The position numbers and the translations under genes were made by a program. Below are positions 1-64,000 of a stretch of 64,000 bases of DNA, one piece after another (the stretch's first letter is position 1; every line of letters begins with the position of its first letter). Under the pieces are notes generated by a model. It was not told where the DNA came from. It did no database searches and was given only the letters and a program-made list of their open reading frames with translations. Source of the DNA: Nitrospirota bacterium (GTDB lineage: Bacteria > Nitrospirota > 9FT-COMBO-42-15 > HDB-SIOI813); assembly GCA_020851375.1 (NCBI GenBank), contig JADZCV010000023.1:1-64000 (forward strand), given 5' to 3'.

Positions 1-30
1 ATATTTTTTTTTAATAGTTACTATCATATG

Positions 31-882
31 CTAACACCTGAGACATCTTCCCTGACGCGGACATGCTGACTGGCGCGTGAGGAAATTCCCTATAATCGCG
101 CGCTTCTCAGCATCCATTATTTCACTATACAGGCAGTCCCTCAGGTCATTGCATGCACTGAATGATACTGGCAATTCCAGCCTGTTTGCCTTTAATAATG
201 CCTGATCGGATAAAATAGTACATGCTGCCATGTCTGCAACTATCCTGCCTCCGCTTAATAAAAGGCAACGGTCGCAAACCTCAAGCGCTATATCCAGGTC
301 ATGGGTACACAAAATAATTGTCTTGTCCGAAAAATTAAGCCATTCTATAAGTCTCCGGCGGCTTGATGGATCCATATTGGTAGACGGCTCGTCAAAGACA
401 AGTATCTCCGGTTGATATGAAAGCACTGTGGCCATGGCCAGACGCTTTCTTTCTCCAAAGGATAGGTGAAATGATGATCGTCCCTCGAAACCGGACAAAC
501 CCATTAGTCTAAGGGCATCGTTTACACGAACAGATATTTCATCTTTAGGAAGTCCAAGATTCTCCGGTCCAAAGGCAACGTCCTCGTAAACAGTGGGACA
601 GAACAACTGGTCATCAGGATCCTGAAAAACCATCCCTACTTTTCTGCGGACTGCTTTAAGATTGTGTCTGTTAACAGCCATGCTGTCAACAGACACGAGA
701 CCGTCTGTAGGCATCAGGATGCCATTAAAAAGGCTCATGAGGGTTGACTTCCCTGCGCCATTAGGGCCGATGATGGCTACCTTCTCGCCATAGCCAATCC
801 TGAACGAGACGTCTTTAAGCACCTCATGACCGTCAGGATAATTGAAATACACGTTTCTGACATCAATGGCTGTCTGGTTCAT
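31..882 (-). CDS. cbiO: ECF-type cobalt/nickel ABC transporter ATPase
   Basis: ATP-binding subunit of an energy-coupling-factor importer, of the family that powers Co2+/Ni2+ uptake with CbiM/N/Q. The 283-residue protein has Walker A GPNGAGKST (about 39-47), a Q-loop with FQDPDDQLF typical of CbiO/EcfA, a signature written LSFGER instead of LSGGQ (140-145), Walker B ILVFDEP (160-166) and an H-loop CTHD. The start is the ATG at 882, preceded by GGAG at suitable spacing; an in-frame start 8 codons earlier lacks this. No CbiM, CbiN or CbiQ gene lies upstream, so either they follow beyond base 1 or the ATPase is an orphan. The substrate (Co, Ni or a vitamin) is not fixed by the sequence. Confidence 0.88.
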   Translation of the reverse strand: MNQTAIDVRNVYFNYPDGHEVLKDVSFRIGYGEKVAIIGPNGAGKSTLMSLFNGILMPTDGLVSVDSMAVNRHNLKAVRRKVGMVFQDPDDQLFCPTVYEDVAFGPENLGLPKDEISVRVNDALRLMGLSGFEGRSSFHLSFGERKRLAMATVLSYQPEILVFDEPSTNMDPSSRRRLIEWLNFSDKTIILCTHDLDIALEVCDRCLLLSGGRIVADMAACTILSDQALLKANRLELPVSFSACNDLRDCLYSEIMDAEKRAIIGNFLTRQSACPRQGRCLRC

Positions 883-1253
883 CCGATAATCTCCGTTATT
901 TACCACAAAGACACAAAGGACACAAAGAATTATATTTCAGATACATCATCCAAAAATGCTCCTACGAACCTGTCATTCCCACGGAACCTGTCCCCGCAGG
1001 ATTCAAGCGGGGAGTGGGAATCCAGAATCAAGCCATCGGTCAGGATTCCCTCTTGCGCGGGAATGACATTTTCGTGAACCTTTGTGAGCCCTGAGCCGTG
1101 AGCGTGCCGAACAGTCGAAGGGCTCATGACTGTTCACCTGAAAATGTCCTCTGATTACTGTCTGGAATCTTAAAATACCTGTGATGGATTTTTGAGTCTA
1201 CTCACGGTTGCCAATGATTGCCTGCCTTTGTGAGTATTTTTACAGAGGCGGGT
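883..1253. repeat. Intergenic region with dispersed palindromic element, copy R1
   Basis: This 371-base gap holds no gene. From 904 to 930 is a CACAAAGACACAAAGGACAC tract that recurs near 50930. From 972 to 1067 lies the core palindrome, opening GTCATTCCCACGG and closing GCGCGGGAATGAC, with an internal CCCCGC/GCGGGG hairpin. A tail with AACAGTCGAAGGGCTCATGA runs to about 1130. The rest (1150-1253) shows nothing recognisable. Short ORFs reading through the palindrome in both directions are artefacts of the repeat. Confidence 0.85.
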
Positions 1254-3458
1254 TTACGTATCTCTGATTAACAATATCCTGCTGGAGTTTGCGATTACCC
1301 CGAGGCTGTTTACTACATGCAGGACACCGCCCATGAAGGGTGAGATAATACCAAATGAACCCAGGCCTATCCCAAGGGCATTTATAACCATGGAATAGAC
1401 ATAGTTCTGTTTGATGATGGACATGGTACTAAGGCTTAATTCACGGACTGCCGGAAGACGGGTCAGATCGTTTGACTTAAGGGCTATGTCCGCAGCTTCT
1501 ACTGCAACATCAGAGCCGCCCGCACCCATGGCAATCCCGAGGTCTGATTTGGCAAGGGCCAGGGCGTCGTTAACCCCGTCGCCAACCATGGCAACAACCC
1601 TTCCCTCAGCCCGTAATTTCTCAATCATCCTGCCCTTGTCTTCAGGCAGCATGTCATAGTAATAATCGCGTATCCCAAGCTGCCTGCTTACGGCATCTGC
1701 AGTCTTCTGATGATCACCTGTCAGGAGGAAAACACTCATCCCTGACTGCTGAAGCCCGTAAATCACGGACAGGGCCTCTTTCCTGGGCCTGTCCACTACT
1801 CCAATAAGTCCCACAAGCTCTGCATCAACTGCTACAAAGAGAAGGGTCTCTCCAGCTCCCCGCATTCTGGTTGCCTCTCCATCAATCCCGTCAACAGCAA
1901 TGTTATGCTGTCTCATCAGTCTTTCACTGCCTACAAGGATGCGCCGCCTGTCCGTCAGTTCAGCAACAACGCCGCTGCCGGCAATAGTCTCAAATTGAAC
2001 GGCATCAATCACCTTTACCCCCCTGAGTTCAGCTCCCTCAAGAAGGGCGCGTGCAAGGGGATGAGGACTCCTCGCCTCTGCAGATGCGGCGAGGGCAACT
2101 ATGTCATCCGGTGAATATCTGTCATGCCTTTGAAGGATTGAGACTACAACAGGCCTTCCTTCCGTAATAGTCCCTGTCTTGTCAAGACATATCGTATCAA
2201 TCCTGCTTGCCTGTTCTATGAATATACCGCCTTTGACCAGCATGTTGCGTTTTGCTGCATTTCCGACCGCAGCGGAAATGGCTGTTGGCGTCGCAATGGC
2301 AGCAGCGCATGGACATGCAGTAACCAGTACAGTAAATGCCCTGTAGAAGTTCCTTGTGACAGCAAAAACAAGTATTGACAGAAGAAATGCGGACGGGACA
2401 AACCATGTGGCAAACCTGTCGGATATGCTCTCAATAGGCGCACGCGTCTCAAGAGATTCCTCAACCATGTGAAGCACACGCGACAGATATGTATCGTCGC
2501 CAACTTTGGTCGCTTTTATATAAATAGTCCCGCTCGTCACTATTGTGCCGGCAAAGGCCGGATCTCCCTTTGCCTTCCCGACAGGAATTGACTCCCCTGT
2601 GATAGGCGACTGATTGACCGCAGCCTCTCCCCCTATAACTTCTCCATCAACAAGGATCTTCTCGCTGCCGTGCGCAACAACTATATCATCCGTTCGCACC
2701 TCTTCAAGGAGGACCCGAACAGGAATCCCGTTTTTTAAAACCCAGGCGCGCTCTTCCCCGACATCAAGCAGATTTCTTATTGCCCGTCGGGACTTCTCTG
2801 CGGTATAGTCCTCAAGGAAGGTGCCGCAGTTCATCAACCAGACCACCTCGAGGGCGACAAGCCCTTCTCCCATAAAGATTGCAATTACAGAGGCAATGCT
2901 GACCATCAGGTCAAGACTTATCCGCTTGTTCTCAACAACATCTTCCAGCCCTTCACGGAAGACAGGGATTCCTGTAAACACGGCTGCTACTGATGCAACA
3001 AGCGTAGCAGGAATGCTCCCGAAAAACGGAAACCATCGCGATAGAAATCTCTGGAAGACGAGCAGCCCAAGAATGGAACCGGCAACAGCTATCCCGGTAA
3101 ACTGTCTGCGTAAAGAGTGGGCGTCCGAAGGTTCAGCATGACATGTCCTGACTGCTGAAAGCTGACGGGCGCCCCGCTTAATCCCGTTCATCTGGTACAG
3201 GACATAAAGGATCTTTGCAAGGGATAGACGTGACGGGTCATAGACTATGAGCAATGTCCCTGTAATATGATTGCCCTTTACTTCAGATACACCCCTGAGC
3301 TTTCGGTATTCCTGCTCATAATGGATTTTAAGATCATCAGAGCCATGAAGGACAGGCATGAAGAAACGTACACGCCCGGGTATCATATGACGAATACGGT
3401 ATTTCGGGCGACTATAAGGCAAGCTGATGTTTATGTTTTTTTTCCGGTTCAGTATCAT
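1254..3458 (-). CDS. P1B-type metal-transporting ATPase with Arg-rich HMA_2-like N-terminus
   Basis: Membrane pump for a transition metal, 734 residues. Seen: TGES actuator loop (about 287-290), CPC metal-site motif in the helix before the catalytic domain (382-384, TACPCAAAIATPTA), phosphorylation loop DKTGT (426-430), SPHPLA, GDGVNDALAL hinge, and paired C-terminal helices. The N-terminus has no CxxC metal-binding domain; it has an Arg-rich stretch (RPKYRIRHMIPGRVRF) leading into an HMA_2-like fold. The ATG at 3458 overlaps the preceding stop by four bases, which favours translational coupling over the GTG at 3524. Last gene of a seven-gene operon. Such an N-terminus occurs in pumps of ferrosome-type loci; the metal (Fe, Cu or other) cannot be assigned from sequence alone. 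Confidence 0.9.
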   Translation of the reverse strand: MILNRKKNINISLPYSRPKYRIRHMIPGRVRFFMPVLHGSDDLKIHYEQEYRKLRGVSEVKGNHITGTLLIVYDPSRLSLAKILYVLYQMNGIKRGARQLSAVRTCHAEPSDAHSLRRQFTGIAVAGSILGLLVFQRFLSRWFPFFGSIPATLVASVAAVFTGIPVFREGLEDVVENKRISLDLMVSIASVIAIFMGEGLVALEVVWLMNCGTFLEDYTAEKSRRAIRNLLDVGEERAWVLKNGIPVRVLLEEVRTDDIVVAHGSEKILVDGEVIGGEAAVNQSPITGESIPVGKAKGDPAFAGTIVTSGTIYIKATKVGDDTYLSRVLHMVEESLETRAPIESISDRFATWFVPSAFLLSILVFAVTRNFYRAFTVLVTACPCAAAIATPTAISAAVGNAAKRNMLVKGGIFIEQASRIDTICLDKTGTITEGRPVVVSILQRHDRYSPDDIVALAASAEARSPHPLARALLEGAELRGVKVIDAVQFETIAGSGVVAELTDRRRILVGSERLMRQHNIAVDGIDGEATRMRGAGETLLFVAVDAELVGLIGVVDRPRKEALSVIYGLQQSGMSVFLLTGDHQKTADAVSRQLGIRDYYYDMLPEDKGRMIEKLRAEGRVVAMVGDGVNDALALAKSDLGIAMGAGGSDVAVEAADIALKSNDLTRLPAVRELSLSTMSIIKQNYVYSMVINALGIGLGSFGIISPFMGGVLHVVNSLGVIANSSRILLIRDT

Positions 3459-3982
3459 GAAGGTTTCATCTGCCTGTTCAGGAGTACAAACGTCCTGAAT
3501 GACCACCAGTACGATAGATACCATGGGATAGCAGGAACAGGCCCAAGCCTGACAAGCTTAGAGGTGCCATAGGCCATAAGGGCTACTGGCAAAAGATAGC
3601 GAAAATCCATATAACCGTTTGTCACGCGTAAAAGCCCTGCATTAAGATCCCGGAATGGTTCCTCAACAACCCTGGCAAGGTGCTGGATCTCCAAACCTTT
3701 AGACACAGACGAACCTGAAGGTTGTGGTTTTACTTCTTCAGGGTCCAGGGACAGCCCTGACTTATCAGACAGATGGAATAAAATGTCCTTTTCATTAATC
3801 AGGGCAACATCGAAATTGACAAGAATACTTCCGGTTATAGGATTGGTTTCCACATTGATGATGCCGGACAAACCTCCAAGTTCCTGCGCCGTCTCCCGCA
3901 GCGTTTTCTCATTACCCCGCAGTTCCTCTGCCCTCACCCTGAGTCGCCCCTGAAGCGTGTTATGAACTACGCGAAGTCCCAT
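3455..3982 (-). CDS. HMA_2-like membrane protein
   Basis: 175-residue protein. The first about 75 residues resemble the HMA_2 fold (QGRLRVRAEELRG, then a segment with ETNPITGSILVNFD), like the N-terminus of the neighbouring ATPase, without a CxxC metal motif. A linker with PEEVKPQPSG follows. The C-terminal third has a hydrophobic stretch around MDFRYLLPVALMAYG and a second near GPVPAIPWYLSYWW, so it is probably membrane-anchored. The ATG at 3982 sits next to the stop of the upstream gene (TTGATG), and the end overlaps the ATPase start by four bases. Probably an accessory subunit of the pump or of a metal-storing membrane compartment (inference). Confidence 0.72.
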   Translation of the reverse strand: MGLRVVHNTLQGRLRVRAEELRGNEKTLRETAQELGGLSGIINVETNPITGSILVNFDVALINEKDILFHLSDKSGLSLDPEEVKPQPSGSSVSKGLEIQHLARVVEEPFRDLNAGLLRVTNGYMDFRYLLPVALMAYGTSKLVRLGPVPAIPWYLSYWWSFRTFVLLNRQMKPS

Positions 3983-4269
3983 CAACCCTTTCCTTCTCTC
4001 GCGGCAACTTCAGCGATGAGATCCTCGAGACGCTCTTTTTCCGCAATCAATTCTTCGAGACCCTTTCCTTCAGCAGTCCCGCCTTTTCTTACAGCGCCGG
4101 CAATCCGGGGCTGGCCCTGCTTTATCAGAGAGACTACGATTCCGGCAGCCATGGCTCCCAGGAAAAAGGTAGACAGCCCGCTCAGCAAACCCCCGCTGCC
4201 GGCCCCGGCCCCTGCTCCTGCTCCCAGAAAACGTCTTCCAAATTGATGCAATGGATGTGGTGGTATCAT
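3982..4269 (-). CDS. Gly/Ala-rich single-pass membrane protein
   Basis: 95-residue protein starting at an ATG with AGGAGG five bases upstream. Order of parts: short basic N-terminus, a GAGAGAGAGSGG stretch (about 16-27), one transmembrane helix (STFFLGAMAAGIVVSLI), then a charged helical tail with EELIAEKERLEDLIAEVAA likely to form a coiled coil. Gly-rich segments next to a membrane helix are known from biomineralisation proteins such as the magnetosome proteins MamD and Mms6; the likeness here is in composition only. Fourth-last gene position between a DUF5132-like protein and an HMA_2-like protein. Function not recognised. Confidence 0.7.
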   Translation of the reverse strand: MIPPHPLHQFGRRFLGAGAGAGAGSGGLLSGLSTFFLGAMAAGIVVSLIKQGQPRIAGAVRKGGTAEGKGLEELIAEKERLEDLIAEVAAREGKG

Positions 4270-4332
4270 ATAATCCTCCTGTGTCTTTTGATGCTCTCGC
4301 TGTTTGGAACAGAATTAAATTCCGTCCCCGAT

Positions 4333-4617
4333 TTATGCCCTTTTGGCAGCCCTTTTAACTTTTGGTTTTACCTCTTCAGCAGGTGGAGCTTCTGCAGTAC
4401 CCTTCTCCGCCTCATACTGTGAGCGCGCCTCTGCCATAAGATCAGCAAAGGACTCCTTGCCTTCCGCGCCGGCGACTTTCATCTGATCTGCAACAGCCAA
4501 ACCGGTTTTCATAGCCTGAATAGCTACCGGCCGCAGCGACTTCATAATCTGAGGCAAAAACTCATATGCGACTACTACTCCAACACCAAGCCAGAATGCA
4601 CGTCTTAAGAAAAACAT
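4333..4617 (-). CDS. Small membrane-anchored protein, DUF5132-like
   Basis: 94 residues with a strong ribosome site (GGGAGGGGTGAAAA before ATG). An N-terminal hydrophobic helix (AFWLGVGVVVAYEFLP) is followed by an amphipathic segment (MKSLRPVAIQAMKTG), an acidic helix with SFADLMAEARSQYEAEK, and a Lys/Arg-rich C-terminal tail (KPKVKRAAKRA). The pattern of one helix plus a long charged tail agrees with DUF5132 proteins, found beside P1B ATPases and HMA_2 proteins. The function is unknown; in this operon it is probably a membrane or compartment component. Confidence 0.68.
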   Translation of the reverse strand: MFFLRRAFWLGVGVVVAYEFLPQIMKSLRPVAIQAMKTGLAVADQMKVAGAEGKESFADLMAEARSQYEAEKGTAEAPPAEEVKPKVKRAAKRA

Positions 4618-4638
4618 TTTTCACCCCTCCCTTCCTTG

Positions 4639-4938
4639 TTACTCCTCAATAATCATATCAAGCGCCTTCGCAATCCTCTCCTCGATCATGTTGCGGAATG
4701 GATACCATATTACGGGAATTTCACCCATTACGACAATTCCCTTCGGTACCAGGACTACCTCGGCCTTGAAGCGTTTCCCAAGGACAGACATCTTGTTGCG
4801 ATGCTCGTTCCACGTATAACTGACAACATGGTCAAATGGTTTTACAACCTCCAACAGGTGCAGCAAATATCGTTCAATACAGGAAACCAATTCGTCCTGG
4901 GCCTTTTTTGATTCCCGAAAGACTACTAATTTAGACAT
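4639..4938 (-). CDS. PHA-granule-family (PHA_gran_rgn) protein
   Basis: 99-residue soluble protein without a signal peptide. The second half (GKRFKAEVVLVPKGIVVMGE, then WYPFRNMIEERIAKALD) matches the build of the polyhydroxyalkanoic-acid-system family: a beta-rich core closed by a helix with an E-x-x-I-x-K-x-L pattern. Characterised relatives are linked to PHA granules, but no PHA synthase or phasin lies nearby, so the role here may be different. The ribosome site is weak. Gene order places it inside the metal ATPase operon. Confidence 0.62.
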   Translation of the reverse strand: MSKLVVFRESKKAQDELVSCIERYLLHLLEVVKPFDHVVSYTWNEHRNKMSVLGKRFKAEVVLVPKGIVVMGEIPVIWYPFRNMIEERIAKALDMIIEE

Positions 4939-5004
4939 ATCGTATCGTAAAAAAATTATAAGAAAATCCCGGAGAAACGTCTACCCAACTTTGCCAATGC
5001 CTGC

Positions 5005-5193
5005 CTACTCCTGCAACGCATTAACCTTCATTTCCTTAACAAGCTGTTCAACGGATTTATTAAACACCCGAAGGCTTCCCTTTCCTATCTTGGTAGCCTC
5101 CAGCTTACCTTCTTTAACCCACCTGTAGATCGTCCACCTGCTGACATTCAGCATAAAAGCGGCCTCATCAGGACGCAGAAGTTCCTTACTCAT
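5005..5193 (-). CDS. Excisionase/MerR-type HTH DNA-binding protein (HTH_17)
   Basis: 62-residue protein that is almost entirely a winged helix-turn-helix: LLRPDEAAFMLNVSRWTIYR (recognition helix), then WVKEGKLEATKIGKGSLRVF (wing). Such domains act as small transcription regulators or as phage excisionases; no integrase is nearby, so a local regulator is more likely. The ATG at 5193 lies after GGAGGAGGAAGTCTA and overlaps the previous gene's end by eight bases, so the 42-residue upstream extension is rejected. Confidence 0.8.
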   Translation of the reverse strand: MSKELLRPDEAAFMLNVSRWTIYRWVKEGKLEATKIGKGSLRVFNKSVEQLVKEMKVNALQE

Positions 5194-5677
5194 TAGACTT
5201 CCTCCTCCTGCCCTTGTGATGAAAATTTCTATTTTTAAGATATCGCCAGGCCATAAAGGCGGAAATCGCAAGAGGAAGGTGCCCCCCGGCTCCTCCTGCA
5301 CCACCGGCCATGACCCCATGTTTCAAAAGGTCCAACAGGATAAAATGGTTATGATGAAATATGCCCCGCCCCCACTTGCCTTCTCTCCTTTTGATATGCA
5401 CAGGAGGAGGGCACTTGGGCATCTCCTCAGCGCTCTCAGGAAAAGGACAATGGTGAATGGCCTCAACAAGGGAATCCCTGGAAAGAACCCTGCGATTGAA
5501 GTAAATTATAACAGTCCCGGCATGCACACATACTTTATAGTGATAAATACCTCGCAGTTCCGACAGCATCGTCTTGAGTGCGGAACTATTTTTGATACTC
5601 CATTTTATCTGCGGAACACTGAATCTAACACGCCCTTTGATCTCATGAATCGTTGAAATTTCTGTAACACATCCCAT
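5186..5677 (-). CDS. HMA_2-like membrane protein, first gene of the metal ATPase operon
   Basis: 163 residues. The N-terminal about 80 residues form an HMA_2-like domain (IHEIKGRVRFSVPQIK, later GTVIIYFNRRVLSRDSLVEA) that shares the GRVRF motif with the ATPase of the same operon. A histidine-containing linker is followed by a GGAGGAGG stretch, a hydrophobic segment (LPLAISAFMAWRYL) and a very basic tail (HHKGRRRKSNE). The ATG at 5677 has AAGGAGGG seven bases upstream; the longer 5725 start has none. A double-terminator leader precedes it. Together with the Gly-rich 95-residue protein it gives two proteins with a Gly-rich stretch before a membrane helix. Confidence 0.75.
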   Translation of the reverse strand: MGCVTEISTIHEIKGRVRFSVPQIKWSIKNSSALKTMLSELRGIYHYKVCVHAGTVIIYFNRRVLSRDSLVEAIHHCPFPESAEEMPKCPPPVHIKRREGKWGRGIFHHNHFILLDLLKHGVMAGGAGGAGGHLPLAISAFMAWRYLKNRNFHHKGRRRKSNE

Positions 5678-5713
5678 AGCGTTTCCCTCCTTATATATAA
5701 CAGAATGAAAAAC

Positions 5714-5766
5714 AAAAAAGACCATAAAGGTCAGGGCAATATGCCCTTAAGAAACCTCCATGGTCT
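5714..5766 (-). terminator. Second intrinsic terminator of leader B
   Basis: On the minus strand AGACCATGGAGGT pairs with ACCTTTATGGTCT around an inner GGGC/GCCC hairpin and is followed by six T. It lies only about 37 bases before the HMA_2 start codon. Compared with the other copies, GGCC is replaced by GACC and the opposite side by GGTC, a compensatory change. Confidence 0.75.
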
Positions 5767-5781
5767 CAAAGTGTCAAAAAT

Positions 5782-5837
5782 AAAAAAAGGCCATGAATGC
5801 CGCCCGCTTCCTGCGGGCTGTTGACCTTCATGGCCTT
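5782..5837 (-). terminator. First intrinsic terminator of leader B
   Basis: Minus strand: AAGGCCATGAA pairs with TTCATGGCCTT, with an inner CCCGC-AGGAA-GCGGG hairpin, followed by a run of seven T. It shares the GGCCATG stem with the leaders of the CooT-like gene and tonB. Confidence 0.82.
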
Positions 5838-6040
5838 GATTATTTCTTGTCGCTTAAGTCTTTTTACTGTTATTACTTAAACTACTAAAGAGGTTCGCCT
5901 CTTCGTTATTGATTATTATTAACACGACACTACTGAATCTGTCAATACAATTTTGGGGTCAAACAGTAATAGTATAGCAGAAAATACCAGCCTAAAACTG
6001 AAATTATGTCACATCTGTTAGCAATGATAGGCATACGTCA

Positions 6041-6283
6041 TTAGCTATGCACTTCTTTATTAACCCGGCCTTCGCTGACATTCCTGGACTCGTTCACCTT
6101 TTCAAGAATTATCTTATGCTCAAGCAACCGGATTCTAAGGACCCTTGCATTAAGAAACCTCTGCTCTCCTGACAGACCTGTCAGGCATAATCTCCCGCTC
6201 TCCAACGGACGTATCTCTGCAACACCATCCATATATAGCTCCTCCCTGCCATCGCTGAACACATAGGCGCTCACCTCACACAT
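6041..6283 (-). CDS. cooT: CooT-like nickel-binding protein
   Basis: 80-residue protein starting MCEVSAYVF with the family's pattern: short sheet with DGREELYMDGVAEIRP, a GEQRFLNARVLRIRLLEHKI core and a strand-closing ILE. CooT family members are small dimers that bind Ni(II) through the N-terminal Met-Cys; in Rhodospirillum CooT takes part in nickel supply to carbon monoxide dehydrogenase. The tail after residue about 60 is longer and charged. Two in-frame starts both have good ribosome sites: ATG 6343 after GGAGGATTATTTC and ATG 6283 after AAGGAGGCGTGCC. The second begins MCE as the family does and is preferred. It lies directly behind leader A. Confidence 0.8.
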   Translation of the reverse strand: MCEVSAYVFSDGREELYMDGVAEIRPLESGRLCLTGLSGEQRFLNARVLRIRLLEHKIILEKVNESRNVSEGRVNKEVHS

Positions 6284-6383
6284 GGCACGCCTCCTTTCGT
6301 GTATTGCCTTCATACAGATCATTCTGTCTATTCTGTCACACATGAAATAATCCTCCTCTGTTTTGCCCTTGTCTCAATAAAAT

Positions 6384-6435
6384 AAGAAGGCCATGCAGGC
6401 CCGATCCATCGGGTTTAGGCCTACATGGCCTTCTT
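6384..6435 (-). terminator. Intrinsic terminator of leader A
   Basis: Minus strand AAGAAGGCCATGTAGGCC pairs with GGCCTGCATGGCCTTCTT (one U-G wobble) around an inner CCCGAT-GG-ATCGGG hairpin; the last bases form the T-rich tract TTCTTATTTT. It sits about 40 bases before the upstream cooT start, so read-through is required for expression from this promoter. Confidence 0.8.
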
Positions 6436-6451
6436 TACAAGATACAAAAGC

Positions 6452-6517
6452 TCAGAAGACTGAGATTTTATATAACGCCTGTCCGGTCGGCTTCATTCTG
6501 AAGCCAGCCCCCTTCAT
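6452..6517 (-). CDS. Possible 21-residue leader peptide in leader A
   Basis: ORF reading MKGAGFRMKPTGQ and ending ISVF, with AAGG six bases before the ATG and the stop 17 bases before the terminator. The tonB leader has an ORF at the same place starting MKRGGFKR. The shared MK-x-x-GF-[KR] start may be a real peptide or a by-product of the shared hairpin 1 sequence. Confidence 0.3.
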   Translation of the reverse strand: MKGAGFRMKPTGQALYKISVF

Positions 6518-6622
6518 GAGGGCCTTGCGAACAACTTCCGTTACCCTTAAAGATACCGGCTGTCTTGTCCGGAGTCAACCAACCTTTGCCGCTCCATACA
6601 TCCGTCTGTGACGGTTTAAGTG

Positions 6623-9600
6623 TTAAGACACCCTTCTTCTCCATCCTATGACTACCAGCGTGATCAGAATAAGAAAGCCGGTCAGGAACAGATAAGGGAC
6701 CGGTTTTGGGGCAGCCGCCCCGCCTGGAATTACATCTTCTATCTCGTATCCTTTCAGGATCGTTTTGCCCCGCTCTGACGGAGCAGACAAACGGCCAGGG
6801 GATGCAAAGGCATTTGTCTGAAGCGGCTGCTGCCCCGGATCTCTGACTGCCTGCAACGACTTTGAGAGAAGCCTTGCCTGTGGGGCGAGTCCTGGTATGT
6901 TGGCCAGGACAGAGGAGGCAAGTTTTACAAGTTGGGAATTGTTGCACATATCGCAGGCAAGACCAACCTCATCGACACTGCTGGCAAACTCTCTTGACAG
7001 GGTTTCGATCACTTCCCTGTCAGGCTTCCAGTAACCTTTCCTCGTTGTCTCGAGCATCCTTGCGACAACAGCCTGATACGCCCACATATTCCTGGACTGC
7101 CTGAAGAACTCTTTTATACTAAGCCCGTTCCTGTCAAGTACGTAGGTCTCGTACATTTCGTTCCACTTGGCCTCATCAACTGCCTCAGGCACTGTGACCT
7201 GCCATCCCCAGAGGTTCTGCACTGACAGGTTGATATGTTTTGCCCCGGCATAGCCTTCTTTCATCATGCCTTTGATGTATACGGGGTTCAGATAGCGTGT
7301 ACGCATCTCGCGTCCCATCATCTTCTCCAGCGTCTCCTGGCGCTCCTGCCCGGGATCAGCCAGATTGCTCACATAGACCTCAGGGCTTGTGCCGTCCACT
7401 GTCCTGATTGCGAGGACGGCGCCTCCCAGATACTGAAAGAAATCATCACCATCCAGGGACTGGTGCAGGCTGCTGGAGCGGCTGTGCACGGCGACCTTCG
7501 TACCGGACAGTGCAGTCTTTAACATCTCCTGGCCCACACCCTTTTCTCCCGCATCTCCCCAAAAACCCTGGCCATACATATAACTCATCCGCATAAAGTA
7601 GACGTCCGCCACCTGGCTTTCCTTGTCCCACGAATGGGAATGCTCTGCGATAGCAGCAATATTGGTACCGTAAGCCCCGGGAGGCATGCTGAATATCCGC
7701 ACCCCGGCCAGCCGCGCCGCCACATCCGGAGCAACACCCTGTGCCTGAAGCATCGCCTCAGTCTTTTCCGAATTAATACGAACAATATTGTCCTGCTCGT
7801 CCTGTTCGCGTGCGACTGTTGCCGTCTGGTCCATCAGAGGAACGAGGTTGGCGAAAAGGTCCCGGTATTCTCCTGATGTGATGATGGTTACATCAATACG
7901 GGGCCGTCCCAGCTCACTGCGGGAAATGGCCTCAACCCCGCGCACCGTCCCATGATTGTCCCATACCGGTCTCACACCCATCAGATACATGATCTGCGCC
8001 TCAGTTATCCCTTCATGGCGCATGGTCTCCACACCCCATAATTGATACGTGAGTTTGTCAGGAAAGACACCGTGCTTTTTCTTATAGGTGTCTATCAATT
8101 CCCGGGCAAGGCGGGCACCGATAGCATATGTTGATGCACCGGGGATCCTGGTGGGATCAAATGAATAGAAATTACGCCCTGTGGGCAGTACGTTGGGATT
8201 GCGCAGCGGTTCCCCGCCCATTCCGGCAGGGACAAACCGGCCAGAAAGACCCAGAATCAATGAGTTCATTTCATTCCTGGCGCTTTGCCGGATTTTGCCT
8301 TCCAACTCTGTCGTCATGGTTGCGCGCTGCTCAGGGGTTAAGCTGGCATTAGCTGACGCAATGGCCTCTGCAGTAGTGTGAACAAGTTTGTCCTCAGGTA
8401 CGACACCGAGGGTATGAAGCCCGTGAGGGGCCTGCTTTTCCGCGAGTTCATCGAGATAATGCTCCAATTCGTGAATTGACTCATCACCCTCTTCATCGTC
8501 CCCGTGTTCGTGTTCGTGCTCATGTTCACTCGACTCAGGCCTGAGTCTGGCTATCCCCAGGTCCTTTAAAATTCCCATCTTTTCCGCCAGCTCATTGATG
8601 TCTTTCAACCGTGCCTCAGCCAGGGCCGGGCTCTTTTCGACAGCAGCAGAATAGTCATTAAGCCTGGCCTTTAGTTCTCTCAACTGAGGGTTCAGCGTGG
8701 CCTTATCCGTGGGAGGTGTCATATGATCTATCATCACCCCCATGCCGCGGCGTTTCGCCTGAATACCCTCACCAGGATCGTCTACAATAAAATAATATAG
8801 ATTGGGTATGTCTTCAAACAGATACTCCGGGGAATCACTGTAGGCCAATCCCACTTCCTTTCCAGGCAGCCACTCGTGCGTGCCGTGGGTCCCGAATTGC
8901 ACAATCGCATCCGCCCTGAATTCCTTACGCAGCCAGAAATAAAAGGCCAGATATTGATGGGACGGCGGGAGCGTCACATCATGCAGCACCTTATCCACGT
9001 GATCCGACCATCCCATGGCCGGCTGTGGTGACAGCAGGATGTTGCCATACTGAACCATCGGGAGTACGAAGTACTGTTTCCCGGCCGTATCAGTATAGGC
9101 CATCATGTCGTTTTTCTCGGGCTGGCCCCAGCTCGCTACAATCTCTTTCTGAGAAACCGACGGGAGTTCTGAAAACCAGCGTTTGTACGTTTCCATCGGG
9201 AGCAGAACGGCCCGTCCGCTACGGGCGAGGGTATAGATTTCCTTTATGTTCCAGCTTGGGATATTGCTCCCGTAATTGACAACTGCATCCTGCAGTTCGG
9301 TCTCGTTTTGAGGCATCCCTGTCACGCTATAACCATCATCCATCAGGCGGCTCATCACCTGCCACAGACTCCGTGGCACCACGTTCAGGTTTGAAGCGCC
9401 AATACGTTCTTTGCCCGACGGAGAGTTGAAGTAATGCAGCAACACCCGCTTCTCCGGATTGGGTTTGTGCCGCAGATTAATCCACTTTTCCACACGCCGC
9501 GCCAGCATCTCAACCCTTTCTGGGATAGGACGCTCTTCAAAATACGTCATACCTGTTTTAGGGTCTGCAATCTTCTCCTTTGTCGCAAACACGGTCGGCT

Positions 9601-10588
9601 GAATCAACCCCCCCATCTCTGCCCGGCCGACCTGCCAGCTCCTCTCCATAATATCCAGACCAGTAGGCGATACCTCCCACTCTGCCAGTGATTTTGATGT
9701 CAGTGAAATGGCATCTATGATCGGAACACCCAGGCGCTCATGCAAAGGCAGTGTCTTGTCAGGTGTTACACCAAATTTCATGCTGATAGCGATCACAGCC
9801 TCCACACGCGGCTTACCATCAGCATCGAACAGGAATTTCTCCACCGGGAGTTCCGGGGGATAACCGTAAGCAGGCAGGACATTAAAGCCGCGCCGTTCCA
9901 GGGCTGCAATTAGTGCATCTATGTGACGGGAGCTGTTCGCCTGCGCATTGGACTGATAGAACAAAACGGAAACCCAGGGGCGTCCTTCCACATAATGTGG
10001 ATACCCGGCAAGATACTTGTTGAAGTCGGTATAGGTTTTCTTTGTAGTGGCCTCATAAATGGCAACATCCGGCACCACCTTAACCGGTTGGTAGGTGAGA
10101 TCAAACCCTTGTTTGCTCAGGGCATACAATATGCCGTTCCTCAGATTCTCCTGTCCCCCGGTTTCGAAATACCGCCGCATCTCCTCATCCGTAAGGATGC
10201 CGAGCGCTTTGACTTCATCGTTATAACCAGGGCCCACGGCATACACCTTCCCGCCCCGCTTTATCGCTTCAAGCAATTCCGGCTTCAGTTCGTCAATGAT
10301 AGCACGTCCCCGTACGATGATAATCACCAGTTCTGAGCGTTTCAGAAATTCCATGTCCTGCCCGCGCAGTCCGGTGGAAGAATATACCTTCATACTGACA
10401 CCGGCAAGAGCGGACTGGCTCAGCGACAGCTCCTGTACAACATCAAGGGCCTGTTTGGTTGACACATCTCCCAGCAGAAGACTGACGCGGGTCAGCTCCG
10501 CTGCGAAGGCATTCGGACCGGCAATCCAGAACACAAAGAGGACAATCCATCCGATGAAATTAATACAGATCCATTTGCGCAAGTTCAT
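6623..10588 (-). CDS. Exported CobN/HmuS-like metallochelatase
   Basis: 1321-residue member of the CobN/BchH family (large subunit of cobalt or magnesium chelatases). It has a Sec signal peptide (WICINFIGWIVLFVFWIAG, cleavage near AFA-AE) and a C-terminal membrane helix (LFLTGFLILITLVVIGW) before RRRVS, so it acts on the periplasmic side. Family cores seen are QFGTHGTHEWLPGK, YPDSPE-like YSDSPEYLFED and MRMSYMYGQGFWGD. A His/Asp/Glu loop (SSEHEHEHEHGDDEEGDE, about residues 690-707) is a likely metal site. No CobS/CobT or ChlI/D ATPase partner is present. Together with DUF2149 and an ExbB-like channel this is the arrangement of HmuS, a CobN homologue linked to removal of iron from haem; cobalt or another tetrapyrrole remains possible. 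ATG 10588 follows AGGGAG. Confidence 0.85.
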   Translation of the reverse strand: MNLRKWICINFIGWIVLFVFWIAGPNAFAAELTRVSLLLGDVSTKQALDVVQELSLSQSALAGVSMKVYSSTGLRGQDMEFLKRSELVIIIVRGRAIIDELKPELLEAIKRGGKVYAVGPGYNDEVKALGILTDEEMRRYFETGGQENLRNGILYALSKQGFDLTYQPVKVVPDVAIYEATTKKTYTDFNKYLAGYPHYVEGRPWVSVLFYQSNAQANSSRHIDALIAALERRGFNVLPAYGYPPELPVEKFLFDADGKPRVEAVIAISMKFGVTPDKTLPLHERLGVPIIDAISLTSKSLAEWEVSPTGLDIMERSWQVGRAEMGGLIQPTVFATKEKIADPKTGMTYFEERPIPERVEMLARRVEKWINLRHKPNPEKRVLLHYFNSPSGKERIGASNLNVVPRSLWQVMSRLMDDGYSVTGMPQNETELQDAVVNYGSNIPSWNIKEIYTLARSGRAVLLPMETYKRWFSELPSVSQKEIVASWGQPEKNDMMAYTDTAGKQYFVLPMVQYGNILLSPQPAMGWSDHVDKVLHDVTLPPSHQYLAFYFWLRKEFRADAIVQFGTHGTHEWLPGKEVGLAYSDSPEYLFEDIPNLYYFIVDDPGEGIQAKRRGMGVMIDHMTPPTDKATLNPQLRELKARLNDYSAAVEKSPALAEARLKDINELAEKMGILKDLGIARLRPESSEHEHEHEHGDDEEGDESIHELEHYLDELAEKQAPHGLHTLGVVPEDKLVHTTAEAIASANASLTPEQRATMTTELEGKIRQSARNEMNSLILGLSGRFVPAGMGGEPLRNPNVLPTGRNFYSFDPTRIPGASTYAIGARLARELIDTYKKKHGVFPDKLTYQLWGVETMRHEGITEAQIMYLMGVRPVWDNHGTVRGVEAISRSELGRPRIDVTIITSGEYRDLFANLVPLMDQTATVAREQDEQDNIVRINSEKTEAMLQAQGVAPDVAARLAGVRIFSMPPGAYGTNIAAIAEHSHSWDKESQVADVYFMRMSYMYGQGFWGDAGEKGVGQEMLKTALSGTKVAVHSRSSSLHQSLDGDDFFQYLGGAVLAIRTVDGTSPEVYVSNLADPGQERQETLEKMMGREMRTRYLNPVYIKGMMKEGYAGAKHINLSVQNLWGWQVTVPEAVDEAKWNEMYETYVLDRNGLSIKEFFRQSRNMWAYQAVVARMLETTRKGYWKPDREVIETLSREFASSVDEVGLACDMCNNSQLVKLASSVLANIPGLAPQARLLSKSLQAVRDPGQQPLQTNAFASPGRLSAPSERGKTILKGYEIEDVIPGGAAAPKPVPYLFLTGFLILITLVVIGWRRRVS

Positions 10589-10616
10589 GATGATTTCTCC
10601 CTGAAGAAGACTTCGT

Positions 10617-10955
10617 TTATTCAGGCACATAGATTACCTTTCCGTCATTTAGCTGATATGCTGTTCCAAGCCTTTTCCCTTCCCCGCTCATGCTTTTATC
10701 CGTAACTTTTTTTGCCTTGATCTCTTTCCCCTTTTTCTCGATGATCTGCAATTCACCGTCAGCGGTCTTCTTCATGATCGTGACATCTGAGTTGGGGTCC
10801 ATCAGATCCATCATATTGTACGCCATGAACAGGGCAATCATCATACTCACGATAAAGACCACACTCACATCAAAGAGATTAGCTACTCCGGCAATGGGGT
10901 CTTCCAGAGGCTCCTCGTATTTTTCAAATCGTTTCCGTCTTTTCAGAAATTTCAT
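10617..10955 (-). CDS. DUF2149 membrane protein
   Basis: 112 residues. The N-terminus EDPIAGVANLFDVSVVFIVS is the conserved entry of DUF2149, followed by one transmembrane helix and a periplasmic part ending QLNDGKVIYVPE. In build it is like ExbD (short cytosolic part, one helix, periplasmic domain). It overlaps the ExbB-like gene upstream by 32 bases and has GGAGGTGGAAG before the ATG. DUF2149 proteins repeatedly stand beside CobN-like proteins and MotA/TolQ/ExbB channels in anaerobes, where they probably form the ExbD-like half of a proton channel (inference). Confidence 0.85.
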   Translation of the reverse strand: MKFLKRRKRFEKYEEPLEDPIAGVANLFDVSVVFIVSMMIALFMAYNMMDLMDPNSDVTIMKKTADGELQIIEKKGKEIKAKKVTDKSMSGEGKRLGTAYQLNDGKVIYVPE

Positions 10956-11529
10956 CTTCCACCTCCAGCATTGAATCCCTGCCTTTTAAGTTTGAACGCC
11001 TGAGCGTAAGTTCTGTGATATATTCCATCTCCCGTATATCCGCTCTCAGCCATTTTTCTTTCACTGTGGACATGAGATAGGCCAGGACACTGCAGGCAAG
11101 GCCGACGACCACGGTGGTGAAGGCTGTGACCATGCTACCGGCCATCTTGGGCATATCCCCCTGCGCCATGGCTGACAGGGCAATTCCCATTGGTATAAGT
11201 GTGCCCATAAGTCCCAGTGCAGGACCAACACGTATCGCAAACCGCACCTTGTCCAGTGACTTAATGATTTCAAGCTCCGTACTCTGCAGCAGTCTTTCAA
11301 TAGTTATATCAACAGTCGGAGACCCGGTAAAAACTTCTGCCTCAACGTCCTTCTGATATTTGTTTACCACAAATGAATTTCCCTGCCGGCGTTCCATGTA
11401 CTCACGTAAAAAACCACCGAAAGAAATCACCATCCAGAAGACAAGCAGAACGAGTCCAGCCACTACCGGGAAGAATAGGGCGGATGATATTACATAGAGA
11501 AATGTCTCAAGCCCCGCAAGAATATTCAT
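10924..11529 (-). CDS. MotA/TolQ/ExbB-family proton channel protein (second set)
   Basis: 201-residue inner-membrane protein. An N-terminal helix (VAGLVLLVFWMVISFGGFL) is followed by a cytosolic loop and two further helices. The family core is RVGPALGLMGTLIPMGIALSAM (about 108-129) and VVGLACSVLAYLMSTV. GGAGGGTTCCAA precedes the ATG, which overlaps the stop of the upstream gene by four bases. It is distinct from the ExbB at 15023 and pairs with DUF2149, so the locus encodes two proton-channel modules, one probably for TonB and one for the chelatase. Confidence 0.87.
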   Translation of the reverse strand: MNILAGLETFLYVISSALFFPVVAGLVLLVFWMVISFGGFLREYMERRQGNSFVVNKYQKDVEAEVFTGSPTVDITIERLLQSTELEIIKSLDKVRFAIRVGPALGLMGTLIPMGIALSAMAQGDMPKMAGSMVTAFTTVVVGLACSVLAYLMSTVKEKWLRADIREMEYITELTLRRSNLKGRDSMLEVEDEISEKTETI

Positions 11530-12227
11530 TTGGAACCCTCCTTTTTTTTACGTGAAAAAAATCCAATTAATGCTGCTGCAAACAAAATAGCGATTACGCC
11601 AATGCTGTTATTAAAAGACGTACCTGCCCCCTCTGCCAGAAATGACTTAAACACACCCCGGGCCTCGTCAATCCTTGCCGGAAAGACCATGGCAGCAGGA
11701 AAGTAGACGCCCAGTCCCAGCATAATAAGGCCAAGCCTCATCCGGCTGGATACCGGTAAATCGTCCTTCTGCTGCAAAAAACCTCCCCTAAAAGAGAGAA
11801 GAGCTATAAGGATAAATAAGAAACCTGTAATAAGTCCGGCTGATAGCGGTTTCAGGTCAAACAGCGGTGCGGCCATCCATGAAGAAAAGACAGCCGCAGT
11901 GAGCAGGAAGGGACACGGTAAAATAAGAAACCATGTGGTCCGTACAGTATGGGCCTTTTCCCGTATCAGGTAGTATCCCCATAGCGCCAGCCCTGTAAGC
12001 ATGAAAAAAGGAATAATGATCCTGTCTTTCAGGACAGTGGATACGATGCTCATAATACGATCAGAGAAAATCGCCGTGATTACAAACAGCGCAAGATACA
12101 GGATGAGAACCGCGGATATCCCGCGCCACTTCAATTTACCGCTTCGGAGTCCATATCCTGTTTTAACAGCAAACACAGCAAGACTCAGCAGCATTCCTGC
12201 CATTAGCATAATCATATTTGTTTCCAT
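11526..12227 (-). CDS. DUF2162-like polytopic membrane protein
   Basis: 233 residues with six or seven predicted transmembrane segments spread over the whole length (for example MLMAGMLLSLAVFAV, GISAVLILYLALFVITAIF, IGVIAILFAAALIGFF) and a basic end RKKKEGSK. It has the length and helix pattern of DUF2162, a predicted transporter family found beside CobN-like, DUF2149 and MotA/ExbB genes, including in methanogens. ATG 12227 follows AGGAAGGCAGAT; the 8-residue longer form lacks a site. A 17-bp hairpin separates it from the receptor gene. Confidence 0.7.
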   Translation of the reverse strand: METNMIMLMAGMLLSLAVFAVKTGYGLRSGKLKWRGISAVLILYLALFVITAIFSDRIMSIVSTVLKDRIIIPFFMLTGLALWGYYLIREKAHTVRTTWFLILPCPFLLTAAVFSSWMAAPLFDLKPLSAGLITGFLFILIALLSFRGGFLQQKDDLPVSSRMRLGLIMLGLGVYFPAAMVFPARIDEARGVFKSFLAEGAGTSFNNSIGVIAILFAAALIGFFSRKKKEGSK

Positions 12228-12252
12228 ATCTGCCTTCCTGATCCCGCCCACA

Positions 12253-12291
12253 CACGTCCCGGTCCGTCAATCAGTGACGGACCGGGACGTG
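12253..12291. other. Intercistronic 17-bp perfect hairpin
   Basis: CACGTCCCGGTCCGTCA and its exact complement flank a five-base loop. It lies between the receptor stop and the DUF2162 start, without a T-run on either strand, so it is more likely an mRNA-stability or processing element than a terminator. Confidence 0.75.
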
Positions 12292-12314
12292 GGAACAGTG
12301 TCTCTGATGCATAC

Positions 12315-14603
12315 CTATAGTTTTATTGTCAATTCACTGAACCATGACGCTCCAGGTGCCTTCGTGCTGTAGTAGTAGTCCCGGTCAAGAATGTTGTCCG
12401 CAGACAGAGAGATGGAAGCCGCTTTCGTAATCCGGCAGGCGACCTTCGCATTAAGCAGGAAATAAGGATCATATGAACCGGGGACATTTTTTATTTTGTC
12501 TGTATTGCCATCAGTAGTCCATATTTTGCCGACGTAGTTCCCTGTAACTGAAGTAGAGAACCTGCCGAATTCAAACTCCCCGCCGATATTAAACATCTGG
12601 TCCGGCACATAAGTGAGAGATTTACCTACAGAGGCTGGAGACGCCGCATTCTCCTGCATTTCAGTATCATTGTAAGTGTAGTTAGTAAAAAGTCTGACGG
12701 CTTTGGATGGGCGATGTTCGACTTCCAGCTCAAAACCGTCTCCCTTTGCCTTTCCTGCATTGGTCTTCACTGAATAGGTTGTAACGCCTGCCGGGAGACC
12801 GATACCGCCTGGTACAGGCGTAACACTTCTGCTGTAAATCATGTTTTTAAAGTTATTCTGGAAATAGGCAGCCCTCATGATGACACTCTTCCCTAAGGCC
12901 TGCTCCACACCTAAATCCCACGAGGTGAGTGTTTCCGGGATCAAATCCGGGTTGGGGTCACCGTAATTCGTCGCCGAGTTGCGGCTTCTCCGGTATAATT
13001 CGAAGACAGTCGGCGGCCTGAAGGCCTTGCCCCATGAGGTCCTTACAGTTGTGGCAGTAAACGGCTTATAGACCAGTGCGGCCTTGGGGCTTAGCTGTGA
13101 TTTGCTGTTTTCCGGATAATCCGCTGTTGATGGTGTTGTAGACAGGTATGCCTGGCCGTCCTGTGTCTTCCACCAGTCGTGGCGGGCGCCGACATACATC
13201 GTTACATTCTCCAGGATCATTATCTCATCCTGAAGAAACAGGGCATATGTGCTGTTTTCCCCCTTAGCAGTACTGTATAGGGTTGTTTTGGAACCTTCAT
13301 CTTTCCAGTTTGTCAGGACATAATCTTTGGCGTCAACCTTCTCATTTTGCCATGCCCCTCCGGCAACCAGCAGATTTCTTCCCCCAACCGGAAACGCCAC
13401 CTGTAAATCACTTGAATACTGTTTCGATGGTGTTTTTGTATACAATCCAGGCCCCCCTGTTCGCGTCACTGTGCCTGCAACAACACCCGGGGTAATAAAC
13501 CATGACGGCTGGTCAACAAGACCGAGGGACAGCTTTAGCTTTGCGGATCCCCACTCATTCTGATATGTCCCGTTGTAGACGTTTTGTTTGGTTCCGCCAT
13601 CGCCCGTCAGAAAAGAGCTCTCATTGAGCGCAGGAATAGTTGCCGGCGGAGGGGTAGGATTTGCCATTGAAGCGTATGAGTAGACAGGGGCTCCGGAACT
13701 ATTTCTAAGGTAAGTATGAGGTTCATCATAACTGTACTCTGACCGGCTCCGGCTGACGTTAAGCCTTATAGAAGACGTCCCGGTTGGAGTGAGCCCGCCA
13801 TGCAGGGAAATATTGTCGTCCCACCAACCGTTGTCTCCTGCATTTCCAATGATCCGCTGGGTGCCCCCGGTTGTCGTGGTTTCAATGATCACCCCTGTGG
13901 TCCCGGGCGGGAAGACAGTATTTGTTGTTGTACGGTGAGTCGTAGAATATCCGTTGGTTGCCTGATAACGGTAACCCAGCAGCAGGCTGAGTTTGTCTCC
14001 AATTTTGTCTCCATAGGAGAGGTAATATTTGCGGTAATCGTCCGGAGCATCTCCGCGGTCCAGACTGGTGCCGTATCCGCTTTGCAGCGAAAATTCTCTC
14101 TGCACAGGCAGCCTGGTAATCACGTTTACAACCCCGCCCCCGGCATTTCCTCCGTAGAGACTCGAGAACGGGCCGCGGACAACCTCGACCCTTTCCACAT
14201 CCTCCGGCGCAAGCCCCCCGTAAGATACTGCCCTTGTATAACCGTCGTTCAACGAAACGCCATCCAGCATAAGCAATGTCCTTGAACCGTTTGCAGGCAT
14301 CCCCCTCAATGAGATGAACGCCTGGCTATCCATCAACCCCTTTGATCTTCTATTGAAAACTCCAGGGGTGAGGCTTAATATATTGTCTACCGACTTTATA
14401 TTTCTCTTCTCAATCTCCCCTCTGGTAACGACAGAGACACTCCCCGGCGCCTCTGAAACAGGTTTTTCCGTCCTGGTTGAGATTGAGATCAGTTCCTCCA
14501 TAGTCGCATCATTTGCAAAGGACAGGGGAGAAAAGCACAGGACCGATAGTCCAACTGCTGCTGCCCCCATCACCATTTTCTTCGTCCTTCTGATTCCTTT
14601 CAT
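12315..14603 (-). CDS. TonB-dependent outer-membrane receptor
   Basis: 762 residues: signal peptide (MVMGAAAVGLSVLCFSPLSFA), plug domain from about 45 to 165 (VSVVTRGEIEKRN, ISLRGMPANGSRTLLMLDGV, VERVEVVRGPFSSLYGGNA, GGVVNVIT) and a 22-strand barrel ending FSELTIKL. An FRPP-VFELY motif and GDPNPDLIPE occur where haem and vitamin receptors carry FRAP and NPNL; this does not settle the ligand. In context (TonB, ExbB, ExbD, CobN-like chelatase) the ligand is probably a metal tetrapyrrole or metal chelate. ATG 14603 follows AAAGGAGAGAG. Confidence 0.92.
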   Translation of the reverse strand: MKGIRRTKKMVMGAAAVGLSVLCFSPLSFANDATMEELISISTRTEKPVSEAPGSVSVVTRGEIEKRNIKSVDNILSLTPGVFNRRSKGLMDSQAFISLRGMPANGSRTLLMLDGVSLNDGYTRAVSYGGLAPEDVERVEVVRGPFSSLYGGNAGGGVVNVITRLPVQREFSLQSGYGTSLDRGDAPDDYRKYYLSYGDKIGDKLSLLLGYRYQATNGYSTTHRTTTNTVFPPGTTGVIIETTTTGGTQRIIGNAGDNGWWDDNISLHGGLTPTGTSSIRLNVSRSRSEYSYDEPHTYLRNSSGAPVYSYASMANPTPPPATIPALNESSFLTGDGGTKQNVYNGTYQNEWGSAKLKLSLGLVDQPSWFITPGVVAGTVTRTGGPGLYTKTPSKQYSSDLQVAFPVGGRNLLVAGGAWQNEKVDAKDYVLTNWKDEGSKTTLYSTAKGENSTYALFLQDEIMILENVTMYVGARHDWWKTQDGQAYLSTTPSTADYPENSKSQLSPKAALVYKPFTATTVRTSWGKAFRPPTVFELYRRSRNSATNYGDPNPDLIPETLTSWDLGVEQALGKSVIMRAAYFQNNFKNMIYSRSVTPVPGGIGLPAGVTTYSVKTNAGKAKGDGFELEVEHRPSKAVRLFTNYTYNDTEMQENAASPASVGKSLTYVPDQMFNIGGEFEFGRFSTSVTGNYVGKIWTTDGNTDKIKNVPGSYDPYFLLNAKVACRITKAASISLSADNILDRDYYYSTKAPGASWFSELTIKL

Positions 14604-14634
14604 TACACTCTCTCCTTTCATGATAAGATTACTG

Positions 14635-15036
14635 TTACCCCTTCTCTGTCACAATGCTGAAGTTTGTTACCCCTGAAAAACGTACCTCGTCTATTACACT
14701 TACCAAAAGCCCGACATTAACATCCCTGTCCGCCTTGATCCGCAGGAAATCCTTTTCAATATCGCTTAGATTGTCCTTAATGACTCCCTGCAGGTCTCTT
14801 AGCTCTACATTTTTATCCAGAAAATAGATTTCGCCGCCACTTGTGATGAGTATCGTTTTGACCGTTTCATTCTTTGCCTCTGCTGTCTTTGATTCCGGCA
14901 GCCTGATCGTTATAGCCGGCTCCTTTACAAGATGGGATGAGAGCATAAAAAATAGCAGCAGCAGAAAGACTACATCCACCAGCGGGGCAATATTGATGAA
15001 ATCATGGCTGTGTTTCTTCCTTTCAAATTCCATCAT
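14635..15036 (-). CDS. exbD: ExbD-type TonB energy-transduction protein
   Basis: 133 residues with the ExbD build: short cytosolic N-terminus, helix INIAPLVDVVFLLLLFFML carrying the conserved Asp (VD) used in proton translocation, and a periplasmic domain ending VRFSGVTNFSIVTEKG. It overlaps the exbB end by 14 bases and precedes the receptor gene. It works with ExbB and TonB to power the receptor. Confidence 0.92.
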   Translation of the reverse strand: MMEFERKKHSHDFINIAPLVDVVFLLLLFFMLSSHLVKEPAITIRLPESKTAEAKNETVKTILITSGGEIYFLDKNVELRDLQGVIKDNLSDIEKDFLRIKADRDVNVGLLVSVIDEVRFSGVTNFSIVTEKG

Positions 15037-15646
15037 TACACCTTACAGAAGGTTCTAATACCGTTGATCTATTGCCTGACCGTTGAAATTTATCGCTTAC
15101 ACTCTTGTCCCGTGCCCGTCTTTTCTCAACAAGGCTCACAGTCAATTCCTTCAGCACAAAGGCAATCTCATCCGCCTGTTTGTCGAGATAGTGATGTCCA
15201 ATATGTATGGGCATGGCCACCAGAAGCCCTGCTGCAGTGGTAATCAATGCCTCCCAGATGCCACCTGCAAGCATGGAGGGGTTAACGCTTGTGCTGGTGG
15301 CAATTACCATGAAGGCCTTTATCATCCCTGTAACTGTGCCGGTCAATCCTAACAGTGGGGCAATGGCTGCGATGAGCCCAAGCCAGCTTAGCCCCTTCTC
15401 CATCTCCCTTATCTGCCGTGTTCCGATAACTGCCAGACCCTGTTCATCAGAGCCACTGCCGAGACCATCCACTATGGGTTTGAATATAGCCGGAGTCTCC
15501 GATAACAATTCGTCAACCGGCCTTTCTATCTCTTTCAAAATCTTTCTGTACTGGATAAACTTGTTGATCAGTATGGCCACCCCTGCAAGGGAACAGAGGA
15601 GTATCGGGTACATCAGAAAACCACCCTTTGAAAAAAGTTCTATCAT
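15023..15646 (-). CDS. exbB: ExbB-type proton channel protein
   Basis: 207 residues, three membrane helices. The first is YPILLCSLAGVAILINKFI; the core pair is LSWLGLIAAIAPLLGLTGTV (about 107-126) and GGIWEALITTAAGLLVAMPI. Forms the inner-membrane motor with ExbD and TonB. It overlaps tonB by one base and exbD by 14 bases, a tight translationally coupled order tonB-exbB-exbD. The C-terminal tail (RARDKSVSDKFQRSGNR) is longer than usual and polar. Confidence 0.92.
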   Translation of the reverse strand: MIELFSKGGFLMYPILLCSLAGVAILINKFIQYRKILKEIERPVDELLSETPAIFKPIVDGLGSGSDEQGLAVIGTRQIREMEKGLSWLGLIAAIAPLLGLTGTVTGMIKAFMVIATSTSVNPSMLAGGIWEALITTAAGLLVAMPIHIGHHYLDKQADEIAFVLKELTVSLVEKRRARDKSVSDKFQRSGNRSTVLEPSVRCNDGI

Positions 15647-16338
15647 TATTTAGCCTCCTTAAGTATGAATCCTATGGGAAGTATCGCCCGTGACGCCATC
15701 TTTTGGCCGTCTCTTGTCGCCGGGAGAAACCTTGATCTCTTCACAGCCTCAACTGCCGACTCTGTGAAACCATAGTCAGCGCCCTTTAATACCTCAACAT
15801 TCAGGAGTTTCCCGTTTTCATCGATTGTAAGTCTGAGTACCACATTCGCTTCCTTTCCAAGCCTTCTTGCCATCATGGGATACCGGGGAATCTCACGGCG
15901 CAGGAATTTGGGCGCCTCGGTCAGTCCAAACTCCGTGTCTATTGGCGAAGCAGGCCTGTTTGAAGAAGTAACCTGAGGCTGAGGCGTGCCCGCAGAAGCA
16001 GCCTCAACCTCAGGTATTGGAGGGTACGAGTGAGCAGATGGCGTCTCACTCACTGCTGCCGTTTCAATGACATTCTGGTGATTGTCCTGCATCACAGGTG
16101 TTTCTTCCGGCAATCGAATCTGCTCAGGTTCATTGAACGGGACAGTCTCTTTAACCAAGGGCTTTTCTATCGCCCTCTGTTTTATCCTGCTTGTCTGAAC
16201 TTGTGCAACTTCTCCCATCACAAAAAGTTCAACCTCCTTAAACTGGTTGTTTACCTTAAGAGAAACAGGTATCAGTAAAATTATCAGGTGAAACAATATT
16301 GCGCCTATTAACCCGGTCTGCCTGTTTATTTGTTCCAT
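15646..16338 (-). CDS. tonB: TonB-family energy transducer
   Basis: 230 residues: N-terminal anchor helix (TGLIGAILFHLIILLIPVSL), a periplasmic linker rich in Pro/Glu/Gln, and a C-terminal TonB domain (about 150-230) with RYPMMARRLGKEANVVLRLT, NVEVLKGADYGFTESAVEAV and RAILPIGFIL. First gene of the receptor/chelatase operon, behind leader C. It transmits the proton motive force from ExbBD to the receptor. Confidence 0.9.
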   Translation of the reverse strand: MEQINRQTGLIGAILFHLIILLIPVSLKVNNQFKEVELFVMGEVAQVQTSRIKQRAIEKPLVKETVPFNEPEQIRLPEETPVMQDNHQNVIETAAVSETPSAHSYPPIPEVEAASAGTPQPQVTSSNRPASPIDTEFGLTEAPKFLRREIPRYPMMARRLGKEANVVLRLTIDENGKLLNVEVLKGADYGFTESAVEAVKRSRFLPATRDGQKMASRAILPIGFILKEAK

Positions 16339-16357
16339 AATTCAATACACAAAAAAC

Positions 16358-16413
16358 AAAAAGGCCATGCAGGCCCGGATCCGTTCCGGATTTCGGGCCT
16401 ACATGGCCTTTTT
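16358..16413 (-). terminator. Intrinsic terminator of leader C
   Basis: Minus strand AAAAAGGCCATGTAGGCCC pairs with GGGCCTGCATGGCCTTTTT around an inner ATCCG-GAA-CGGAT hairpin; the closing strand is the T-run. It ends 20 bases before the tonB start codon. Confidence 0.83.
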
Positions 16414-16446
16414 AACAAGATGCAAAAAACTCAGATGACTTAAGTT

Positions 16447-16509
16447 TTATGAAGACGGTTTCTTATTATGCTGCGTCAGCTCTACTCTTTTGAATCCACC
16501 CCTCTTCAT
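16447..16509 (-). CDS. Possible 20-residue leader peptide in leader C
   Basis: ORF MKRGGFKRVELTQHNKKPSS ending 34 bases before the terminator hairpin. It stands at the position of the leader A peptide and shares its MK-x-x-GF start and a Thr-Gln further on. No ribosome site is visible and the ATG lies inside hairpin 1, so this may be structure only. Confidence 0.27.
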   Translation of the reverse strand: MKRGGFKRVELTQHNKKPSS

Positions 16510-16648
16510 GAGAGGCATTACTCATAACGTTAATAAATAAGTATATATGCCATAATGCATGACGTCCACTAACACATGCTAATTAATGCCTGCATCTGTG
16601 ACTATTTTTTAAAATATAATAAATCTTCTGTTGTTAATCCCTATGGGA

Positions 16649-16677
16649 TTGACACAAGTATAACTTTATGTTATCCA
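16649..16677 (+). promoter_or_regulatory. Promoter/operator of the toxin-antitoxin pair
   Basis: TTGACA (16649-16654) and TATCCA (16672-16677), 17-base spacer. Small palindromes CCCTATGGG (16639-16647) and CCATATGG (16675-16682) flank it and are candidate operator half-sites for the ribbon-helix-helix antitoxin. The expected start falls on or next to the ATG at 16684, giving a leaderless message. Confidence 0.55.
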
Positions 16678-16683
16678 TATGGT

Positions 16684-16932
16684 ATGAAAACAGCAATATC
16701 AATATCTGATGATATTTTCAGAAAGATAGAAAAATATGCCAAAGAACATAATTATTCACGAAGTGAGGTGTTTGCTGCTGCAGTTCAGGAATTTTTCAAA
16801 AAAAGAGAATCTCAAAAACTCCTGGACGACCTTAACAAGGCTTACTCGGTAATGGAGTCTCCGGAAGAAAAGACCATAATAAAGAAAGGGAAAAAGTACT
16901 ACTCAAGAAAGGTCTTAAAGGAGAAGTATTGA
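16684..16932 (+). CDS. Ribbon-helix-helix antitoxin (MazE/CopG type)
   Basis: 82 residues. The N-terminal MKTAISISDDIFRKIEKYAK and YSRSEVFAAAVQEFF form a ribbon-helix-helix DNA-binding domain; the Lys-rich C-terminal half (EEKTIIKKGKKYYSRKVLKE) probably wraps the toxin. The ATG at 16684 is where RHH homology begins; a longer ORF to 16576 would run through the promoter. It overlaps the toxin gene by four bases, the usual layout of such modules, and probably represses its own promoter. Confidence 0.87.
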   Translation: MKTAISISDDIFRKIEKYAKEHNYSRSEVFAAAVQEFFKKRESQKLLDDLNKAYSVMESPEEKTIIKKGKKYYSRKVLKEKY

Positions 16933-17282
16933 CAATAAAACAGGGCGATATTTTCTGGATAGACCTGGATGACCCCAAAGGTTCAGAACCCTGGTTCAGA
17001 CATCCGCATGTGATTATTCAAAATGATGTTTTCAATAAGAGCAGGATTAACACGGTAGTCGTGTGTGCCCTTACCTCCAATCTTAAACTTGCAGAAGCCC
17101 CTGGCAATGTCTTGCTTAAGAAGGGAGACGCCAATCTCCCAAAAGACAGTGTGGCCAATATATCCCAGGTTTTGACTGTAAATAAATCAGACCTCGGGGA
17201 AAAGATCGGCAGTTTATCTCAGTCAAGGATCAGACAGATTGTTGAAGGGTTTAAACTCCTGTTGGAACCAAGGGAAATTTAG
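16929..17282 (+). CDS. MazF/PemK-family mRNA interferase toxin
   Basis: 117 residues, TTG start overlapping the antitoxin stop. Family motifs: QGDIFWIDLDDPKGSEP with the substrate loop, RHPHVIIQNDVFN (catalytic Arg region), INTVVVCALTSN (catalytic Thr/Ser) and DSVANISQVLTVNKSDL. The usual length for MazF is 110-120. Cleaves single-stranded mRNA at short sites when not held by the antitoxin. Lies between the Hmu-like operon and leader D. Confidence 0.9.
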   Translation: MTIKQGDIFWIDLDDPKGSEPWFRHPHVIIQNDVFNKSRINTVVVCALTSNLKLAEAPGNVLLKKGDANLPKDSVANISQVLTVNKSDLGEKIGSLSQSRIRQIVEGFKLLLEPREI

Positions 17283-17308
17283 AAAAGGGAAATAAATTAA
17301 TAAATTTC

Positions 17309-17506
17309 TTGACACAAAAACATTCGTCTGGTATTTTGAATTCAATAAATGGAGGAATGGATCCTCCTGGCAGTTGGTTTACAATAAATAATTTAAGAAA
17401 TTTACATTACAGGGCCACGAAGGCCTCTACTCTGCAGGGAGCGGGGAGCACTTCGCGGCCTTTTTTATTAACCGGCGTTAGCTGTACAACATTGAAGAGG
17501 ATTAAC
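17309..17506 (+). promoter_or_regulatory. Leader D: promoter plus attenuator leader of the HMA protein
   Basis: TTGACA (17309-17314) and TATTTT (17332-17337), 17-base spacer, start near 17344. The RNA has hairpin 1 GGAGG-AATGGAT-CCTCC, an AU-rich hairpin (TAAAT/ATTTA around 17375-17405) and a GGCC terminator. Order and sizes match leaders A-C although it lies on the other strand. Confidence 0.6.
17413..17466 (+). terminator. Intrinsic terminator of leader D
   Basis: GGCCACGAAG pairs with CTTCGCGGCC (one A-C mismatch) around an inner hairpin, followed by TTTTTT. It stands 41 bases before the GTG start of the HMA gene. Confidence 0.82.
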
Positions 17507-17827
17507 GTGGTAAAGAATGTGACATTAAAGGTTTCAAATCTGTCGTGCAAACATTGCACGGAGGCTGTAAACAATACCATTAAGGGACTCCCCGGCATCA
17601 TCTCCATCTCCATCCAGGCCGGAACCGATCCGTCTGACGTATACATCTCTTACGAAACAAAGAATGTAAGTTTTGAGAAGATCAGGGGGGCAATCGTTGA
17701 GCTGGGTTATCCTGTCAATGGATACATTATCCATGAACATGACCATTCTCATGGACATGTAATGCACAATCATCCGCACAGACATGGGAATAAGAATAAG
17801 GAACACAGTCATTCTCATGATTCATAG
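17507..17827 (+). CDS. Heavy-metal-associated (HMA) protein with His-rich tail
   Basis: 106-residue soluble protein. Residues 1-70 form an HMA (CopZ/Atx1-like) domain: VTLKVSNLSCKHCTEAVNNT carries the C-x-x-C metal site as SCKHC rather than the usual MTCxxC. The C-terminal third is a His/Asp tract (HEHDHSHGHVMHNHPHRHG, then HSHSHDS) able to bind Ni, Co, Zn or Cu. GTG 17507 is chosen because GAGG stands six bases upstream and the terminator lies before it; longer forms would translate the terminator. Probably a metal chaperone or buffer controlled by leader D. Confidence 0.83.
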   Translation: MVKNVTLKVSNLSCKHCTEAVNNTIKGLPGIISISIQAGTDPSDVYISYETKNVSFEKIRGAIVELGYPVNGYIIHEHDHSHGHVMHNHPHRHGNKNKEHSHSHDS

Positions 17828-17855
17828 AGGCCAAAGCCACTCCTGACTTTTCTGT

Positions 17856-17883
17856 TTGCAATTACCCTGCAGACATATATAAT
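17856..17883 (+). promoter_or_regulatory. Promoter of the ProC-family gene
   Basis: TTGCAA (17856-17861) and a perfect TATAAT (17878-17883) with a 16-base spacer. The expected start, near 17890, leaves only about seven bases before the ATG, consistent with the absence of a ribosome site. Confidence 0.6.
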
Positions 17884-17896
17884 AACGTAAGACTTT

Positions 17897-18697
17897 ATGC
17901 TTAAAGATAAACGCTGGGCCATAATAGGCACAGGCAATATAGGAACACTATTATGCAAACGGCTCCTGTCAGCAGGCGTCCGGCCTAACCATTTAGCTGT
18001 CTATGATATTACTCCCGGCAGCACAGACTATTTAGTCAGAGAGACCAGTGTTAAGACTCTATCTTTAAACAGAGAGTCATTTCAGGACATTGACGTTATC
18101 CTGATTGCCACTCCACCCAAAGCAGTTAAGGGATTCCTTTCTCAGACAGCAGAATGGCTGCATCCCAATCATCTAATAATATCATTTGCAAATGCCGTCT
18201 CTTTGAATAGGCTGGAGACATTGACGCCAGAGGGCGTCGGTATTATACGGGTGAACCCGAATATCCCATCCCTGATCGGGGAAGGGATTAACCCTGTAGT
18301 CTATGGTCGCCATGTTACAGTTGAGGCAAAACAATTAGTGGAAGAGCTGCTCGGAATTCTCGGCAAGACCATTTCTGTCCGTGATGATCAGATGAACTGG
18401 CTTGTCGGTCTGACAGGGGCATCCATGCGTTCAATTCTTCCTGTGCTTGAGGGACTGATTAAAGCCGGCACTGAGGCTGGCCTTTCATCTGAGGAGGCGA
18501 GAGCGGTCGCAGCTCAGGTACTTGTTGGAACAGCTGATCTTGTGTTGCAGACAGGCCTGACGATTGACGAACTTAAAGCAATGACCCCATTGGTAACCGT
18601 TGATGAAAATGCACTATCCAATATGATATTCAATGCGGCAAGGAGAGCAAAAGAGAAGATGGATATTATACAAAGCGAGGAGGAAGTTAATGGATGA
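17897..18697 (+). CDS. proC: Pyrroline-5-carboxylate reductase family protein
   Basis: 266 residues. N-terminal Rossmann fold with WAIIGTGNIGTLLCKRLL (NAD(P) binding), a central ILIATPPKAVKGFL and IISFANAVSLNRLE, then the ProC dimerisation domain with NWLVGLTGASMRSILPVLEG and AAQVLVGTADLVLQTGL. ProC catalyses the last step of proline synthesis; ComER-like relatives have the same fold with unknown reactions. The usual GSGPAY motif is written GLTGASM here, so the assignment to proline synthesis is tentative. The next gene overlaps its end by eight bases. Confidence 0.8.
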   Translation: MLKDKRWAIIGTGNIGTLLCKRLLSAGVRPNHLAVYDITPGSTDYLVRETSVKTLSLNRESFQDIDVILIATPPKAVKGFLSQTAEWLHPNHLIISFANAVSLNRLETLTPEGVGIIRVNPNIPSLIGEGINPVVYGRHVTVEAKQLVEELLGILGKTISVRDDQMNWLVGLTGASMRSILPVLEGLIKAGTEAGLSSEEARAVAAQVLVGTADLVLQTGLTIDELKAMTPLVTVDENALSNMIFNAARRAKEKMDIIQSEEEVNG

Positions 18698-19145
18698 GGA
18701 ACAGAACGGGCAATCATTTAAGACACTAATAGTCATGCTTCTCATCTTTCTTTCAGGTATGACGGCAACCGTATCCCTTGCAGGTTCACCTGAACCGGAG
18801 GCAGCAGCCAGGGCACTTAAGAGAGCAGAGAAAACCTGTAAACAGTTGGAAGTGGATCATGAAAAAATGAAAGGGGAGCATCAGCTGATGTTCAAGGCAT
18901 GGCAGGAGAAGTCCAGCCCATTGCTTACTGAAGATGAAAAAGTGTTTGCCGAGTGCAGGACGACCTTCTCTGCACTCAAAGAGATAACAGAACAAATTTC
19001 TACGGCCGTTTCTGATGATCCGGCTAACGAAAAACTGATTAATGATTATGAAAAGATGCAGAGTATCATGGAAGACATTTCCGTCCGGCATAAAACATTA
19101 AGGGAAAAACATGAAAGGCTATTTCATGAAATGATGGGGCATTGA
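18690..19145 (+). CDS. Exported or membrane-anchored helical protein
   Basis: 151 residues: one hydrophobic segment near the N-terminus (TLIVMLLIFLSGMTATVSLA) acting as signal or anchor, then an almost wholly helical, charged region (RALKRAEKTCKQLEVDHEKM, later DISVRHKTLREKHERLFHEM) with coiled-coil character, rich in His and Met toward the end (HEMMGH). ATG 18690 follows GGAAGTTA and overlaps the ProC stop. Not recognised; the placement among metal-related genes suggests a periplasmic role. Confidence 0.65.
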   Translation: MDEEQNGQSFKTLIVMLLIFLSGMTATVSLAGSPEPEAAARALKRAEKTCKQLEVDHEKMKGEHQLMFKAWQEKSSPLLTEDEKVFAECRTTFSALKEITEQISTAVSDDPANEKLINDYEKMQSIMEDISVRHKTLREKHERLFHEMMGH

Positions 19146-19202
19146 CCGTCTCCCTTATAACCTCCAGATAAGGTCATCCGTATATTTATGACGATTTTTT
19201 TA

Positions 19203-19231
19203 TTGACGACTGTCATCCAGGGGAATAGAAT
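19203..19231 (+). promoter_or_regulatory. Promoter of the Cys-rich small protein
   Basis: TTGACG (19203-19208) and TAGAAT (19226-19231), 17-base spacer, followed by a 30-base leader with AGGAAGGGGGG before the ATG. Confidence 0.6.
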
Positions 19232-19268
19232 ATTCTCATCAGTAAGTTTCAGGAAGGGGGGTGGGAAC

Positions 19269-19376
19269 ATGTGTCAGTCATGTGGTTGTTCACCCTGTAA
19301 GGTCTGCGGACGTGACATCAAGAATGGTGTCTGTTCCGGATGCGGAAAGAAATCATCAGAGTGTAAGTGCAAGTAG
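19269..19376 (+). CDS. 35-residue Cys-rich metal-binding protein
   Basis: MCQSCGCSPCKVCGRDIKNG and then CSGCGKKSSECKC: nine Cys in 35 residues arranged as several CxxC and CxC pairs, like small metallothionein-type or zinc-ribbon proteins found in many anaerobes. The ATG follows a strong purine site (AGGAAGGGGGG). Probably binds Zn, Cu or an Fe-S cluster. Its 3' end overlaps the convergent 121-residue gene by 59 bases. Confidence 0.72.
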   Translation: MCQSCGCSPCKVCGRDIKNGVCSGCGKKSSECKCK

Positions 19377-19683
19377 GGTACTGAATACCGGATATACCCT
19401 CCAGCGGATTATTGAAAGCGGTTTCGGGGAGTTTGAGAGAGGGTGTTTCTTCGGAGTTGTGGACGAAATATGCAGTTGCAACAGAGTGTTTCAGAAGCCT
19501 CGGATCAAATTCGATCAGCCATCCCTTGTCCCCCAGCATGCAGGCATCATTCTTCTTAATTCCCCGGCTGCATCGGGGGCAGTAGATGTGAAGGACAATT
19601 TCTTTAACAAGCCCCCGATCCAATAAAACCAGTGATATATTGTGCTCCCAGCATTCACAGTCCCTGTTTAATATCTCTGGCAT
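19318..19683 (-). CDS. Hypothetical protein with Cys pairs
   Basis: 121 residues with CECWEH and HIYCPRCSRGIKK near the N-terminus, a possible zinc ribbon, then GDKGWLIEFDPRLLKHSVAT. The last about 20 residues overlap the Cys-rich gene on the other strand, so the true end or reality of the last part is uncertain. GGGAGG stands five bases before the ATG, and the gene follows the ankyrin gene by two bases, so it is probably cotranscribed with it. Not recognised. Confidence 0.55.
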   Translation of the reverse strand: MPEILNRDCECWEHNISLVLLDRGLVKEIVLHIYCPRCSRGIKKNDACMLGDKGWLIEFDPRLLKHSVATAYFVHNSEETPSLKLPETAFNNPLEGISGIQYPTCTYTLMISFRIRNRHHS

Positions 19684-19685
19684 AG

Positions 19686-21566
19686 TTACCTCCCATAACC
19701 GTAAGTCAGCAGATTAGCAATTTCAGCATTACCGTTCATGGCCGCTAACCTCGAGGCTGTCAACCCATCCATTGTTTTTACATTCTGATTAGCGCCCCTT
19801 TCCAATAAGGTCAGCACAATTTCAGCACGGCCTTTTCCTGCCGCTGCCATTAATGCAGTCATACCAGACTCTGTTTTCGCATTTACATTAGCGCCATACT
19901 CCAGCAAGATACTCACAAGGTCGGCATGGCCTTCTTCTGCAGCGATGATCAGGGGAGTCAATCCTTCTCGTGTAGTGATATTCACATCAGCCCCGTTGTT
20001 TAACAAGACCGTCATGGTTTCTGCGCTACCCTGTCCTGCTGCAAGACTTATAGCCGTTAAACCATCTGCTGTCTCTGCATGGATGTCAGCGCCCCTTGCT
20101 AATAAGTCTTTCTCAATACCGGCATGTCCTCTCATTGCAGCGAATATCAGGGCAGTCATGCCATAATTTGTTTTTGCATTCACCCCGGCCCCGGTTGTCA
20201 GTAAGGCACTTACTGTATCCTCCTTTCCGGACCATGCAGCAGCCATGAGGGCGGTCTGGCCTGACTTATCCTGACTTTCCACTTTAGCTCCCCTGGACAG
20301 CAGGGTTTTTACAATGTCTGTATGGCCCCGCTTCGAAGCAAATATCAGGGCTGTTTGACCGGATCCATCCTGTGCATCCACATGAGCATTTCCGGCTAAC
20401 AAAACCAGGACGATATCAAAATAACCATTCCTGGCCGCTATCATCAGTGCCGTTTCTCCATCTGTCGTCTCCATATTGGGATTCGCATTGTATTTCAGTA
20501 AGACATTCACAACATCCCTGTGACCCTCCCCTGCAGCAATCATCAGGGCAGTCGTCCCATCGTCTGTAACAGTATTTGGGCTAGCGCCGTAGTCTGCCAG
20601 GGCCTGGACAATACCCGAATGCCCGAGACCCGCTGCAACGATCAGGGCCTCCTCCTGTGCAGGAAGGTCTACCCCTTTCTTCAATAGGGCTTCCACAATG
20701 CCCGTCTGATTATCCATGGCCGCAATGGTCAGTACCGGCATACCATACTCTGCCTTTGTGCCGGTCGGAGCGCCATAGTCCAGCAGGGCTTTTACAATAT
20801 CCGTCAGATTGTTTTCCACAGCGTATAAGAGCGCCGTTTTTCCAGAAGGATTCATTGCATTCACGTCCGCGCCCCCGGCTAACAAGACTTGCACAGCGCC
20901 GGTACGGCCTTCCTTTGCAGCAAGCAGCAATGATGTCTGGCCTAACTTGTTTCTGGCATTAAGATCAGCACCATTATCAAGCAAGGTCTGTGTTATTCCG
21001 GCATGGCCTTCCCTTGCCGCTATTTGCAGTGCAGTCTGTCCATACTTGTCTTTGCAATTCACATCAGCGCCGTTGGATACCAGATTTTCCACAATCTCGG
21101 AAAAACCCCTTTCTGCTGCAACCAGCAATGCTGCATTTTTTTCATCCTGATCCATCACTTCAGGCAGAAGGGCCTGCACAATATCCGTGTGACCATGCAC
21201 AGCCGCCAGTATGAGCGCTGTAATTCCATCCCTGTTTTGCAACTCTGCGTCAGCGCCTCTTTTAAGCAATGCCTGTGCAATCTCCGTGTAACCGAACCTT
21301 GCGGCAAGCATAAGGGCTGTTGTGCCTTCCTCATGTTTCGCATTCGGGTTCATCCCGGCATCCAGGAATAATCTTGCCGAGACATTGTCCCCGGCCTTGA
21401 TGCTGGACAGAAAGGCAGGCTCGCTGAGGTAATTACCGATGCCACTCTCTCTTAACATGGCAACCGCCTCATCAGGGCTATATCCATATGCCATTGACGA
21501 AAGCAGCAGGACAATGGAAAAGAACAGCACGTACAGATGTGTTCTTTTATGAGTGTAGATTTTCAT
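19686..21566 (-). CDS. Secreted ankyrin-repeat protein (about 18 repeats)
   Basis: 626 residues. Signal peptide (LYVLFFSIVLLLSSMAYG) followed by a short region with a DEAVAMLRES helix and about 18 tandem ankyrin repeats to the C-terminus; the typical unit is GxTALMxAAxxGHxDIVxxL followed by LxxGAxxNxx. Repeats 3, 4, 8 and 9 are slightly shorter or irregular. Such proteins bind partner proteins; a periplasmic location follows from the signal. ATG 21566 comes after GGGGGGAATGAA. The DNA is itself repetitive at the codon level but repeats have diverged. Confidence 0.9.
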   Translation of the reverse strand: MKIYTHKRTHLYVLFFSIVLLLSSMAYGYSPDEAVAMLRESGIGNYLSEPAFLSSIKAGDNVSARLFLDAGMNPNAKHEEGTTALMLAARFGYTEIAQALLKRGADAELQNRDGITALILAAVHGHTDIVQALLPEVMDQDEKNAALLVAAERGFSEIVENLVSNGADVNCKDKYGQTALQIAAREGHAGITQTLLDNGADLNARNKLGQTSLLLAAKEGRTGAVQVLLAGGADVNAMNPSGKTALLYAVENNLTDIVKALLDYGAPTGTKAEYGMPVLTIAAMDNQTGIVEALLKKGVDLPAQEEALIVAAGLGHSGIVQALADYGASPNTVTDDGTTALMIAAGEGHRDVVNVLLKYNANPNMETTDGETALMIAARNGYFDIVLVLLAGNAHVDAQDGSGQTALIFASKRGHTDIVKTLLSRGAKVESQDKSGQTALMAAAWSGKEDTVSALLTTGAGVNAKTNYGMTALIFAAMRGHAGIEKDLLARGADIHAETADGLTAISLAAGQGSAETMTVLLNNGADVNITTREGLTPLIIAAEEGHADLVSILLEYGANVNAKTESGMTALMAAAGKGRAEIVLTLLERGANQNVKTMDGLTASRLAAMNGNAEIANLLTYGYGR

Positions 21567-21816
21567 TTCATTCCCCCCTTTGTTTGTTGTTAACATTTGC
21601 TCCATGATAACCCCTTAGTGCATAGGGCATACCAATGAAGTCTTCAGTGTTTCAAAACAACTTTAGCTGGAGTAATTACTGTTTGTTTAACAATGGGTTA
21701 TATATGATTTCACTTTTCAGAAGATCTTAATGAGAGATGAAAAACAGGGTAGATTTTTCGAGCCGGATGTTATTTAAAGAGATAACATGACTATCCTCAA
21801 AGATACATCGAACTCT

Positions 21817-22335
21817 TCAATGTGGGTCCAAATTTCTGCGAATATGAGGAGTTTCTATATTCAGAAGCTTTATGACAACGGTTTTCACATCTTCACGAAG
21901 AGGCAGTCGGGAAGCCTCTCTCAGGGTCCTTCTGGCATCTGCTCCGCCAATTGCGGAGAGGGCTTGTGCCGAGCGGATTTGATATAGGGCTTTGTAATTT
22001 TCCACGTACGTTCTGACATAATCCTTTTTACTGATTTCGAACGTCAAGGCATGTGAATTTCCATATGCTTTAACTTGTTCATACCTTTTGGTGAGATGCT
22101 CTTTCTGTTTTTCCAGGTTCGGAGGAGCGGGGCCATTACGAAGATATGCAGCAAGTATGGGCACTGCAGTTTCCCCAAGCCTTTTAACAGCCTCAAGTTC
22201 GCCCTCTGTACATTCCTCGCATTCAAGCAAACTAATTATTGCGCGACTCGCCTCGGAATCCTGGGCATAGGTTAGCTCTGTATGATTCAATGCCACAAAA
22301 CAATAGACTAAGATGGTCATTAATATTATTTTCAT
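21817..22335 (-). CDS. Secreted HEAT-like repeat protein
   Basis: 172 residues with a signal peptide (MKIILMTILVYCFVALNHTE, cleavage near TYA-QD). The mature part is helical: EGELEAVKRLGETAVPILAA and SAQALSAIGGADARRTLREA have the spacing of HEAT or Armadillo-like repeats, separated by a charged segment. It follows the metzincin lipoprotein gene by 28 bases with AGGAA before the ATG, so it is likely cotranscribed. Possible protein-binding role. Confidence 0.65.
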   Translation of the reverse strand: MKIILMTILVYCFVALNHTELTYAQDSEASRAIISLLECEECTEGELEAVKRLGETAVPILAAYLRNGPAPPNLEKQKEHLTKRYEQVKAYGNSHALTFEISKKDYVRTYVENYKALYQIRSAQALSAIGGADARRTLREASRLPLREDVKTVVIKLLNIETPHIRRNLDPH

Positions 22336-22363
22336 AAATTTCCTGCTGCATCTCGGGCCTCAT

Positions 22364-23287
22364 TCAATAATCTGTTGCCAGGGCCGGACAATATGGATCT
22401 GGTGTTCCGTCGCCGCAGTTACGCGTTGTTCCGTTGCGGGTCCCATTTGTATTCAGTGCGGATGCATTATTGACGTTACATCTGAAACACTGCCCCTCTG
22501 TAATACTGTCTCTTCCTGTACCCCCCGACCACATTAGATTTGTGTCAGGGATATTATTCACATAATTTGAGTGGCCCAATGAAAAGGCATGTCCGATTTC
22601 GTGAGCGAGCGTCCCGTCATCCGAAGTGTTGCTGATAATGATGGTGTTGTTTCCACAATAAAATCCTCTTGGACTATATGGCTGATTCCCGGGCCCGATG
22701 GTTTCCACATAATAAACATTCAATTGACCTGGAGTAAAACCTATTTGCGTCATATCACGGCAATCAGCATCCAGGAAATCAGCATACTGCAATCCGGTTT
22801 TATCATTAGGCTGACCATTTATCTCGAAACCTATTCCGCAATTCATCGTATCGTAAAGCTGGTTGGCAAGCGCCACCTGACCTGCTGCAAGCCTGCTATT
22901 ATCATTAAAGGGACCCTTTATAATCCATAGAGTCATTTTTTCCTTTAAGATATCCGGAGTTAAATCCACCTGAATTTTATCGTTATTTTTCGTCCACGGG
23001 ACGTTTTCGATCAAACGCATGGGATCGCCCTGGGAAAAGACAACGAGTTCAGAATTACAACCACTACGTGTAGATATATTATCTTTCAAATCTATAACGC
23101 CAATGCCTTCTTTAAACGCATCATCGAGACAGCCCGTTGCACCGTACCCGTCATATAAAACAACGGCCCTGTCACTTCCTGTGTTATTGTTGAGTTTAAT
23201 CTTGTCACTGTCACTGCACGCTGAAAATAATAAAACAATTCCAAAGACAGATCCTGTGATAAGAAACACAAGCCTTTTCTGTTTCAT
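22364..23287 (-). CDS. Metzincin-like zinc metalloprotease lipoprotein
   Basis: 307 residues. Lipoprotein signal (VFGIVLLFSACS, lipobox Cys about 24). The catalytic motif is LAHEIGHAFSLGHS, the extended HExxHxxxxxH zinc site of metzincins, followed by LMWSGG where a Met-turn is expected (about 250-255). A second half with several Cys (CGNN, CFRC, NCGDG) may be disulphide-linked. Predicted to be anchored to the outer membrane and to cleave proteins outside the cytosol. No propeptide switch was recognised. Confidence 0.82.
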   Translation of the reverse strand: MKQKRLVFLITGSVFGIVLLFSACSDSDKIKLNNNTGSDRAVVLYDGYGATGCLDDAFKEGIGVIDLKDNISTRSGCNSELVVFSQGDPMRLIENVPWTKNNDKIQVDLTPDILKEKMTLWIIKGPFNDNSRLAAGQVALANQLYDTMNCGIGFEINGQPNDKTGLQYADFLDADCRDMTQIGFTPGQLNVYYVETIGPGNQPYSPRGFYCGNNTIIISNTSDDGTLAHEIGHAFSLGHSNYVNNIPDTNLMWSGGTGRDSITEGQCFRCNVNNASALNTNGTRNGTTRNCGDGTPDPYCPALATDY

Positions 23288-23367
23288 AAATCACTTCATC
23301 CGGCACGGCGTTTGAAAAAGGAGATGGCGCTTCAGCCGCAAGCAGCCGAATGAAGCACCACAACAGG

Positions 23368-23661
23368 TTAACATGGCAAACAAAACCATTGAGTCCCCCA
23401 TTTCCTTGGACAGCTCCCGGGGGGACAATCAGGTCCGTCACTCGGAGTGCCTGGGTTGTCAGGGAGTGGTTTCAATTCTCTACCCATATAATCCCGGACC
23501 TTTATGACCTCCCCTTTTCTGTCAAATTCTATGATGAGTTCGCTTTTTTTTACCTCTATTTTATTCTTTTCTATAGTCTTTTCCCCGGCAATAGAGAAAT
23601 AAGCAATTCCGACAGCTAAACCTGCACAAAGCAAGTAAATCACAATTTTATTGGCCTTCAT
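23368..23661 (-). CDS. Small exported Cys-tailed protein
   Basis: 97 residues: signal or anchor helix (IVIYLLCAGLAVGIAYFSIA), a central charged part with beta-strand character (SELIIEFDRKGEVIKVRDYM) and a Pro/Gly/Cys-rich tail, CPPGSCPRKWGTQWFCLPC at the very C-terminus. Four Cys at the tail suggest two disulphides or a modified peptide. No relatives recognised. Lies between the FecR-TPR gene and the metzincin gene. Confidence 0.6.
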   Translation of the reverse strand: MKANKIVIYLLCAGLAVGIAYFSIAGEKTIEKNKIEVKKSELIIEFDRKGEVIKVRDYMGRELKPLPDNPGTPSDGPDCPPGSCPRKWGTQWFCLPC

Positions 23662-23764
23662 AAATCACCTCAATTTTGTTTAATGATACGGATTATTGCT
23701 TTAACACTGAAACATCATGAATGGGGGGCTATCTGCCCTTATCGCATCACCCTCCTTTCTACTA

Positions 23765-26700
23765 TTAAATAGACACCGTCAGCTTGAGAATGATCAGCCT
23801 TTCCGGTTGAATGAGGGGGTTCATGGAATCAATTTCCTGGAACCGGAATCGTCGATCGAAAATATTTTTAGCATCGATTGCAAGAATTCCCCTCCTCCTC
23901 GGCAAACTATATCCTATGCTGGCATCCCAAACCCAGAATCGATCCTCACCGGGTTTGTAGTTGCCGGTCAAGTCGTTCAAAAATTCACCCGTCTGATTGA
24001 TATAAGTTGATTTCAGTTTTGCAAAGAGTCCAAATGGATGAAAGAGCCTGACGCTCAAAGGGATGCGATCTGTATTAAACTCGTGGAAATCAAGGCCGGT
24101 CTGGTCCAATCTTTCAATGTAATATTCCGCGCTGGTCGCGATCCAGGATGACGGGACCCAATAGAGGTACGCGCGGCCTGTCCTGTAATCGCCATTCTCT
24201 TCCATCGTTCCTTCTTCAGGGAAGAAGACTAATACAGGAGTCTTTAAATCCCTGTAGGTGAATTCCGCGCCTACGGATAAATCCGGAGAAAATTGTTGGT
24301 CGAGTCCGATCCCATATTGCCTCGAATCCGTACCATCACCATCATCAAAGAACTGCTGAAATCCGGCAATTTGGGTGGGCTCGATTGTCTGACTTGAGAT
24401 AATAGTCTTCTTCAGAACGCCGAAAGCGGCCGCGCGCAGCGTTGTCGAAGGGACCGGATTCCATATTAGTCCAAATTTAGGATTCACTTTGTCAACATCC
24501 CCTACGATGCCTTTATACAGGTCTGCACTGGCTCCGATTGTCAAAGTCACATTCGATGCAGGATGGATGAGGGAGTAGAGATAAAAATTGGTATGGCGAA
24601 TAGTATCCTTACTCTCGTCAGAAAAGTTAAATATGTCGTCCGGTGGGGGGAAGACGAGACTGGCGTCTATGTTCTCTTTCCCGTCAAACCGGCCGGCTCC
24701 CGTGATGAAGCTTACCTGTCTCAAATGGAACAGGTATTGGGCTTCCAGAATGTGACCCTTTAGTTGCCCCTTCATTGTAGTGATTGAACTTGGTAATGGT
24801 TCGAATTGATCTTCATTATGATCCTGGTGTAAAACGGAGACGATAATATCCGATCCAGGTCCGGGGGCGTAGTGAAGGCCCAATCGATAAATTGTCTTTT
24901 TGATTTTCAAATCAAGGGCAGGAGAAAAATTCTCAGAATCGGATCGAAGACCAATGTCACCGCTTTCAGTATCGTGAACGCGGACCTCTCCCTGAATGCT
25001 CAGCTTATGAGTCAGGCCAGCCTGCATGAAGACATTGTAAATGTCCTGTCTTATATCGTTATTTTTCCTGAATCCGTCTGTCTTGAGGTGAAACTGGCCC
25101 AGACTGTAGGAATATCTTCCATGCAAGCCGGTGACAATGACCTCCTCGCCCAGCGTTTTCTGCTCTCCGAAGACGCCGCCGAGGAGAAGCTGAACACGGT
25201 CACGAATAAAAAGCTGGCTAAATTCATTATACGACGGATTGAGGGGGCCTGAACCTGCCAGTATGGCCGGAGAGCTATCGCTCAGCCACGGCTGGACAGG
25301 GTTGTTGTTCAACGGCTGCAGCAACTGGGAGACGAGGATTCCGCTCAACCTGGCAATCTCAGAGCGGGGTAGCGCTGAATAAGAATCCGCCAGGAGCCTG
25401 TGGGCTGAATAATTCACCGGGTCGGTAGTAACCGATTTCCACCCTTCAACCAGGCCCGCCTGTTCAAAACCAAGGTCGCCATAGATGCGGCCGAGGCTGA
25501 CACTGCGCGCCGCCTGGTCATTATCCAGAAGGAATCGGGACCGGTAGACCGCCCGGTTGTCATTCAGCTCGATCGATTTCCGGAGATCATGGAGCGCTTC
25601 TACTGGCCGGTTCTCCGTCTGCTTCCGGATAGCGTCATAGAGATAGGGTGTCGGGTCTTTAGGATCGAGTTCTTTGGCCATATCGAGCTGGATACCCGCG
25701 ATGTCATCCCTTTTCTCCTCATAGTAGGCCTTGCCGAGATAGCTCCTGATGAATGAATTATTCGGGTCAAGACCCGCCGCGATCTCGATCTCCTCCCGTC
25801 CATCTTTGAGCATCTCTTCCCGAATCCTGGCCAGTCCGAGTCCGACTCTTGCGAGGGGGTCAGCAGAATTTAATGTGATGGCCTTTTCAAAGACTGTTTT
25901 AGCCTCCGGGATCCTGATCTGAATGAGATAGGCAAATCCGAGGACTGTTTGAGCCCGCGACTCCCGGGGATTGATCTCTGCGGCCTTCCTTGCTGCATCG
26001 AGCGCCTGGTCCGTGTCGGCCTCGGCCATCAGAAGTTCAGCCAGTCTGGCCCAGGCAAGGGAGCTTTGAGGATCCAGGCGCACAGCCTCTCTTGCGGCAG
26101 TAACGGCCTCTGAAATATTGAAGCTGGCCTGCCACGCGTAGGAGAGGGCGACCCGCGCTGATACAGAGTCCGGGTCAGTGCGGGCAGCCTCTTGCGCCAG
26201 CCTGAGACCTGACTCTTTTTCATTCCTCGTTATAGACATAACAGACTGAAGCGCCAGGGCCTGACTAAAATCAGGAGTAATGTCCAATGCCCTCCGGATA
26301 TCCTGGCCTGCTTCATCGAGCCGGCCGACCAGAAGGAGGAGAGAGGCCCGGTAAACATAAAATCGCGGCTCCAGGATTCCTTCCGGAACGTCTTTGATCG
26401 CAGCAAACGCCTCTTCCATATTCCCTTCCGCATAGAACCCGACGGACCTTCTCACCATGGAAGGCCATTCCCCTTCTCCAGCCGGTTCAAGCTCCTCCAG
26501 TCGAAGTTCACTGAAACTGAGGACAGGGGGATAATAGAGCGCCCACTGGATCGAATCAAGGGGCCGGACAACGATACGGGACACAGGCGGTTCTCCGACC
26601 ATGACTGTCATGGCCTGGCCGCTTAGAATCGTCGCGCTGCCAGCCTCATTCTTAACGGCTATCTTTCCTTCTATTACGGTCACCGTGGTTGATTTCTTTT

Positions 26701-27133
26701 CCTCATTGACCTCGATGACAAACTCCGTCCCCTCGCTTGCCGCATTCACAAAAGGAGTATCTATGGTGAAAGGCCTGGGAGTGCGTGTAATAAAGAGGAT
26801 GTGTCCTGTTATTATTTCAAGGAGAGATGGCTTCCTGGGTTCGGAGAATTTAATTATCGTCTTCTGAGCGAGACGCAGAATGGTTTCATTTGAAAGGAGG
26901 ATCGCGGCCCGGCTCTTCTCAAGAGTCCTGATCATATCAGCAGGACAATAGGTGTCATTAATCTTCACCTCTTTCCAAACAGACTCGCCGGCTCTCAGTG
27001 ATTCTACATGCCCCTCTGCTGAGACGACCCTCGCAGTCCATTGCCCGCATTCCATAGAGCTTGCTGATCCGTTGAAAGAAGTTCCAATAAGAATTATAGT
27101 CATGACAGATATCAGAAAAAAGCGGATATGCAT
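23765..27133 (-). CDS. FecR-TPR-outer-membrane barrel protein
   Basis: 1122 residues. Signal peptide (FFLISVMTIILIGTSFNGSA); a FecR-type domain about 40-200 (ARVVSAEGHVESLRAG, LLSNETILRLAQKTIIKF, GTEFVIEV, TTVTVIEGKIAVKN); a TPR array about 230-560 (EAGQDIRRALDITPDFSQAL, EAVRLDPQSSLAWARLAELL and others); and a C-terminal part about 640-1122 with beta-hairpins and an end (LIILKLTVSI) typical of a TonB-receptor-like barrel without plug. FecR-TPR proteins often accompany CHASE2 sensor proteins, as here. A passenger or sensing channel role is inferred. Confidence 0.82.
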   Translation of the reverse strand: MHIRFFLISVMTIILIGTSFNGSASSMECGQWTARVVSAEGHVESLRAGESVWKEVKINDTYCPADMIRTLEKSRAAILLSNETILRLAQKTIIKFSEPRKPSLLEIITGHILFITRTPRPFTIDTPFVNAASEGTEFVIEVNEEKKSTTVTVIEGKIAVKNEAGSATILSGQAMTVMVGEPPVSRIVVRPLDSIQWALYYPPVLSFSELRLEELEPAGEGEWPSMVRRSVGFYAEGNMEEAFAAIKDVPEGILEPRFYVYRASLLLLVGRLDEAGQDIRRALDITPDFSQALALQSVMSITRNEKESGLRLAQEAARTDPDSVSARVALSYAWQASFNISEAVTAAREAVRLDPQSSLAWARLAELLMAEADTDQALDAARKAAEINPRESRAQTVLGFAYLIQIRIPEAKTVFEKAITLNSADPLARVGLGLARIREEMLKDGREEIEIAAGLDPNNSFIRSYLGKAYYEEKRDDIAGIQLDMAKELDPKDPTPYLYDAIRKQTENRPVEALHDLRKSIELNDNRAVYRSRFLLDNDQAARSVSLGRIYGDLGFEQAGLVEGWKSVTTDPVNYSAHRLLADSYSALPRSEIARLSGILVSQLLQPLNNNPVQPWLSDSSPAILAGSGPLNPSYNEFSQLFIRDRVQLLLGGVFGEQKTLGEEVIVTGLHGRYSYSLGQFHLKTDGFRKNNDIRQDIYNVFMQAGLTHKLSIQGEVRVHDTESGDIGLRSDSENFSPALDLKIKKTIYRLGLHYAPGPGSDIIVSVLHQDHNEDQFEPLPSSITTMKGQLKGHILEAQYLFHLRQVSFITGAGRFDGKENIDASLVFPPPDDIFNFSDESKDTIRHTNFYLYSLIHPASNVTLTIGASADLYKGIVGDVDKVNPKFGLIWNPVPSTTLRAAAFGVLKKTIISSQTIEPTQIAGFQQFFDDGDGTDSRQYGIGLDQQFSPDLSVGAEFTYRDLKTPVLVFFPEEGTMEENGDYRTGRAYLYWVPSSWIATSAEYYIERLDQTGLDFHEFNTDRIPLSVRLFHPFGLFAKLKSTYINQTGEFLNDLTGNYKPGEDRFWVWDASIGYSLPRRRGILAIDAKNIFDRRFRFQEIDSMNPLIQPERLIILKLTVSI

Positions 27134-27258
27134 ATCAGGCGCCCCCTATAGTAAGCAATGGCAAGATTGATCGAATTATATTTCTATTACCTTTTTTGTA
27201 TTTTTAAAAATATAAATGCAGAACTTGTACCATCAGGATAAATTCCCAACTATCTCCT

Positions 27259-27288
27259 TTTATACAGGAAAATATCCCTTATTGTCAA
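27259..27288 (-). promoter_or_regulatory. Promoter of the FecR-TPR operon
   Basis: TTGACA (27283-27288) and TATAAA (27259-27264) on the minus strand with an 18-base spacer. Predicted start near 27252, about 120 bases before the ATG. The rest of the 27134-27408 gap shows AT-rich sequence only. Confidence 0.6.
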
Positions 27289-27408
27289 AGAGTTATGAGT
27301 CTACATCTTTTTTGCAGACTAAATCTGATCGCAGGATAAGCCTTTTGTTAGTCGAGATGCTATCTAAACAGATACATGGCAAACACCAAAAAGATACACA
27401 CTGAAATG

Positions 27409-29547
27409 TCACCTCATGGGTATGGTAAAGGAAAATTCAGACCCCTTTCCACTCTCGCTGGTTACCCGGATTTTGCCCCCATGAAGCTCAACTATGGTCT
27501 TTGCAATGTAGAGTCCAAGGCCTGTTCCCTTTTCTTCTGTAAGGCAACCATGTTCTTCTATCCTGTAGAAACGGTCAAAGACCCGCGACTGCTCCTTTGG
27601 TGGGATCCCTACCCCTGTATCTCTTATCGAGACTGTAAAAGACCGTTGATCTTTTTGCAGATTAATGGTGACATGACCTCCGGGACAGGTAAACTTGATT
27701 GCATTTTCAAGAAGGTTTGTGACAACCTGTTCCAATTTTTCCTGATCCCCCTTAACCTCCAGCTCCTCATTCTGGGTATTGACCCTGATCGCAATATTTT
27801 TTGCAGCTGCCACGGGCCTCAGGTCTTCGACCACATTGTTAATGAGATGATCGAGATGAAGGGAACCGCGCTTTAGTTTTACCCGGCCCGATTCCATACG
27901 GGATGTATCGAGGAGGTCATTAATCAGATGTGACAACCTTTCCGCGTTTTTAGATATCCGGTTAAGATACTCTTTCTGTCTCTCTGTCAACTCCCCTGTA
28001 ATTCCATCCCGCAGATTATCAATATAACCCTTGATTACTGTGAGGGGAGTTCGAAGATCGTGAGAAACATGGGAGATAAATTCTGATTTCATCTGAACAA
28101 TCTGATGTTCTCTGTTTATCTCTACATGCCTCCAGACAACAGCAGCAAGTACGGCAAGGGGAACCTGGAGCATTGTTGGAATGACCAATGGAAGCCAGAT
28201 ACCTGCTGTCTTGAACCGGAAATAGGCAGCTCCAGCGTAAAATATCATAAGGCCCAAAATGTATAACATGGCCTTCAGTGGTGGAAATAAAAAAGAGATC
28301 ATCCCAATGCCGGCCCCCCAGATCAGGACCGTCAGGATACGGATTATGAATCCCGGAGGTTGTAAGGAAGTATCATCCAGCAGGTTCGCAAATGCGGTTG
28401 CACAGATCTCCACACCGCTTAAATCGAGGCCTTTTGATTCAGAGTAGATCGTGTAGAAACTATCTCTTTGTTCAGCCTGATTAATCTCAGATACCCCTAT
28501 GAAAACCGCCTTGCCTTTAAAATCAAACGGCTTCTGACCGCTTATTGTCTTGCCATCAGATTGGAGCGCCTGATAATAGGGAATGGTAGTTATTGTCCTG
28601 GCAGGCCCGTAAAAATTCAGGTGGCGGATCTCGTCGCTGCCTTTGTACATATCTTTCAACGCACTTAGGATTTTTATCCCCTTATCGCCCTTATAGGATG
28701 CGTCAGGATTCCCCAACTCATCCGCAATGAACTCTGAGATCAATGTCTTTTGACCAAATATATCTTTGAGGTTCTTTGAAAAGTCTTCTATCTTTTTGCC
28801 GGCTATAATATCTTCTTTTTTAAGCGCGAGTAATCTTCTGGCGCCGGATAAAGAAGAGATGTTCGCCTTATCTTCTTCAGTATGGACAATTTCCGTGTGA
28901 TTAAGTGCTTGATTCAGCAGGTCTGTCAGCTCGTTATAGGCTTGCAATGAAAAAACAAGGAATGCTGTCCCTGGCATCGTAGGCGCCCCGCTGGAATCAA
29001 TGGTCCAGTACCAGTTTACTCTCCATGGATACTTTGGTAGTGGAAAGGAGGAGAGGGCAACTGCTTCCTTCGCAAGAAGAGCCGCTGGTTCCACTTTATT
29101 TTCAATAGTCACTTCAGTGACAACCTGATCTCTGCGACCCTTTAATGGCAACAACTCTTTTCTCAGATATTCAAGGAGTACCACATTGGATGCATCTTTG
29201 ATCGTCCTGGCAAACAGACGGTCTTCTTCAACCAGAGGCCGGTCTTCAAAAAAGACGTCAAAGGCAATGACGCCTGCACCTTCCTGTACCAATTTTTGAA
29301 CAAGCCGGGAATGATAGGTGCGGGGCCATTTCTTAGGGTCATGAGGCAGATTAAGATTAACAGCAGACTCTTTATCCATGGCAATGACGACGACCTCCGG
29401 TGGCGGAGGCACTTTCCCTCTGAGTTTAAAAAGAATTCCCAGACCGAGTCCTTCTTCAAGATCATCCCCATATGGAATTATAGTCATTATCAGACCGAAT
29501 ACTCCTATGACAAAACCGAGGATGATCGCCTTATGCCACTTAGCCAT
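27409..29547 (-). CDS. CHASE2-domain sensor histidine kinase
   Basis: 712 residues. One helix near the N-terminus ([20 protein letters not shown]), a periplasmic CHASE2 domain to about 375 ([27 protein letters not shown]), three helices (390-460), then HisKA with [20 protein letters not shown] (phospho-His) and an intact ATPase: [18 protein letters not shown] and [10 protein letters not shown]. It senses an unknown outside signal and should phosphorylate the NtrC-type regulator of the same operon. ATG 29547 has AGGA upstream; the longer form has no site. It ends the operon regulator, degenerate kinase, CHASE2 kinase. Confidence 0.92.
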
Positions 29548-29572
29548 TACACGTTTTCCTGAATATTTGGGA

Positions 29573-31060
29573 CTAAACCGGAAGCGTAAAGTAAAACTCA
29601 CTTCCCTTTGCCGCCTCATTATCTATCCCGATCTGTCCGCCATGCATCTCAATAATATTTTTTTCAACAAAAAGGCCATTTATTGTTCCTTTTGATTCCG
29701 CAACTGAGGACGGGTCGGGCCGGTAAAAGCGATCAAATATACGGGTCTTTTCCTTCGGTGGAATCTCAATCCCGGTATTTCTGATAGAGGTCACGAAAAA
29801 TTTGCCATTCTGGGCCAGGGAGATAGTTATCCGCCCCCCCGGCTGGGCATACATAAAGGAATAATCGAGCAGTTTCGTGATGACCTGTTTAATCTTTTCC
29901 CTGTCTCCCTGAATCCGGCCATTTCCTTCAAATTCAGCCAAACTGACATCGAGAGTTTTTTGTGCTGCAAGGGGACGAAGCTCATTCACCACCTGGCCGA
30001 TGAGATCATACAACGGCATTGGGGCAAGATGTATTTGCATCTTCTTTGACTCGATAAGGGAGATGTCTAATATATCACTGACCCTACGTATAAGTATCTC
30101 TGAGTTTTTTGTCATTCGATCAAGGTACTCTAATTGTTTACTGTTCAAATCCCCGGCAATGCCGTCACACAGATTTTCTATATACCCCCTTATAGCGGTC
30201 AGCGGGGTCCTTAATTCATGAGAGATTTGATAGTAAAATTCCGATTTGAGCCTGTCCGCCTCTTTAAAGTGTGTAATGTCATGAAAGACCGCTATCTTTC
30301 CAAGTAGAAGGCCTTTATCGTTTCTGTATGGGAAGGATGAGTACATAATTACCCTGGGTAAATTGGATTCCGGGTCATTGACCTCCATCTCACCCTTGTC
30401 TTTTATAGCAAGATTACTAAAAATACTGCATAAATGAGGTAACTGAGACAGATCAGATAAAAGCCTGGATTCGGAATCCCTGCCTTCTTTCTTAAACATT
30501 CTTCCGGCGGCGCGATTTATATGAATTATACTCCCATTGACATCAACAACGATCACACCGTCCTCTATATTAAGGAGAATACTTTCGGACTTTCTCTTCT
30601 CATCACGGATATGGCGAATTACATCCTGCATCTCCGTTGTTCTTTTTCTGACCCGTTCTTCAAGCGTTTGATTCATTTCTGCCAGTTTACTATTCAGTCT
30701 TTTTAATTGCTGACCATGTTCGAGGCACTGATTCTTTCGGTGGCTGAGTGTAGAGACCATCTCATTATATGTCCTCGCAAGCTCTCCCATCTCATCGCCG
30801 CAGGCAGGCACGGTCACCTTTAATAAATCTCCTTCCTCTGTAACTTTCCTGGCAGCCTGTATGAGAGTACCCATCGGTTTTATATGGAACTTTGAGAGGT
30901 AGCAGATAGGGACTATTCCCTCGACCATTATTAAACACATGAGGGCTGTGGGAAACAACCACGTCACGCCCTGAAAATAAAATGAAGTGACTAAAACTGT
31001 GGCAGATAACAATATGAGAAGAGTGAAGAAAACAATCAGTTTTGCCCTGAGAGAGTTCAT
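29573..31060 (-). CDS. Membrane histidine kinase with degenerate ATP-binding boxes
   Basis: 495 residues: two helices ([20 protein letters not shown] and [19 protein letters not shown]), HAMP about 65-115, coiled coil, a PAS domain about 185-285 ([20 protein letters not shown]) and HisKA with [20 protein letters not shown]. In the catalytic domain the N-box reads KLLDYSFMY instead of NLLxNAxKY, the G1 box NTGIEIP instead of DTGxGIP, and the G2 box GTINGL instead of GTGLGL. ATP binding is probably lost, so it may act as a phospho-acceptor or a partner of the CHASE2 kinase. ATG 31060 follows GGGGATTTTCGG. Confidence 0.87.
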
Positions 31061-31391
31061 CCGAAAATCCCCGTTCAAATCCCCCCTCTCCCCCCTTTAA
31101 TAAAGGGGGGAGCTGATTTCCCTCTTTGTAAAGGGGGACTAAGGGGGATTTTCATCTGTCTTTGTAAGGCCTGGTTCATGACGGTTCACCTGAAAATGCT
31201 CCTGTGTACCCGTCATTCCCACGGAACCTGTCCCCGCAGGATTTAAGCGGGGAGTGGGAATCCAGAACCAGGCCGCGGTCTGGATTCCCGCTTACGCGGG
31301 AATGACGTTTTCACGATCCTTTGTGAGCCCTGAGCCTTGCAGCTAAACGCCTTACGTCCTGAGCTGGTCCCAAGACAAACAGTCGAGGGGC
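31061..31391. repeat. Intergenic region with repeat type 2 and palindromic copy R2
   Basis: No gene. Bases 31076-31155 are a C-tract/G-tract inverted repeat (AATCCCCCCTCTCCCCCCTT to AAGGGGGATTT) with a second copy near 35360 and a half copy at 61158. Bases 31187-31408 are copy R2 of the palindromic element, core 31212-31306. The left edge of type 2 carries the ribosome site of the kinase gene; the right edge of R2 carries the stop codon of the regulator. Confidence 0.87.
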
Positions 31392-32786
31392 TCATGACGG
31401 TTCATCCTTAATTGAGTCTTTGATGTTCATCTTCTTAATCAAACGGGCTAAATATGTGCGCTGAAGATTCAGAAATTCTGCTGCCTTGCTCTGGTTTCCT
31501 TTTGCCTGTTTCAGGGCGTGCAGTATGACTTCTTTCTGATACGATAAGACCGCATCATGATAAGGCTTGATCAGATGATTTTCTTCAGCCGAATTGACAA
31601 ATGGGCTGTAGGGAAGATCATACGGCGTAATCTCCACTCCTTCAGACAATACGACCGCCCGTTCAATCAAATTGCGCAACTCTCTCACATTGCCCGGCCA
31701 GTGATAATTCATCAGATGTTCCATAGACTCCCGGGTAAACTTCATCAGCGGTTTTTTTACTTCATAACAGGCCCGCTCCAAAAAAAAGTCTGCCAATGCG
31801 GGGATGTCCTCTTTTCTTTCTCTGAGGGGAGGGAGATGGATTGTTACTACATTGAGACGGAAGAACAGGTCTTCCCGGAACCGTCCGTCCTGTACCTTCT
31901 TATAAAGGTTATGATTAGTCGCCGCAATCGTCCGTATATCAATCCGGACAGACTGGGTTCCACCAACCCGATCAAACTCCCTCTCTTCCAGAACCCTGAG
32001 AATCTTAGCCTGAAGTTCAGGTTTAAGATCGCCAATCTCATCCAGAAAGATTGTGCCTCCATTTGCAACCTCCAATTTCCCCCGCTTCATCTGGAATGCC
32101 CCGGTAAAGCTCCCCTTTTCGTGGCCGAATAGCTCACTTTCAAGGAGTTCATCCCGGAGGGCGGCACAGTTAACAGCCACAAAGGGCTTTTTAGACCGGT
32201 CACTTGATCTATGAATCAGACGGGCAAAGACCTCCTTACCGACTCCGCTCTCTCCCAGGAGGAGAACCGTGGAAGAGGTGAGGGCAACTTTTTTAGCCAT
32301 TTCAGTTGCCTCTTTTATCTTCTGACTTTCTCCTATAATCCCTGGAAAAGAACGATCGACCTCCCCCTGAAGATAGAGGTTTTCCCGTTTGAGCGACCTG
32401 CATTCAAGAGCCTTCTTAATTACGATATCGAGATGACCCGCTGAAAAAGGTTTCGTGATAAAATCAAAGGCGCCTTCTTTTATGGCCTCCACGGCCTTTT
32501 CAATGGTACCGAAGGCAGTAATGACAATGACAGGGAGATTAGGATATTCTTTTAAACTCCTGAGTACCTCCATCCCATCCATACGGGGCATCTGAAGGTC
32601 AAGAAATACAGCATCAGGTTCCTGCTGGGCTATGGATTTTAATGCCTCCTGCCCATCCGAGGCAGTAAGCGTCTGATATCCGAGCATCTCGAGCCTGTCT
32701 TTAATAATCATCCGGATATCACGATCATCATCAACAACAAGAATTTTTTCTCTACAGGGCCTTACTCCGCTGCTTAGATTGTCCAC
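31392..32786 (-). CDS. NtrC-family sigma-54-dependent response regulator
   Basis: 464 residues. Receiver domain 1-125 (ILVVDDDRDIRM, phospho-Asp in AVFLDLQMPRMDG, Lys in FITKPF), AAA+ domain about 140-370 (Walker A GESGVGKE, GSFTGA loop that contacts sigma-54, Walker B GTIFLDEIGDL) and a Fis-type HTH at the end (AKGNQSKAAEFLNLQRTYLA). GTG 32786 is chosen because AAGGAG stands seven bases upstream; the ATG at 32828 lies in the promoter region. The last residues (DEPS) and the stop come from repeat R2. Likely partner of the two kinases behind it. Confidence 0.92.
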   Translation of the reverse strand: MDNLSSGVRPCREKILVVDDDRDIRMIIKDRLEMLGYQTLTASDGQEALKSIAQQEPDAVFLDLQMPRMDGMEVLRSLKEYPNLPVIVITAFGTIEKAVEAIKEGAFDFITKPFSAGHLDIVIKKALECRSLKRENLYLQGEVDRSFPGIIGESQKIKEATEMAKKVALTSSTVLLLGESGVGKEVFARLIHRSSDRSKKPFVAVNCAALRDELLESELFGHEKGSFTGAFQMKRGKLEVANGGTIFLDEIGDLKPELQAKILRVLEEREFDRVGGTQSVRIDIRTIAATNHNLYKKVQDGRFREDLFFRLNVVTIHLPPLRERKEDIPALADFFLERACYEVKKPLMKFTRESMEHLMNYHWPGNVRELRNLIERAVVLSEGVEITPYDLPYSPFVNSAEENHLIKPYHDAVLSYQKEVILHALKQAKGNQSKAAEFLNLQRTYLARLIKKMNIKDSIKDEPS

Positions 32787-32837
32787 ATCTGTTCTCCTTA
32801 CTAAACTCCAGGGAAGACATAGACACACACATGGGGG

Positions 32838-32866
32838 ATTATATGTGCATCTATTATAACTGTCAA
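32838..32866 (-). promoter_or_regulatory. Consensus sigma-70 promoter of the regulator-kinase operon
   Basis: Perfect TTGACA (32861-32866) and TATAAT (32838-32843) with a 17-base spacer. Start near 32831, about 45-base leader. The remaining sequence to 33080 shows nothing recognisable; no sigma-54 GG/GC site was seen. Confidence 0.8.
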
Positions 32867-33080
32867 TTTATATACAGATAATTAATTGGCCTCCAGAACA
32901 TTATAGACCACTGTATTGCAATTATAATGCCCTGTTGTTTTCTTAATTGATCTTATAATTACTTGAAATAATGAGGATAAATAGGTGTGCAATGACTCAG
33001 GGTTTAAATCTCTGTACACAAAAGGATACTAAGCAAACATGAAAGGATACACTACATACCCTGATGGAAAACTGGATTAC

Positions 33081-33671
33081 TCATAGCCTTCCCTTAGTGG
33101 AAGGGATACCGCTAACCCTGATGTCAACTGACGTTGCCTCGTCAAGCGCCCTTGCAAATGCCTTGAACACGGCCTCGAAGATGTGGTGGATGTTGCGGCC
33201 GTATCTCATGTTGACATGCAGCGTAATGCCGCTTGATGTGACAAGCGCCTGGAAAAAATCCTCGATCAGGTCAGCGTCAAACTCTTTGATCTTTCCCCTT
33301 TTCGGAAGCGCCACGCTATATACCAGATATGGCCTGCCGCTGATGTCGAGGGCAACGGATGCAAGTGTCTCATCCATAGGAATTAAAGCACTCCCATAAC
33401 GCCTGATGCCCTTCTTGTCTCCAACTGCCTGCGCAATCGCCTTACCAAGCACAATTCCTATGTCTTCGACTGTATGATGATAGTCTATATCCAAATCACC
33501 AACTGCGGCGATGTTGAGATCGAACAAACCATGTTTTGCGAAGAGCGTCAGCATATGATCAAGGAAAGGGATGCCGGTGTCTATTTTCCCTTTGCCCTGA
33601 CCTTCAATTGTGAATCTCAACTTAATATTCGTTTCGGCCGTTTTTCGTTTAATCTGGCTTATTCTCTTCAT
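33081..33671 (-). CDS. hisB: Imidazoleglycerol-phosphate dehydratase
   Basis: 196 residues, the full length of the monofunctional enzyme. Two-fold repeated fold with the metal-site motifs [16 protein letters not shown] (about 65-80) and [19 protein letters not shown] (about 158-176). Converts imidazole glycerol phosphate to imidazole acetol phosphate in histidine synthesis. ATG 33671 is preceded by AGGAGCATTTTCAG, which is the left edge of palindromic copy R3. Downstream of hisD, separated by that repeat. Confidence 0.96.
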
Positions 33672-33943
33672 CTGAAAATGCTCCTATGTACCTGTCATTT
33701 CCACGGAACCTGTCCCAGCATGATTTAAGCGGGGAGTGGGAATCCAGAACTATGCCCCGGTCTGGATTCCCGCTTACGCGGGAATGACGTTTTCATAAAC
33801 CTTTGTGAGCCCTGAGCTGTGAGCTTGTCGAACAGTCGAAGGGCTCATGACGGTTCATCTGAAAATCCCCCCAAGTACCCACAAATACCCTTTAATAGAG
33901 ACACTTACCATCGTGTCTTCTGCTGCGAAAGTGTTCTTAGTTG
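33672..33943. repeat. Palindromic element copy R3
   Basis: Core 33694-33788, with flanks 33667-33860. It fills the gap between hisD and hisB, its left edge supplies the hisB ribosome site. The rest (33861-33943) shows nothing recognisable. Confidence 0.85.
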
Positions 33944-35344
33944 CTATTTCATCCTTATCCTGACTGCCTCGCTGTGTGCGTACAGGCCTTCAATCTCTGC
34001 CAGTCTTGATGCGACACTGCCATCATTTTTTATTGCCATCCTGCTATACATTACCACACTCGTCTTTTTTACAAAATCATCCACACTGAGGGGTGAGAAA
34101 AACCTTGCTGTTCCTCCGGTAGGTAACGTATGGTTCGGGCCTGCAACATAATCTCCCATTGTCTGGGGTGTGTAACTGCCAAGAAAGACTGCACCGGCGT
34201 GCCTTATTTCTTTCAGGAGTTTCTCCGGTTGTGCCACCTGCAGTGACAGATGCTCCGCTGCAAACTCATTCGTCAGTTCAACAGCTTCATTTAAATCTCT
34301 TGCCACAATGATGAGGCCGTGATTCCTTAGGGACTCTCGTATTACACGCCTTCGGGGCTGATGCTTCATCTCTGATTTTATGAGCTGTACGACTTTCTTT
34401 GCAAACGATTCAGATGTCGTAATAAGAACTGCAACCGCCTCCTCATCATGCTCCGCCTGGGACAACATGTCCATCGCAACGAATGACGGCTCCGCCGTAT
34501 CATCAGCAACGATAAGTATCTCGCTTGGTCCTGCGATCATGTCTATATCCACCTGACCATATAAGAGCTTCTTTGCCACTGCCACATAGATATTGCCAGG
34601 TCCGGCTATCTTGTCCACGCGCGGTACAGTATCAGTACCATACGCCATAGCAGCAACAGCCTGCGCCCCTCCGGCAGTATAAATCCTGTCAGCACCGGCT
34701 ATGTCCGCTGCAACTAAGATATATGGGTTTATTGCACCTGAATATCCGCCCACCCTGTCATTCCGCCATTTGTCATTCTGAACTTGTTTCAGAATCTCCT
34801 GACCCTGCCTCGTTTGAGACACTGAAACAAGTTCAGGTTGACTAAGGAAACCAGATGCTGGTGTCGGCGTACATACGATGACTTCTTTTACACCGGCAAT
34901 TCTGGCCGGGATAACGCTCATCAGGACTGTAGATGGATAGACCGCCTTCCCGCCAGGCACATAAACGCCAACTCTGTCCAGCGGAGTAACCATCTGTCCG
35001 AGCATCACGCCGTTATCTTTATATTGCCATCCTGACGTCTTCTGGTGTTCATGGAACTTTCTGATTCTGGATGCCGCGTATTTTAAACTATCGACATCAG
35101 AAGGGTTCACCCTGGCATAGGCATCCTGGATGACTTTTTTATCTACCTGCAGCGTTTCAGGCGTTAGAGAAACTCTGTCAAACTTTTTTGTATATTTGAT
35201 CAGCGCCCTGTCACCGTTAACCCTGACGTCATCTATAATCTTCCGGACTGAGTTCTCTATGGATTCCCCATAAGTTACACCCCTTGCAAGGAGTTGCGCC
35301 CTTACTTTTGCAAACCCACGGCTATCTGTTTTTATTAGCTTCAC
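33944..35344 (-). CDS. hisD: Histidinol dehydrogenase with in-frame repeat insertion
   Basis: 466 residues; family members are about 425-440. Zinc-dependent NAD enzyme making histidine from histidinol. Typical motifs: LDRVGVYVPGGKAVYPSTVL, AGGAQAVAAMAYGTDTVPRV, KIAGPGNIYVA, DMIAGPSEILI, AEHLSLQ and AGAVFLGSYTP. After VIVCTPTP there is an extra stretch, about ASGFLSQPELVSVSQTRQGQ and EILKQVQNDKWRNDRVGGYS, before the normal GAINPYILVAA. It is encoded by an inverted repeat (34755-34850). The start is GTG 35344 after GGAGATTTTCGA. The reading frame is open, so the enzyme may tolerate the insert as a surface loop. Confidence 0.94.
   Translation of the reverse strand: MKLIKTDSRGFAKVRAQLLARGVTYGESIENSVRKIIDDVRVNGDRALIKYTKKFDRVSLTPETLQVDKKVIQDAYARVNPSDVDSLKYAASRIRKFHEHQKTSGWQYKDNGVMLGQMVTPLDRVGVYVPGGKAVYPSTVLMSVIPARIAGVKEVIVCTPTPASGFLSQPELVSVSQTRQGQEILKQVQNDKWRNDRVGGYSGAINPYILVAADIAGADRIYTAGGAQAVAAMAYGTDTVPRVDKIAGPGNIYVAVAKKLLYGQVDIDMIAGPSEILIVADDTAEPSFVAMDMLSQAEHDEEAVAVLITTSESFAKKVVQLIKSEMKHQPRRRVIRESLRNHGLIIVARDLNEAVELTNEFAAEHLSLQVAQPEKLLKEIRHAGAVFLGSYTPQTMGDYVAGPNHTLPTGGTARFFSPLSVDDFVKKTSVVMYSRMAIKNDGSVASRLAEIEGLYAHSEAVRIRMK
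34745..34855. repeat. Palindromic repeat inside the hisD coding sequence
   Basis: Inverted repeat with arms GTCATTCTGAACTTGTTTCAG and, 40 bases on, CTGAAACAAGTTCAGGTTGAC (each given in part: TGAACTTGTTTCA against TGAAACAAGTTCA is exact). On the coding strand it reads LVSVSQ and EILKQVQNDK, the peptide usually seen when this class of bacterial palindrome is translated. Confidence 0.87.
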
Positions 35345-35459
35345 TCGAAAATCTCCGTTCAAATCCCCCCTATCCCCCCTTTACTAAAGGGGGAACTAAT
35401 TTCCCCCTTTGAAAAAGGGGGACTAAGGGGGATTTTCATCTGCCTATGTGAGCCCCGGC
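35345..35459. repeat. Repeat type 2, second copy
   Basis: 35360-35440 is a C-tract/G-tract inverted repeat (AAATCCCCCCTATCCCCCCT to AAGGGGGATTTTCATC) filling the hisG-hisD gap. Its left edge carries the hisD ribosome site. Confidence 0.83.
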
Positions 35460-36128
35460 TCATGACGGTTCACCTGAAATAACCCTTCTCAGGTCATCAA
35501 CAATCCCCATTATCCTTTCATACTTGAGCTTCAGGCTGGCCCTGTTTGCTATAAGACGGGCTGTTGACTCTGTGACGACCTCAATTAATTCAAGGTTGTT
35601 TTCTTTAAGCGTCCTGCCGGTTGATATCAGGTCAACAATGACATGGGACAAGCCAACCAGCGGCGCAAGTTCTATGGAACCATAGAGTTTAATTATATCT
35701 GCATGGACACCGCGGCTGCCAAAGTATAGCTCAGTAATCCTGGGATATTTTGTGGCAACGCGTATCTTTGTCAGCTTGCCGTTCTTGTAAGGCTCTATTG
35801 CCTCCTTTGGTCCTGCGACCACAACCTTGCAATGCCCGAACTTAAGGTCAAACAATTCATAGAGGTCTTTTTCCTGTTCCAGCAGCATATCCTTCCCGAC
35901 AATGCCAATGTCAGCAGCGCCATATTCTACATATGTGGGGACATCTGTAGGACGCACTATCAGGTATGTCAGGCCATGTTTGGGAGAATTAAAGATGAGT
36001 CTCCGGCCTGCATCTTTGACATCCTCAGGAATCAAGCCGAGCTTGTCAAAATACTCTACAGCATGTTCAAGGAGTTTTCCTTTTGCAAGGGCTATTGTAA
36101 CAGGCTGTGCCGTCTCTTTCATTTTCAC
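35460..36128 (-). CDS. hisG: ATP phosphoribosyltransferase, short form
   Basis: 222 residues: first enzyme of histidine synthesis. IALAKGKLLEHAVEYFDKLG at the start, DVPTYVEYGAADIGIVGKDM (about 65-84), RVATKYPRITELYF and the PRPP loop LIVDLISTGRTLKENNLEL (about 160-178). It lacks the C-terminal regulatory domain of long HisG, so it should need HisZ, which is not in this window. The start is GTG 36128 after AGGAGCATTTTCGA, the left edge of repeat R4. The last residues (GEPS) and the stop come from repeat-edge sequence. Confidence 0.95.
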   Translation of the reverse strand: MKMKETAQPVTIALAKGKLLEHAVEYFDKLGLIPEDVKDAGRRLIFNSPKHGLTYLIVRPTDVPTYVEYGAADIGIVGKDMLLEQEKDLYELFDLKFGHCKVVVAGPKEAIEPYKNGKLTKIRVATKYPRITELYFGSRGVHADIIKLYGSIELAPLVGLSHVIVDLISTGRTLKENNLELIEVVTESTARLIANRASLKLKYERIMGIVDDLRRVISGEPS

Positions 36129-36397
36129 TCGAAAATGCTCCTAAGTACCCGTCATCCCCACGGAACCTGTCCCCGCAGGATTTAAGCGGGGAGTGGGAAT
36201 CCAGAATCAGACCGCGGTCTGGATTCCCGCTTGCGCGGGAATGACGTTTTTCATGACACCTTGTGAGCCCTGAGCCTTGCTGCTACACGCCTTACGTCCT
36301 GAGCTGTGAGCGTGCCGAACAGTCGAAGGGCTTATGTCTGTTCACCCAAAAACACTTCACACTATCCCGTGCACCGGAACGGCCATAAAGGCCGGCG
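36129..36397. repeat. Palindromic element copy R4
   Basis: Core 36151-36246 with flanks 36126-36345, between murA and hisG. Contains the extra CTACACGCCTTACGTCCTGA segment also present in R2. Nothing else in the gap. Confidence 0.85.
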
Positions 36398-37648
36398 CTA
36401 CCTGATCCGGACGATCTGCGCTCCCAGCTTTGATAGTTTCTCTTCGATGCGCTCATAGCCGCGGTCAAGGTGGTATATGCGGGAGATCTCAGTCTGACCA
36501 TCTGCTACAAGCCCAGCAAGTATCAACGATGCACTCGCACGCAGATCTGTCGCCATAACCGGGGCGCCGCTCAGTTTTTGCACGCCCTCCACTATAGCAT
36601 AATTACCCTGCAGTTTGATATTGGCCCCCATCCTGTGCAGCTCAGGTACATGGGTAAACCTGTTTTCAAATATCGTCTCTGTAATTACACTGAGCCCTTT
36701 ACTGACTGTCATAAGGGACATTATCTGCGCCTGCATGTCTGTCGGAAAACCAGGGTACGGCATTGTCCTCACATCAACGGCATTCAATCCATTATCAGCA
36801 ATAACCCTTATCGTATCACTCCCGGTCTCGATCTTTACGCCGGCAGTCCGGAGCTTACTGATAACCGCCTCAAGGTTCTGAGGGATACACTTCTTCAGAA
36901 CTACATCACCGCGGGTAATAGCGCCTGCGATGACATATGTCCCTGTCTCTATCCTGTCAGGCATGATATCATATGTCCCGCCACGCAACTCTGAAACCCC
37001 TTCTATGACTATTGTTTCAGTGCCGGCCCCGCTTATCCTGGCGCCTCTCATATTTAGAAAATTAGCCAGGTCCACGATCTCAGGCTCACAGGCTGCATTC
37101 CGGAGCTCGGTCACTCCATCAGCAAGCGAAGCCGCCATCATCAGGTTTTCCGTACCTGTTACTGTTGATATATCAAAATATATCTTTGCGCCTTTTAATC
37201 TCTTCGCCCTTACCTCCACATACCCGTGTTTAATATCCACCTCAGCGCCCATCTTCTGAAGCCCTGCCAGATGGAGATTTATAGGCCTCGCGCCTATGGC
37301 GCAGCCGCCGGGCAGAGATACCCTTGCCTCACCGAACCTTGCAACAAGGGGGCCCAAGACAACAACTGAGGCCCGCATCGTTTTTACAAGCTCATACGGA
37401 GCCTCACAACTCTTCATATCCTTTGTATTAATAGTGAATGTATAACCGTCCGGCATGATGTGAGCGCCCATGCTCTCCATCACCTTCTTCATCGTCTTTA
37501 TATCATTTAGGAAAGGGACATTATTGAGGATACAGTCTTCAGCAGACAGGATTGCCGACGTTATTATGGGCAGCGCAGAATTCTTTGCGCCGCTTATCTC
37601 CACCTCGCCTTCAAGACGCCGGCCGCCGGTTATTAATATCTTATCCAC
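36398..37648 (-). CDS. murA: UDP-N-acetylglucosamine 1-carboxyvinyltransferase
   Basis: 416 residues, full length. First committed step of peptidoglycan synthesis. [20 protein letters not shown] at the start, [16 protein letters not shown] with the catalytic Cys (about 115) that fosfomycin alkylates, [26 protein letters not shown] and [20 protein letters not shown] start at 37648 overlaps the prfA end by eight bases. Part of the series rho-rpmE-prfA-murA-hisG-hisD-hisB. Confidence 0.96.
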
Positions 37649-38741
37649 CTGCTACCTCTTTCAATCTCTCCGCATTATCCGCTGTTATCAGCGCCTCGAT
37701 CATCTCGTCAAGATCGCCCTCCAGTACACCCTCCAGCCTGTGGAGTGTCAGACCAATCCTGTGGTCTGTAATCCTGTTCTGGGGGAAGTTATAAGTCCTG
37801 ATCTTCTCGCTCCTGTCGCCGGTGCCAACCTGTCCTCTCCTCTCCTGCACCCTCTTTGCCCGCTCTTCAGCCTCTTTTATCTCGAGCAGTCTGGATCTCA
37901 GCACACGCATAGCCTTGTCCCTGTTCTTTATCTGAGACCTCTCGTCCTGGCAGGATACGATCATGCCTGTAGGAAGATGGGTAATCCTGACAGCAGAATG
38001 AGTTGTGTTAACCCCCTGACCACCAGGACCTGATGCGCAGAAGGTATCCACCCTGAGGTCTTTGGCTTCTATAGTAAGGTCCACCTCCTCAGCCTCAGCC
38101 AGGACAGCTACAGTGATAGTGGACGTGTGTATCCTTCCGGAGGACTCAGTTGCAGGCACCCTCTGCACCCTGTGAACACCGCTTTCAAACTTCATCTTGC
38201 TGAAGATGCCTTTTCCCTCAATAGTAAAGACTATCTCTTTAATGCCTCCGATGCCTATGTAATTTGAACTGAGTACCTCGAGCCTCCACCTCTTCTTCTC
38301 AGCATATTTTGCATACATGCGGAAAAGCTCCGAAGCAAAAAGCGCAGCCTCATCCCCGCCTGCCCCTGCCCGAATCTCCATAATAATGTTCTTTTCATCC
38401 CTTGGATCTTTGGGCAGAAGCAGGGTTTTAATCTCTCCCTCAAGCCCCCCCATCTCCTTCTCGAGCACCGTCTTTTCTTCCAGCGCAAGCTCCTTCATGT
38501 CATCATCCGTAGCGTCATCATTAATCAGTTCATCAGCCTCTGCCAGTTTCTGCGCCAGCGCTTTATACTGATTATACTTTTCCACCAATGGGGTCATCTC
38601 CCCCTGTTCTTTGGCAATGCGCTGAAACTCAGCACGGTTTGCGATGACCTTGGGATCCCCAAGGAGTATCCCCATGCCATTGTATTTTTCTATGATCTCT
38701 TCAAGCCTGTTGAATATGCTTTCTTCCAAAATAACTGCCAC
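37641..38741 (-). CDS. prfA: Peptide chain release factor 1
   Basis: 366 residues. Recognises UAG and UAA stop codons. Seen: the GGQ peptidyl-hydrolysis motif ([20 protein letters not shown]), the decoding region with [13 protein letters not shown] (the PxT tripeptide), [20 protein letters not shown] and the C-terminal [23 protein letters not shown] start with GAGG upstream. No prmC/hemK methylase gene follows, although it often does in this gene order. Confidence 0.96.
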
Positions 38742-38759
38742 TTATACTTACCTCTCTCC

Positions 38760-38790
38760 AAAAAAAAACCTGCCATAGGCAGGTCTTTTT
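38760..38790 (-). terminator. Intrinsic terminator after rpmE
   Basis: Minus strand GACCTGCC-TAT-GGCAGGTT followed by seven T, 22 bases after the rpmE stop and just before prfA. It should limit read-through from rho-rpmE into prfA. Confidence 0.8.
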
Positions 38791-38811
38791 GATCTTAAAG
38801 CCTTAATATGC

Positions 38812-39012
38812 CTACTTACTGGCATATTTCTTTCTGAATCTCTCAACCCTTCCCTCTGTGTCCATTATCTTCTGCATGCCGGTAAAGAACGGATGGCAGC
38901 TCGAACATACCTCTACCCTCAGGTCCTTTACAGTAGAGCGGGTCTTGATTACTGCACCGCATGCACATTTGATCGCCGTTTCTGTATACTCCGGATGTAT
39001 GCCTTCTTTCAT
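38812..39012 (-). CDS. rpmE: 50S ribosomal protein L31, zinc-binding type
   Basis: 66 residues: [20 protein letters not shown], then [20 protein letters not shown] and RFRKKYA. The Cys pairs (CAC, CSSC) mark the zinc-containing form that is expressed under zinc sufficiency. GGAGGAGC precedes the ATG. Follows rho by 20 bases. Confidence 0.96.
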
Positions 39013-39032
39013 AATTCTGCTCCTCCTTTTTC

Positions 39033-40280
39033 CTATCTGTTCATTGAATCCATGAAATCCCTGTTTGATTTTGTCACCTTTAATTTATCCAGTAAAAACT
39101 CCATGCTCTCAACCGTACTAAGCGGATTCAGCACCTTTCTCAGTATCCACATCCTGTTCAGGTCCTCCCTGCTGACAAGCAGTTCTTCCTTACGTGTCCC
39201 TGAAGCATTAATTTCTATCGCAGGGAATATCCTCCTGTCAACAAGTTTTCTGTCAAGATGGAGTTCCATGTTGCCGGTTCCCTTAAACTCTTCAAATATG
39301 ACATCATCCATCCTGCTCCCTGTGTCAACAAGGGCAGTGGCAATGATCGTAAGGCTTCCGCCATCCTCGATATTTCGTGCAGCGCCAAAGAACCTCTTTG
39401 GGCGCTGGAGGGCGTTGGAATCGAGTCCGCCTGACAGTACCTTGCCGCTTGGCGGTATCACTGCGTTGTACGCCCTTGCGAGCCTCGTTATACTGTCGAG
39501 GAGTATCACTACATCCTTCTTATGCTCTACAAGGCGTTTTGCCTTCTCAATGACCATCTCAGACACCTGCACATGTCTCTGCATAGGTTCATCGAATGTG
39601 GAACTTACGACCTCGCCCTTTACCTGACGCTGCATGTCAGTCACTTCCTCAGGCCGTTCATCTATAAGCAGGACAATCAGTATGATCTCAGGATGATTGG
39701 TCGCTATTGCCTTTGCAATTGACTGCAGTAGCATGGTCTTGCCGGTACGCGGAGGCGCAACGATGAGACCTCTCTGCCCCTTTCCAATGGGCGTGATAAG
39801 GTCCATGACCCTTGTTGAATAATCCTCAGGGTGGTACTCAAGTTTGACCTTTTCCGTTGGAAATATCGGTGTCAGGTTGTCAAAGAGTATTTTTTCCCTT
39901 GCTATCTCAGGGTCTTCATAATTTACTGACTCAACCTTAAGGAGGGCAAAGTATCTTTCAGATTCCTTTGGAGGACGTATCTGACCGGACACTATATCTC
40001 CGGTCCTGAGATTAAACCGCCTTATCTGTGAGGGGGAAACGTATATGTCATCAGGACCCGGCAGGTAGTTATAATCAGGTGCCCTAAGAAACCCGAACCC
40101 GTCAGATAGTGTCTCAAGGACGCCTGAGCCGTAAATGAAGCCATTCTTCTCTGCCTGGGTCTGGAGTATTGCAAATATGAGTTCCTGCTTTCTCATGCCT
40201 GCAGCGCCCTCTATGCTCATATCCTTGGCCAGGGACGTAAGCTCACTAATATTCTTTTCTTTTAATTCTGTAAGGTTCAT
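39033..40280 (-). CDS. rho: Transcription termination factor Rho
   Basis: 415 residues. N-terminal Rho_N helices ([20 protein letters not shown]), the RNA-binding cold-shock-like domain ([38 protein letters not shown]) and the RecA-type ATPase: Walker [13 protein letters not shown] (about 178-189), Walker [17 protein letters not shown], and the Q/R-loop [20 protein letters not shown]. The usual length is about 419. Transcribed from a strong promoter with an about 230-base leader. Confidence 0.97.
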
Positions 40281-40547
40281 CCTTAGGCTCCTTTAGTATT
40301 TCATGAAAATCTGATAGGTTACCGTTATTAATATAGGTTAATGGATGTATTCGTTAGTGAGTGGCCCAAAATTAAATATCTTTAATAGCTGCAAGGGATT
40401 TCGTTAGTTAATCGGCGAGAATTACGCTCAGGTTTACAGTTAAAGTCATTTCTCCTAAATAATTTGTTACCTACCTTTATGGGTTGCACAAAGATAATAC
40501 CGGATGATATGTAACTTTATATTATATAAACAATTTTCGTTTGTCAA
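40281..40547 (-). promoter_or_regulatory. rho promoter and long 5' leader
   Basis: TTGACA (40542-40547) and TAATAT (40519-40524), 17-base spacer, start near 40512. The leader of about 230 bases before the rho ATG has a GGAGCC ribosome site near its end and two copies of a CGTTAGT motif (near 40350 and 40402), but no clear terminator. Long leaders are known for rho genes that regulate themselves. Confidence 0.7.
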
Positions 40548-40565
40548 CATAATTTTAGTGGATTC

Positions 40566-41816
40566 CTACAGGTGGAGATCGGGGAATCCGGGGAGAGAAG
40601 ATTCATTTACGCCACCTATTTTGCAAATAAGCCTGAACATCTCTTCATACCTCTCCCTTTTTACCGGTTCAAGGCCGTGGGCAAGGATGGAATTATTCCT
40701 GCTGTCAAGCAGGAGCTTCATCTGCGGCCAGTTATCAAAAAAGGCAGTGCCTGCCGGATCTCCCAATGACTTGAGGAGCTTATAAGCGCCGTAGAGGGGA
40801 AGCCTGATACGGTTGTCAATGTCACTCCTGAATTTACCGGCAAAATCTGCAGAGATGTCAGGCGGAAGCTGTCCCTCCTGAACATCCGATGTATTAATGC
40901 CCCTGGCAGAGAGCCTGACCTGGGCATACGCCTCAACCGCCCTGTAGAGGCGTGCTACGGCATCGTCATATTTATGCTCAAGGTCAGCCCGGCGTTTCGC
41001 ATTTGACAGGAGGTCCAGGAAATGTTCACTCCTTATGCCGGTCATTCCAACGCTTAACTTCTCAAGAAAGGTGAGGTTTTCTTTCAGCATAGCGGCAAAT
41101 GACTTCAGACCCGGAGGTCCGCCAAACACGGTCGCCATCTCAAGGGATTTCTGCGAGGGGCGAAGTTTCTCCCATGCCAGCCTGTGCTGGAAATTGTCCC
41201 AGTGGGCATAGCCCCCGGCTACATCCGACAGGGCCTTGTAGAGATGCTTTTCCCCACCGCTGACCCTCTTTGCCACACCGTCAAATATCTCTGAAACCTG
41301 TTTATAGCGGCCACGCCCAAAGAGTACAGCCGCGTCCTGCCGTTCTTTGATTGCAAGATGATCCCAGGGGTTAATCTGGTGCAGGACCTGTTCCCTGCCG
41401 TCAATGACGATGCCTGTCCCGCCTTTTGTCCTCTCACTGCCGCTTATATACCTGTACCCTGAGGTATCGTCAATTGTTGCGAGGACCAGTGAAGCTACCA
41501 TCGGTTTAGTCCCGCCGGTGTAGTCTACGACCCAATCCCCTGGTTCAAGACGCCAGTTCTTATGCAGCTCTTTCCATTTGCCTGTTATTGCCTTATAACA
41601 GGAGAGGAGGTCGTTTGCATCTTCAGTAATAATCTCAGCCATCCAGACAGGCCTGTCAGTAAGCCTGGGCAGGATTTCATTATTAATAAACGGCCGTGTC
41701 TCTTCTGAGGCAAAAAAACAGAGGCACTCAGGCCTCAGCTCATTAACAGAATAGATAACAGGCTCAGGACTCCCGCCTATTGAAATAAGAAGCGCCTTTA
41801 TCCGATGGTCAGCCAT
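40566..41816 (-). CDS. Stand-alone CARF-HEPN protein, Cas02710/TIGR02710 family
   Basis: 416 residues. N-terminal CARF (Rossmann) domain: IKALLISIGGSPEPVIYSVN, ECLCFFASEETRPFI and the signature DYTGGTKPMVASLVLAT (about 106-122) of this family. The C-terminal half is helical; RRADLEHKYDDAVARLYRAV and RNNSILAHG (about 384-392) fit a HEPN RNase with R-x6-H. Known CARF-HEPN proteins cut RNA when cyclic oligoadenylate made by type III CRISPR Cas10 binds CARF. No Cas10, Cas1, array or other cas gene is in the window, so the activator must come from elsewhere or from another cyclase. It diverges from nadK. Confidence 0.83.
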   Translation of the reverse strand: MADHRIKALLISIGGSPEPVIYSVNELRPECLCFFASEETRPFINNEILPRLTDRPVWMAEIITEDANDLLSCYKAITGKWKELHKNWRLEPGDWVVDYTGGTKPMVASLVLATIDDTSGYRYISGSERTKGGTGIVIDGREQVLHQINPWDHLAIKERQDAAVLFGRGRYKQVSEIFDGVAKRVSGGEKHLYKALSDVAGGYAHWDNFQHRLAWEKLRPSQKSLEMATVFGGPPGLKSFAAMLKENLTFLEKLSVGMTGIRSEHFLDLLSNAKRRADLEHKYDDAVARLYRAVEAYAQVRLSARGINTSDVQEGQLPPDISADFAGKFRSDIDNRIRLPLYGAYKLLKSLGDPAGTAFFDNWPQMKLLLDSRNNSILAHGLEPVKRERYEEMFRLICKIGGVNESSLPGFPDLHL

Positions 41817-41891
41817 GTCATCAATATTACTAAATTTGTCTCAGGAAATAAATAGCGACGAGACAAAGGGGACAGATTTATTTTCCTTTAT

Positions 41892-41920
41892 TTGACAGGG
41901 AAGTCAAAAGCTAATAGAAT
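41892..41920 (+). promoter_or_regulatory. Promoter of nadK
   Basis: TTGACA (41892-41897) and TAGAAT (41915-41920), 17-base spacer. The predicted start near 41927 leaves about four bases before the ATG at 41931. Upstream bases 41828-41880 contain AAATTTGTCTC and GAGACAAA as an inverted repeat. Confidence 0.68.
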
Positions 41921-41930
41921 CCCATTGCTG

Positions 41931-42794
41931 ATGACCACAACAATTAAAAAGATAGGGATCATATCAAAACCCAGGAAGAGAGACGCTGGCCCGGTATTAT
42001 CAGATCTCGTCCGGTGGCTTAAAGACAGGGGCGTAGAACCACTAATGGACCAGGAGACAGCCGGTCTTATAGACTTTGAAAGCTCCTGGAAAAGAACTGA
42101 TATAGCGGCACTCTCAGATATAATCCTCGTATTGGGCGGCGACGGCACCCTCATCAGTGTCTCCAGGCTGATAGGCGGAAGGGGCACACCTATACTCGGC
42201 GTAAATCTCGGAAGCCTTGGTTTCCTGACTGAGGTGACCCTCGAAGAGATGTACCCGCTTCTTAAGAGAATGCTCGCCGGAGATATGAGCATTGATGAGA
42301 GGTGGACACTCGAAGCATCCGTAAAAAGAGGCGATAAAGAAATGGCAAAATATACGGTCCTTAACGACGTTGTCATAAATAAAGGGGCACTCGCCAGGAT
42401 GATCCTCATGGAGACTGTAATTAACGGACGTTACTTAAATACATACCGGGCTGACGGCCTTATAATCTCCACACCAACCGGCTCTACAGCCTACTCCCTT
42501 TCAGCCGGCGGCCCAATCATAAATCCCGCTGTCGGTGCAATAATAATAAGCCCCATATGTCCCCATACGATTACTAACCGGCCTATAGTCGTACGTGAAG
42601 ATGTAATTGTTGAGGTAACCCTGCGAACTGAAAACGAAGATGTGCTCGTCACACTTGATGGCCAGGAAGGTTATCCACTTCAATATATGGATAAGGTAGT
42701 CATAAGAAAGTCTGCGAATACCATACGGCTGATAACATCTCCGGATAAAGATTATTATGAAGTGCTAAGGCACAAGCTGCGGTGGGGCGTATAG
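41931..42794 (+). CDS. nadK: NAD kinase
   Basis: 287 residues; makes NADP from NAD and ATP or polyphosphate. Motifs: IILVLGGDGTLISVSRLIGG with GGDGT, ILGVNLGSLGFLTEVTLEEM, VLNDVVINKG, and TPTGSTAYSLSAGGPIINPA (glycine-rich loop). The possible TTG start at 41892 is the -35 box of its own promoter, so ATG 41931 is chosen; there is no ribosome site and the message is probably leaderless. Confidence 0.94.
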   Translation: MTTTIKKIGIISKPRKRDAGPVLSDLVRWLKDRGVEPLMDQETAGLIDFESSWKRTDIAALSDIILVLGGDGTLISVSRLIGGRGTPILGVNLGSLGFLTEVTLEEMYPLLKRMLAGDMSIDERWTLEASVKRGDKEMAKYTVLNDVVINKGALARMILMETVINGRYLNTYRADGLIISTPTGSTAYSLSAGGPIINPAVGAIIISPICPHTITNRPIVVREDVIVEVTLRTENEDVLVTLDGQEGYPLQYMDKVVIRKSANTIRLITSPDKDYYEVLRHKLRWGV

Positions 42795-42825
42795 GGTCGC
42801 AGGGGCGCCCCCCTTATTGGCTCCC

Positions 42826-44268
42826 TTATTTCGCTGCCATGGCCGGCTCTTTGCTCATCAGGTAGACGTGCATGGCCTTTGAGGCCACCTTGGCCTGGCC
42901 CATAGCCTTTATAACAGTAGCACCGCCGGTTATGATATCGCCTGCTGCATAAACACCATCCCTCGAGGTCTTTCCTGTAGCAGGGTCAACAACGATGATG
43001 CCCTTCTTGTTGGTCTCAAGACCAGGTGTGGTATCTTTGATTATCGGATTAACACCAAAACCGAGCGCCATTATAACAGTATCTACCTCTTCTATATAAT
43101 TCGAACCTGGGATCGTCCGTGGACTCCTTCTGCCTGAGGCATCAGGCTCGCCAAGCTCCATTTTGACACACTCCATCGCCCTGACAAAATAATTATCATC
43201 TCCGATAAATTTGACAGGATTCGTAAGGAATTTAAAGTGAACCCCCTCCTGTTCAGCATGCTCCATCTCGCGCGGCAGGCACGGGGCCTCCTCCCTGCTC
43301 CTCCTGTAGAAGACTGTAATGCTTTCCGGGTGCATCCTTGCTGAAGTCCTTGCCGCATCCATTGCTGTATCGCCTGCCCCAATAACTGCTATCTTCTTTC
43401 CAAAGAATACAGGAGTCAGGCTGTCAGGGAAAAGGTCTGCACGCATAAGGTTCACGCGTGTAAGGAATTCATTTGCTGAATAGATACCGCAAAGATTCTC
43501 TCCAGGTATACCCATGAAATAAGGCAAACCAGCGCCTGTACCAACAAGTACAGCATCATAACCTTCGGCGAAGAGATCATCTATGGTCAGTGTCTTGCCA
43601 ATCACTGCATTACATACAATCTCGACCCCCATCTTCTTAAGCATATCAATTTCATTATCTATGACATCAATCGGGAGTCTGAATCTCGGGATGCCGTAAA
43701 CAAGCACGCCGCCAGGTCTGTGAAGCGCCTCAAAGACAGTAACCTTATGACCAAGCCTTGCAAGCTCGCTTGCGCCAGTAAGTCCTGCCGGTCCTGACCC
43801 TACAACAGCCACCCTTCTACCTGTCGGAGGGGCAACTTCAGGGATTTCAACTGACCCGCTCATCCTCTCATAATCAGCCGCAAACCTCTCAAGCCTCCCT
43901 ATGCCTACTGAAGGGCCTTTCTTTCCGATAACACACACGAGTTCACATTGCTCCTGCTGGGGACAGACCCTCCCGCAGATAGCAGGCAGCAGGTTGTATT
44001 TCTTAAGTGTCCTCGCAGCCCCTATGAAGTCTCTCTCCTCGATCTTCTTAATAAATGCCGGGATATCAATTCCAACAGGGCAGCCCTTGACACACGGGGC
44101 CTTGCAATTATCAAGACACCTCATGGATTCAGTCAGTGCGATCATCTCCTCAAAACCAAGAGGCACTTCACTGAAGTTATTTACCCTTACTGCAGGATCC
44201 TGCTCAGGCATATCCTGAAGAGGTATCTGCATACGTTCTTTATTTGATATGGTCCCGCTCACCGGCAT
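42826..44268 (-). CDS. nfnB: NADH-dependent ferredoxin:NADP oxidoreductase, large subunit
   Basis: 480 residues of the GltD/NfnB family. The N-terminal Cys clusters CLDNCKAPCVKGCP and CGRVCPQQEQCELVC bind two Fe-S clusters. Two nucleotide folds follow: VAVVGSGPAGLTGASELARL (FAD) and IAVIGAGDTAMDAARTSARM (NADPH), then GVYAAGDIITGGATV. With NfnA 12 bases upstream it forms the electron-bifurcating Nfn complex rather than glutamate synthase, since no gltB large subunit is present. Links NADH, ferredoxin and NADPH pools. Confidence 0.92.
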   Translation of the reverse strand: MPVSGTISNKERMQIPLQDMPEQDPAVRVNNFSEVPLGFEEMIALTESMRCLDNCKAPCVKGCPVGIDIPAFIKKIEERDFIGAARTLKKYNLLPAICGRVCPQQEQCELVCVIGKKGPSVGIGRLERFAADYERMSGSVEIPEVAPPTGRRVAVVGSGPAGLTGASELARLGHKVTVFEALHRPGGVLVYGIPRFRLPIDVIDNEIDMLKKMGVEIVCNAVIGKTLTIDDLFAEGYDAVLVGTGAGLPYFMGIPGENLCGIYSANEFLTRVNLMRADLFPDSLTPVFFGKKIAVIGAGDTAMDAARTSARMHPESITVFYRRSREEAPCLPREMEHAEQEGVHFKFLTNPVKFIGDDNYFVRAMECVKMELGEPDASGRRSPRTIPGSNYIEEVDTVIMALGFGVNPIIKDTTPGLETNKKGIIVVDPATGKTSRDGVYAAGDIITGGATVIKAMGQAKVASKAMHVYLMSKEPAMAAK

Positions 44269-44279
44269 TTCTCCTTATT

Positions 44280-45116
44280 TTAATGACAACCAGCCTTGCA
44301 TGCATAAAGCTCTGAAGCCTTCTTCTCATAAGGCACGTACATCTTCTGCCGGTACACAAGCTCATCAAAGTTTACCTGATGTCCGTCAAAGTCAGGACCG
44401 TCAACACATGCAAACTTTGTTGCCCCGCCAACCTCAACACGGCATGACCCGCACATCCCTGTCCCGTCCACCATTATGGCATTCAGACTGACATAGGTCC
44501 GTATATTTAACGGCCGTGTCATCTCGGATACCGCCTTCATCATGGGCACAGGGCCGATGGCTGTAACCATATGCACCGGCTCATTCTTCAATATCCCTGC
44601 AAGGACATCCGTAACCAGCCCTTTAATGCCGGCGCTTCCATCGTTGGTAGATACCTCTACGCTGTCACATACGGTTTTAAGTTCATTCTCCATCAGGACA
44701 AGGTCTTTTGTCCGAGCGCCTACTATAGAAATGACCTTGTTGCCAAGGGCCTTTAATTCCCTTGCTATCGGGATAATAGCGCCTGTGCCATAACCGCCGC
44801 CGATGAGGATGCATGTCCCGTATTTTTCTATATGAGATGCCTGGCCAAGCGGACCGACAACATCTGTGATTGAATCTCCGACTTTAAGATTGATAAGCTC
44901 CGTACTTGTCCTGCCGGCAGCCTGGACTATAATCCTGACCGTCCCCTTATCCGCATCCCAGCCGGAAATACTGAGAGGAATACGTTCGCCATTTGAAGTG
45001 ACCCGTACGATAATAAACTGCCCCGGCCTCATCTTCTTTACAGCAAGGGGGGCTGAGATCTGCATCATAACCGTGTTTGGCGCCAGCTCTTTCTTCTCAA
45101 GGATCGCATAAGACAT
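44280..45116 (-). CDS. nfnA: Ferredoxin:NADP oxidoreductase, FNR-like small subunit
   Basis: 278 residues, like the electron-transfer subunit of dihydroorotate dehydrogenase. FAD domain with RIPLSISGWDADKGTVRIIV, NAD-binding domain with CILIGGGYGTGAIIPIAREL and VTAIGPVPMMKAVSEMT, and a C-terminal [2Fe-2S] site DGTGMCGSCRVEVGGATKFA with a fourth Cys in FACVDG. Start ATG 45116 after GAGG. Together with NfnB it catalyses reversible, bifurcating electron transfer. Confidence 0.92.
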   Translation of the reverse strand: MSYAILEKKELAPNTVMMQISAPLAVKKMRPGQFIIVRVTSNGERIPLSISGWDADKGTVRIIVQAAGRTSTELINLKVGDSITDVVGPLGQASHIEKYGTCILIGGGYGTGAIIPIARELKALGNKVISIVGARTKDLVLMENELKTVCDSVEVSTNDGSAGIKGLVTDVLAGILKNEPVHMVTAIGPVPMMKAVSEMTRPLNIRTYVSLNAIMVDGTGMCGSCRVEVGGATKFACVDGPDFDGHQVNFDELVYRQKMYVPYEKKASELYACKAGCH

Positions 45117-45154
45117 AGTTTAAACCTCATAAACATAAGTTAGTGTGAAACTGT

Positions 45155-45184
45155 AAATTAGCAACAAAAACGTTTCATTGTCAA
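45155..45184 (-). promoter_or_regulatory. Promoter of nfnA-nfnB
   Basis: TTGACA (45179-45184) and TAATTT (45155-45160), 18-base spacer; start near 45148, a 32-base leader with GAGG. Confidence 0.65.
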
Positions 45185-45203
45185 GTAGAAAATAGCCATG
45201 ACG

Positions 45204-45222
45204 CCGCTTTTTTTAAAAGCGG
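45204..45222 (-). terminator. Weak hairpin after priA
   Basis: CCGCTTTT-TAAA-type stem (CCGCTTTT with AAAAGCGG) just after the priA stop. It may work as a simple terminator in either direction, but the T-run is part of the stem. Confidence 0.4.
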
Positions 45223-45231
45223 GGACAGCCA

Positions 45232-47292
45232 TCACAAAAGGCTCATGGGATCTACGTCTGCCTCAACCTGTGCGCGCATTATCATACCCTGAGCGCTGCC
45301 AGCCCCACGGCCTCGCTGACTCTGCCGCTTCATCTCATCAAGCGCTTTTCTTGCACACCTGTTAAGCGTCTTTGCATCCTTTCCCCTGATAATGATATGC
45401 CAGCGGTGTTTGCCCCGTATCTTGCTGAATGGCGCTGATACAGGGCCGAGTATGTCTATCTCTCCCCTGCTGTTTCGCATGAGAATTTCTTTAAGCAGCT
45501 CTGAAGAAGACGCCACCTGGTCCTCGTTATTACCCTTTATGAGAAGCCTTGCAATGCGCTTGTACGGCGGATAGCCCAGTGCCTTCCTGAATGAACTCTC
45601 GTCATCATAAAAACCCCTGAAATCGTGTCCGGATGCGTGACGGATGGCATAGTGTTCAGGGTTGAATGTCTGCACTATCACCTCACCTCCTTTGGAGCCG
45701 CGGCCAGCCCTGCCAGCCACCTGTGTCAGGAACTGGAATGTCCTCTCGCCGGAACGGAAATCAGGGAGGTGCAGGGATGCATCTGCAAGCAGGACACCTA
45801 CCAGTGTTATGTCCGGAAGGTCCAATCCCTTAGTGACCATCTGAGTTCCAATGAGTATGTCTGCATCCTTATTCTTCATGCTCTGGAAGATGCGCATGTG
45901 GGCGCCCCTCCTCGCTGTCGTATCCCTGTCCATCCTGATTATCCTTGCATCCGGCAGGAGCTTCTTTAACTCCTCCTCAACCCTTTCTGTTCCTGCGCCG
46001 AATGCCTTCCATCTGCTGCCAATACACTTAGAACAACTATCAGGCGGTTTAATAATATAATCACAATAGTGACAGCATAAGTTACTGGCGCCCTTATGAT
46101 ATGTCAACGATACACTGCAGTTGGGACATTCCGGGGAATGGCCGCAGTCAAGACAGAGCAGAAACGGGGAAAAACCGCGCCTGTTCAGGAAGAGCAGGGA
46201 CTGCTCGCCCCGCTCAATCCTTGCCCTGACTGCATCCAGAAGTTCATCCGTGAAGATAGTAAAGCCGGGCTTCTTTCTCAGGTCAACCACCCTTACAGCC
46301 GGCAGCGGCAGTTTGTTGATCCTGTCAGGCAGGGAAAGATAATTATACTTACCCTTCTCCGCATTATAGTAAGACTCGAGTGACGGCGTGGCAGAACCGA
46401 GTATGACCACGGCATTTGAAAGCTTGGCCCTCATGACTGCTACGTCACGGGCATTGAACCTGAAACCCTCTTCCTGCTTGTATGTGTGCTCATGCTCTTC
46501 GTCCACAACAACAAGGCCGATCCTGTCCAGCGGCGCAAATACTGCAGACCTGACGCCTATTACGACATCCACATCTCCGCCCTTTATCCTGATCCATTCA
46601 GTCCTCCTCTCGGCCTCTGTAAGTCCGCTGTGCAACACTGCTACCTTATCACCAAACCTTGAGACAAACCGCATGATAAGCTGAGGAGTTAAGGATATTT
46701 CCGGCACAAGGACAATCCCCTTCCTCCCCAGTTTGACGATCTCCTCAAGGGCTGACATATAAACCTCGGTCTTGCCGCTCCCTGTAATGCCATGAAGGAG
46801 ATGGACAGCAAAAACTCCTCCGGTAATAGAGCCCGACAACTTTTCAAGGACGTCTTTCTGGGAAGGCGTAAGTTTGGGGGGGGGACAGGGCAGATCATTT
46901 TCATCGCTGAACGAGGCAGGGACATGATATTTTTTCCTGGGAGAAGTCACCCCTTTGCCTTCAGGGATACCTGAAAGCGCAGTCTTAAGTACCATCCCTA
47001 TGGGAAACATATAATAGTCAGATGCCCACTTGCAAAGGGAGAGCATCATCTCATCAATCAGGGGTTCAGGGTCAAGGATGGTGTAAATGGGTTTGATCTC
47101 TTTTTCAGAGATCCTGCCCGCATGATGCGCTGGCAGTTCTTTCGATGCATTTATGATATAGCCGGTAATCTTCTGTTTGCCAAATGGGGCAATTACACGC
47201 TTTCCTTTTGCGACCTGATCCTGGAGTTCAGGCGGGCACTTGTAGGTAAACAATTCTTCAAAAGGACGCGGGACTGCGACTTGCAGGAACAT
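45232..47292 (-). CDS. priA: Primosomal replication helicase PriA
   Basis: 686 residues. N-terminal DNA-binding domain (RPFEELFTYKCPPELQDQ), helicase core with Walker A LLHGITGSGKTEVYMSAL, DEEH box GLVVVDEEHEHTYKQEEGF, LGSATPSLESYYNA, and the zinc-binding strand with CLDCGHSPECPNCSVSL and CCHYCDYIIKPPDSCSKC. C-terminal domain with QVAGRAGRGSKGGEVIVQT. Restarts stalled replication forks. Length is slightly below E. coli PriA (732). Confidence 0.95.
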   Translation of the reverse strand: MFLQVAVPRPFEELFTYKCPPELQDQVAKGKRVIAPFGKQKITGYIINASKELPAHHAGRISEKEIKPIYTILDPEPLIDEMMLSLCKWASDYYMFPIGMVLKTALSGIPEGKGVTSPRKKYHVPASFSDENDLPCPPPKLTPSQKDVLEKLSGSITGGVFAVHLLHGITGSGKTEVYMSALEEIVKLGRKGIVLVPEISLTPQLIMRFVSRFGDKVAVLHSGLTEAERRTEWIRIKGGDVDVVIGVRSAVFAPLDRIGLVVVDEEHEHTYKQEEGFRFNARDVAVMRAKLSNAVVILGSATPSLESYYNAEKGKYNYLSLPDRINKLPLPAVRVVDLRKKPGFTIFTDELLDAVRARIERGEQSLLFLNRRGFSPFLLCLDCGHSPECPNCSVSLTYHKGASNLCCHYCDYIIKPPDSCSKCIGSRWKAFGAGTERVEEELKKLLPDARIIRMDRDTTARRGAHMRIFQSMKNKDADILIGTQMVTKGLDLPDITLVGVLLADASLHLPDFRSGERTFQFLTQVAGRAGRGSKGGEVIVQTFNPEHYAIRHASGHDFRGFYDDESSFRKALGYPPYKRIARLLIKGNNEDQVASSSELLKEILMRNSRGEIDILGPVSAPFSKIRGKHRWHIIIRGKDAKTLNRCARKALDEMKRQSQRGRGAGSAQGMIMRAQVEADVDPMSLL

Positions 47293-47312
47293 AGGGTGAT
47301 ATTAGCACTCTA

Positions 47313-50300
47313 TCAGTCCTCAAAGCAATATAAGTGACGGAGTGTCGAGCAGGGGTTGTAGCCGGTCTTTGTCCAGTTCCCGTCAGAGAGGCTTGACTCT
47401 CCAAGGCTACCCTCACCCCTTAATGGCGCCGCAGTTGTCCATCCCTCGCAGTTGCTGATGGTGCTTTCCAGTGTGCCATTTGAGTAAGTGCCGGTCCATG
47501 TGGTTGTTGAGAGATAGTCCCCTGTCTCTGTCTGGCTGATCGCCGTAAAGAGACTGCCATCTATCAGGTCTGCCTTGTTATTGGCAACGAGGACACCGTC
47601 AGGCCTGACCCACGGACCATCCGAGGTCAGGCGGTCTTTGGCATGGACGTAGTCGGAACTGGATGTATATGAAGAGAGCCATGCCTTGAAGTTGGATGCA
47701 TTCGAAAGCCCGGCTTCCACGGCCAGGGACTGGCAGATGGCATCCCCGGCAGCAACTCCCCTGTTTACGCCAGCGCCTGGCCATGTGCTGAGATCGCCTG
47801 TCCCGCTCGAGGATGTGACAAATACCTTCTTTCCGAATGTGGCAAAATCCGGCAATGGCAGACCTTCTCCTGTCTCAAGACAGAGGAGGCGCCAGGAGGA
47901 TGAGTTACAGCCGGTACTGTAGTTATGCGTCCAGCTATAGGTCGTGCCGTCTGTCCAGCCGCCAACAGCGTGGACCATCAAGTTGCTTGTATTACTTGTC
48001 CAGTCATAACAAGTTGTATTTCCTGAAGCATCATAAGTGCCGTCAGCATTCGTGCCGGTCATATATTTCTCGCCTGCTATAAAGGCATTACCTGACTCAT
48101 CATATTTCACAGGCGCATAGACCGTCCCGTCATTGACCAGTTGGGAGATATCCGCGCTGAATGGGAATCCGTCTCCTGTCCTGACCCAGGGACCTGCTGT
48201 GTCCGGCAGGCTCGCCTGGCCGCAATTGTCTGACTTTTTTCCGGTCAGGTTATGGACACGGCAGTAGGCATCGTTACTGGAATCAGAGAGCCATGCCACA
48301 AATGTCCCGCTCAGTCCTGCCTCACTGGCAAGGGACTGACATATCGCATCCCCGGCCTCAAGCCCGGCCTTGCCTCCTGCGGCAGTCCAGGAACTGAGAT
48401 TACCGTTTCCTGTGGCAGATGTAGCAAAGGCGGTCGCCGGAGCAGCCTCGGTCGTAAATGTCCATGAGAAGGCATCCTGTAGAGGATTCCCAGCCAGGTC
48501 CCTTGCACCGGTTGTTATCGTTGCAGTATAAATCGAAGAATAATTAAAGGGGCTCGAAGGAGAGAATGTGGCTGTATAGGTTGCCCCATCATAGCGAACA
48601 GTGCCGCTGACACTATTACCGTCCGCATCGCTGACTGTAAATGTATTGGTATTGATGGATTCCGGATCCATCGGCTCGCTGAAGGGAGCGGCGATGTTCG
48701 AGGCTACCGGAACAGGTGAAGGCGAACTGCTGCTACTGCTCCCGCCGGGGACCATCAAGCCGAAGATCTCCGGCGGCGTGGGATCGAGCCCTTTGCAGTA
48801 AGTATAATCTCCTATTTGGACTGGTCCCCCATCACATGAGACCTTACAGCTATTATAGAATGGATAGAGCTCACTGTAATCCGGATCTGTCACGGGCATG
48901 CTGTCTGCGATCTCTGATGGATTCTTGACCACTGTGAATGCTCCCGTCTCCTTATTCAGCTTGCAGAGGTCCATGCAACCGCTCTTGGATGCGGAGTCAC
49001 ACTTCCAGACAGCGGGAGTTGTTGAGTCTGTCGGCGGCACAGGAACTACAGGCGAAATGATCTCCCTGTGCTCAGGTTCTTTAACTGCTCCGGTCTTGGA
49101 ATCAATGACCGCGTTTGTTGCAAGGCAGATGTTGCATGGCAGATACTCGAAGAGGTCCGTGACATCTCCCTTTTCCGGCTTGCATGGGGGCTGATCTTTC
49201 TCCCCTTCTTTCGTACAAGGCGGGTCTTCCGCTGGAACCTCTGCCTCCTTCGCGTAACAAAGATTAATGAATTCCTCAGGCAGTTTGGTGCCTTTGAAGG
49301 TCTTTAGATAATCGAGCGTTTCAGGAAAGTCCGGGATATTGTCCGTAGAAGAATAGGCTGTGGCAAGCTCTACCTTGCTTGATGAAGGCGTGCCGCCGGC
49401 AATGGGGATCGGAAACTTCGGGTGGATATCAATCAGGTCTATCCTCTTGCTCCCGAAAAAGAAATCGAAGACAGCGCTGACATAGAGCCTGAGTTCCGCA
49501 AGTACCTCAAAGGATGCATTCGTTTCGACACCGGAGTAAATCCCGAGGGCAGAGGTGCGGCTTTCCGGACGGACATCAAATTCGTTACTGCGTCTGTTGT
49601 CAGTCCCTTCAAGCATCGAAATACCAAACTGTCCTGCTGCGCCTGCCTTTATAGTCGGGGTCACCTTGATATAGGCATCCCAGTCTAACCCCGGGAGACC
49701 GTCCACCCATTCAGGAAGCATATCCGCCGGGTTATCAGGATACTTGATGCTCGCCGACGCCTCAGCATAGACAGATGGCTTGTTTTCGTCATTAGATCTG
49801 GACTCATATGATTCGAATTTGAATACTCCGCCTGGATCGTAATCAGGCCGGTAAAAAAAACCAGTTAATGGCGGGGCCCAGAGCTTGTCTCCAATAGAGC
49901 CGCGTGAACCAAGACCTATCTGGCTTATCCAGCCTGTCCGAAGGTTCTTATAATTACCCAGTGAAGGCATCGGTGTAGTATTGATATTAATACCAGGGAT
50001 AATGCCATAGATGTCAGTCAACCTGATTGCAGCAGGAGATGGGGGCACGTCAAAAGTATCATCATCGAGAGGGATATAGGTATGGTTCGTTACATAAGGC
50101 AAATCAGCCACAACAGTGTTGGACTCGTACTTGAAGTGAGGGCTCACCTGAAATGTGCCAATGGGGGTATCGACATTAAATGAGCCAGGGTTGATATCAA
50201 TTGACTTCTTTTTCTCTTCAGTGTCGAGGTTCAGGCCATAGCCGGAGAGGATCGGGTAATCCCCTGCCATGGGTGTGCTCTTATAAAGCTGACCGGTCCC

Positions 50301-50900
50301 ATAATGGACACGCTGCAGTACTATGTTCTGTGTGATTGCATCAAATTTCCCGATGACAGGCAGTTCCACACTCAGTTTGCGGTAACCCTTGAAACGCCGG
50401 TTGATCCGGTCGAAATCGAGATAGCCTACCTGCTGTTTTACGACCACATCTCCAATCCCGATATTCAGGGAGGCCTGGGAGTTGACCGGTCCATCCAGCT
50501 TGGGAGAAAGCTGACGGAGAGTACAAACCGCGGCATCCGCCATGAGATCCCCGCTCCCGCCGCGGCCGTTCCATCCTGGACTCGCTTGTTTCTGGCTTGA
50601 TCCGAGATTGCTTCCGGCATAGATCTGTGTCGCATAGCTGTTGCAGGAAGAGTCCTGTGTAACACAGGCCGCGGTATTAGGGTCGCTGCTAAATGTTTGA
50701 AAGAGTTCACACAGCTCACCCACGGCATCGAGGACAAAAGAGTTGTCACAGTCATTTTTTACCTTTCCTGTGACCACCTTTCCATTTGTTAGCAACGATT
50801 CTTTTGGGTCATCAGTTGCACTGCCACCTCCACCGCAGCCATTAGCCGCGAGACCAACCGCAACCAGCAGAACTAACATGGAAAATATATGTTTTTTCAT
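47313..50900 (-). CDS. Large surface lipoprotein with Big_5 and two DUF1554 domains
   Basis: 1195 residues. Lipoprotein signal (MLVLLVAVGLAANGCGGGG, lipid Cys about 22). Residues 25-720 are a long region with little repetition and many Cys pairs (CNICLATN, CTKEGEKD, CSVSC-like CKVSCDGG). A Big_5 bacterial Ig-like domain follows (SNIAAPFSEPMDPESINTNT, FSWTFTTE; about 745-840), then two DUF1554-type domains beginning GDAICQSLASEAGLSG and GDAICQSLAVEAGLSN, about 845-1010 and 1060-1195. DUF1554 domains occur in surface lipoproteins. Probably exposed on the outer membrane; substrate or partner unknown. The 5' side meets repeat R5. Confidence 0.8.
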   Translation of the reverse strand: MKKHIFSMLVLLVAVGLAANGCGGGGSATDDPKESLLTNGKVVTGKVKNDCDNSFVLDAVGELCELFQTFSSDPNTAACVTQDSSCNSYATQIYAGSNLGSSQKQASPGWNGRGGSGDLMADAAVCTLRQLSPKLDGPVNSQASLNIGIGDVVVKQQVGYLDFDRINRRFKGYRKLSVELPVIGKFDAITQNIVLQRVHYGTGQLYKSTPMAGDYPILSGYGLNLDTEEKKKSIDINPGSFNVDTPIGTFQVSPHFKYESNTVVADLPYVTNHTYIPLDDDTFDVPPSPAAIRLTDIYGIIPGININTTPMPSLGNYKNLRTGWISQIGLGSRGSIGDKLWAPPLTGFFYRPDYDPGGVFKFESYESRSNDENKPSVYAEASASIKYPDNPADMLPEWVDGLPGLDWDAYIKVTPTIKAGAAGQFGISMLEGTDNRRSNEFDVRPESRTSALGIYSGVETNASFEVLAELRLYVSAVFDFFFGSKRIDLIDIHPKFPIPIAGGTPSSSKVELATAYSSTDNIPDFPETLDYLKTFKGTKLPEEFINLCYAKEAEVPAEDPPCTKEGEKDQPPCKPEKGDVTDLFEYLPCNICLATNAVIDSKTGAVKEPEHREIISPVVPVPPTDSTTPAVWKCDSASKSGCMDLCKLNKETGAFTVVKNPSEIADSMPVTDPDYSELYPFYNSCKVSCDGGPVQIGDYTYCKGLDPTPPEIFGLMVPGGSSSSSSPSPVPVASNIAAPFSEPMDPESINTNTFTVSDADGNSVSGTVRYDGATYTATFSPSSPFNYSSIYTATITTGARDLAGNPLQDAFSWTFTTEAAPATAFATSATGNGNLSSWTAAGGKAGLEAGDAICQSLASEAGLSGTFVAWLSDSSNDAYCRVHNLTGKKSDNCGQASLPDTAGPWVRTGDGFPFSADISQLVNDGTVYAPVKYDESGNAFIAGEKYMTGTNADGTYDASGNTTCYDWTSNTSNLMVHAVGGWTDGTTYSWTHNYSTGCNSSSWRLLCLETGEGLPLPDFATFGKKVFVTSSSGTGDLSTWPGAGVNRGVAAGDAICQSLAVEAGLSNASNFKAWLSSYTSSSDYVHAKDRLTSDGPWVRPDGVLVANNKADLIDGSLFTAISQTETGDYLSTTTWTGTYSNGTLESTISNCEGWTTAAPLRGEGSLGESSLSDGNWTKTGYNPCSTLRHLYCFED

Positions 50901-51308
50901 CACACATTCCCCCGGAAATCGCTGTCATTTACCACAAAGACGCAAAGGACACACATTCCAGTCATTCCCACGAAACCTGTCCCCGCAGGATTTAAGCGGG
51001 GAGTGGGAATCCAGAATCAGGCCATGGTCTGGATTCCCGCTTACGCGGGAATGACGTTTTCACGGTTCTTTGTGAGCCCTGAGCTGTAAACGTGCCGAAC
51101 AGTCGAAGGGCCATTACGGTTCCCTTCCAATGATACCTATTACACACTATGTGTAAAAAAATACCGACAAAACACTAAAACAAGTTATTTTACCATAATG
51201 CCAATTTGTTCTGTAGAATTATTGCAACATCTGTACCGGGCTGACTCCTCAGCTTGATATTTAATCCTTTGTCTTCTCTGAGTCACTGTGGTAAAAATGG
51301 AGGTTGAT
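50901..51308. repeat. Intergenic region with palindromic element copy R5
   Basis: No gene. 50930-50955 repeats the CACAAAGACGCAAAGGACAC tract seen near 904. Core palindrome 50961-51055, tail to about 51125. 51126-51290 is AT-rich with no feature recognised. The lipoprotein (minus) and suhB (plus) diverge from here. Confidence 0.85.
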
Positions 51309-52079
51309 ATGTACGCTGACTTTCTCAAGATTGCGGAGCATGCAGCACGTTCTGCAGGCAGTATCCTGCTCAAACACCTTGGAAAACCGCTGGATGTGGA
51401 GTTCAAGGGGGATGTTGACCTTGTTACAAAGGCAGACCGCCTTTCAGAAGACTCTATTGTCTCGATAATCCGGGGGGCTTACCCGGGCCATCAGATCCTG
51501 GCTGAGGAGGGGACGACTCAAAAAGGGGAGTCAGGATACCGCTGGATCATAGACCCCCTCGATGGGACAACGAACTATGCCCACACCTTTCCATGTTTCG
51601 CTGTCTCAATCGGTCTTGAGGCAGACGGTAAAATGGTTGCGGGGGTGGTTTATGACCCTGTCCGGGATGAATGTTTTACAGCTATGGAAGGCTGTGGGGC
51701 GCACCTGAATGGAAATCCAATCCATGTATCTGATACGGACAGCCTTGACTCAGCCCTTCTCGCAACAGGATTTCCTTACGACAGGAGGAAGAACCCTGAC
51801 AACTATCTTGAACTGTTTAAAAAATTCATGATTAAAGCACAGGAAATAAGAAGACCGGGCTCTGCCTCCATAGACCTGTGCTACCTTGCATCAGGCCGGA
51901 TAGACGGCTTCTGGGAGTGTAAGCTCAAACCCTGGGATGTTGCTGCTGCTGTTGTCATTGTCAGGGAGGCAGGCGGCCGGATTAGTGATTTCAGTGGAAA
52001 TGCATATAGTATATATGGTAATGAAACCCTCTCAAGCAATGGCAGGATTCACAAAGAGATGGTTGAAACCATAAAATAG
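51309..52079 (+). CDS. suhB: Inositol monophosphatase family protein
   Basis: 256 residues. Metal-dependent phosphatase fold: ILAEEGTT (first metal Glu), WIIDPLDGTTNYAHTFPCFA (DPLDGT metal site, about 80-100), GFPYDRRKN, and WECKLKPWDVAAAVVIVREA with the WDVAA motif. Substrate could be inositol phosphate, NADP, or 3'-phosphoadenosine phosphates; the family cannot be split by sequence alone. ATG 51309 has GGAGG five bases upstream, so the 7-residue longer form is rejected. Confidence 0.9.
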   Translation: MYADFLKIAEHAARSAGSILLKHLGKPLDVEFKGDVDLVTKADRLSEDSIVSIIRGAYPGHQILAEEGTTQKGESGYRWIIDPLDGTTNYAHTFPCFAVSIGLEADGKMVAGVVYDPVRDECFTAMEGCGAHLNGNPIHVSDTDSLDSALLATGFPYDRRKNPDNYLELFKKFMIKAQEIRRPGSASIDLCYLASGRIDGFWECKLKPWDVAAAVVIVREAGGRISDFSGNAYSIYGNETLSSNGRIHKEMVETIK

Positions 52080-52293
52080 CCTGGCAAAGAGCTCACTCGA
52101 AAATACTCCTAAGTACCCGTCATCCCCATGGAACCTGTCCCCGCAGGATTTTTCACCCCGTCATTCCCACGGAAGTGGGAATCCAGAATCAGGCCCCGGT
52201 CTGGATTCCCGCTTATGCGGGAATGACGTTTTCATTAACCCTGGTGAGCCCTGAGCTGTGAGCGTGCCGAACAGTCTAAGGGCTCATGACGGT
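52080..52293. repeat. Palindromic element copy R6, with internal duplication
   Basis: 52119-52227. The left arm occurs twice (GTCATCCCC at 52119 and GTCATTCCC at 52160), as if one copy had inserted into another. It separates the converging suhB-like and polA genes, and its right edge gives the polA stop codon. Confidence 0.82.
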
Positions 52294-54951
52294 TCACCCG
52301 GCCTCTCGCCAGTTCCTGCCAACACCGCTGTCTACTTTAAGCGGCACTGTAAGTTGTAACGCACCCTCCATCTCAGCTATTACAATATCCCTTGCAGCAG
52401 CAAGTTCCTCCTCTGGCACCTCAAACAAGAGCTCATCATGCACCTGCAATATCATTGCAGCCCTCAGTCCTTCCCTGACAAATCTTCTGTGGATATTGAT
52501 CATGGCAAGTTTGATTATGTCTGCGGCACTCCCCTGGACAGGTGTGTTTACTGCAATCCTCTCGCCAAACTGCCGCAGGCCGTTGTCTTCACTTGCCAGT
52601 TCAGGGACATACCGGCGCCTGTTGAGCAGTGTAGTCACATAACCGGACTCTTTAGCCCTTATTATTGCAGCATCTATAAATGACTTTACTCCCTTGTGCC
52701 GCAGGAAGTAGTTATCTATATATTCTTTTGCCTCCTGTTGTGTTATACCTGTGTCCGATGCAAGACCATACGGGCTAATACCGTAGACGATCCCGAAATT
52801 GACCGCCTTTGCCCGCCTTCTCATTTCAGGTGTTACATCAGACGGCGAAAGTCCGAAAATCTCCACTGCAGTCCTCGTATGGATATCTTCATCATTTATA
52901 AACGCCCGTGTCAGAAGCTCATCTCCTGAGATGTGGGCAAGTATGCGCAGCTCTATCTGTGAATAATCCGCAGACAGGAGGAGGCAGCCATTCCTTGCCA
53001 CAAAGGCCTCTCTTATGCGCTGACCCATTTCCGTGCGCACCGGTATATTCTGGAGATTGGGTTTGCTGCTTGATAACCTGCCTGTGGAAGTAACTGCCTG
53101 GCTGAATGATGTATGCACCCGGCCTGTATCAGGGTTGATCAGGCTGAGGAGGGCATCGGCATAGGTAGATTTTAGCTTTGACAATTGCCTGTACGAGAGT
53201 ATCTCCGCAGGCAGCTCATGCTGCAGGGCAAGCTCTGTAAGGACCCCTTCATCTGTTGAAAAACCTGTCCTGGTCTTTCTAATGGGTTTGAGGCCGATTT
53301 TGTTGAACAATATACTTGAAAGTTGTTTGGGTGAATTTATGTTAAACTCCTCTCCTGCAATGTAATATATCCTCTGACATATCACGCCCATATCGCGCTC
53401 CATCTCTTTGGAAAGCGACATCAGTATATCGGGATTAACCCTTATTCCTGTCATCTCCATTTCAGCCAGCACCTCAGCAAGCGGGATCTCCACATTACGG
53501 AACAGGTCATGAACGTCTGTTTCAATGAGTTTTTTCCCGAGAATTTCCTTAAGACGAAGGATAACGTCTGCCCGCTGACAGATGCGCTGTGTATCCTCAT
53601 CTGAACATCCGCCATTGGCCTGGGGTTTCGCCTTTGGCGACAGCAAATTCATGTGCAGATGCTCGAGGGCAATACTTTCAAGGCTGTGGTCAGGCCGGCC
53701 CGGGTTCAGGAGATGTGAGGCAATCATTGTGTCAAAGTCAAAACCGTGCGGTCTCATGCCTGAACGATTCAACAGGATCATTTGTCTCTTGATATCGTGT
53801 GAACACTTCAGGATATCCTCAGACTCAAGCAGCAATCCCAAATGAGACATTATCTGCCTTAGCGTTAATGTCTCAGTAAACAGTGTGTCACCGGCAACCG
53901 GGATATACCACGCCTCTCCTTCCGTGGCTGACAGGCCCATTCCTTTCACTAAAGCAGTCATCGCATCAGAACTGACTGCATCAATATATAATGAAAACCG
54001 TCCCGCATCCCCTGTCTTTTTGATAATGTCTGCGAGCGCTCTTTCTTCTGATACGCACGTGTATGTTAAATTCTCATCTTTCGAAGAGGTGTGCCTGGTA
54101 AAGTGCCTCAGCAGGCTTGAGAATTCCAATTCCCGGAATAGCCCGATTATTTCATCGTAATCCGGCGGTTTTATCCTGAAATCTTCATAATCAATATTCA
54201 GAGGCAGTGAGGTGTTTATCAGCGCCAGCTCCCTGCTGAGTCTTGCCGCCTCTCCCTGTTCCTGCAAAAGGCTCCTTAGTTTCGGCCTCTTTACATCATC
54301 CAGATGTACCAGCAGATTCTCTATTGATCCGAACACAGATATCAGCTCCCTTGCCGTCTTCTCCCCGATTCCTGTTACCCCGGGAATATTGTCAATGGAG
54401 TCACCCATTAGCCCCATAACCTCTGCCACCCCTGAGGGGCCAACCCCAAATCTCTCCATCACATCAGCCTCACCAAAGAACCTGTCCTTCATCGGATCAT
54501 AAACCCGGACATGTGGTGTAATAAGTTGAAACATGTCCTTGTCTCCTGTGACAATTATCACATCGTAGCCATCAGCCTCCCCTCTTCTCGAAACAGTACC
54601 AATGACATCATCCGCCTCATACCCCTCCAGGACAAGGACTGGGATTTTAAAAGCCCCTGTAACCCTGTGTATATACGGTATCTGCACTGAGAGGGCATCG
54701 GGCATTTTGGGTCTCTGTGCCTTATACTCCTCATATAATTCATGCCGTTTTGTCGGTCCTTTGGGATCAAATGCAATACAAAGCAACCGGGGGTTTTTCT
54801 CATTCAGAATCTTCAGAAGCATGTTTATAAAACCGTACACAGCATTCGTTGGAAGGCCCTTTGAGTTTGAAAGACCTCTGATGGCAAAGAATGCCCTGTA
54901 TATGAATGAGCTGCCATCAATCAGATAAATTTCTTTCAGGTCATTTTTCAT
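52294..54951 (-). CDS. polA: DNA polymerase I
   Basis: 885 residues. 5'-nuclease domain 1-290 (YLIDGSSFIYRAFFAIRGLS, VIIVTGDKDMFQLI, GLMGDSIDNIPGVTGIGEKT), a 3'-5' exonuclease-like domain and the polymerase domain with motif A LLSADYSQIELRILAHIS, motif B RRRAKAVNFGIVYGISPYGL and motif C LQVHDELLFE. In the exonuclease-like domain the first motif reads LYIDAVSSDAM, so the DxE metal ligands of proofreading are missing; the domain is probably inactive. The stop codon lies in the edge of repeat R6. Confidence 0.96.
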   Translation of the reverse strand: MKNDLKEIYLIDGSSFIYRAFFAIRGLSNSKGLPTNAVYGFINMLLKILNEKNPRLLCIAFDPKGPTKRHELYEEYKAQRPKMPDALSVQIPYIHRVTGAFKIPVLVLEGYEADDVIGTVSRRGEADGYDVIIVTGDKDMFQLITPHVRVYDPMKDRFFGEADVMERFGVGPSGVAEVMGLMGDSIDNIPGVTGIGEKTARELISVFGSIENLLVHLDDVKRPKLRSLLQEQGEAARLSRELALINTSLPLNIDYEDFRIKPPDYDEIIGLFRELEFSSLLRHFTRHTSSKDENLTYTCVSEERALADIIKKTGDAGRFSLYIDAVSSDAMTALVKGMGLSATEGEAWYIPVAGDTLFTETLTLRQIMSHLGLLLESEDILKCSHDIKRQMILLNRSGMRPHGFDFDTMIASHLLNPGRPDHSLESIALEHLHMNLLSPKAKPQANGGCSDEDTQRICQRADVILRLKEILGKKLIETDVHDLFRNVEIPLAEVLAEMEMTGIRVNPDILMSLSKEMERDMGVICQRIYYIAGEEFNINSPKQLSSILFNKIGLKPIRKTRTGFSTDEGVLTELALQHELPAEILSYRQLSKLKSTYADALLSLINPDTGRVHTSFSQAVTSTGRLSSSKPNLQNIPVRTEMGQRIREAFVARNGCLLLSADYSQIELRILAHISGDELLTRAFINDEDIHTRTAVEIFGLSPSDVTPEMRRRAKAVNFGIVYGISPYGLASDTGITQQEAKEYIDNYFLRHKGVKSFIDAAIIRAKESGYVTTLLNRRRYVPELASEDNGLRQFGERIAVNTPVQGSAADIIKLAMINIHRRFVREGLRAAMILQVHDELLFEVPEEELAAARDIVIAEMEGALQLTVPLKVDSGVGRNWREAG

Positions 54952-54981
54952 GTATGGCCATTGTAAATCTTTTGTTTATCC

Positions 54982-55011
54982 TTGACAATATAGACGCCTT
55001 GCCGATAGTAT
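54982..55011 (+). promoter_or_regulatory. Promoter of the decaheme cytochrome operon
   Basis: TTGACA (54982-54987) and TAGTAT (55006-55011), 18-base spacer. The predicted start near 55018 is five bases before the ATG at 55023; no ribosome site is seen. Confidence 0.63.
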
Positions 55012-55022
55012 TAAACTTCTAT

Positions 55023-56441
55023 ATGCGCCTGAGGCATCTTAAAAGAATCAGTTTATATCTCCTGATTATTCATTTTACGATCATCCTTCCAGGAGGCAAC
55101 ATCCTGCCTGCAGAGATAAAAGGAAAAGTTGATGCTAAGATTATATATACAATAAAAAAAGGGGATACACTCTGGAGTATCTCAGAGAAATATTTAAAGA
55201 ATCCTTTCCTGTGGCAGAGGTTATGGTCGGCAAACCGCTATATTTTAGATCCCAGTCTTATTGAACCAGGTTTCGATATTGTCATACCACCCCTTGTCAC
55301 AAAAATGCTTGATGAACGGCCGCTGCTGCCTGCTGAAGACACTGCCAGTGCCCCGGCTATAACGCCCCTGGTGGAGGCAGCCCCGGCACCGCCTGCCGGC
55401 ATGGAATCCCAGATACTCTCCCCTGTGGCTGAGGCGCCGCTAAAACCGCCAGATACTGCCATGCCACTGCCACCTGCTGAATCTACAGGACCATTGTCAC
55501 CTTCAGAATCCACTGCATATGTTCCCGGCGCTGATATATCCGGTCCGTTTCCTGTCTCGGAAGGGACATATCTGATAGATGCACCTTCTGCAAAGAAGGC
55601 GCTGATCGTTGGAATGGATAAGTGCAGGGAGTGTCACGAAGGTCCTTATGTTCAGTGGAATAAAACAATTCACGCAAAGTGGAAACCACAACTTATTAAA
55701 CCTGAAAAGGTCAAAGAAATAAAGAAGACAGACTGTGAAACATGTCATGGGCCCGGGAGCCTGCACGTCAGGGACCCTGGAAATCTTATGAATATCATAT
55801 CATTTGGCGCAAAGTCTGCTGACACGAGGGATGAACAAAATGCCGTCTGCCTTAAGTGTCACGAAAAAGGGGGACTTTTCCACTGGAAAGCAGACAGACA
55901 TGGCATGAACCTGCGGTGCACTGACTGCCATCATGTTATGGACAACCTGTCCGCGCAGGGACTCTTGAATGATACATCAGAAAAGGATATATGCCTTAGG
56001 TGTCATGTTCAGAAGAAGAAAGACTTATTGCGTTCACCACACCTATCCCAAAATGAAGAAAAGATGTCCTGCTCAACCTGCCATGATCCGCACGGATCTG
56101 ACACGCCAGGCATGCTTTCTGCAATATCAGTAAATGACAACTGTTATAAATGCCATGCAGACAAGAGGGGGCCTTATCTGTTCGATCACCTCCCTGTGCA
56201 GGAAAACTGCCTGCTCTGTCATGAGCCGCATTCATCAATGAACCGGTCTTTACTTAAGATGAGACAGCCATTCCTGTGCCTTGAGTGTCACTCAAACCTT
56301 CCTGTAAAAGGAGCCTCTGTGCCTGATGCGCATGATGTGCTGAATCCAAACAGCCGTTTTACATACAACAAAGGGTGCACTAACTGTCATCCGATGATCC
56401 ATGGCTCACGGCATCCTTCAGGTGCACGACTTCAGCGATGA
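55023..56441 (+). CDS. LysM-decaheme c-type cytochrome (MtrA/DmsE type)
   Basis: 472 residues. Signal peptide (ISLYLLIIHFTIILPGGNIL), then a LysM domain about 38-90 (IIYTIKKGDTLWSISEKYL, DIVIPP), a Pro/Glu/Ala linker to about 190, and a cytochrome domain with ten CxxCH haem sites: CRECH, CETCH, CLKCH, CTDCH, CLRCH, CSTCH, CYKCH, CLLCH, CLECH, CTNCH. Decaheme proteins of the MtrA/DmsE family carry electrons across the outer membrane inside an MtrB barrel. LysM binds peptidoglycan, so this one may be tied to the cell wall. The stop overlaps the barrel gene start (ATGA). Confidence 0.92.
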   Translation: MRLRHLKRISLYLLIIHFTIILPGGNILPAEIKGKVDAKIIYTIKKGDTLWSISEKYLKNPFLWQRLWSANRYILDPSLIEPGFDIVIPPLVTKMLDERPLLPAEDTASAPAITPLVEAAPAPPAGMESQILSPVAEAPLKPPDTAMPLPPAESTGPLSPSESTAYVPGADISGPFPVSEGTYLIDAPSAKKALIVGMDKCRECHEGPYVQWNKTIHAKWKPQLIKPEKVKEIKKTDCETCHGPGSLHVRDPGNLMNIISFGAKSADTRDEQNAVCLKCHEKGGLFHWKADRHGMNLRCTDCHHVMDNLSAQGLLNDTSEKDICLRCHVQKKKDLLRSPHLSQNEEKMSCSTCHDPHGSDTPGMLSAISVNDNCYKCHADKRGPYLFDHLPVQENCLLCHEPHSSMNRSLLKMRQPFLCLECHSNLPVKGASVPDAHDVLNPNSRFTYNKGCTNCHPMIHGSRHPSGARLQR

Positions 56442-58735
56442 AAATAGTATTTTTTATACTTCTTATAACGTTCCTGATTTCCGGCACAGGCTGGTCTCAG
56501 GAAGATCAGCACACCCCTCCGCTTCCTCAGGCGGGGGATAAAGAAACAGACACAGCAGTATCCACTACTCCCCTCACGGCAGGGGATGAGGCGAAAGTTG
56601 AAGCGGCATTACCAGATAAGGCCCCGTCAAAACCGGAAGACAAAGAGATACTGTACAGCCCTGCGCCGCCTTCGGCAACGACCGTAGAGATACTGTTTAC
56701 ACCGGCAACAGAAGAGGTATTGTTCAGTCCGCTCAGGGAACCTGAAATAGAGCGGGCGGAATTTCATGCAGAACTGACAACAGATTTCCAGGCTGTTGAT
56801 CTTGACACCAACTCATCAAAGGCCAGTGAATACAGAAAACTTACAGACGGCTTTTTTATAAAGGGATTCTCTTTTACCTACGAAACCCGGAATCAGGAAA
56901 TCAGCAGCCGCTTCAGCAACATAGCGCCTCTTGCCAACTTAATTGATGATGGACACGGGGATTTGCGTTACAGGAGGTATGGAATCATTGACATAAGTCT
57001 TGGCATTGATAAATTCCCACATGATTACTCTAATGATCCTGACATCTCAACACTGCGGGACAACTATGACTTCAATGTCAGATTAACGCCTGGAGACAAG
57101 TTTGCCATTACGACAACGTTGAGGGTGGAAAACATGAAAGGCAGAAGGCCTGTTACATTCGAGAATCTGACAGGGTCGGCGGGCACGCCTTCGGCAATTA
57201 CGGAGATCACTGAACCCACTGACTTCACCACCGCCTCGTTTGCCATCGGCCTTGAGTATTCAGACGATCTTGTTGACATGCAGTTTAACAACAACGTGCA
57301 GGTATTTGCCAACACACGGTCCGATGAGCTCTTATGGGATAATCCCTGGCAAACAGGCGCTTACGGACGTGCAATGGCCGCTGATGACTATACTGTTCAT
57401 ACCCTCACATTTAAACCATCAGTCAGGATTGCAGATAATATACGGCTGATAAATTCTCTTTCATACAGCAGGGTCATCAATTCGATTAAACTTGTCCCCT
57501 TCACTACCGTAGAAGGTGTCGGCAGTGCATTTGAGAAGGATGTCCTTGACCCTGATGTAAGGAGCCTTAATGTCTCATCAACGCTTGCAACAGTCCCCTT
57601 CCATGACGTAAAGCTGAATATAAAATACAGGTACTATGCGTATGAGAACGACACACCTAAAGTTGAGGAACCTCCGGCATACGTAATGCTGGACGGCAAC
57701 GTCACAAAATATTCAAGGAACCCGAGATATACTTCCAATATCATAAGGAGTGCCGGCATTGACGGCAACTGGTATATATCAGACAGGCTATCCGTTGATG
57801 CAGGGATTGAAGACCGGGGTAATCCGAGGCGCGAGCGGGAGGTGGCAGAAGAAAATATCAAGAGCTTCTTTATTACTGTCAAATCAACGATTCGTGATAA
57901 CTTGTCAGGACATATGGGCTACAGGTTTGAGAGAAAGAGGGGAACCTATGACACTTCCTACTACAAAGCAGTCTATGATCCACTTAGTGATGTGAATAAT
58001 CACCCGCTTATGCGTGCCTTCGACCTGTCCGGGTCAGACACACATACTATAAAGGGGGAAATCAATTTCCTTCCGTTTGATTTCCTGAATCTGAGCGCAA
58101 ACCTTTCTGCAACAATGGCAGAACACACGGACGTATTAATCGGGAGGAGAAGCTCTCACGCAGAGTCTGCATCCATGTCAGCAGAATTAACCCCTTTTAA
58201 AAACCTCCTGCTGTATTCTCACTATATCTATAACAGGACCACTATTGAAAGCAGATATTCCTGGACGTATGACAGCACCCTTGCATCATCTTACCCGCAG
58301 GAGACAAATCCCCTATTATCCGGATATATAATTCCGGTTTCAGAGACAATTGAAGACAGGACAGGCAGTTATGCCGCTGGTTTCAGTTATGAGCCATTTA
58401 AGAAGATATCAATCACCGGAAATATCAGCAGGCATGATTTTTCAGGGACATCTGTCACGATGCCTTCTGTCAGCAGTACCACTGATACATACGAACTAAA
58501 GATATCCTGCAGTCTGGGCAGCGCAGCCTACCTGTCACTCCTGAAATTAAAGGGACTGCGGATCAGCGCCGGATATTATTCCGAGGTATATAAACGGGAT
58601 GACTATGCGCTGGATAACTTTCCTGATCCTGTTGATGTCATTGTTATTACTGACCCTCAGGACCTTTTCCTTGGTGTGAGAGAACCTGATTACAGATTGA
58701 GTTTGTTTTCACTATCACTTGCTTTTTATTTCTGA
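56438..58735 (+). CDS. MtrB/PioB-like outer-membrane barrel
   Basis: 765 residues. Signal peptide (IVFFILLITFLISGTGWS), an acidic Pro-rich leader with repeats of EILYSP, EILFTP and EVLFSP, then a long beta-barrel made of alternating strands to the final LSLFSLSLAFYF. Size and position directly after a decaheme cytochrome fit the MtrB sheath that holds MtrA across the outer membrane. The N-terminal CxxC of Shewanella MtrB is absent. No outer-surface MtrC-like cytochrome is present. Confidence 0.78.
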   Translation: MKIVFFILLITFLISGTGWSQEDQHTPPLPQAGDKETDTAVSTTPLTAGDEAKVEAALPDKAPSKPEDKEILYSPAPPSATTVEILFTPATEEVLFSPLREPEIERAEFHAELTTDFQAVDLDTNSSKASEYRKLTDGFFIKGFSFTYETRNQEISSRFSNIAPLANLIDDGHGDLRYRRYGIIDISLGIDKFPHDYSNDPDISTLRDNYDFNVRLTPGDKFAITTTLRVENMKGRRPVTFENLTGSAGTPSAITEITEPTDFTTASFAIGLEYSDDLVDMQFNNNVQVFANTRSDELLWDNPWQTGAYGRAMAADDYTVHTLTFKPSVRIADNIRLINSLSYSRVINSIKLVPFTTVEGVGSAFEKDVLDPDVRSLNVSSTLATVPFHDVKLNIKYRYYAYENDTPKVEEPPAYVMLDGNVTKYSRNPRYTSNIIRSAGIDGNWYISDRLSVDAGIEDRGNPRREREVAEENIKSFFITVKSTIRDNLSGHMGYRFERKRGTYDTSYYKAVYDPLSDVNNHPLMRAFDLSGSDTHTIKGEINFLPFDFLNLSANLSATMAEHTDVLIGRRSSHAESASMSAELTPFKNLLLYSHYIYNRTTIESRYSWTYDSTLASSYPQETNPLLSGYIIPVSETIEDRTGSYAAGFSYEPFKKISITGNISRHDFSGTSVTMPSVSSTTDTYELKISCSLGSAAYLSLLKLKGLRISAGYYSEVYKRDDYALDNFPDPVDVIVITDPQDLFLGVREPDYRLSLFSLSLAFYF

Positions 58736-58782
58736 TTGTGCTTCATTATCAGTAAATACGCCGTAGAAATAACATTTTACTC

Positions 58783-58811
58783 TTGACTTGTTAAAATCAT
58801 TTCATTAGAAT
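58783..58811 (+). promoter_or_regulatory. Promoter of the HU gene
   Basis: TTGACT (58783-58788) and TAGAAT (58806-58811), 17-base spacer. The leader of about 60 bases ends with AAAGGAGGTGATATT before the ATG. Confidence 0.7.
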
Positions 58812-58878
58812 TTCATGTAATATTACTACGAGATGACACTTTCCTTTAATAATAACAAATGAAAGGAGGTGATATTGT

Positions 58879-59157
58879 ATGACGAAAGCTGAATTTGTTG
58901 ATGCTATCCAGAAAGGTGCAAAGGGGATGACCCTGAGCAAGAGGGAAACAGAGGAACTTGCTGATTGCATGTTTGAGGTGCTGTCCAGGTCCTTAAAGAA
59001 GGACAGGCGGTTTGTTTATCCAGGATTTGGAACCTTCTCAGTCAGAAACCGCAAGGCAAGAACCGGAAGAAATCCGAGGACCGGTGAGACAATAAAGATT
59101 AAGGCAAGCAAGACCATATCCTTTAAACCAGCCCCAAAGCTAAAGAATATGCTGTAA
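58879..59157 (+). CDS. hup: HU/IHF-family DNA-bending protein
   Basis: 92 residues: helical dimer part (MTKAEFVDAIQKGAKGM), the turn FVYPGFGTFSVRNRKARTGR and the beta arm with RNPRTGETIKIKASKTISFK and KPAPKLK, ending NML. Binds and bends DNA and compacts the nucleoid. Strong ribosome site. Confidence 0.96.
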   Translation: MTKAEFVDAIQKGAKGMTLSKRETEELADCMFEVLSRSLKKDRRFVYPGFGTFSVRNRKARTGRNPRTGETIKIKASKTISFKPAPKLKNML

Positions 59158-59180
59158 TTTATAAAACGTAACGTGAAGAG

Positions 59181-59213
59181 AGGGAGGGCTTAATGCCCTC
59201 CCTTTATTTTTTT
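59181..59213 (+). terminator. Intrinsic terminator between HU and transaldolase genes
   Basis: AGGGAGGGC-TTAAT-GCCCTCCCT followed by TTATTTTTTT. It stops HU transcripts; the stem overlaps the stop end of the converging transaldolase gene. Confidence 0.86.
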
Positions 59214-59854
59214 CCGGGAACCTTCTGCCAGTCTTCCATGAATTTCCTGATGCCTATATCAGTAAGCGGATGCTGGGCCAGCTGCAGCAGCACCTTGAAT
59301 GGAATCGTTGCAACATCTGCTCCAATCATTGCGGCATCAACTACATGCACTGGATTTCTTACGCTTGCAACAATTATCTCAGCTGTGTATCCATAGTTAT
59401 CGAAGATGGTCCTTATCTGTCCGATTAGTTCCATACCTGCATAGGACACATCATCAAGGCGTCCGACAAAGGGGCTTACATATGAAGCACCTGCCTTTGC
59501 TGCAAGAAGCGCCTGCGAAGGTGAGAACACGAGGGTGACATTTGTCTTTATATTCTCCGCTGTAAGCCTCTTCACGGCCTTTAAACCTTCCGGTGTCATC
59601 GGTATCTTTACAACTATATTCTCATGGATGGCGCTAAGCTCCCGCGCCTCTTTTACCATGCCATCCGCATCCAGGGATATTACTTCTGCATTAACGGGGC
59701 CGTCAACGACAGAGCAGACCTCTTTGATAAGTTCCCTGAATTCCCTGTTCTCCTTCGATACAAGAGATGGATTTGTAGTAACCCCGTCTATAAGACCGAG
59801 GCTTACAGCCTCTTTAATCTCAGCTATGTTTGCTGTATCTATAAAAAATTTCAT
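59204..59854 (-). CDS. tal: Transaldolase, short fructose-6-phosphate aldolase-like type
   Basis: 216 residues. [20 protein letters not shown] at the start, [18 protein letters not shown], the Schiff-base Lys in [38 protein letters not shown] and [20 protein letters not shown]. Moves a dihydroxyacetone unit in the pentose phosphate pathway. Shorter than classical transaldolase (about 320). It follows the GlcF-like gene by 11 bases. Confidence 0.94.
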
Positions 59855-59865
59855 ATTCCCCCCCC

Positions 59866-61143
59866 TTATAATATTTTATCCAGTAATTCCACTGTATGCA
59901 CCACGCGCACCGGCATACCTGCCCTGTTCAGTGAATCCTCTATATGTATCTTGCAACCGGGACAACCTGTTGCAACTATCTCAGCATTGCTGCGTCTTAT
60001 ACTCGCTGCCTTTCTGTCAGCAATATCTGATGCAAGGTCATAGTGGCTGAGGCTGAATATGCCCCCAAAGCCGCAGCAGGCATCTGCCTCATCCATTTCT
60101 ATAAACTCTGCATCTCTTATAGATTTCAGGATATCCCTTGGAGACCTGTATATGCCCAGTCCCTTTTTCAGGTGACATGGATCATGGTATGTTACTCTAA
60201 TTCTGTCTCCAGATGCAACATTGCTGATTTCCCTGTTCACGGGATTCCTGCCATGAACAAATTCGTGAATATCCGTAACTTTCTCTGAAAAACGTTTAAC
60301 CATTTCAGGATTGACACTTACAGGGTGGTTTAGCAACGAAGGATATTCCTTTTTAAGTGTATGTCCACAGGTCGCGCAGGAAACGATAATTGCCTCAAAC
60401 TCATATCCGGAAAAGAGTTCGATGTTCTTCTCAGCCACTTTTTTTGCAGTTTCCATGTCGCCAAGGGACATCAGAGGAACTCCGCAGCAATACTGACCTT
60501 TCGGAATAACTACATCATAACCCAGTTTGTTTAATACACTCAACGTTGACCTTCCAATATCCAGGGTGGAAAAGTTTATTACACAACCAGGGAAAAAGGC
60601 CACGACCCCTTTTGCCGGACTGCACTTTGTCCTGACTACCTCAGGATATGAGGAAGTCAGGGGGCGGCTGCTGATAGCAGGCAGTTTTCTTTTCTTATTA
60701 TTTCTTACAAAGGGGAGAGTTCCGGTAAAGGGCCATGTTTCCGGCAGCAGATTATAAATTTTTGCAGGAATGGATGACATCCTGAGAACGATGGAAAGCG
60801 GCCACCTGTTCCCTGCAACAACCTGCGACATGAACCGTCCAACGATCCCAAGCCCCCTGTTTTCTGCCATCTGGGCCTTTGCAGCAAAGATTATGTCCCC
60901 AACCCTGACCCCGCTCGGGCAGTTCACCTCACAGGTGAGGCACCCGATACACGATGTTATAATGTTATCAAGCGTCTCTGACGTCTCAATGCGCCCGGTA
61001 ATGGCAGCCCCTATAAGGCTCAGCCGGCCCCGGGCCACCATGGTCTCATCTTTAGTCACAGCATAGGTAGGGCAGCCTGCCATGCAGATGCCGCACTTGA
61101 TGCACTTTGCGACCTCGTTTTTGACTGATGCGAGATAGTTCAT
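59866..61143 (-). CDS. GlcF/HdrD-type iron-sulfur oxidoreductase subunit
   Basis: 425 residues. Two [4Fe-4S] sites near the N-terminus ([14 protein letters not shown] and [15 protein letters not shown]), then two CCG domains ([28 protein letters not shown]). This is the build of GlcF (glycolate oxidase Fe-S subunit), LutA and HdrD. No GlcD flavoprotein lies next to it, so the substrate is open. ATG 61143 follows GGAGCATTTCAG, a sequence shared with the repeat-edge ribosome sites elsewhere. Confidence 0.87.
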
Positions 61144-61157
61144 CTGAAATGCTCCGT

Positions 61158-61205
61158 TCAAATCCCCCCTCTCCCCCCTTTACTAAAGGGGGGAACTGAT
61201 TTCCC
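61158..61205. repeat. Repeat type 2, half copy overlapping the uvrA end
   Basis: AATCCCCCCTCTCCCCCCTT to AAAGGGGGG inverted repeat, translated as the C-terminal tail of UvrA ([11 protein letters not shown]). Confidence 0.82.
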
Positions 61206-63719
61206 ATTTCCCTGATACATCTCTCTCAGCAATCCGCCTGTATGCGACCTCCTGACCTTTGCAACATCCTCAGGCGTGCCGGATGCCACAAGCTCTCCGC
61301 CGCCGTCACCCCCCTCAGGCCCAAGGTCTATGATATAGTCTGCATTCTTGATTACATCCGGGTGATGTTCTATGACTACCACGCTGTTGCCGGCATCTAC
61401 AAGCTTGTTGAGCACGTCAAGGAGCTTCTGGATATCGGCGAAATGGAGACCTGTCGTAGGCTCATCGAGTATATACATGGTCCGTCCGGTCGCACGCCTT
61501 GATAGTTCCTTTGACAGCTTGACCCTCTGGGCCTCACCACCTGAAAGGGTCGTTGCCGACTGGCCAAGCCTGATATACTCAAGACCCACATCACGCAATG
61601 TGTCAAGCTTGTGTCTTATTATTGGTATTGGCTCAAAGAAATCGAGTGCCTGGGCAATCGTCATATCCAGCACATCTGCAATGTTTTTCCCCTTATAATG
61701 AATATCCAGAGTCTCTCTGTTGTATCTCTGCCCCTTGCAAACCTCACATGTGACATAGACATCAGGGAGAAAGTGCATCTCTATCTTTATAAGACCGTCA
61801 CCCTGACACGCCTCACAACGGCCGCCCTTCACATTAAAACTGTATCTGCCTGCCCTGTATCCCCGCATCCTTGACTCAGGAATCTGGGCAAACATGTCCC
61901 GTATGTGGGTAAATACACCGGTATATGTCGCAGGGTTGGACCTCGGCGTCCTCCCTATCGGCGACTGGTCTATGTTTATAACCTTGTCAAATTCCTCAAA
62001 TCCGGTTATCTCCCTGCAGCCGTCATTACTCCTGGATCTTTTGTATAACCTGTTTGATAAATTCTTAAAAAGGATTTCAAAGATCAAAGTACTCTTTCCT
62101 GAACCCGAAACCCCGGTAACAGCGGTGAATAGTCCTACCGGTATGGAGACATCTATCCCCCTGAGATTATTTCTGACCGCTCCCTTTACAGTAAGATATC
62201 GTTCCGGTCTCCTGTGTCGTTTTGGCAATGATACTGTAAGCTCCCCAGCCAGGTAGCGGCCTGTAAGGGACTTTTTATCCTTCTTTATCCTGGCAGGCGT
62301 TCCTGATGACACTATCTCTCCGCCATGAACACCTGCGCCAGGGCCCATGTCAATGACATAGTCAGCCTCCCGTATGGTCTCCTCGTCATGCTCAACGACA
62401 AGCACGGTATTGCCAATATCCCTGAGCCTCTTGAGGGTTTCAAGAAGCCTCTGATTATCCCTCTGATGCAGGCCAATGCTCGGCTCATCCAGCACATACA
62501 ACACACCTACGAGGCTTGAACCTATCTGAGTCGCAAGCCTTATGCGCTGCCCTTCCCCACCTGACAATGTTGACGCCTCACGGTCAAGGGTCAGATAATC
62601 AAGGCCGACATTTGACAGGAATTGCAGGCGTTCTCTGATCTCCTTGAGTATCCTCTCCCCGATAAATCCTTCGCGCTTACTGAGTTTAAGTGTATTAAAA
62701 AATTGTACAGCGGATTTGATTGATAACCTCGTTACATCAACTATGGAATTTCCATGTATTCTTATTGAGAGCGCCTCTTTCTTTAGCCTGTTGCCGTTGC
62801 ATACCGGACATGCCGCACTTTCCTCACCCTCATCCATAAGGATGACTCCGAGACCATCGCACCCGGGGCATGCGCCGTGCGGGCTGTTGAATGAAAAAAC
62901 ACGGGGGGTAACCTCCGGATAGCTGATACCGCAATCAATGCAGGCAAGCCTTTCACTGAACAGTATGTCCTCTCCTCCTATCTGATTTATCACCACTATG
63001 CCATCCGCAAGCCTCAGGCCGGTCTCAACAGAATCAGCAAGCCTCCTCCCCAGCTTGTCATCATGAGCGGCGTTTTCTGGCTTTCTCAGGACAATCCGGT
63101 CAACCACTATCTCAATCGTATGCTTCTTATTCTTGTCTAATGTAATCTCCCCCTCCAGGTCCCTGATCTCTCCATCAATCCTCGCCCTTATAAAACCCTT
63201 GCCCCTCAGGTCAGAGAGCTCTTTCCTGTATTCTCCCTTCCTCCCCCTGATAATGGGTGCAAGTATCTGAAGCCTTGTATCAGCAGGCAGGTCAAGCACC
63301 CTGTCAACCATCTGCTGAACGGTCTGCGCAGTGATCTCCTTTCCGCACTGATAACAGTACGGATGTCCTATCCGGGCGAACAACAGCCTTAAATAGTCGT
63401 ATATCTCTGTTATTGTACCGACCGTAGAACGGGGATTCCTGCTGGTTGTCTTCTGTTCGATTGATATGGCAGGTGAAAGACCTTCTATGGAATCAACATC
63501 AGGCTTGCTCATCTGCTCAAGGAACTGCCGTGCGTATGCAGAAAGTGACTCTACATACCGCCTCTGTCCCTCGGCATAGATGGTGTCAAAGGCGAGCGAT
63601 GATTTTCCGGAACCACTGAGACCGGTAATGACGACAAGTTTATCGCGGGGAATTACTACATCAATATTCTTTAGATTATGCTCTCTCGCACCCCTGATGA
63701 CAATACCCTGCTGTGACAT
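61158..63719 (-). CDS. uvrA: UvrABC excision repair protein UvrA, compact form
   Basis: 853 residues against about 940 in E. coli. Two ABC ATPase units: Walker [21 protein letters not shown] and [16 protein letters not shown]; signatures [14 protein letters not shown] and [15 protein letters not shown]; zinc modules [36 protein letters not shown] and CEVCKGQR. The stretch between CPGCDGLG and CPVCNG is only about 20 residues, where other UvrA carry about 80-90. The last residues, [12 protein letters not shown], are encoded by repeat type 2 (61158-61200). Damage-recognition ATPase of nucleotide excision repair. Confidence 0.96.
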
Positions 63720-63765
63720 GAGGATATTTTAACACAGAAAGGCCTGTTATGACATAAGTCCGGCA

Positions 63766-64000
63766 TCAAGGCCTAAACCCTGACCTGGACTGCTTCATGT
63801 AAAGAAGATACCCTTCACCTGCTGCAAGAGGGAAGTCAACACCTGCAGGCTGGCCATTGTGGTAAAACGCCGTCTCAAATAGTCCGCTGCCCTTATTGTA
63901 CCTCTGTACACTGCTCACGATTGTGTCATCTCCAATCGCCTGCAGGAGCTGATAGCCGCTTAAACCTGCGGGCACACATGGGAACGTCACCACATTCAAC
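63766..64000 (-). CDS. C-terminal part of a surface or secreted protein (truncated by window edge)
   Basis: At least 77 residues, open to the right end: VVTFPCVPAGLSGYQLLQAI, GSGLFETAFYHNGQPAGVDF, PLAAGEGYLLYMKQS. This resembles domains of cell-surface proteins with a W/Y-rich beta fold and a GEGYLLYM end, but the family is not certain. The start lies beyond 64000 or is the Met at 63999. Confidence 0.5.
   Translation of the reverse strand, partial: LNVVTFPCVPAGLSGYQLLQAIGDDTIVSSVQRYNKGSGLFETAFYHNGQPAGVDFPLAAGEGYLLYMKQSRSGFRP

Follow-up and report, generated by a model that had tools for sequence, protein, structure and literature searches.

Does an operon that sets a P1B-type ATPase among HMA_2 proteins and small membrane proteins build an iron-storing ferrosome, or does it serve another metal? 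Among the P1B-6 and P1B-6-like pumps, which have been little characterised, two build membrane platforms, namely ferrosomes and PacL effluxosomes. We address this question for a seven-gene operon at positions 1254-5677 of a 64,000-nt stretch of a Nitrospirota genome (contig JADZCV010000023.1, hereafter the window), which a sequence-only reading had described as ferrosome-like. The operon is real: all of the ORFs listed are present, and all lie on the minus strand.

Gene content and the small scaffold proteins

In the order of transcription, with the upper coordinate being the start read from the sequence, the operon encodes HMA2a (5186-5677), an HMA_2 protein with a Cys/His-rich linker, the run GGAGGAGG and a C-terminal helix; a 62-aa protein that is by domain an HTH_17/excisionase-type DNA-binding protein (5005-5193), overlapping the end of HMA2a; a 99-aa protein (4639-4938); a 94-aa small membrane protein (4333-4617); a Gly-rich single-TM protein whose C-terminal end is LEELIAEKERLEDLIAEVAA (3982-4269); a second HMA_2 protein, HMA2b (3455-3982); and the P1B-type ATPase (1254-3458). 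The start of HMA2b overlaps the Gly-rich stop codon (TGATG). The ATPase probably starts at 3458, where ATGA overlaps the preceding stop, and its ORF is open to 3524. Given these overlaps, the Gly-rich, HMA2b and ATPase genes are probably translationally coupled. No ArsR/SmtB-type regulator is encoded within the operon.

Much of the earlier description holds at the level of domains. The pump was said to have GRVRF in place of CxxC, and its N-terminal HMA_2 domain (E 4e-12, residues 43-114) does contain GRVRF at residues 50-54 and no CxxC. The two further HMA_2 proteins (E 4e-17 and 4e-9) and the small HTH regulator (HTH_17, E 7e-10) were likewise recovered, and the three HMA_2 (PF19991) domains of the operon score 46.9, 63.0 and 37.0 bits against a Pfam cut-off of 30. 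HMA_2 domains occur in 48/296 genomes of the phylum and are usually clustered with an ATPase, which speaks against a chance arrangement, and HMA_2 partners are conserved with ATPases of this kind. None was found in the other searched genomes of the same family, and in the source genome the cluster was found at this locus only. As for the Gly-rich runs placed beside a membrane helix, both exist; GAGAGAGAGSGG of the Gly-rich protein lies next to an evident TM segment at residues 31-49, but GGAGGAGG of HMA2a (structure model pLDDT 39) has no adjoining segment above the hydropathy threshold used. Assignment of the 99-aa protein to a granule-associated family did not survive, since its match to PHA_gran_rgn (PF09650) reaches 20.6 bits, below the cut-off of 26.6, and a search of 396 genomes of the phylum gave it no relative. 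It is therefore an orphan, with a structure model of pLDDT 45.

The sequence-only reading had passed over the relationship between the 94-aa and Gly-rich proteins, as well as the leader common to nickel/cobalt uptake genes. A scaffold HMM, built from small membrane proteins of HMA_2/ATPase clusters in other genomes of the phylum with the window proteins left out, identified both among 2715 ORFs (94-aa protein, 8e-16; Gly-rich protein, 4e-4). When the family was iterated from the window protein, every member lay beside an HMA_2-type ATPase and the next ORF, an unrelated one, scored 0.15; the family adjoins such ATPases in the same phylum, Fusobacterium and Priestia. Moreover, the C-terminal helix of the Gly-rich protein, (E)ELxxxKERLEDLIAE, is common to Fusobacterium and Priestia proteins of P1B-6 clusters, and profile comparison matched this group to the scaffold family (E 2.7e-6, probability 88). 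As judged from these profiles, the 94-aa and Gly-rich proteins are one small scaffold family. The 94-aa protein was also considered as a DUF1490/PacL protein. An HMM suggested this (5e-4; 20.4 bits, below the Pfam cut-off of 28.4), profile comparison did not uphold it (hhalign probability 8), and homology to actinobacterial DUF1490/PacL is only suggested. The protein ends in KPKVKRAAKRA and carries no His-rich metal tail or C-terminal metal-binding motif.

Transmembrane motifs and phylogeny of the ATPase

The ATPase is a P1B pump (TIGR01525, 543 bits) with HAD/E1-E2 domains present. Its TM4 motif is ACPCA, as in the CtpC type, with SCPCA in two ATPases of the phylum (L060 and L063) and DYSC or DFIC in the Fez-like rows. 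In TM6 it has LHVVN as against LHN or HN in the CtpC-type and Fez-like rows, and HN is not kept. A P1B-6 ATPase is characterised by HN in TM6 and no CPC in TM4, and CtpC has been called P1B6-like because HN and CPC are both present (PMC9374683). The window ATPase departs from the former on both counts and shares CPC but not HN with the latter; therefore, its clade represents a third combination.

A maximum likelihood tree of 50 sequences, with E. coli CopA and ZntA as exporter references, recovered the 20 HMA_2-type P1B ATPases as a single clade (100/100) that excludes both references. As the sequence-only reading had expected, the pump, which lacks CxxC, thus falls outside the Cu (CopA) and Zn (ZntA) exporters. 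Together with L063 and L060 it forms its own clade (100/99), which joins the actinobacterial CtpC-type ATPases in a six-row group with weak support (95/78, below star). Two of the three actinobacterial CtpC-type rows are annotated beside DUF1490 genes. Fez-like P1B-6 rows, our label for those with P1B-6 features as described in PMC9374683, no characterised FezB being among the tree sequences, form a separate subclade. Neither a union of the window clade with the Fez-like rows (p 0.14) nor a grouping of CtpC with Fez (p 0.24) was rejected. In a plasmid collection the best full-length matches were actinobacterial ATPases at 38-40% identity, two of them annotated beside DUF1490 genes. In the tree, the ATPase leans weakly to the actinobacterial CtpC-type zinc pumps rather than to the Fez-like P1B-6 pumps. 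The plainly most similar ATPases within the phylum (L008-L012, L016 and L024) were set aside, being mostly CxxC or CSC pumps without accessory genes. A single scan across the genome contigs gave two distant matches only.

The nearest known arrangement on the CtpC side is the PacL1-CtpC effluxosome of Mycobacterium tuberculosis, which comprises a DUF1490 protein and a P1B6-like ATPase (PMC9374683, PMC13043812). The window ATPase resembles it in its GRxR N-terminus, TM4 CPC and identity to actinobacterial homologues, and is encoded with small single-helix scaffold-like proteins. However, the window ATPase has LHVVN, there is no His-rich metal tail, the scaffold-like proteins number two, a further two HMA_2 proteins are encoded, and the leader is of the nickel/cobalt type. 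Clusters elsewhere in the phylum (L059-L078) and in Fusobacterium and Priestia (L052, L053) also place HMA_2 and scaffold-family proteins beside an ATPase, but mostly have DYSC, DYGTG or DFGTG in TM4, or P2-type cores, and neither the 99-aa gene nor the window leader was found in them.

A leader common to nickel/cobalt uptake genes

The operon is preceded by a promoter and leader at 5700-5945 (minus strand), with TTGACA at 5945, a -10 element TTAATA at ~5922, a 5′ hairpin GAAGAGGCGAACCTCTT at 5904-5888 and two strong U-tailed hairpins at 5838-5785 and 5767-5715 (fold z -8.6). This region of ~250 nt is homologous to the leader before an OprB-DUF4198 operon (E 7.6e-42), the match covering the promoter and both hairpins. 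The hairpin 20-mer AACGAAGAGGCGAACCTCTT has three copies in the 2.5-Mb genome, with no others within three mismatches; the other two lie before the OprB porin-DUF4198 operon and before a NikL-CbiM-CbiQ-CbiO nickel/cobalt uptake operon. The NikL behind this third copy matches NF058648 (3e-51), and NikK and NikL mark nickel systems (PMC2667541). The leader is kept in eight other genomes of the family, where each of the stretches inspected has it before OprB-DUF4198 or NikL-CbiMQO genes. The window operon therefore shares its promoter and leader, within the source genome, with ECF transporters of the NikKMLQO/CbiMNQO kind, which unlike it are uptake systems without a P-type ATPase.

In an alignment of thirteen leaders, the hairpin GRAGAGGYGAACCUCUUC hardly varies and a terminator stem is also present; two pairs show double changes. 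A covariance model gave the P1B leader 123 bits and detected related leaders elsewhere in the window, at 16346-16468 before the TonB genes (50 bits), at 6372-6498 before a gene for a CooT-family protein (41 bits; 6041-6280, minus strand) and at 17347-17477 before a CKHC-HMA protein with a long His tail (57 bits; 17507-17827, plus strand). The model also detects a leader in genome G009, which stands before a homologue of this last protein. No credible match to the leaders was found in Rfam.

A CbiO-type ECF ATPase lies downstream of the operon at the contig edge (31-906), while upstream of CooT are a CobN/Mg-chelatase-type protein (6623-10630), with an N-terminal signal-like stretch by inspection, and a run of ExbB, DUF2162, TonB-dependent receptor, ExbB and TonB genes (10924-16338), all on the minus strand. 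The CobN/TonB/ExbB/DUF2162 block could be read as a heme system resembling HmuRSTUV (PMC12583661) or as one for nickel/cobalt, and the type of its leader speaks for the second. Taken together, the conserved promoter and leader and the position amid CooT, TonB, CobN and CbiO genes place the operon in a nickel/cobalt regulon. The shared leader is evidence of shared ancestry of the control region, not of substrate. NikR was discarded as the regulator, there being no NikR_C domain in the genome, and its two FUR-family genes are candidates.

The metal and the function of the pump

An iron substrate fits poorly with a promoter and leader common to NikL-CbiMQO, OprB-DUF4198, TonB, CooT and His-rich HMA genes. 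A palindrome overlapping the -10 element, GTTAATAATAATCAATAAC, matches the E. coli Fur consensus at 15/19 positions and is the best such site in the window (expected 0.12 per strand). It was first taken as evidence for iron. However, it is doubtful as a Fur box, since it is part of the promoter common to the nickel/cobalt operons and varies there, and no Fur-like site was found in the examined stretch upstream of the genome's own feoB. The iron reading of the operon is thus weak. As to the ferrosome likeness, an ATPase apart from CopA and ZntA, conserved HMA_2 partners and Gly-rich TM counterparts in Fusobacterium and Priestia P1B-6 clusters make the architecture ferrosome/effluxosome-like. 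In terms of genes, the operon resembles FezA/FezB/FezC clusters in having a P1B-6-type ATPase with HMA_2-like and small membrane proteins. Membership of the Fez group itself was not borne out: the ATPase has CPC and LHVVN instead of the DYSC and LHN of the Fez-like ATPases compared (none a characterised FezB), its placement leans weakly to CtpC, and no operon protein has a domain of the type of FezC, a DUF4405-like cytochrome in Desulfovibrio (PMC11334425).

We consider it about an even bet that the operon encodes a P1B-6-like metal pump with scaffold proteins and belongs to a nickel/cobalt regulon, the metal probably being nickel or cobalt rather than iron, as the control region is common to nickel/cobalt uptake genes. 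The ATPase would move a divalent metal, probably Ni2+ or Co2+, out of the cytosol, coordinated by the CPC of TM4 and the His of TM6. The HMA_2 domain of the pump and both HMA_2 partners, since CxxC is missing from them, may serve as modules for docking or regulation. The 94-aa and Gly-rich proteins would hold the pump in clusters or make it more stable, by packing of helices and by way of their conserved E-D-x-x-A-E helix, in the manner of PacL with CtpC. Transcription would proceed from a promoter and leader copied from nickel/cobalt uptake operons, so that the pump is probably produced along with the products of the uptake genes. Such co-expression would be easier to reconcile with storage, buffering or trafficking than with plain detoxification, much as the C. 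difficile fez genes are Fur-repressed and hence made under iron limitation (PMC12574912).

Several points bear on this explanation from the other side. Uptake and export genes are usually regulated oppositely, which counts against it. Moreover, L063 is encoded behind feoA and feoB and L060 beside nif/mod-type genes, observations that count against a nickel/cobalt reading. An efflux platform of the PacL/CtpC kind, in which small proteins cluster the pump and excess zinc (or cadmium or copper) is exported, is unlikely: it would account for the actinobacterial matches beside DUF1490 genes, the CPC in both, the sister position and the weak DUF1490 similarity of the 94-aa protein, but that position is unstarred with alternatives not rejected, the His-rich tail and an ArsR/SmtB-type regulator are missing from the operon, and the leader is of the nickel/cobalt uptake type.

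A true ferrosome, with the ATPase loading Fe2+ into membrane-bounded granules, its HMA_2 and small membrane partners giving the vesicle its form and Fur in control, would explain why the part types are those of P1B-6 clusters and would suit the FeoA-FeoB neighbours of L063, the palindrome with two FUR-family genes, and upstream CobN/TonB genes if these were a heme-iron system (HmuS, PMC12583661). We regard it as quite improbable, given the TM4 CPC and lost HN, the fate of the palindrome in homologous promoters and before feoB, and the missing DUF4405 protein. It is decidedly improbable that the leader was acquired by chance and says nothing of the substrate, the pump then serving another metal, e.g. 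manganese. Among the searched genomes the leader stands before such a pump operon in the source genome only, so a capture looks recent; however, CooT and TonB have related leaders of their own, and here position and leader agree. A ferrosome-like nickel (or cobalt) compartment, in which a scaffold-clustered pump made with nickel uptake genes fills internal vesicles, is highly improbable; if true, nickel in these vesicles would later be used by hydrogenases and CO dehydrogenase.

For P1B-6-like pumps as a family, the operon adds a third class of transmembrane motifs, in which CPC is paired with LHxxN/H. It also connects these pumps, in several phyla, with a single family of small scaffold proteins, and it puts one such pump within a nickel/cobalt regulon. 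These data suggest that the use of the ferrosome/effluxosome design extends beyond iron and zinc.

Variant HMA_2-type ATPases in related genomes

Among HMA_2/P1B cluster loci from other genomes of the phylum, the HMA_2-type P1B ATPases of L059, L061, L062, L068-L071, L075 and L076 carry DYGTG or DFGTG instead of CPC as the TM4 metal motif and are accompanied by scaffold-family proteins. At L065, L066, L067, L072 and L074, HMA_2 domains are joined to a P2-type core (AAVPEGLP) in ATPases of ~1000 aa, with HMA_2 and scaffold-family proteins encoded alongside. Several of these ATPases, by sequence inspection, also have an S-adenosylmethionine-synthetase-like gene as a neighbour. At L063 (6164-11037), feoA, feoB and a methyltransferase-like gene with a weak nicotianamine-synthase match are followed by a P1B-6-like ATPase.

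A conserved leader RNA upstream of metal genes

A conserved leader RNA occurs in the window at 5772-5908 (-), 6372-6498 (-), 16346-16468 (-) and 17347-17477 (+), with further copies on a contig outside it (G000:C49:56-186 and G000:C49:3209-3344). A hairpin (GRAGAGGYGAACCUCUUC) is followed by a terminator (GGCCAUG..CAUGGCC), and the downstream genes are nickel/cobalt-type in nine genomes, all of one family. Searching Rfam gave no credible match to the leader, which is a candidate metal-responsive attenuator or riboswitch.

Other genes in the window

The minus-strand block at 6623-16338 (TonB receptor, two ExbB, TonB, DUF2162 and a CobN-like chelatase) resembles Bacteroidota hmu heme loci; however, the leaders here are nickel/cobalt-type. 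A large ankyrin-repeat protein (Ank_2, E 1.7e-129) lies at 19686-21605. Downstream of a related leader, 17507-17827 (+) encodes a candidate nickel/cobalt chaperone: a small HMA protein of the CKHC type whose tail is long and rich in His.
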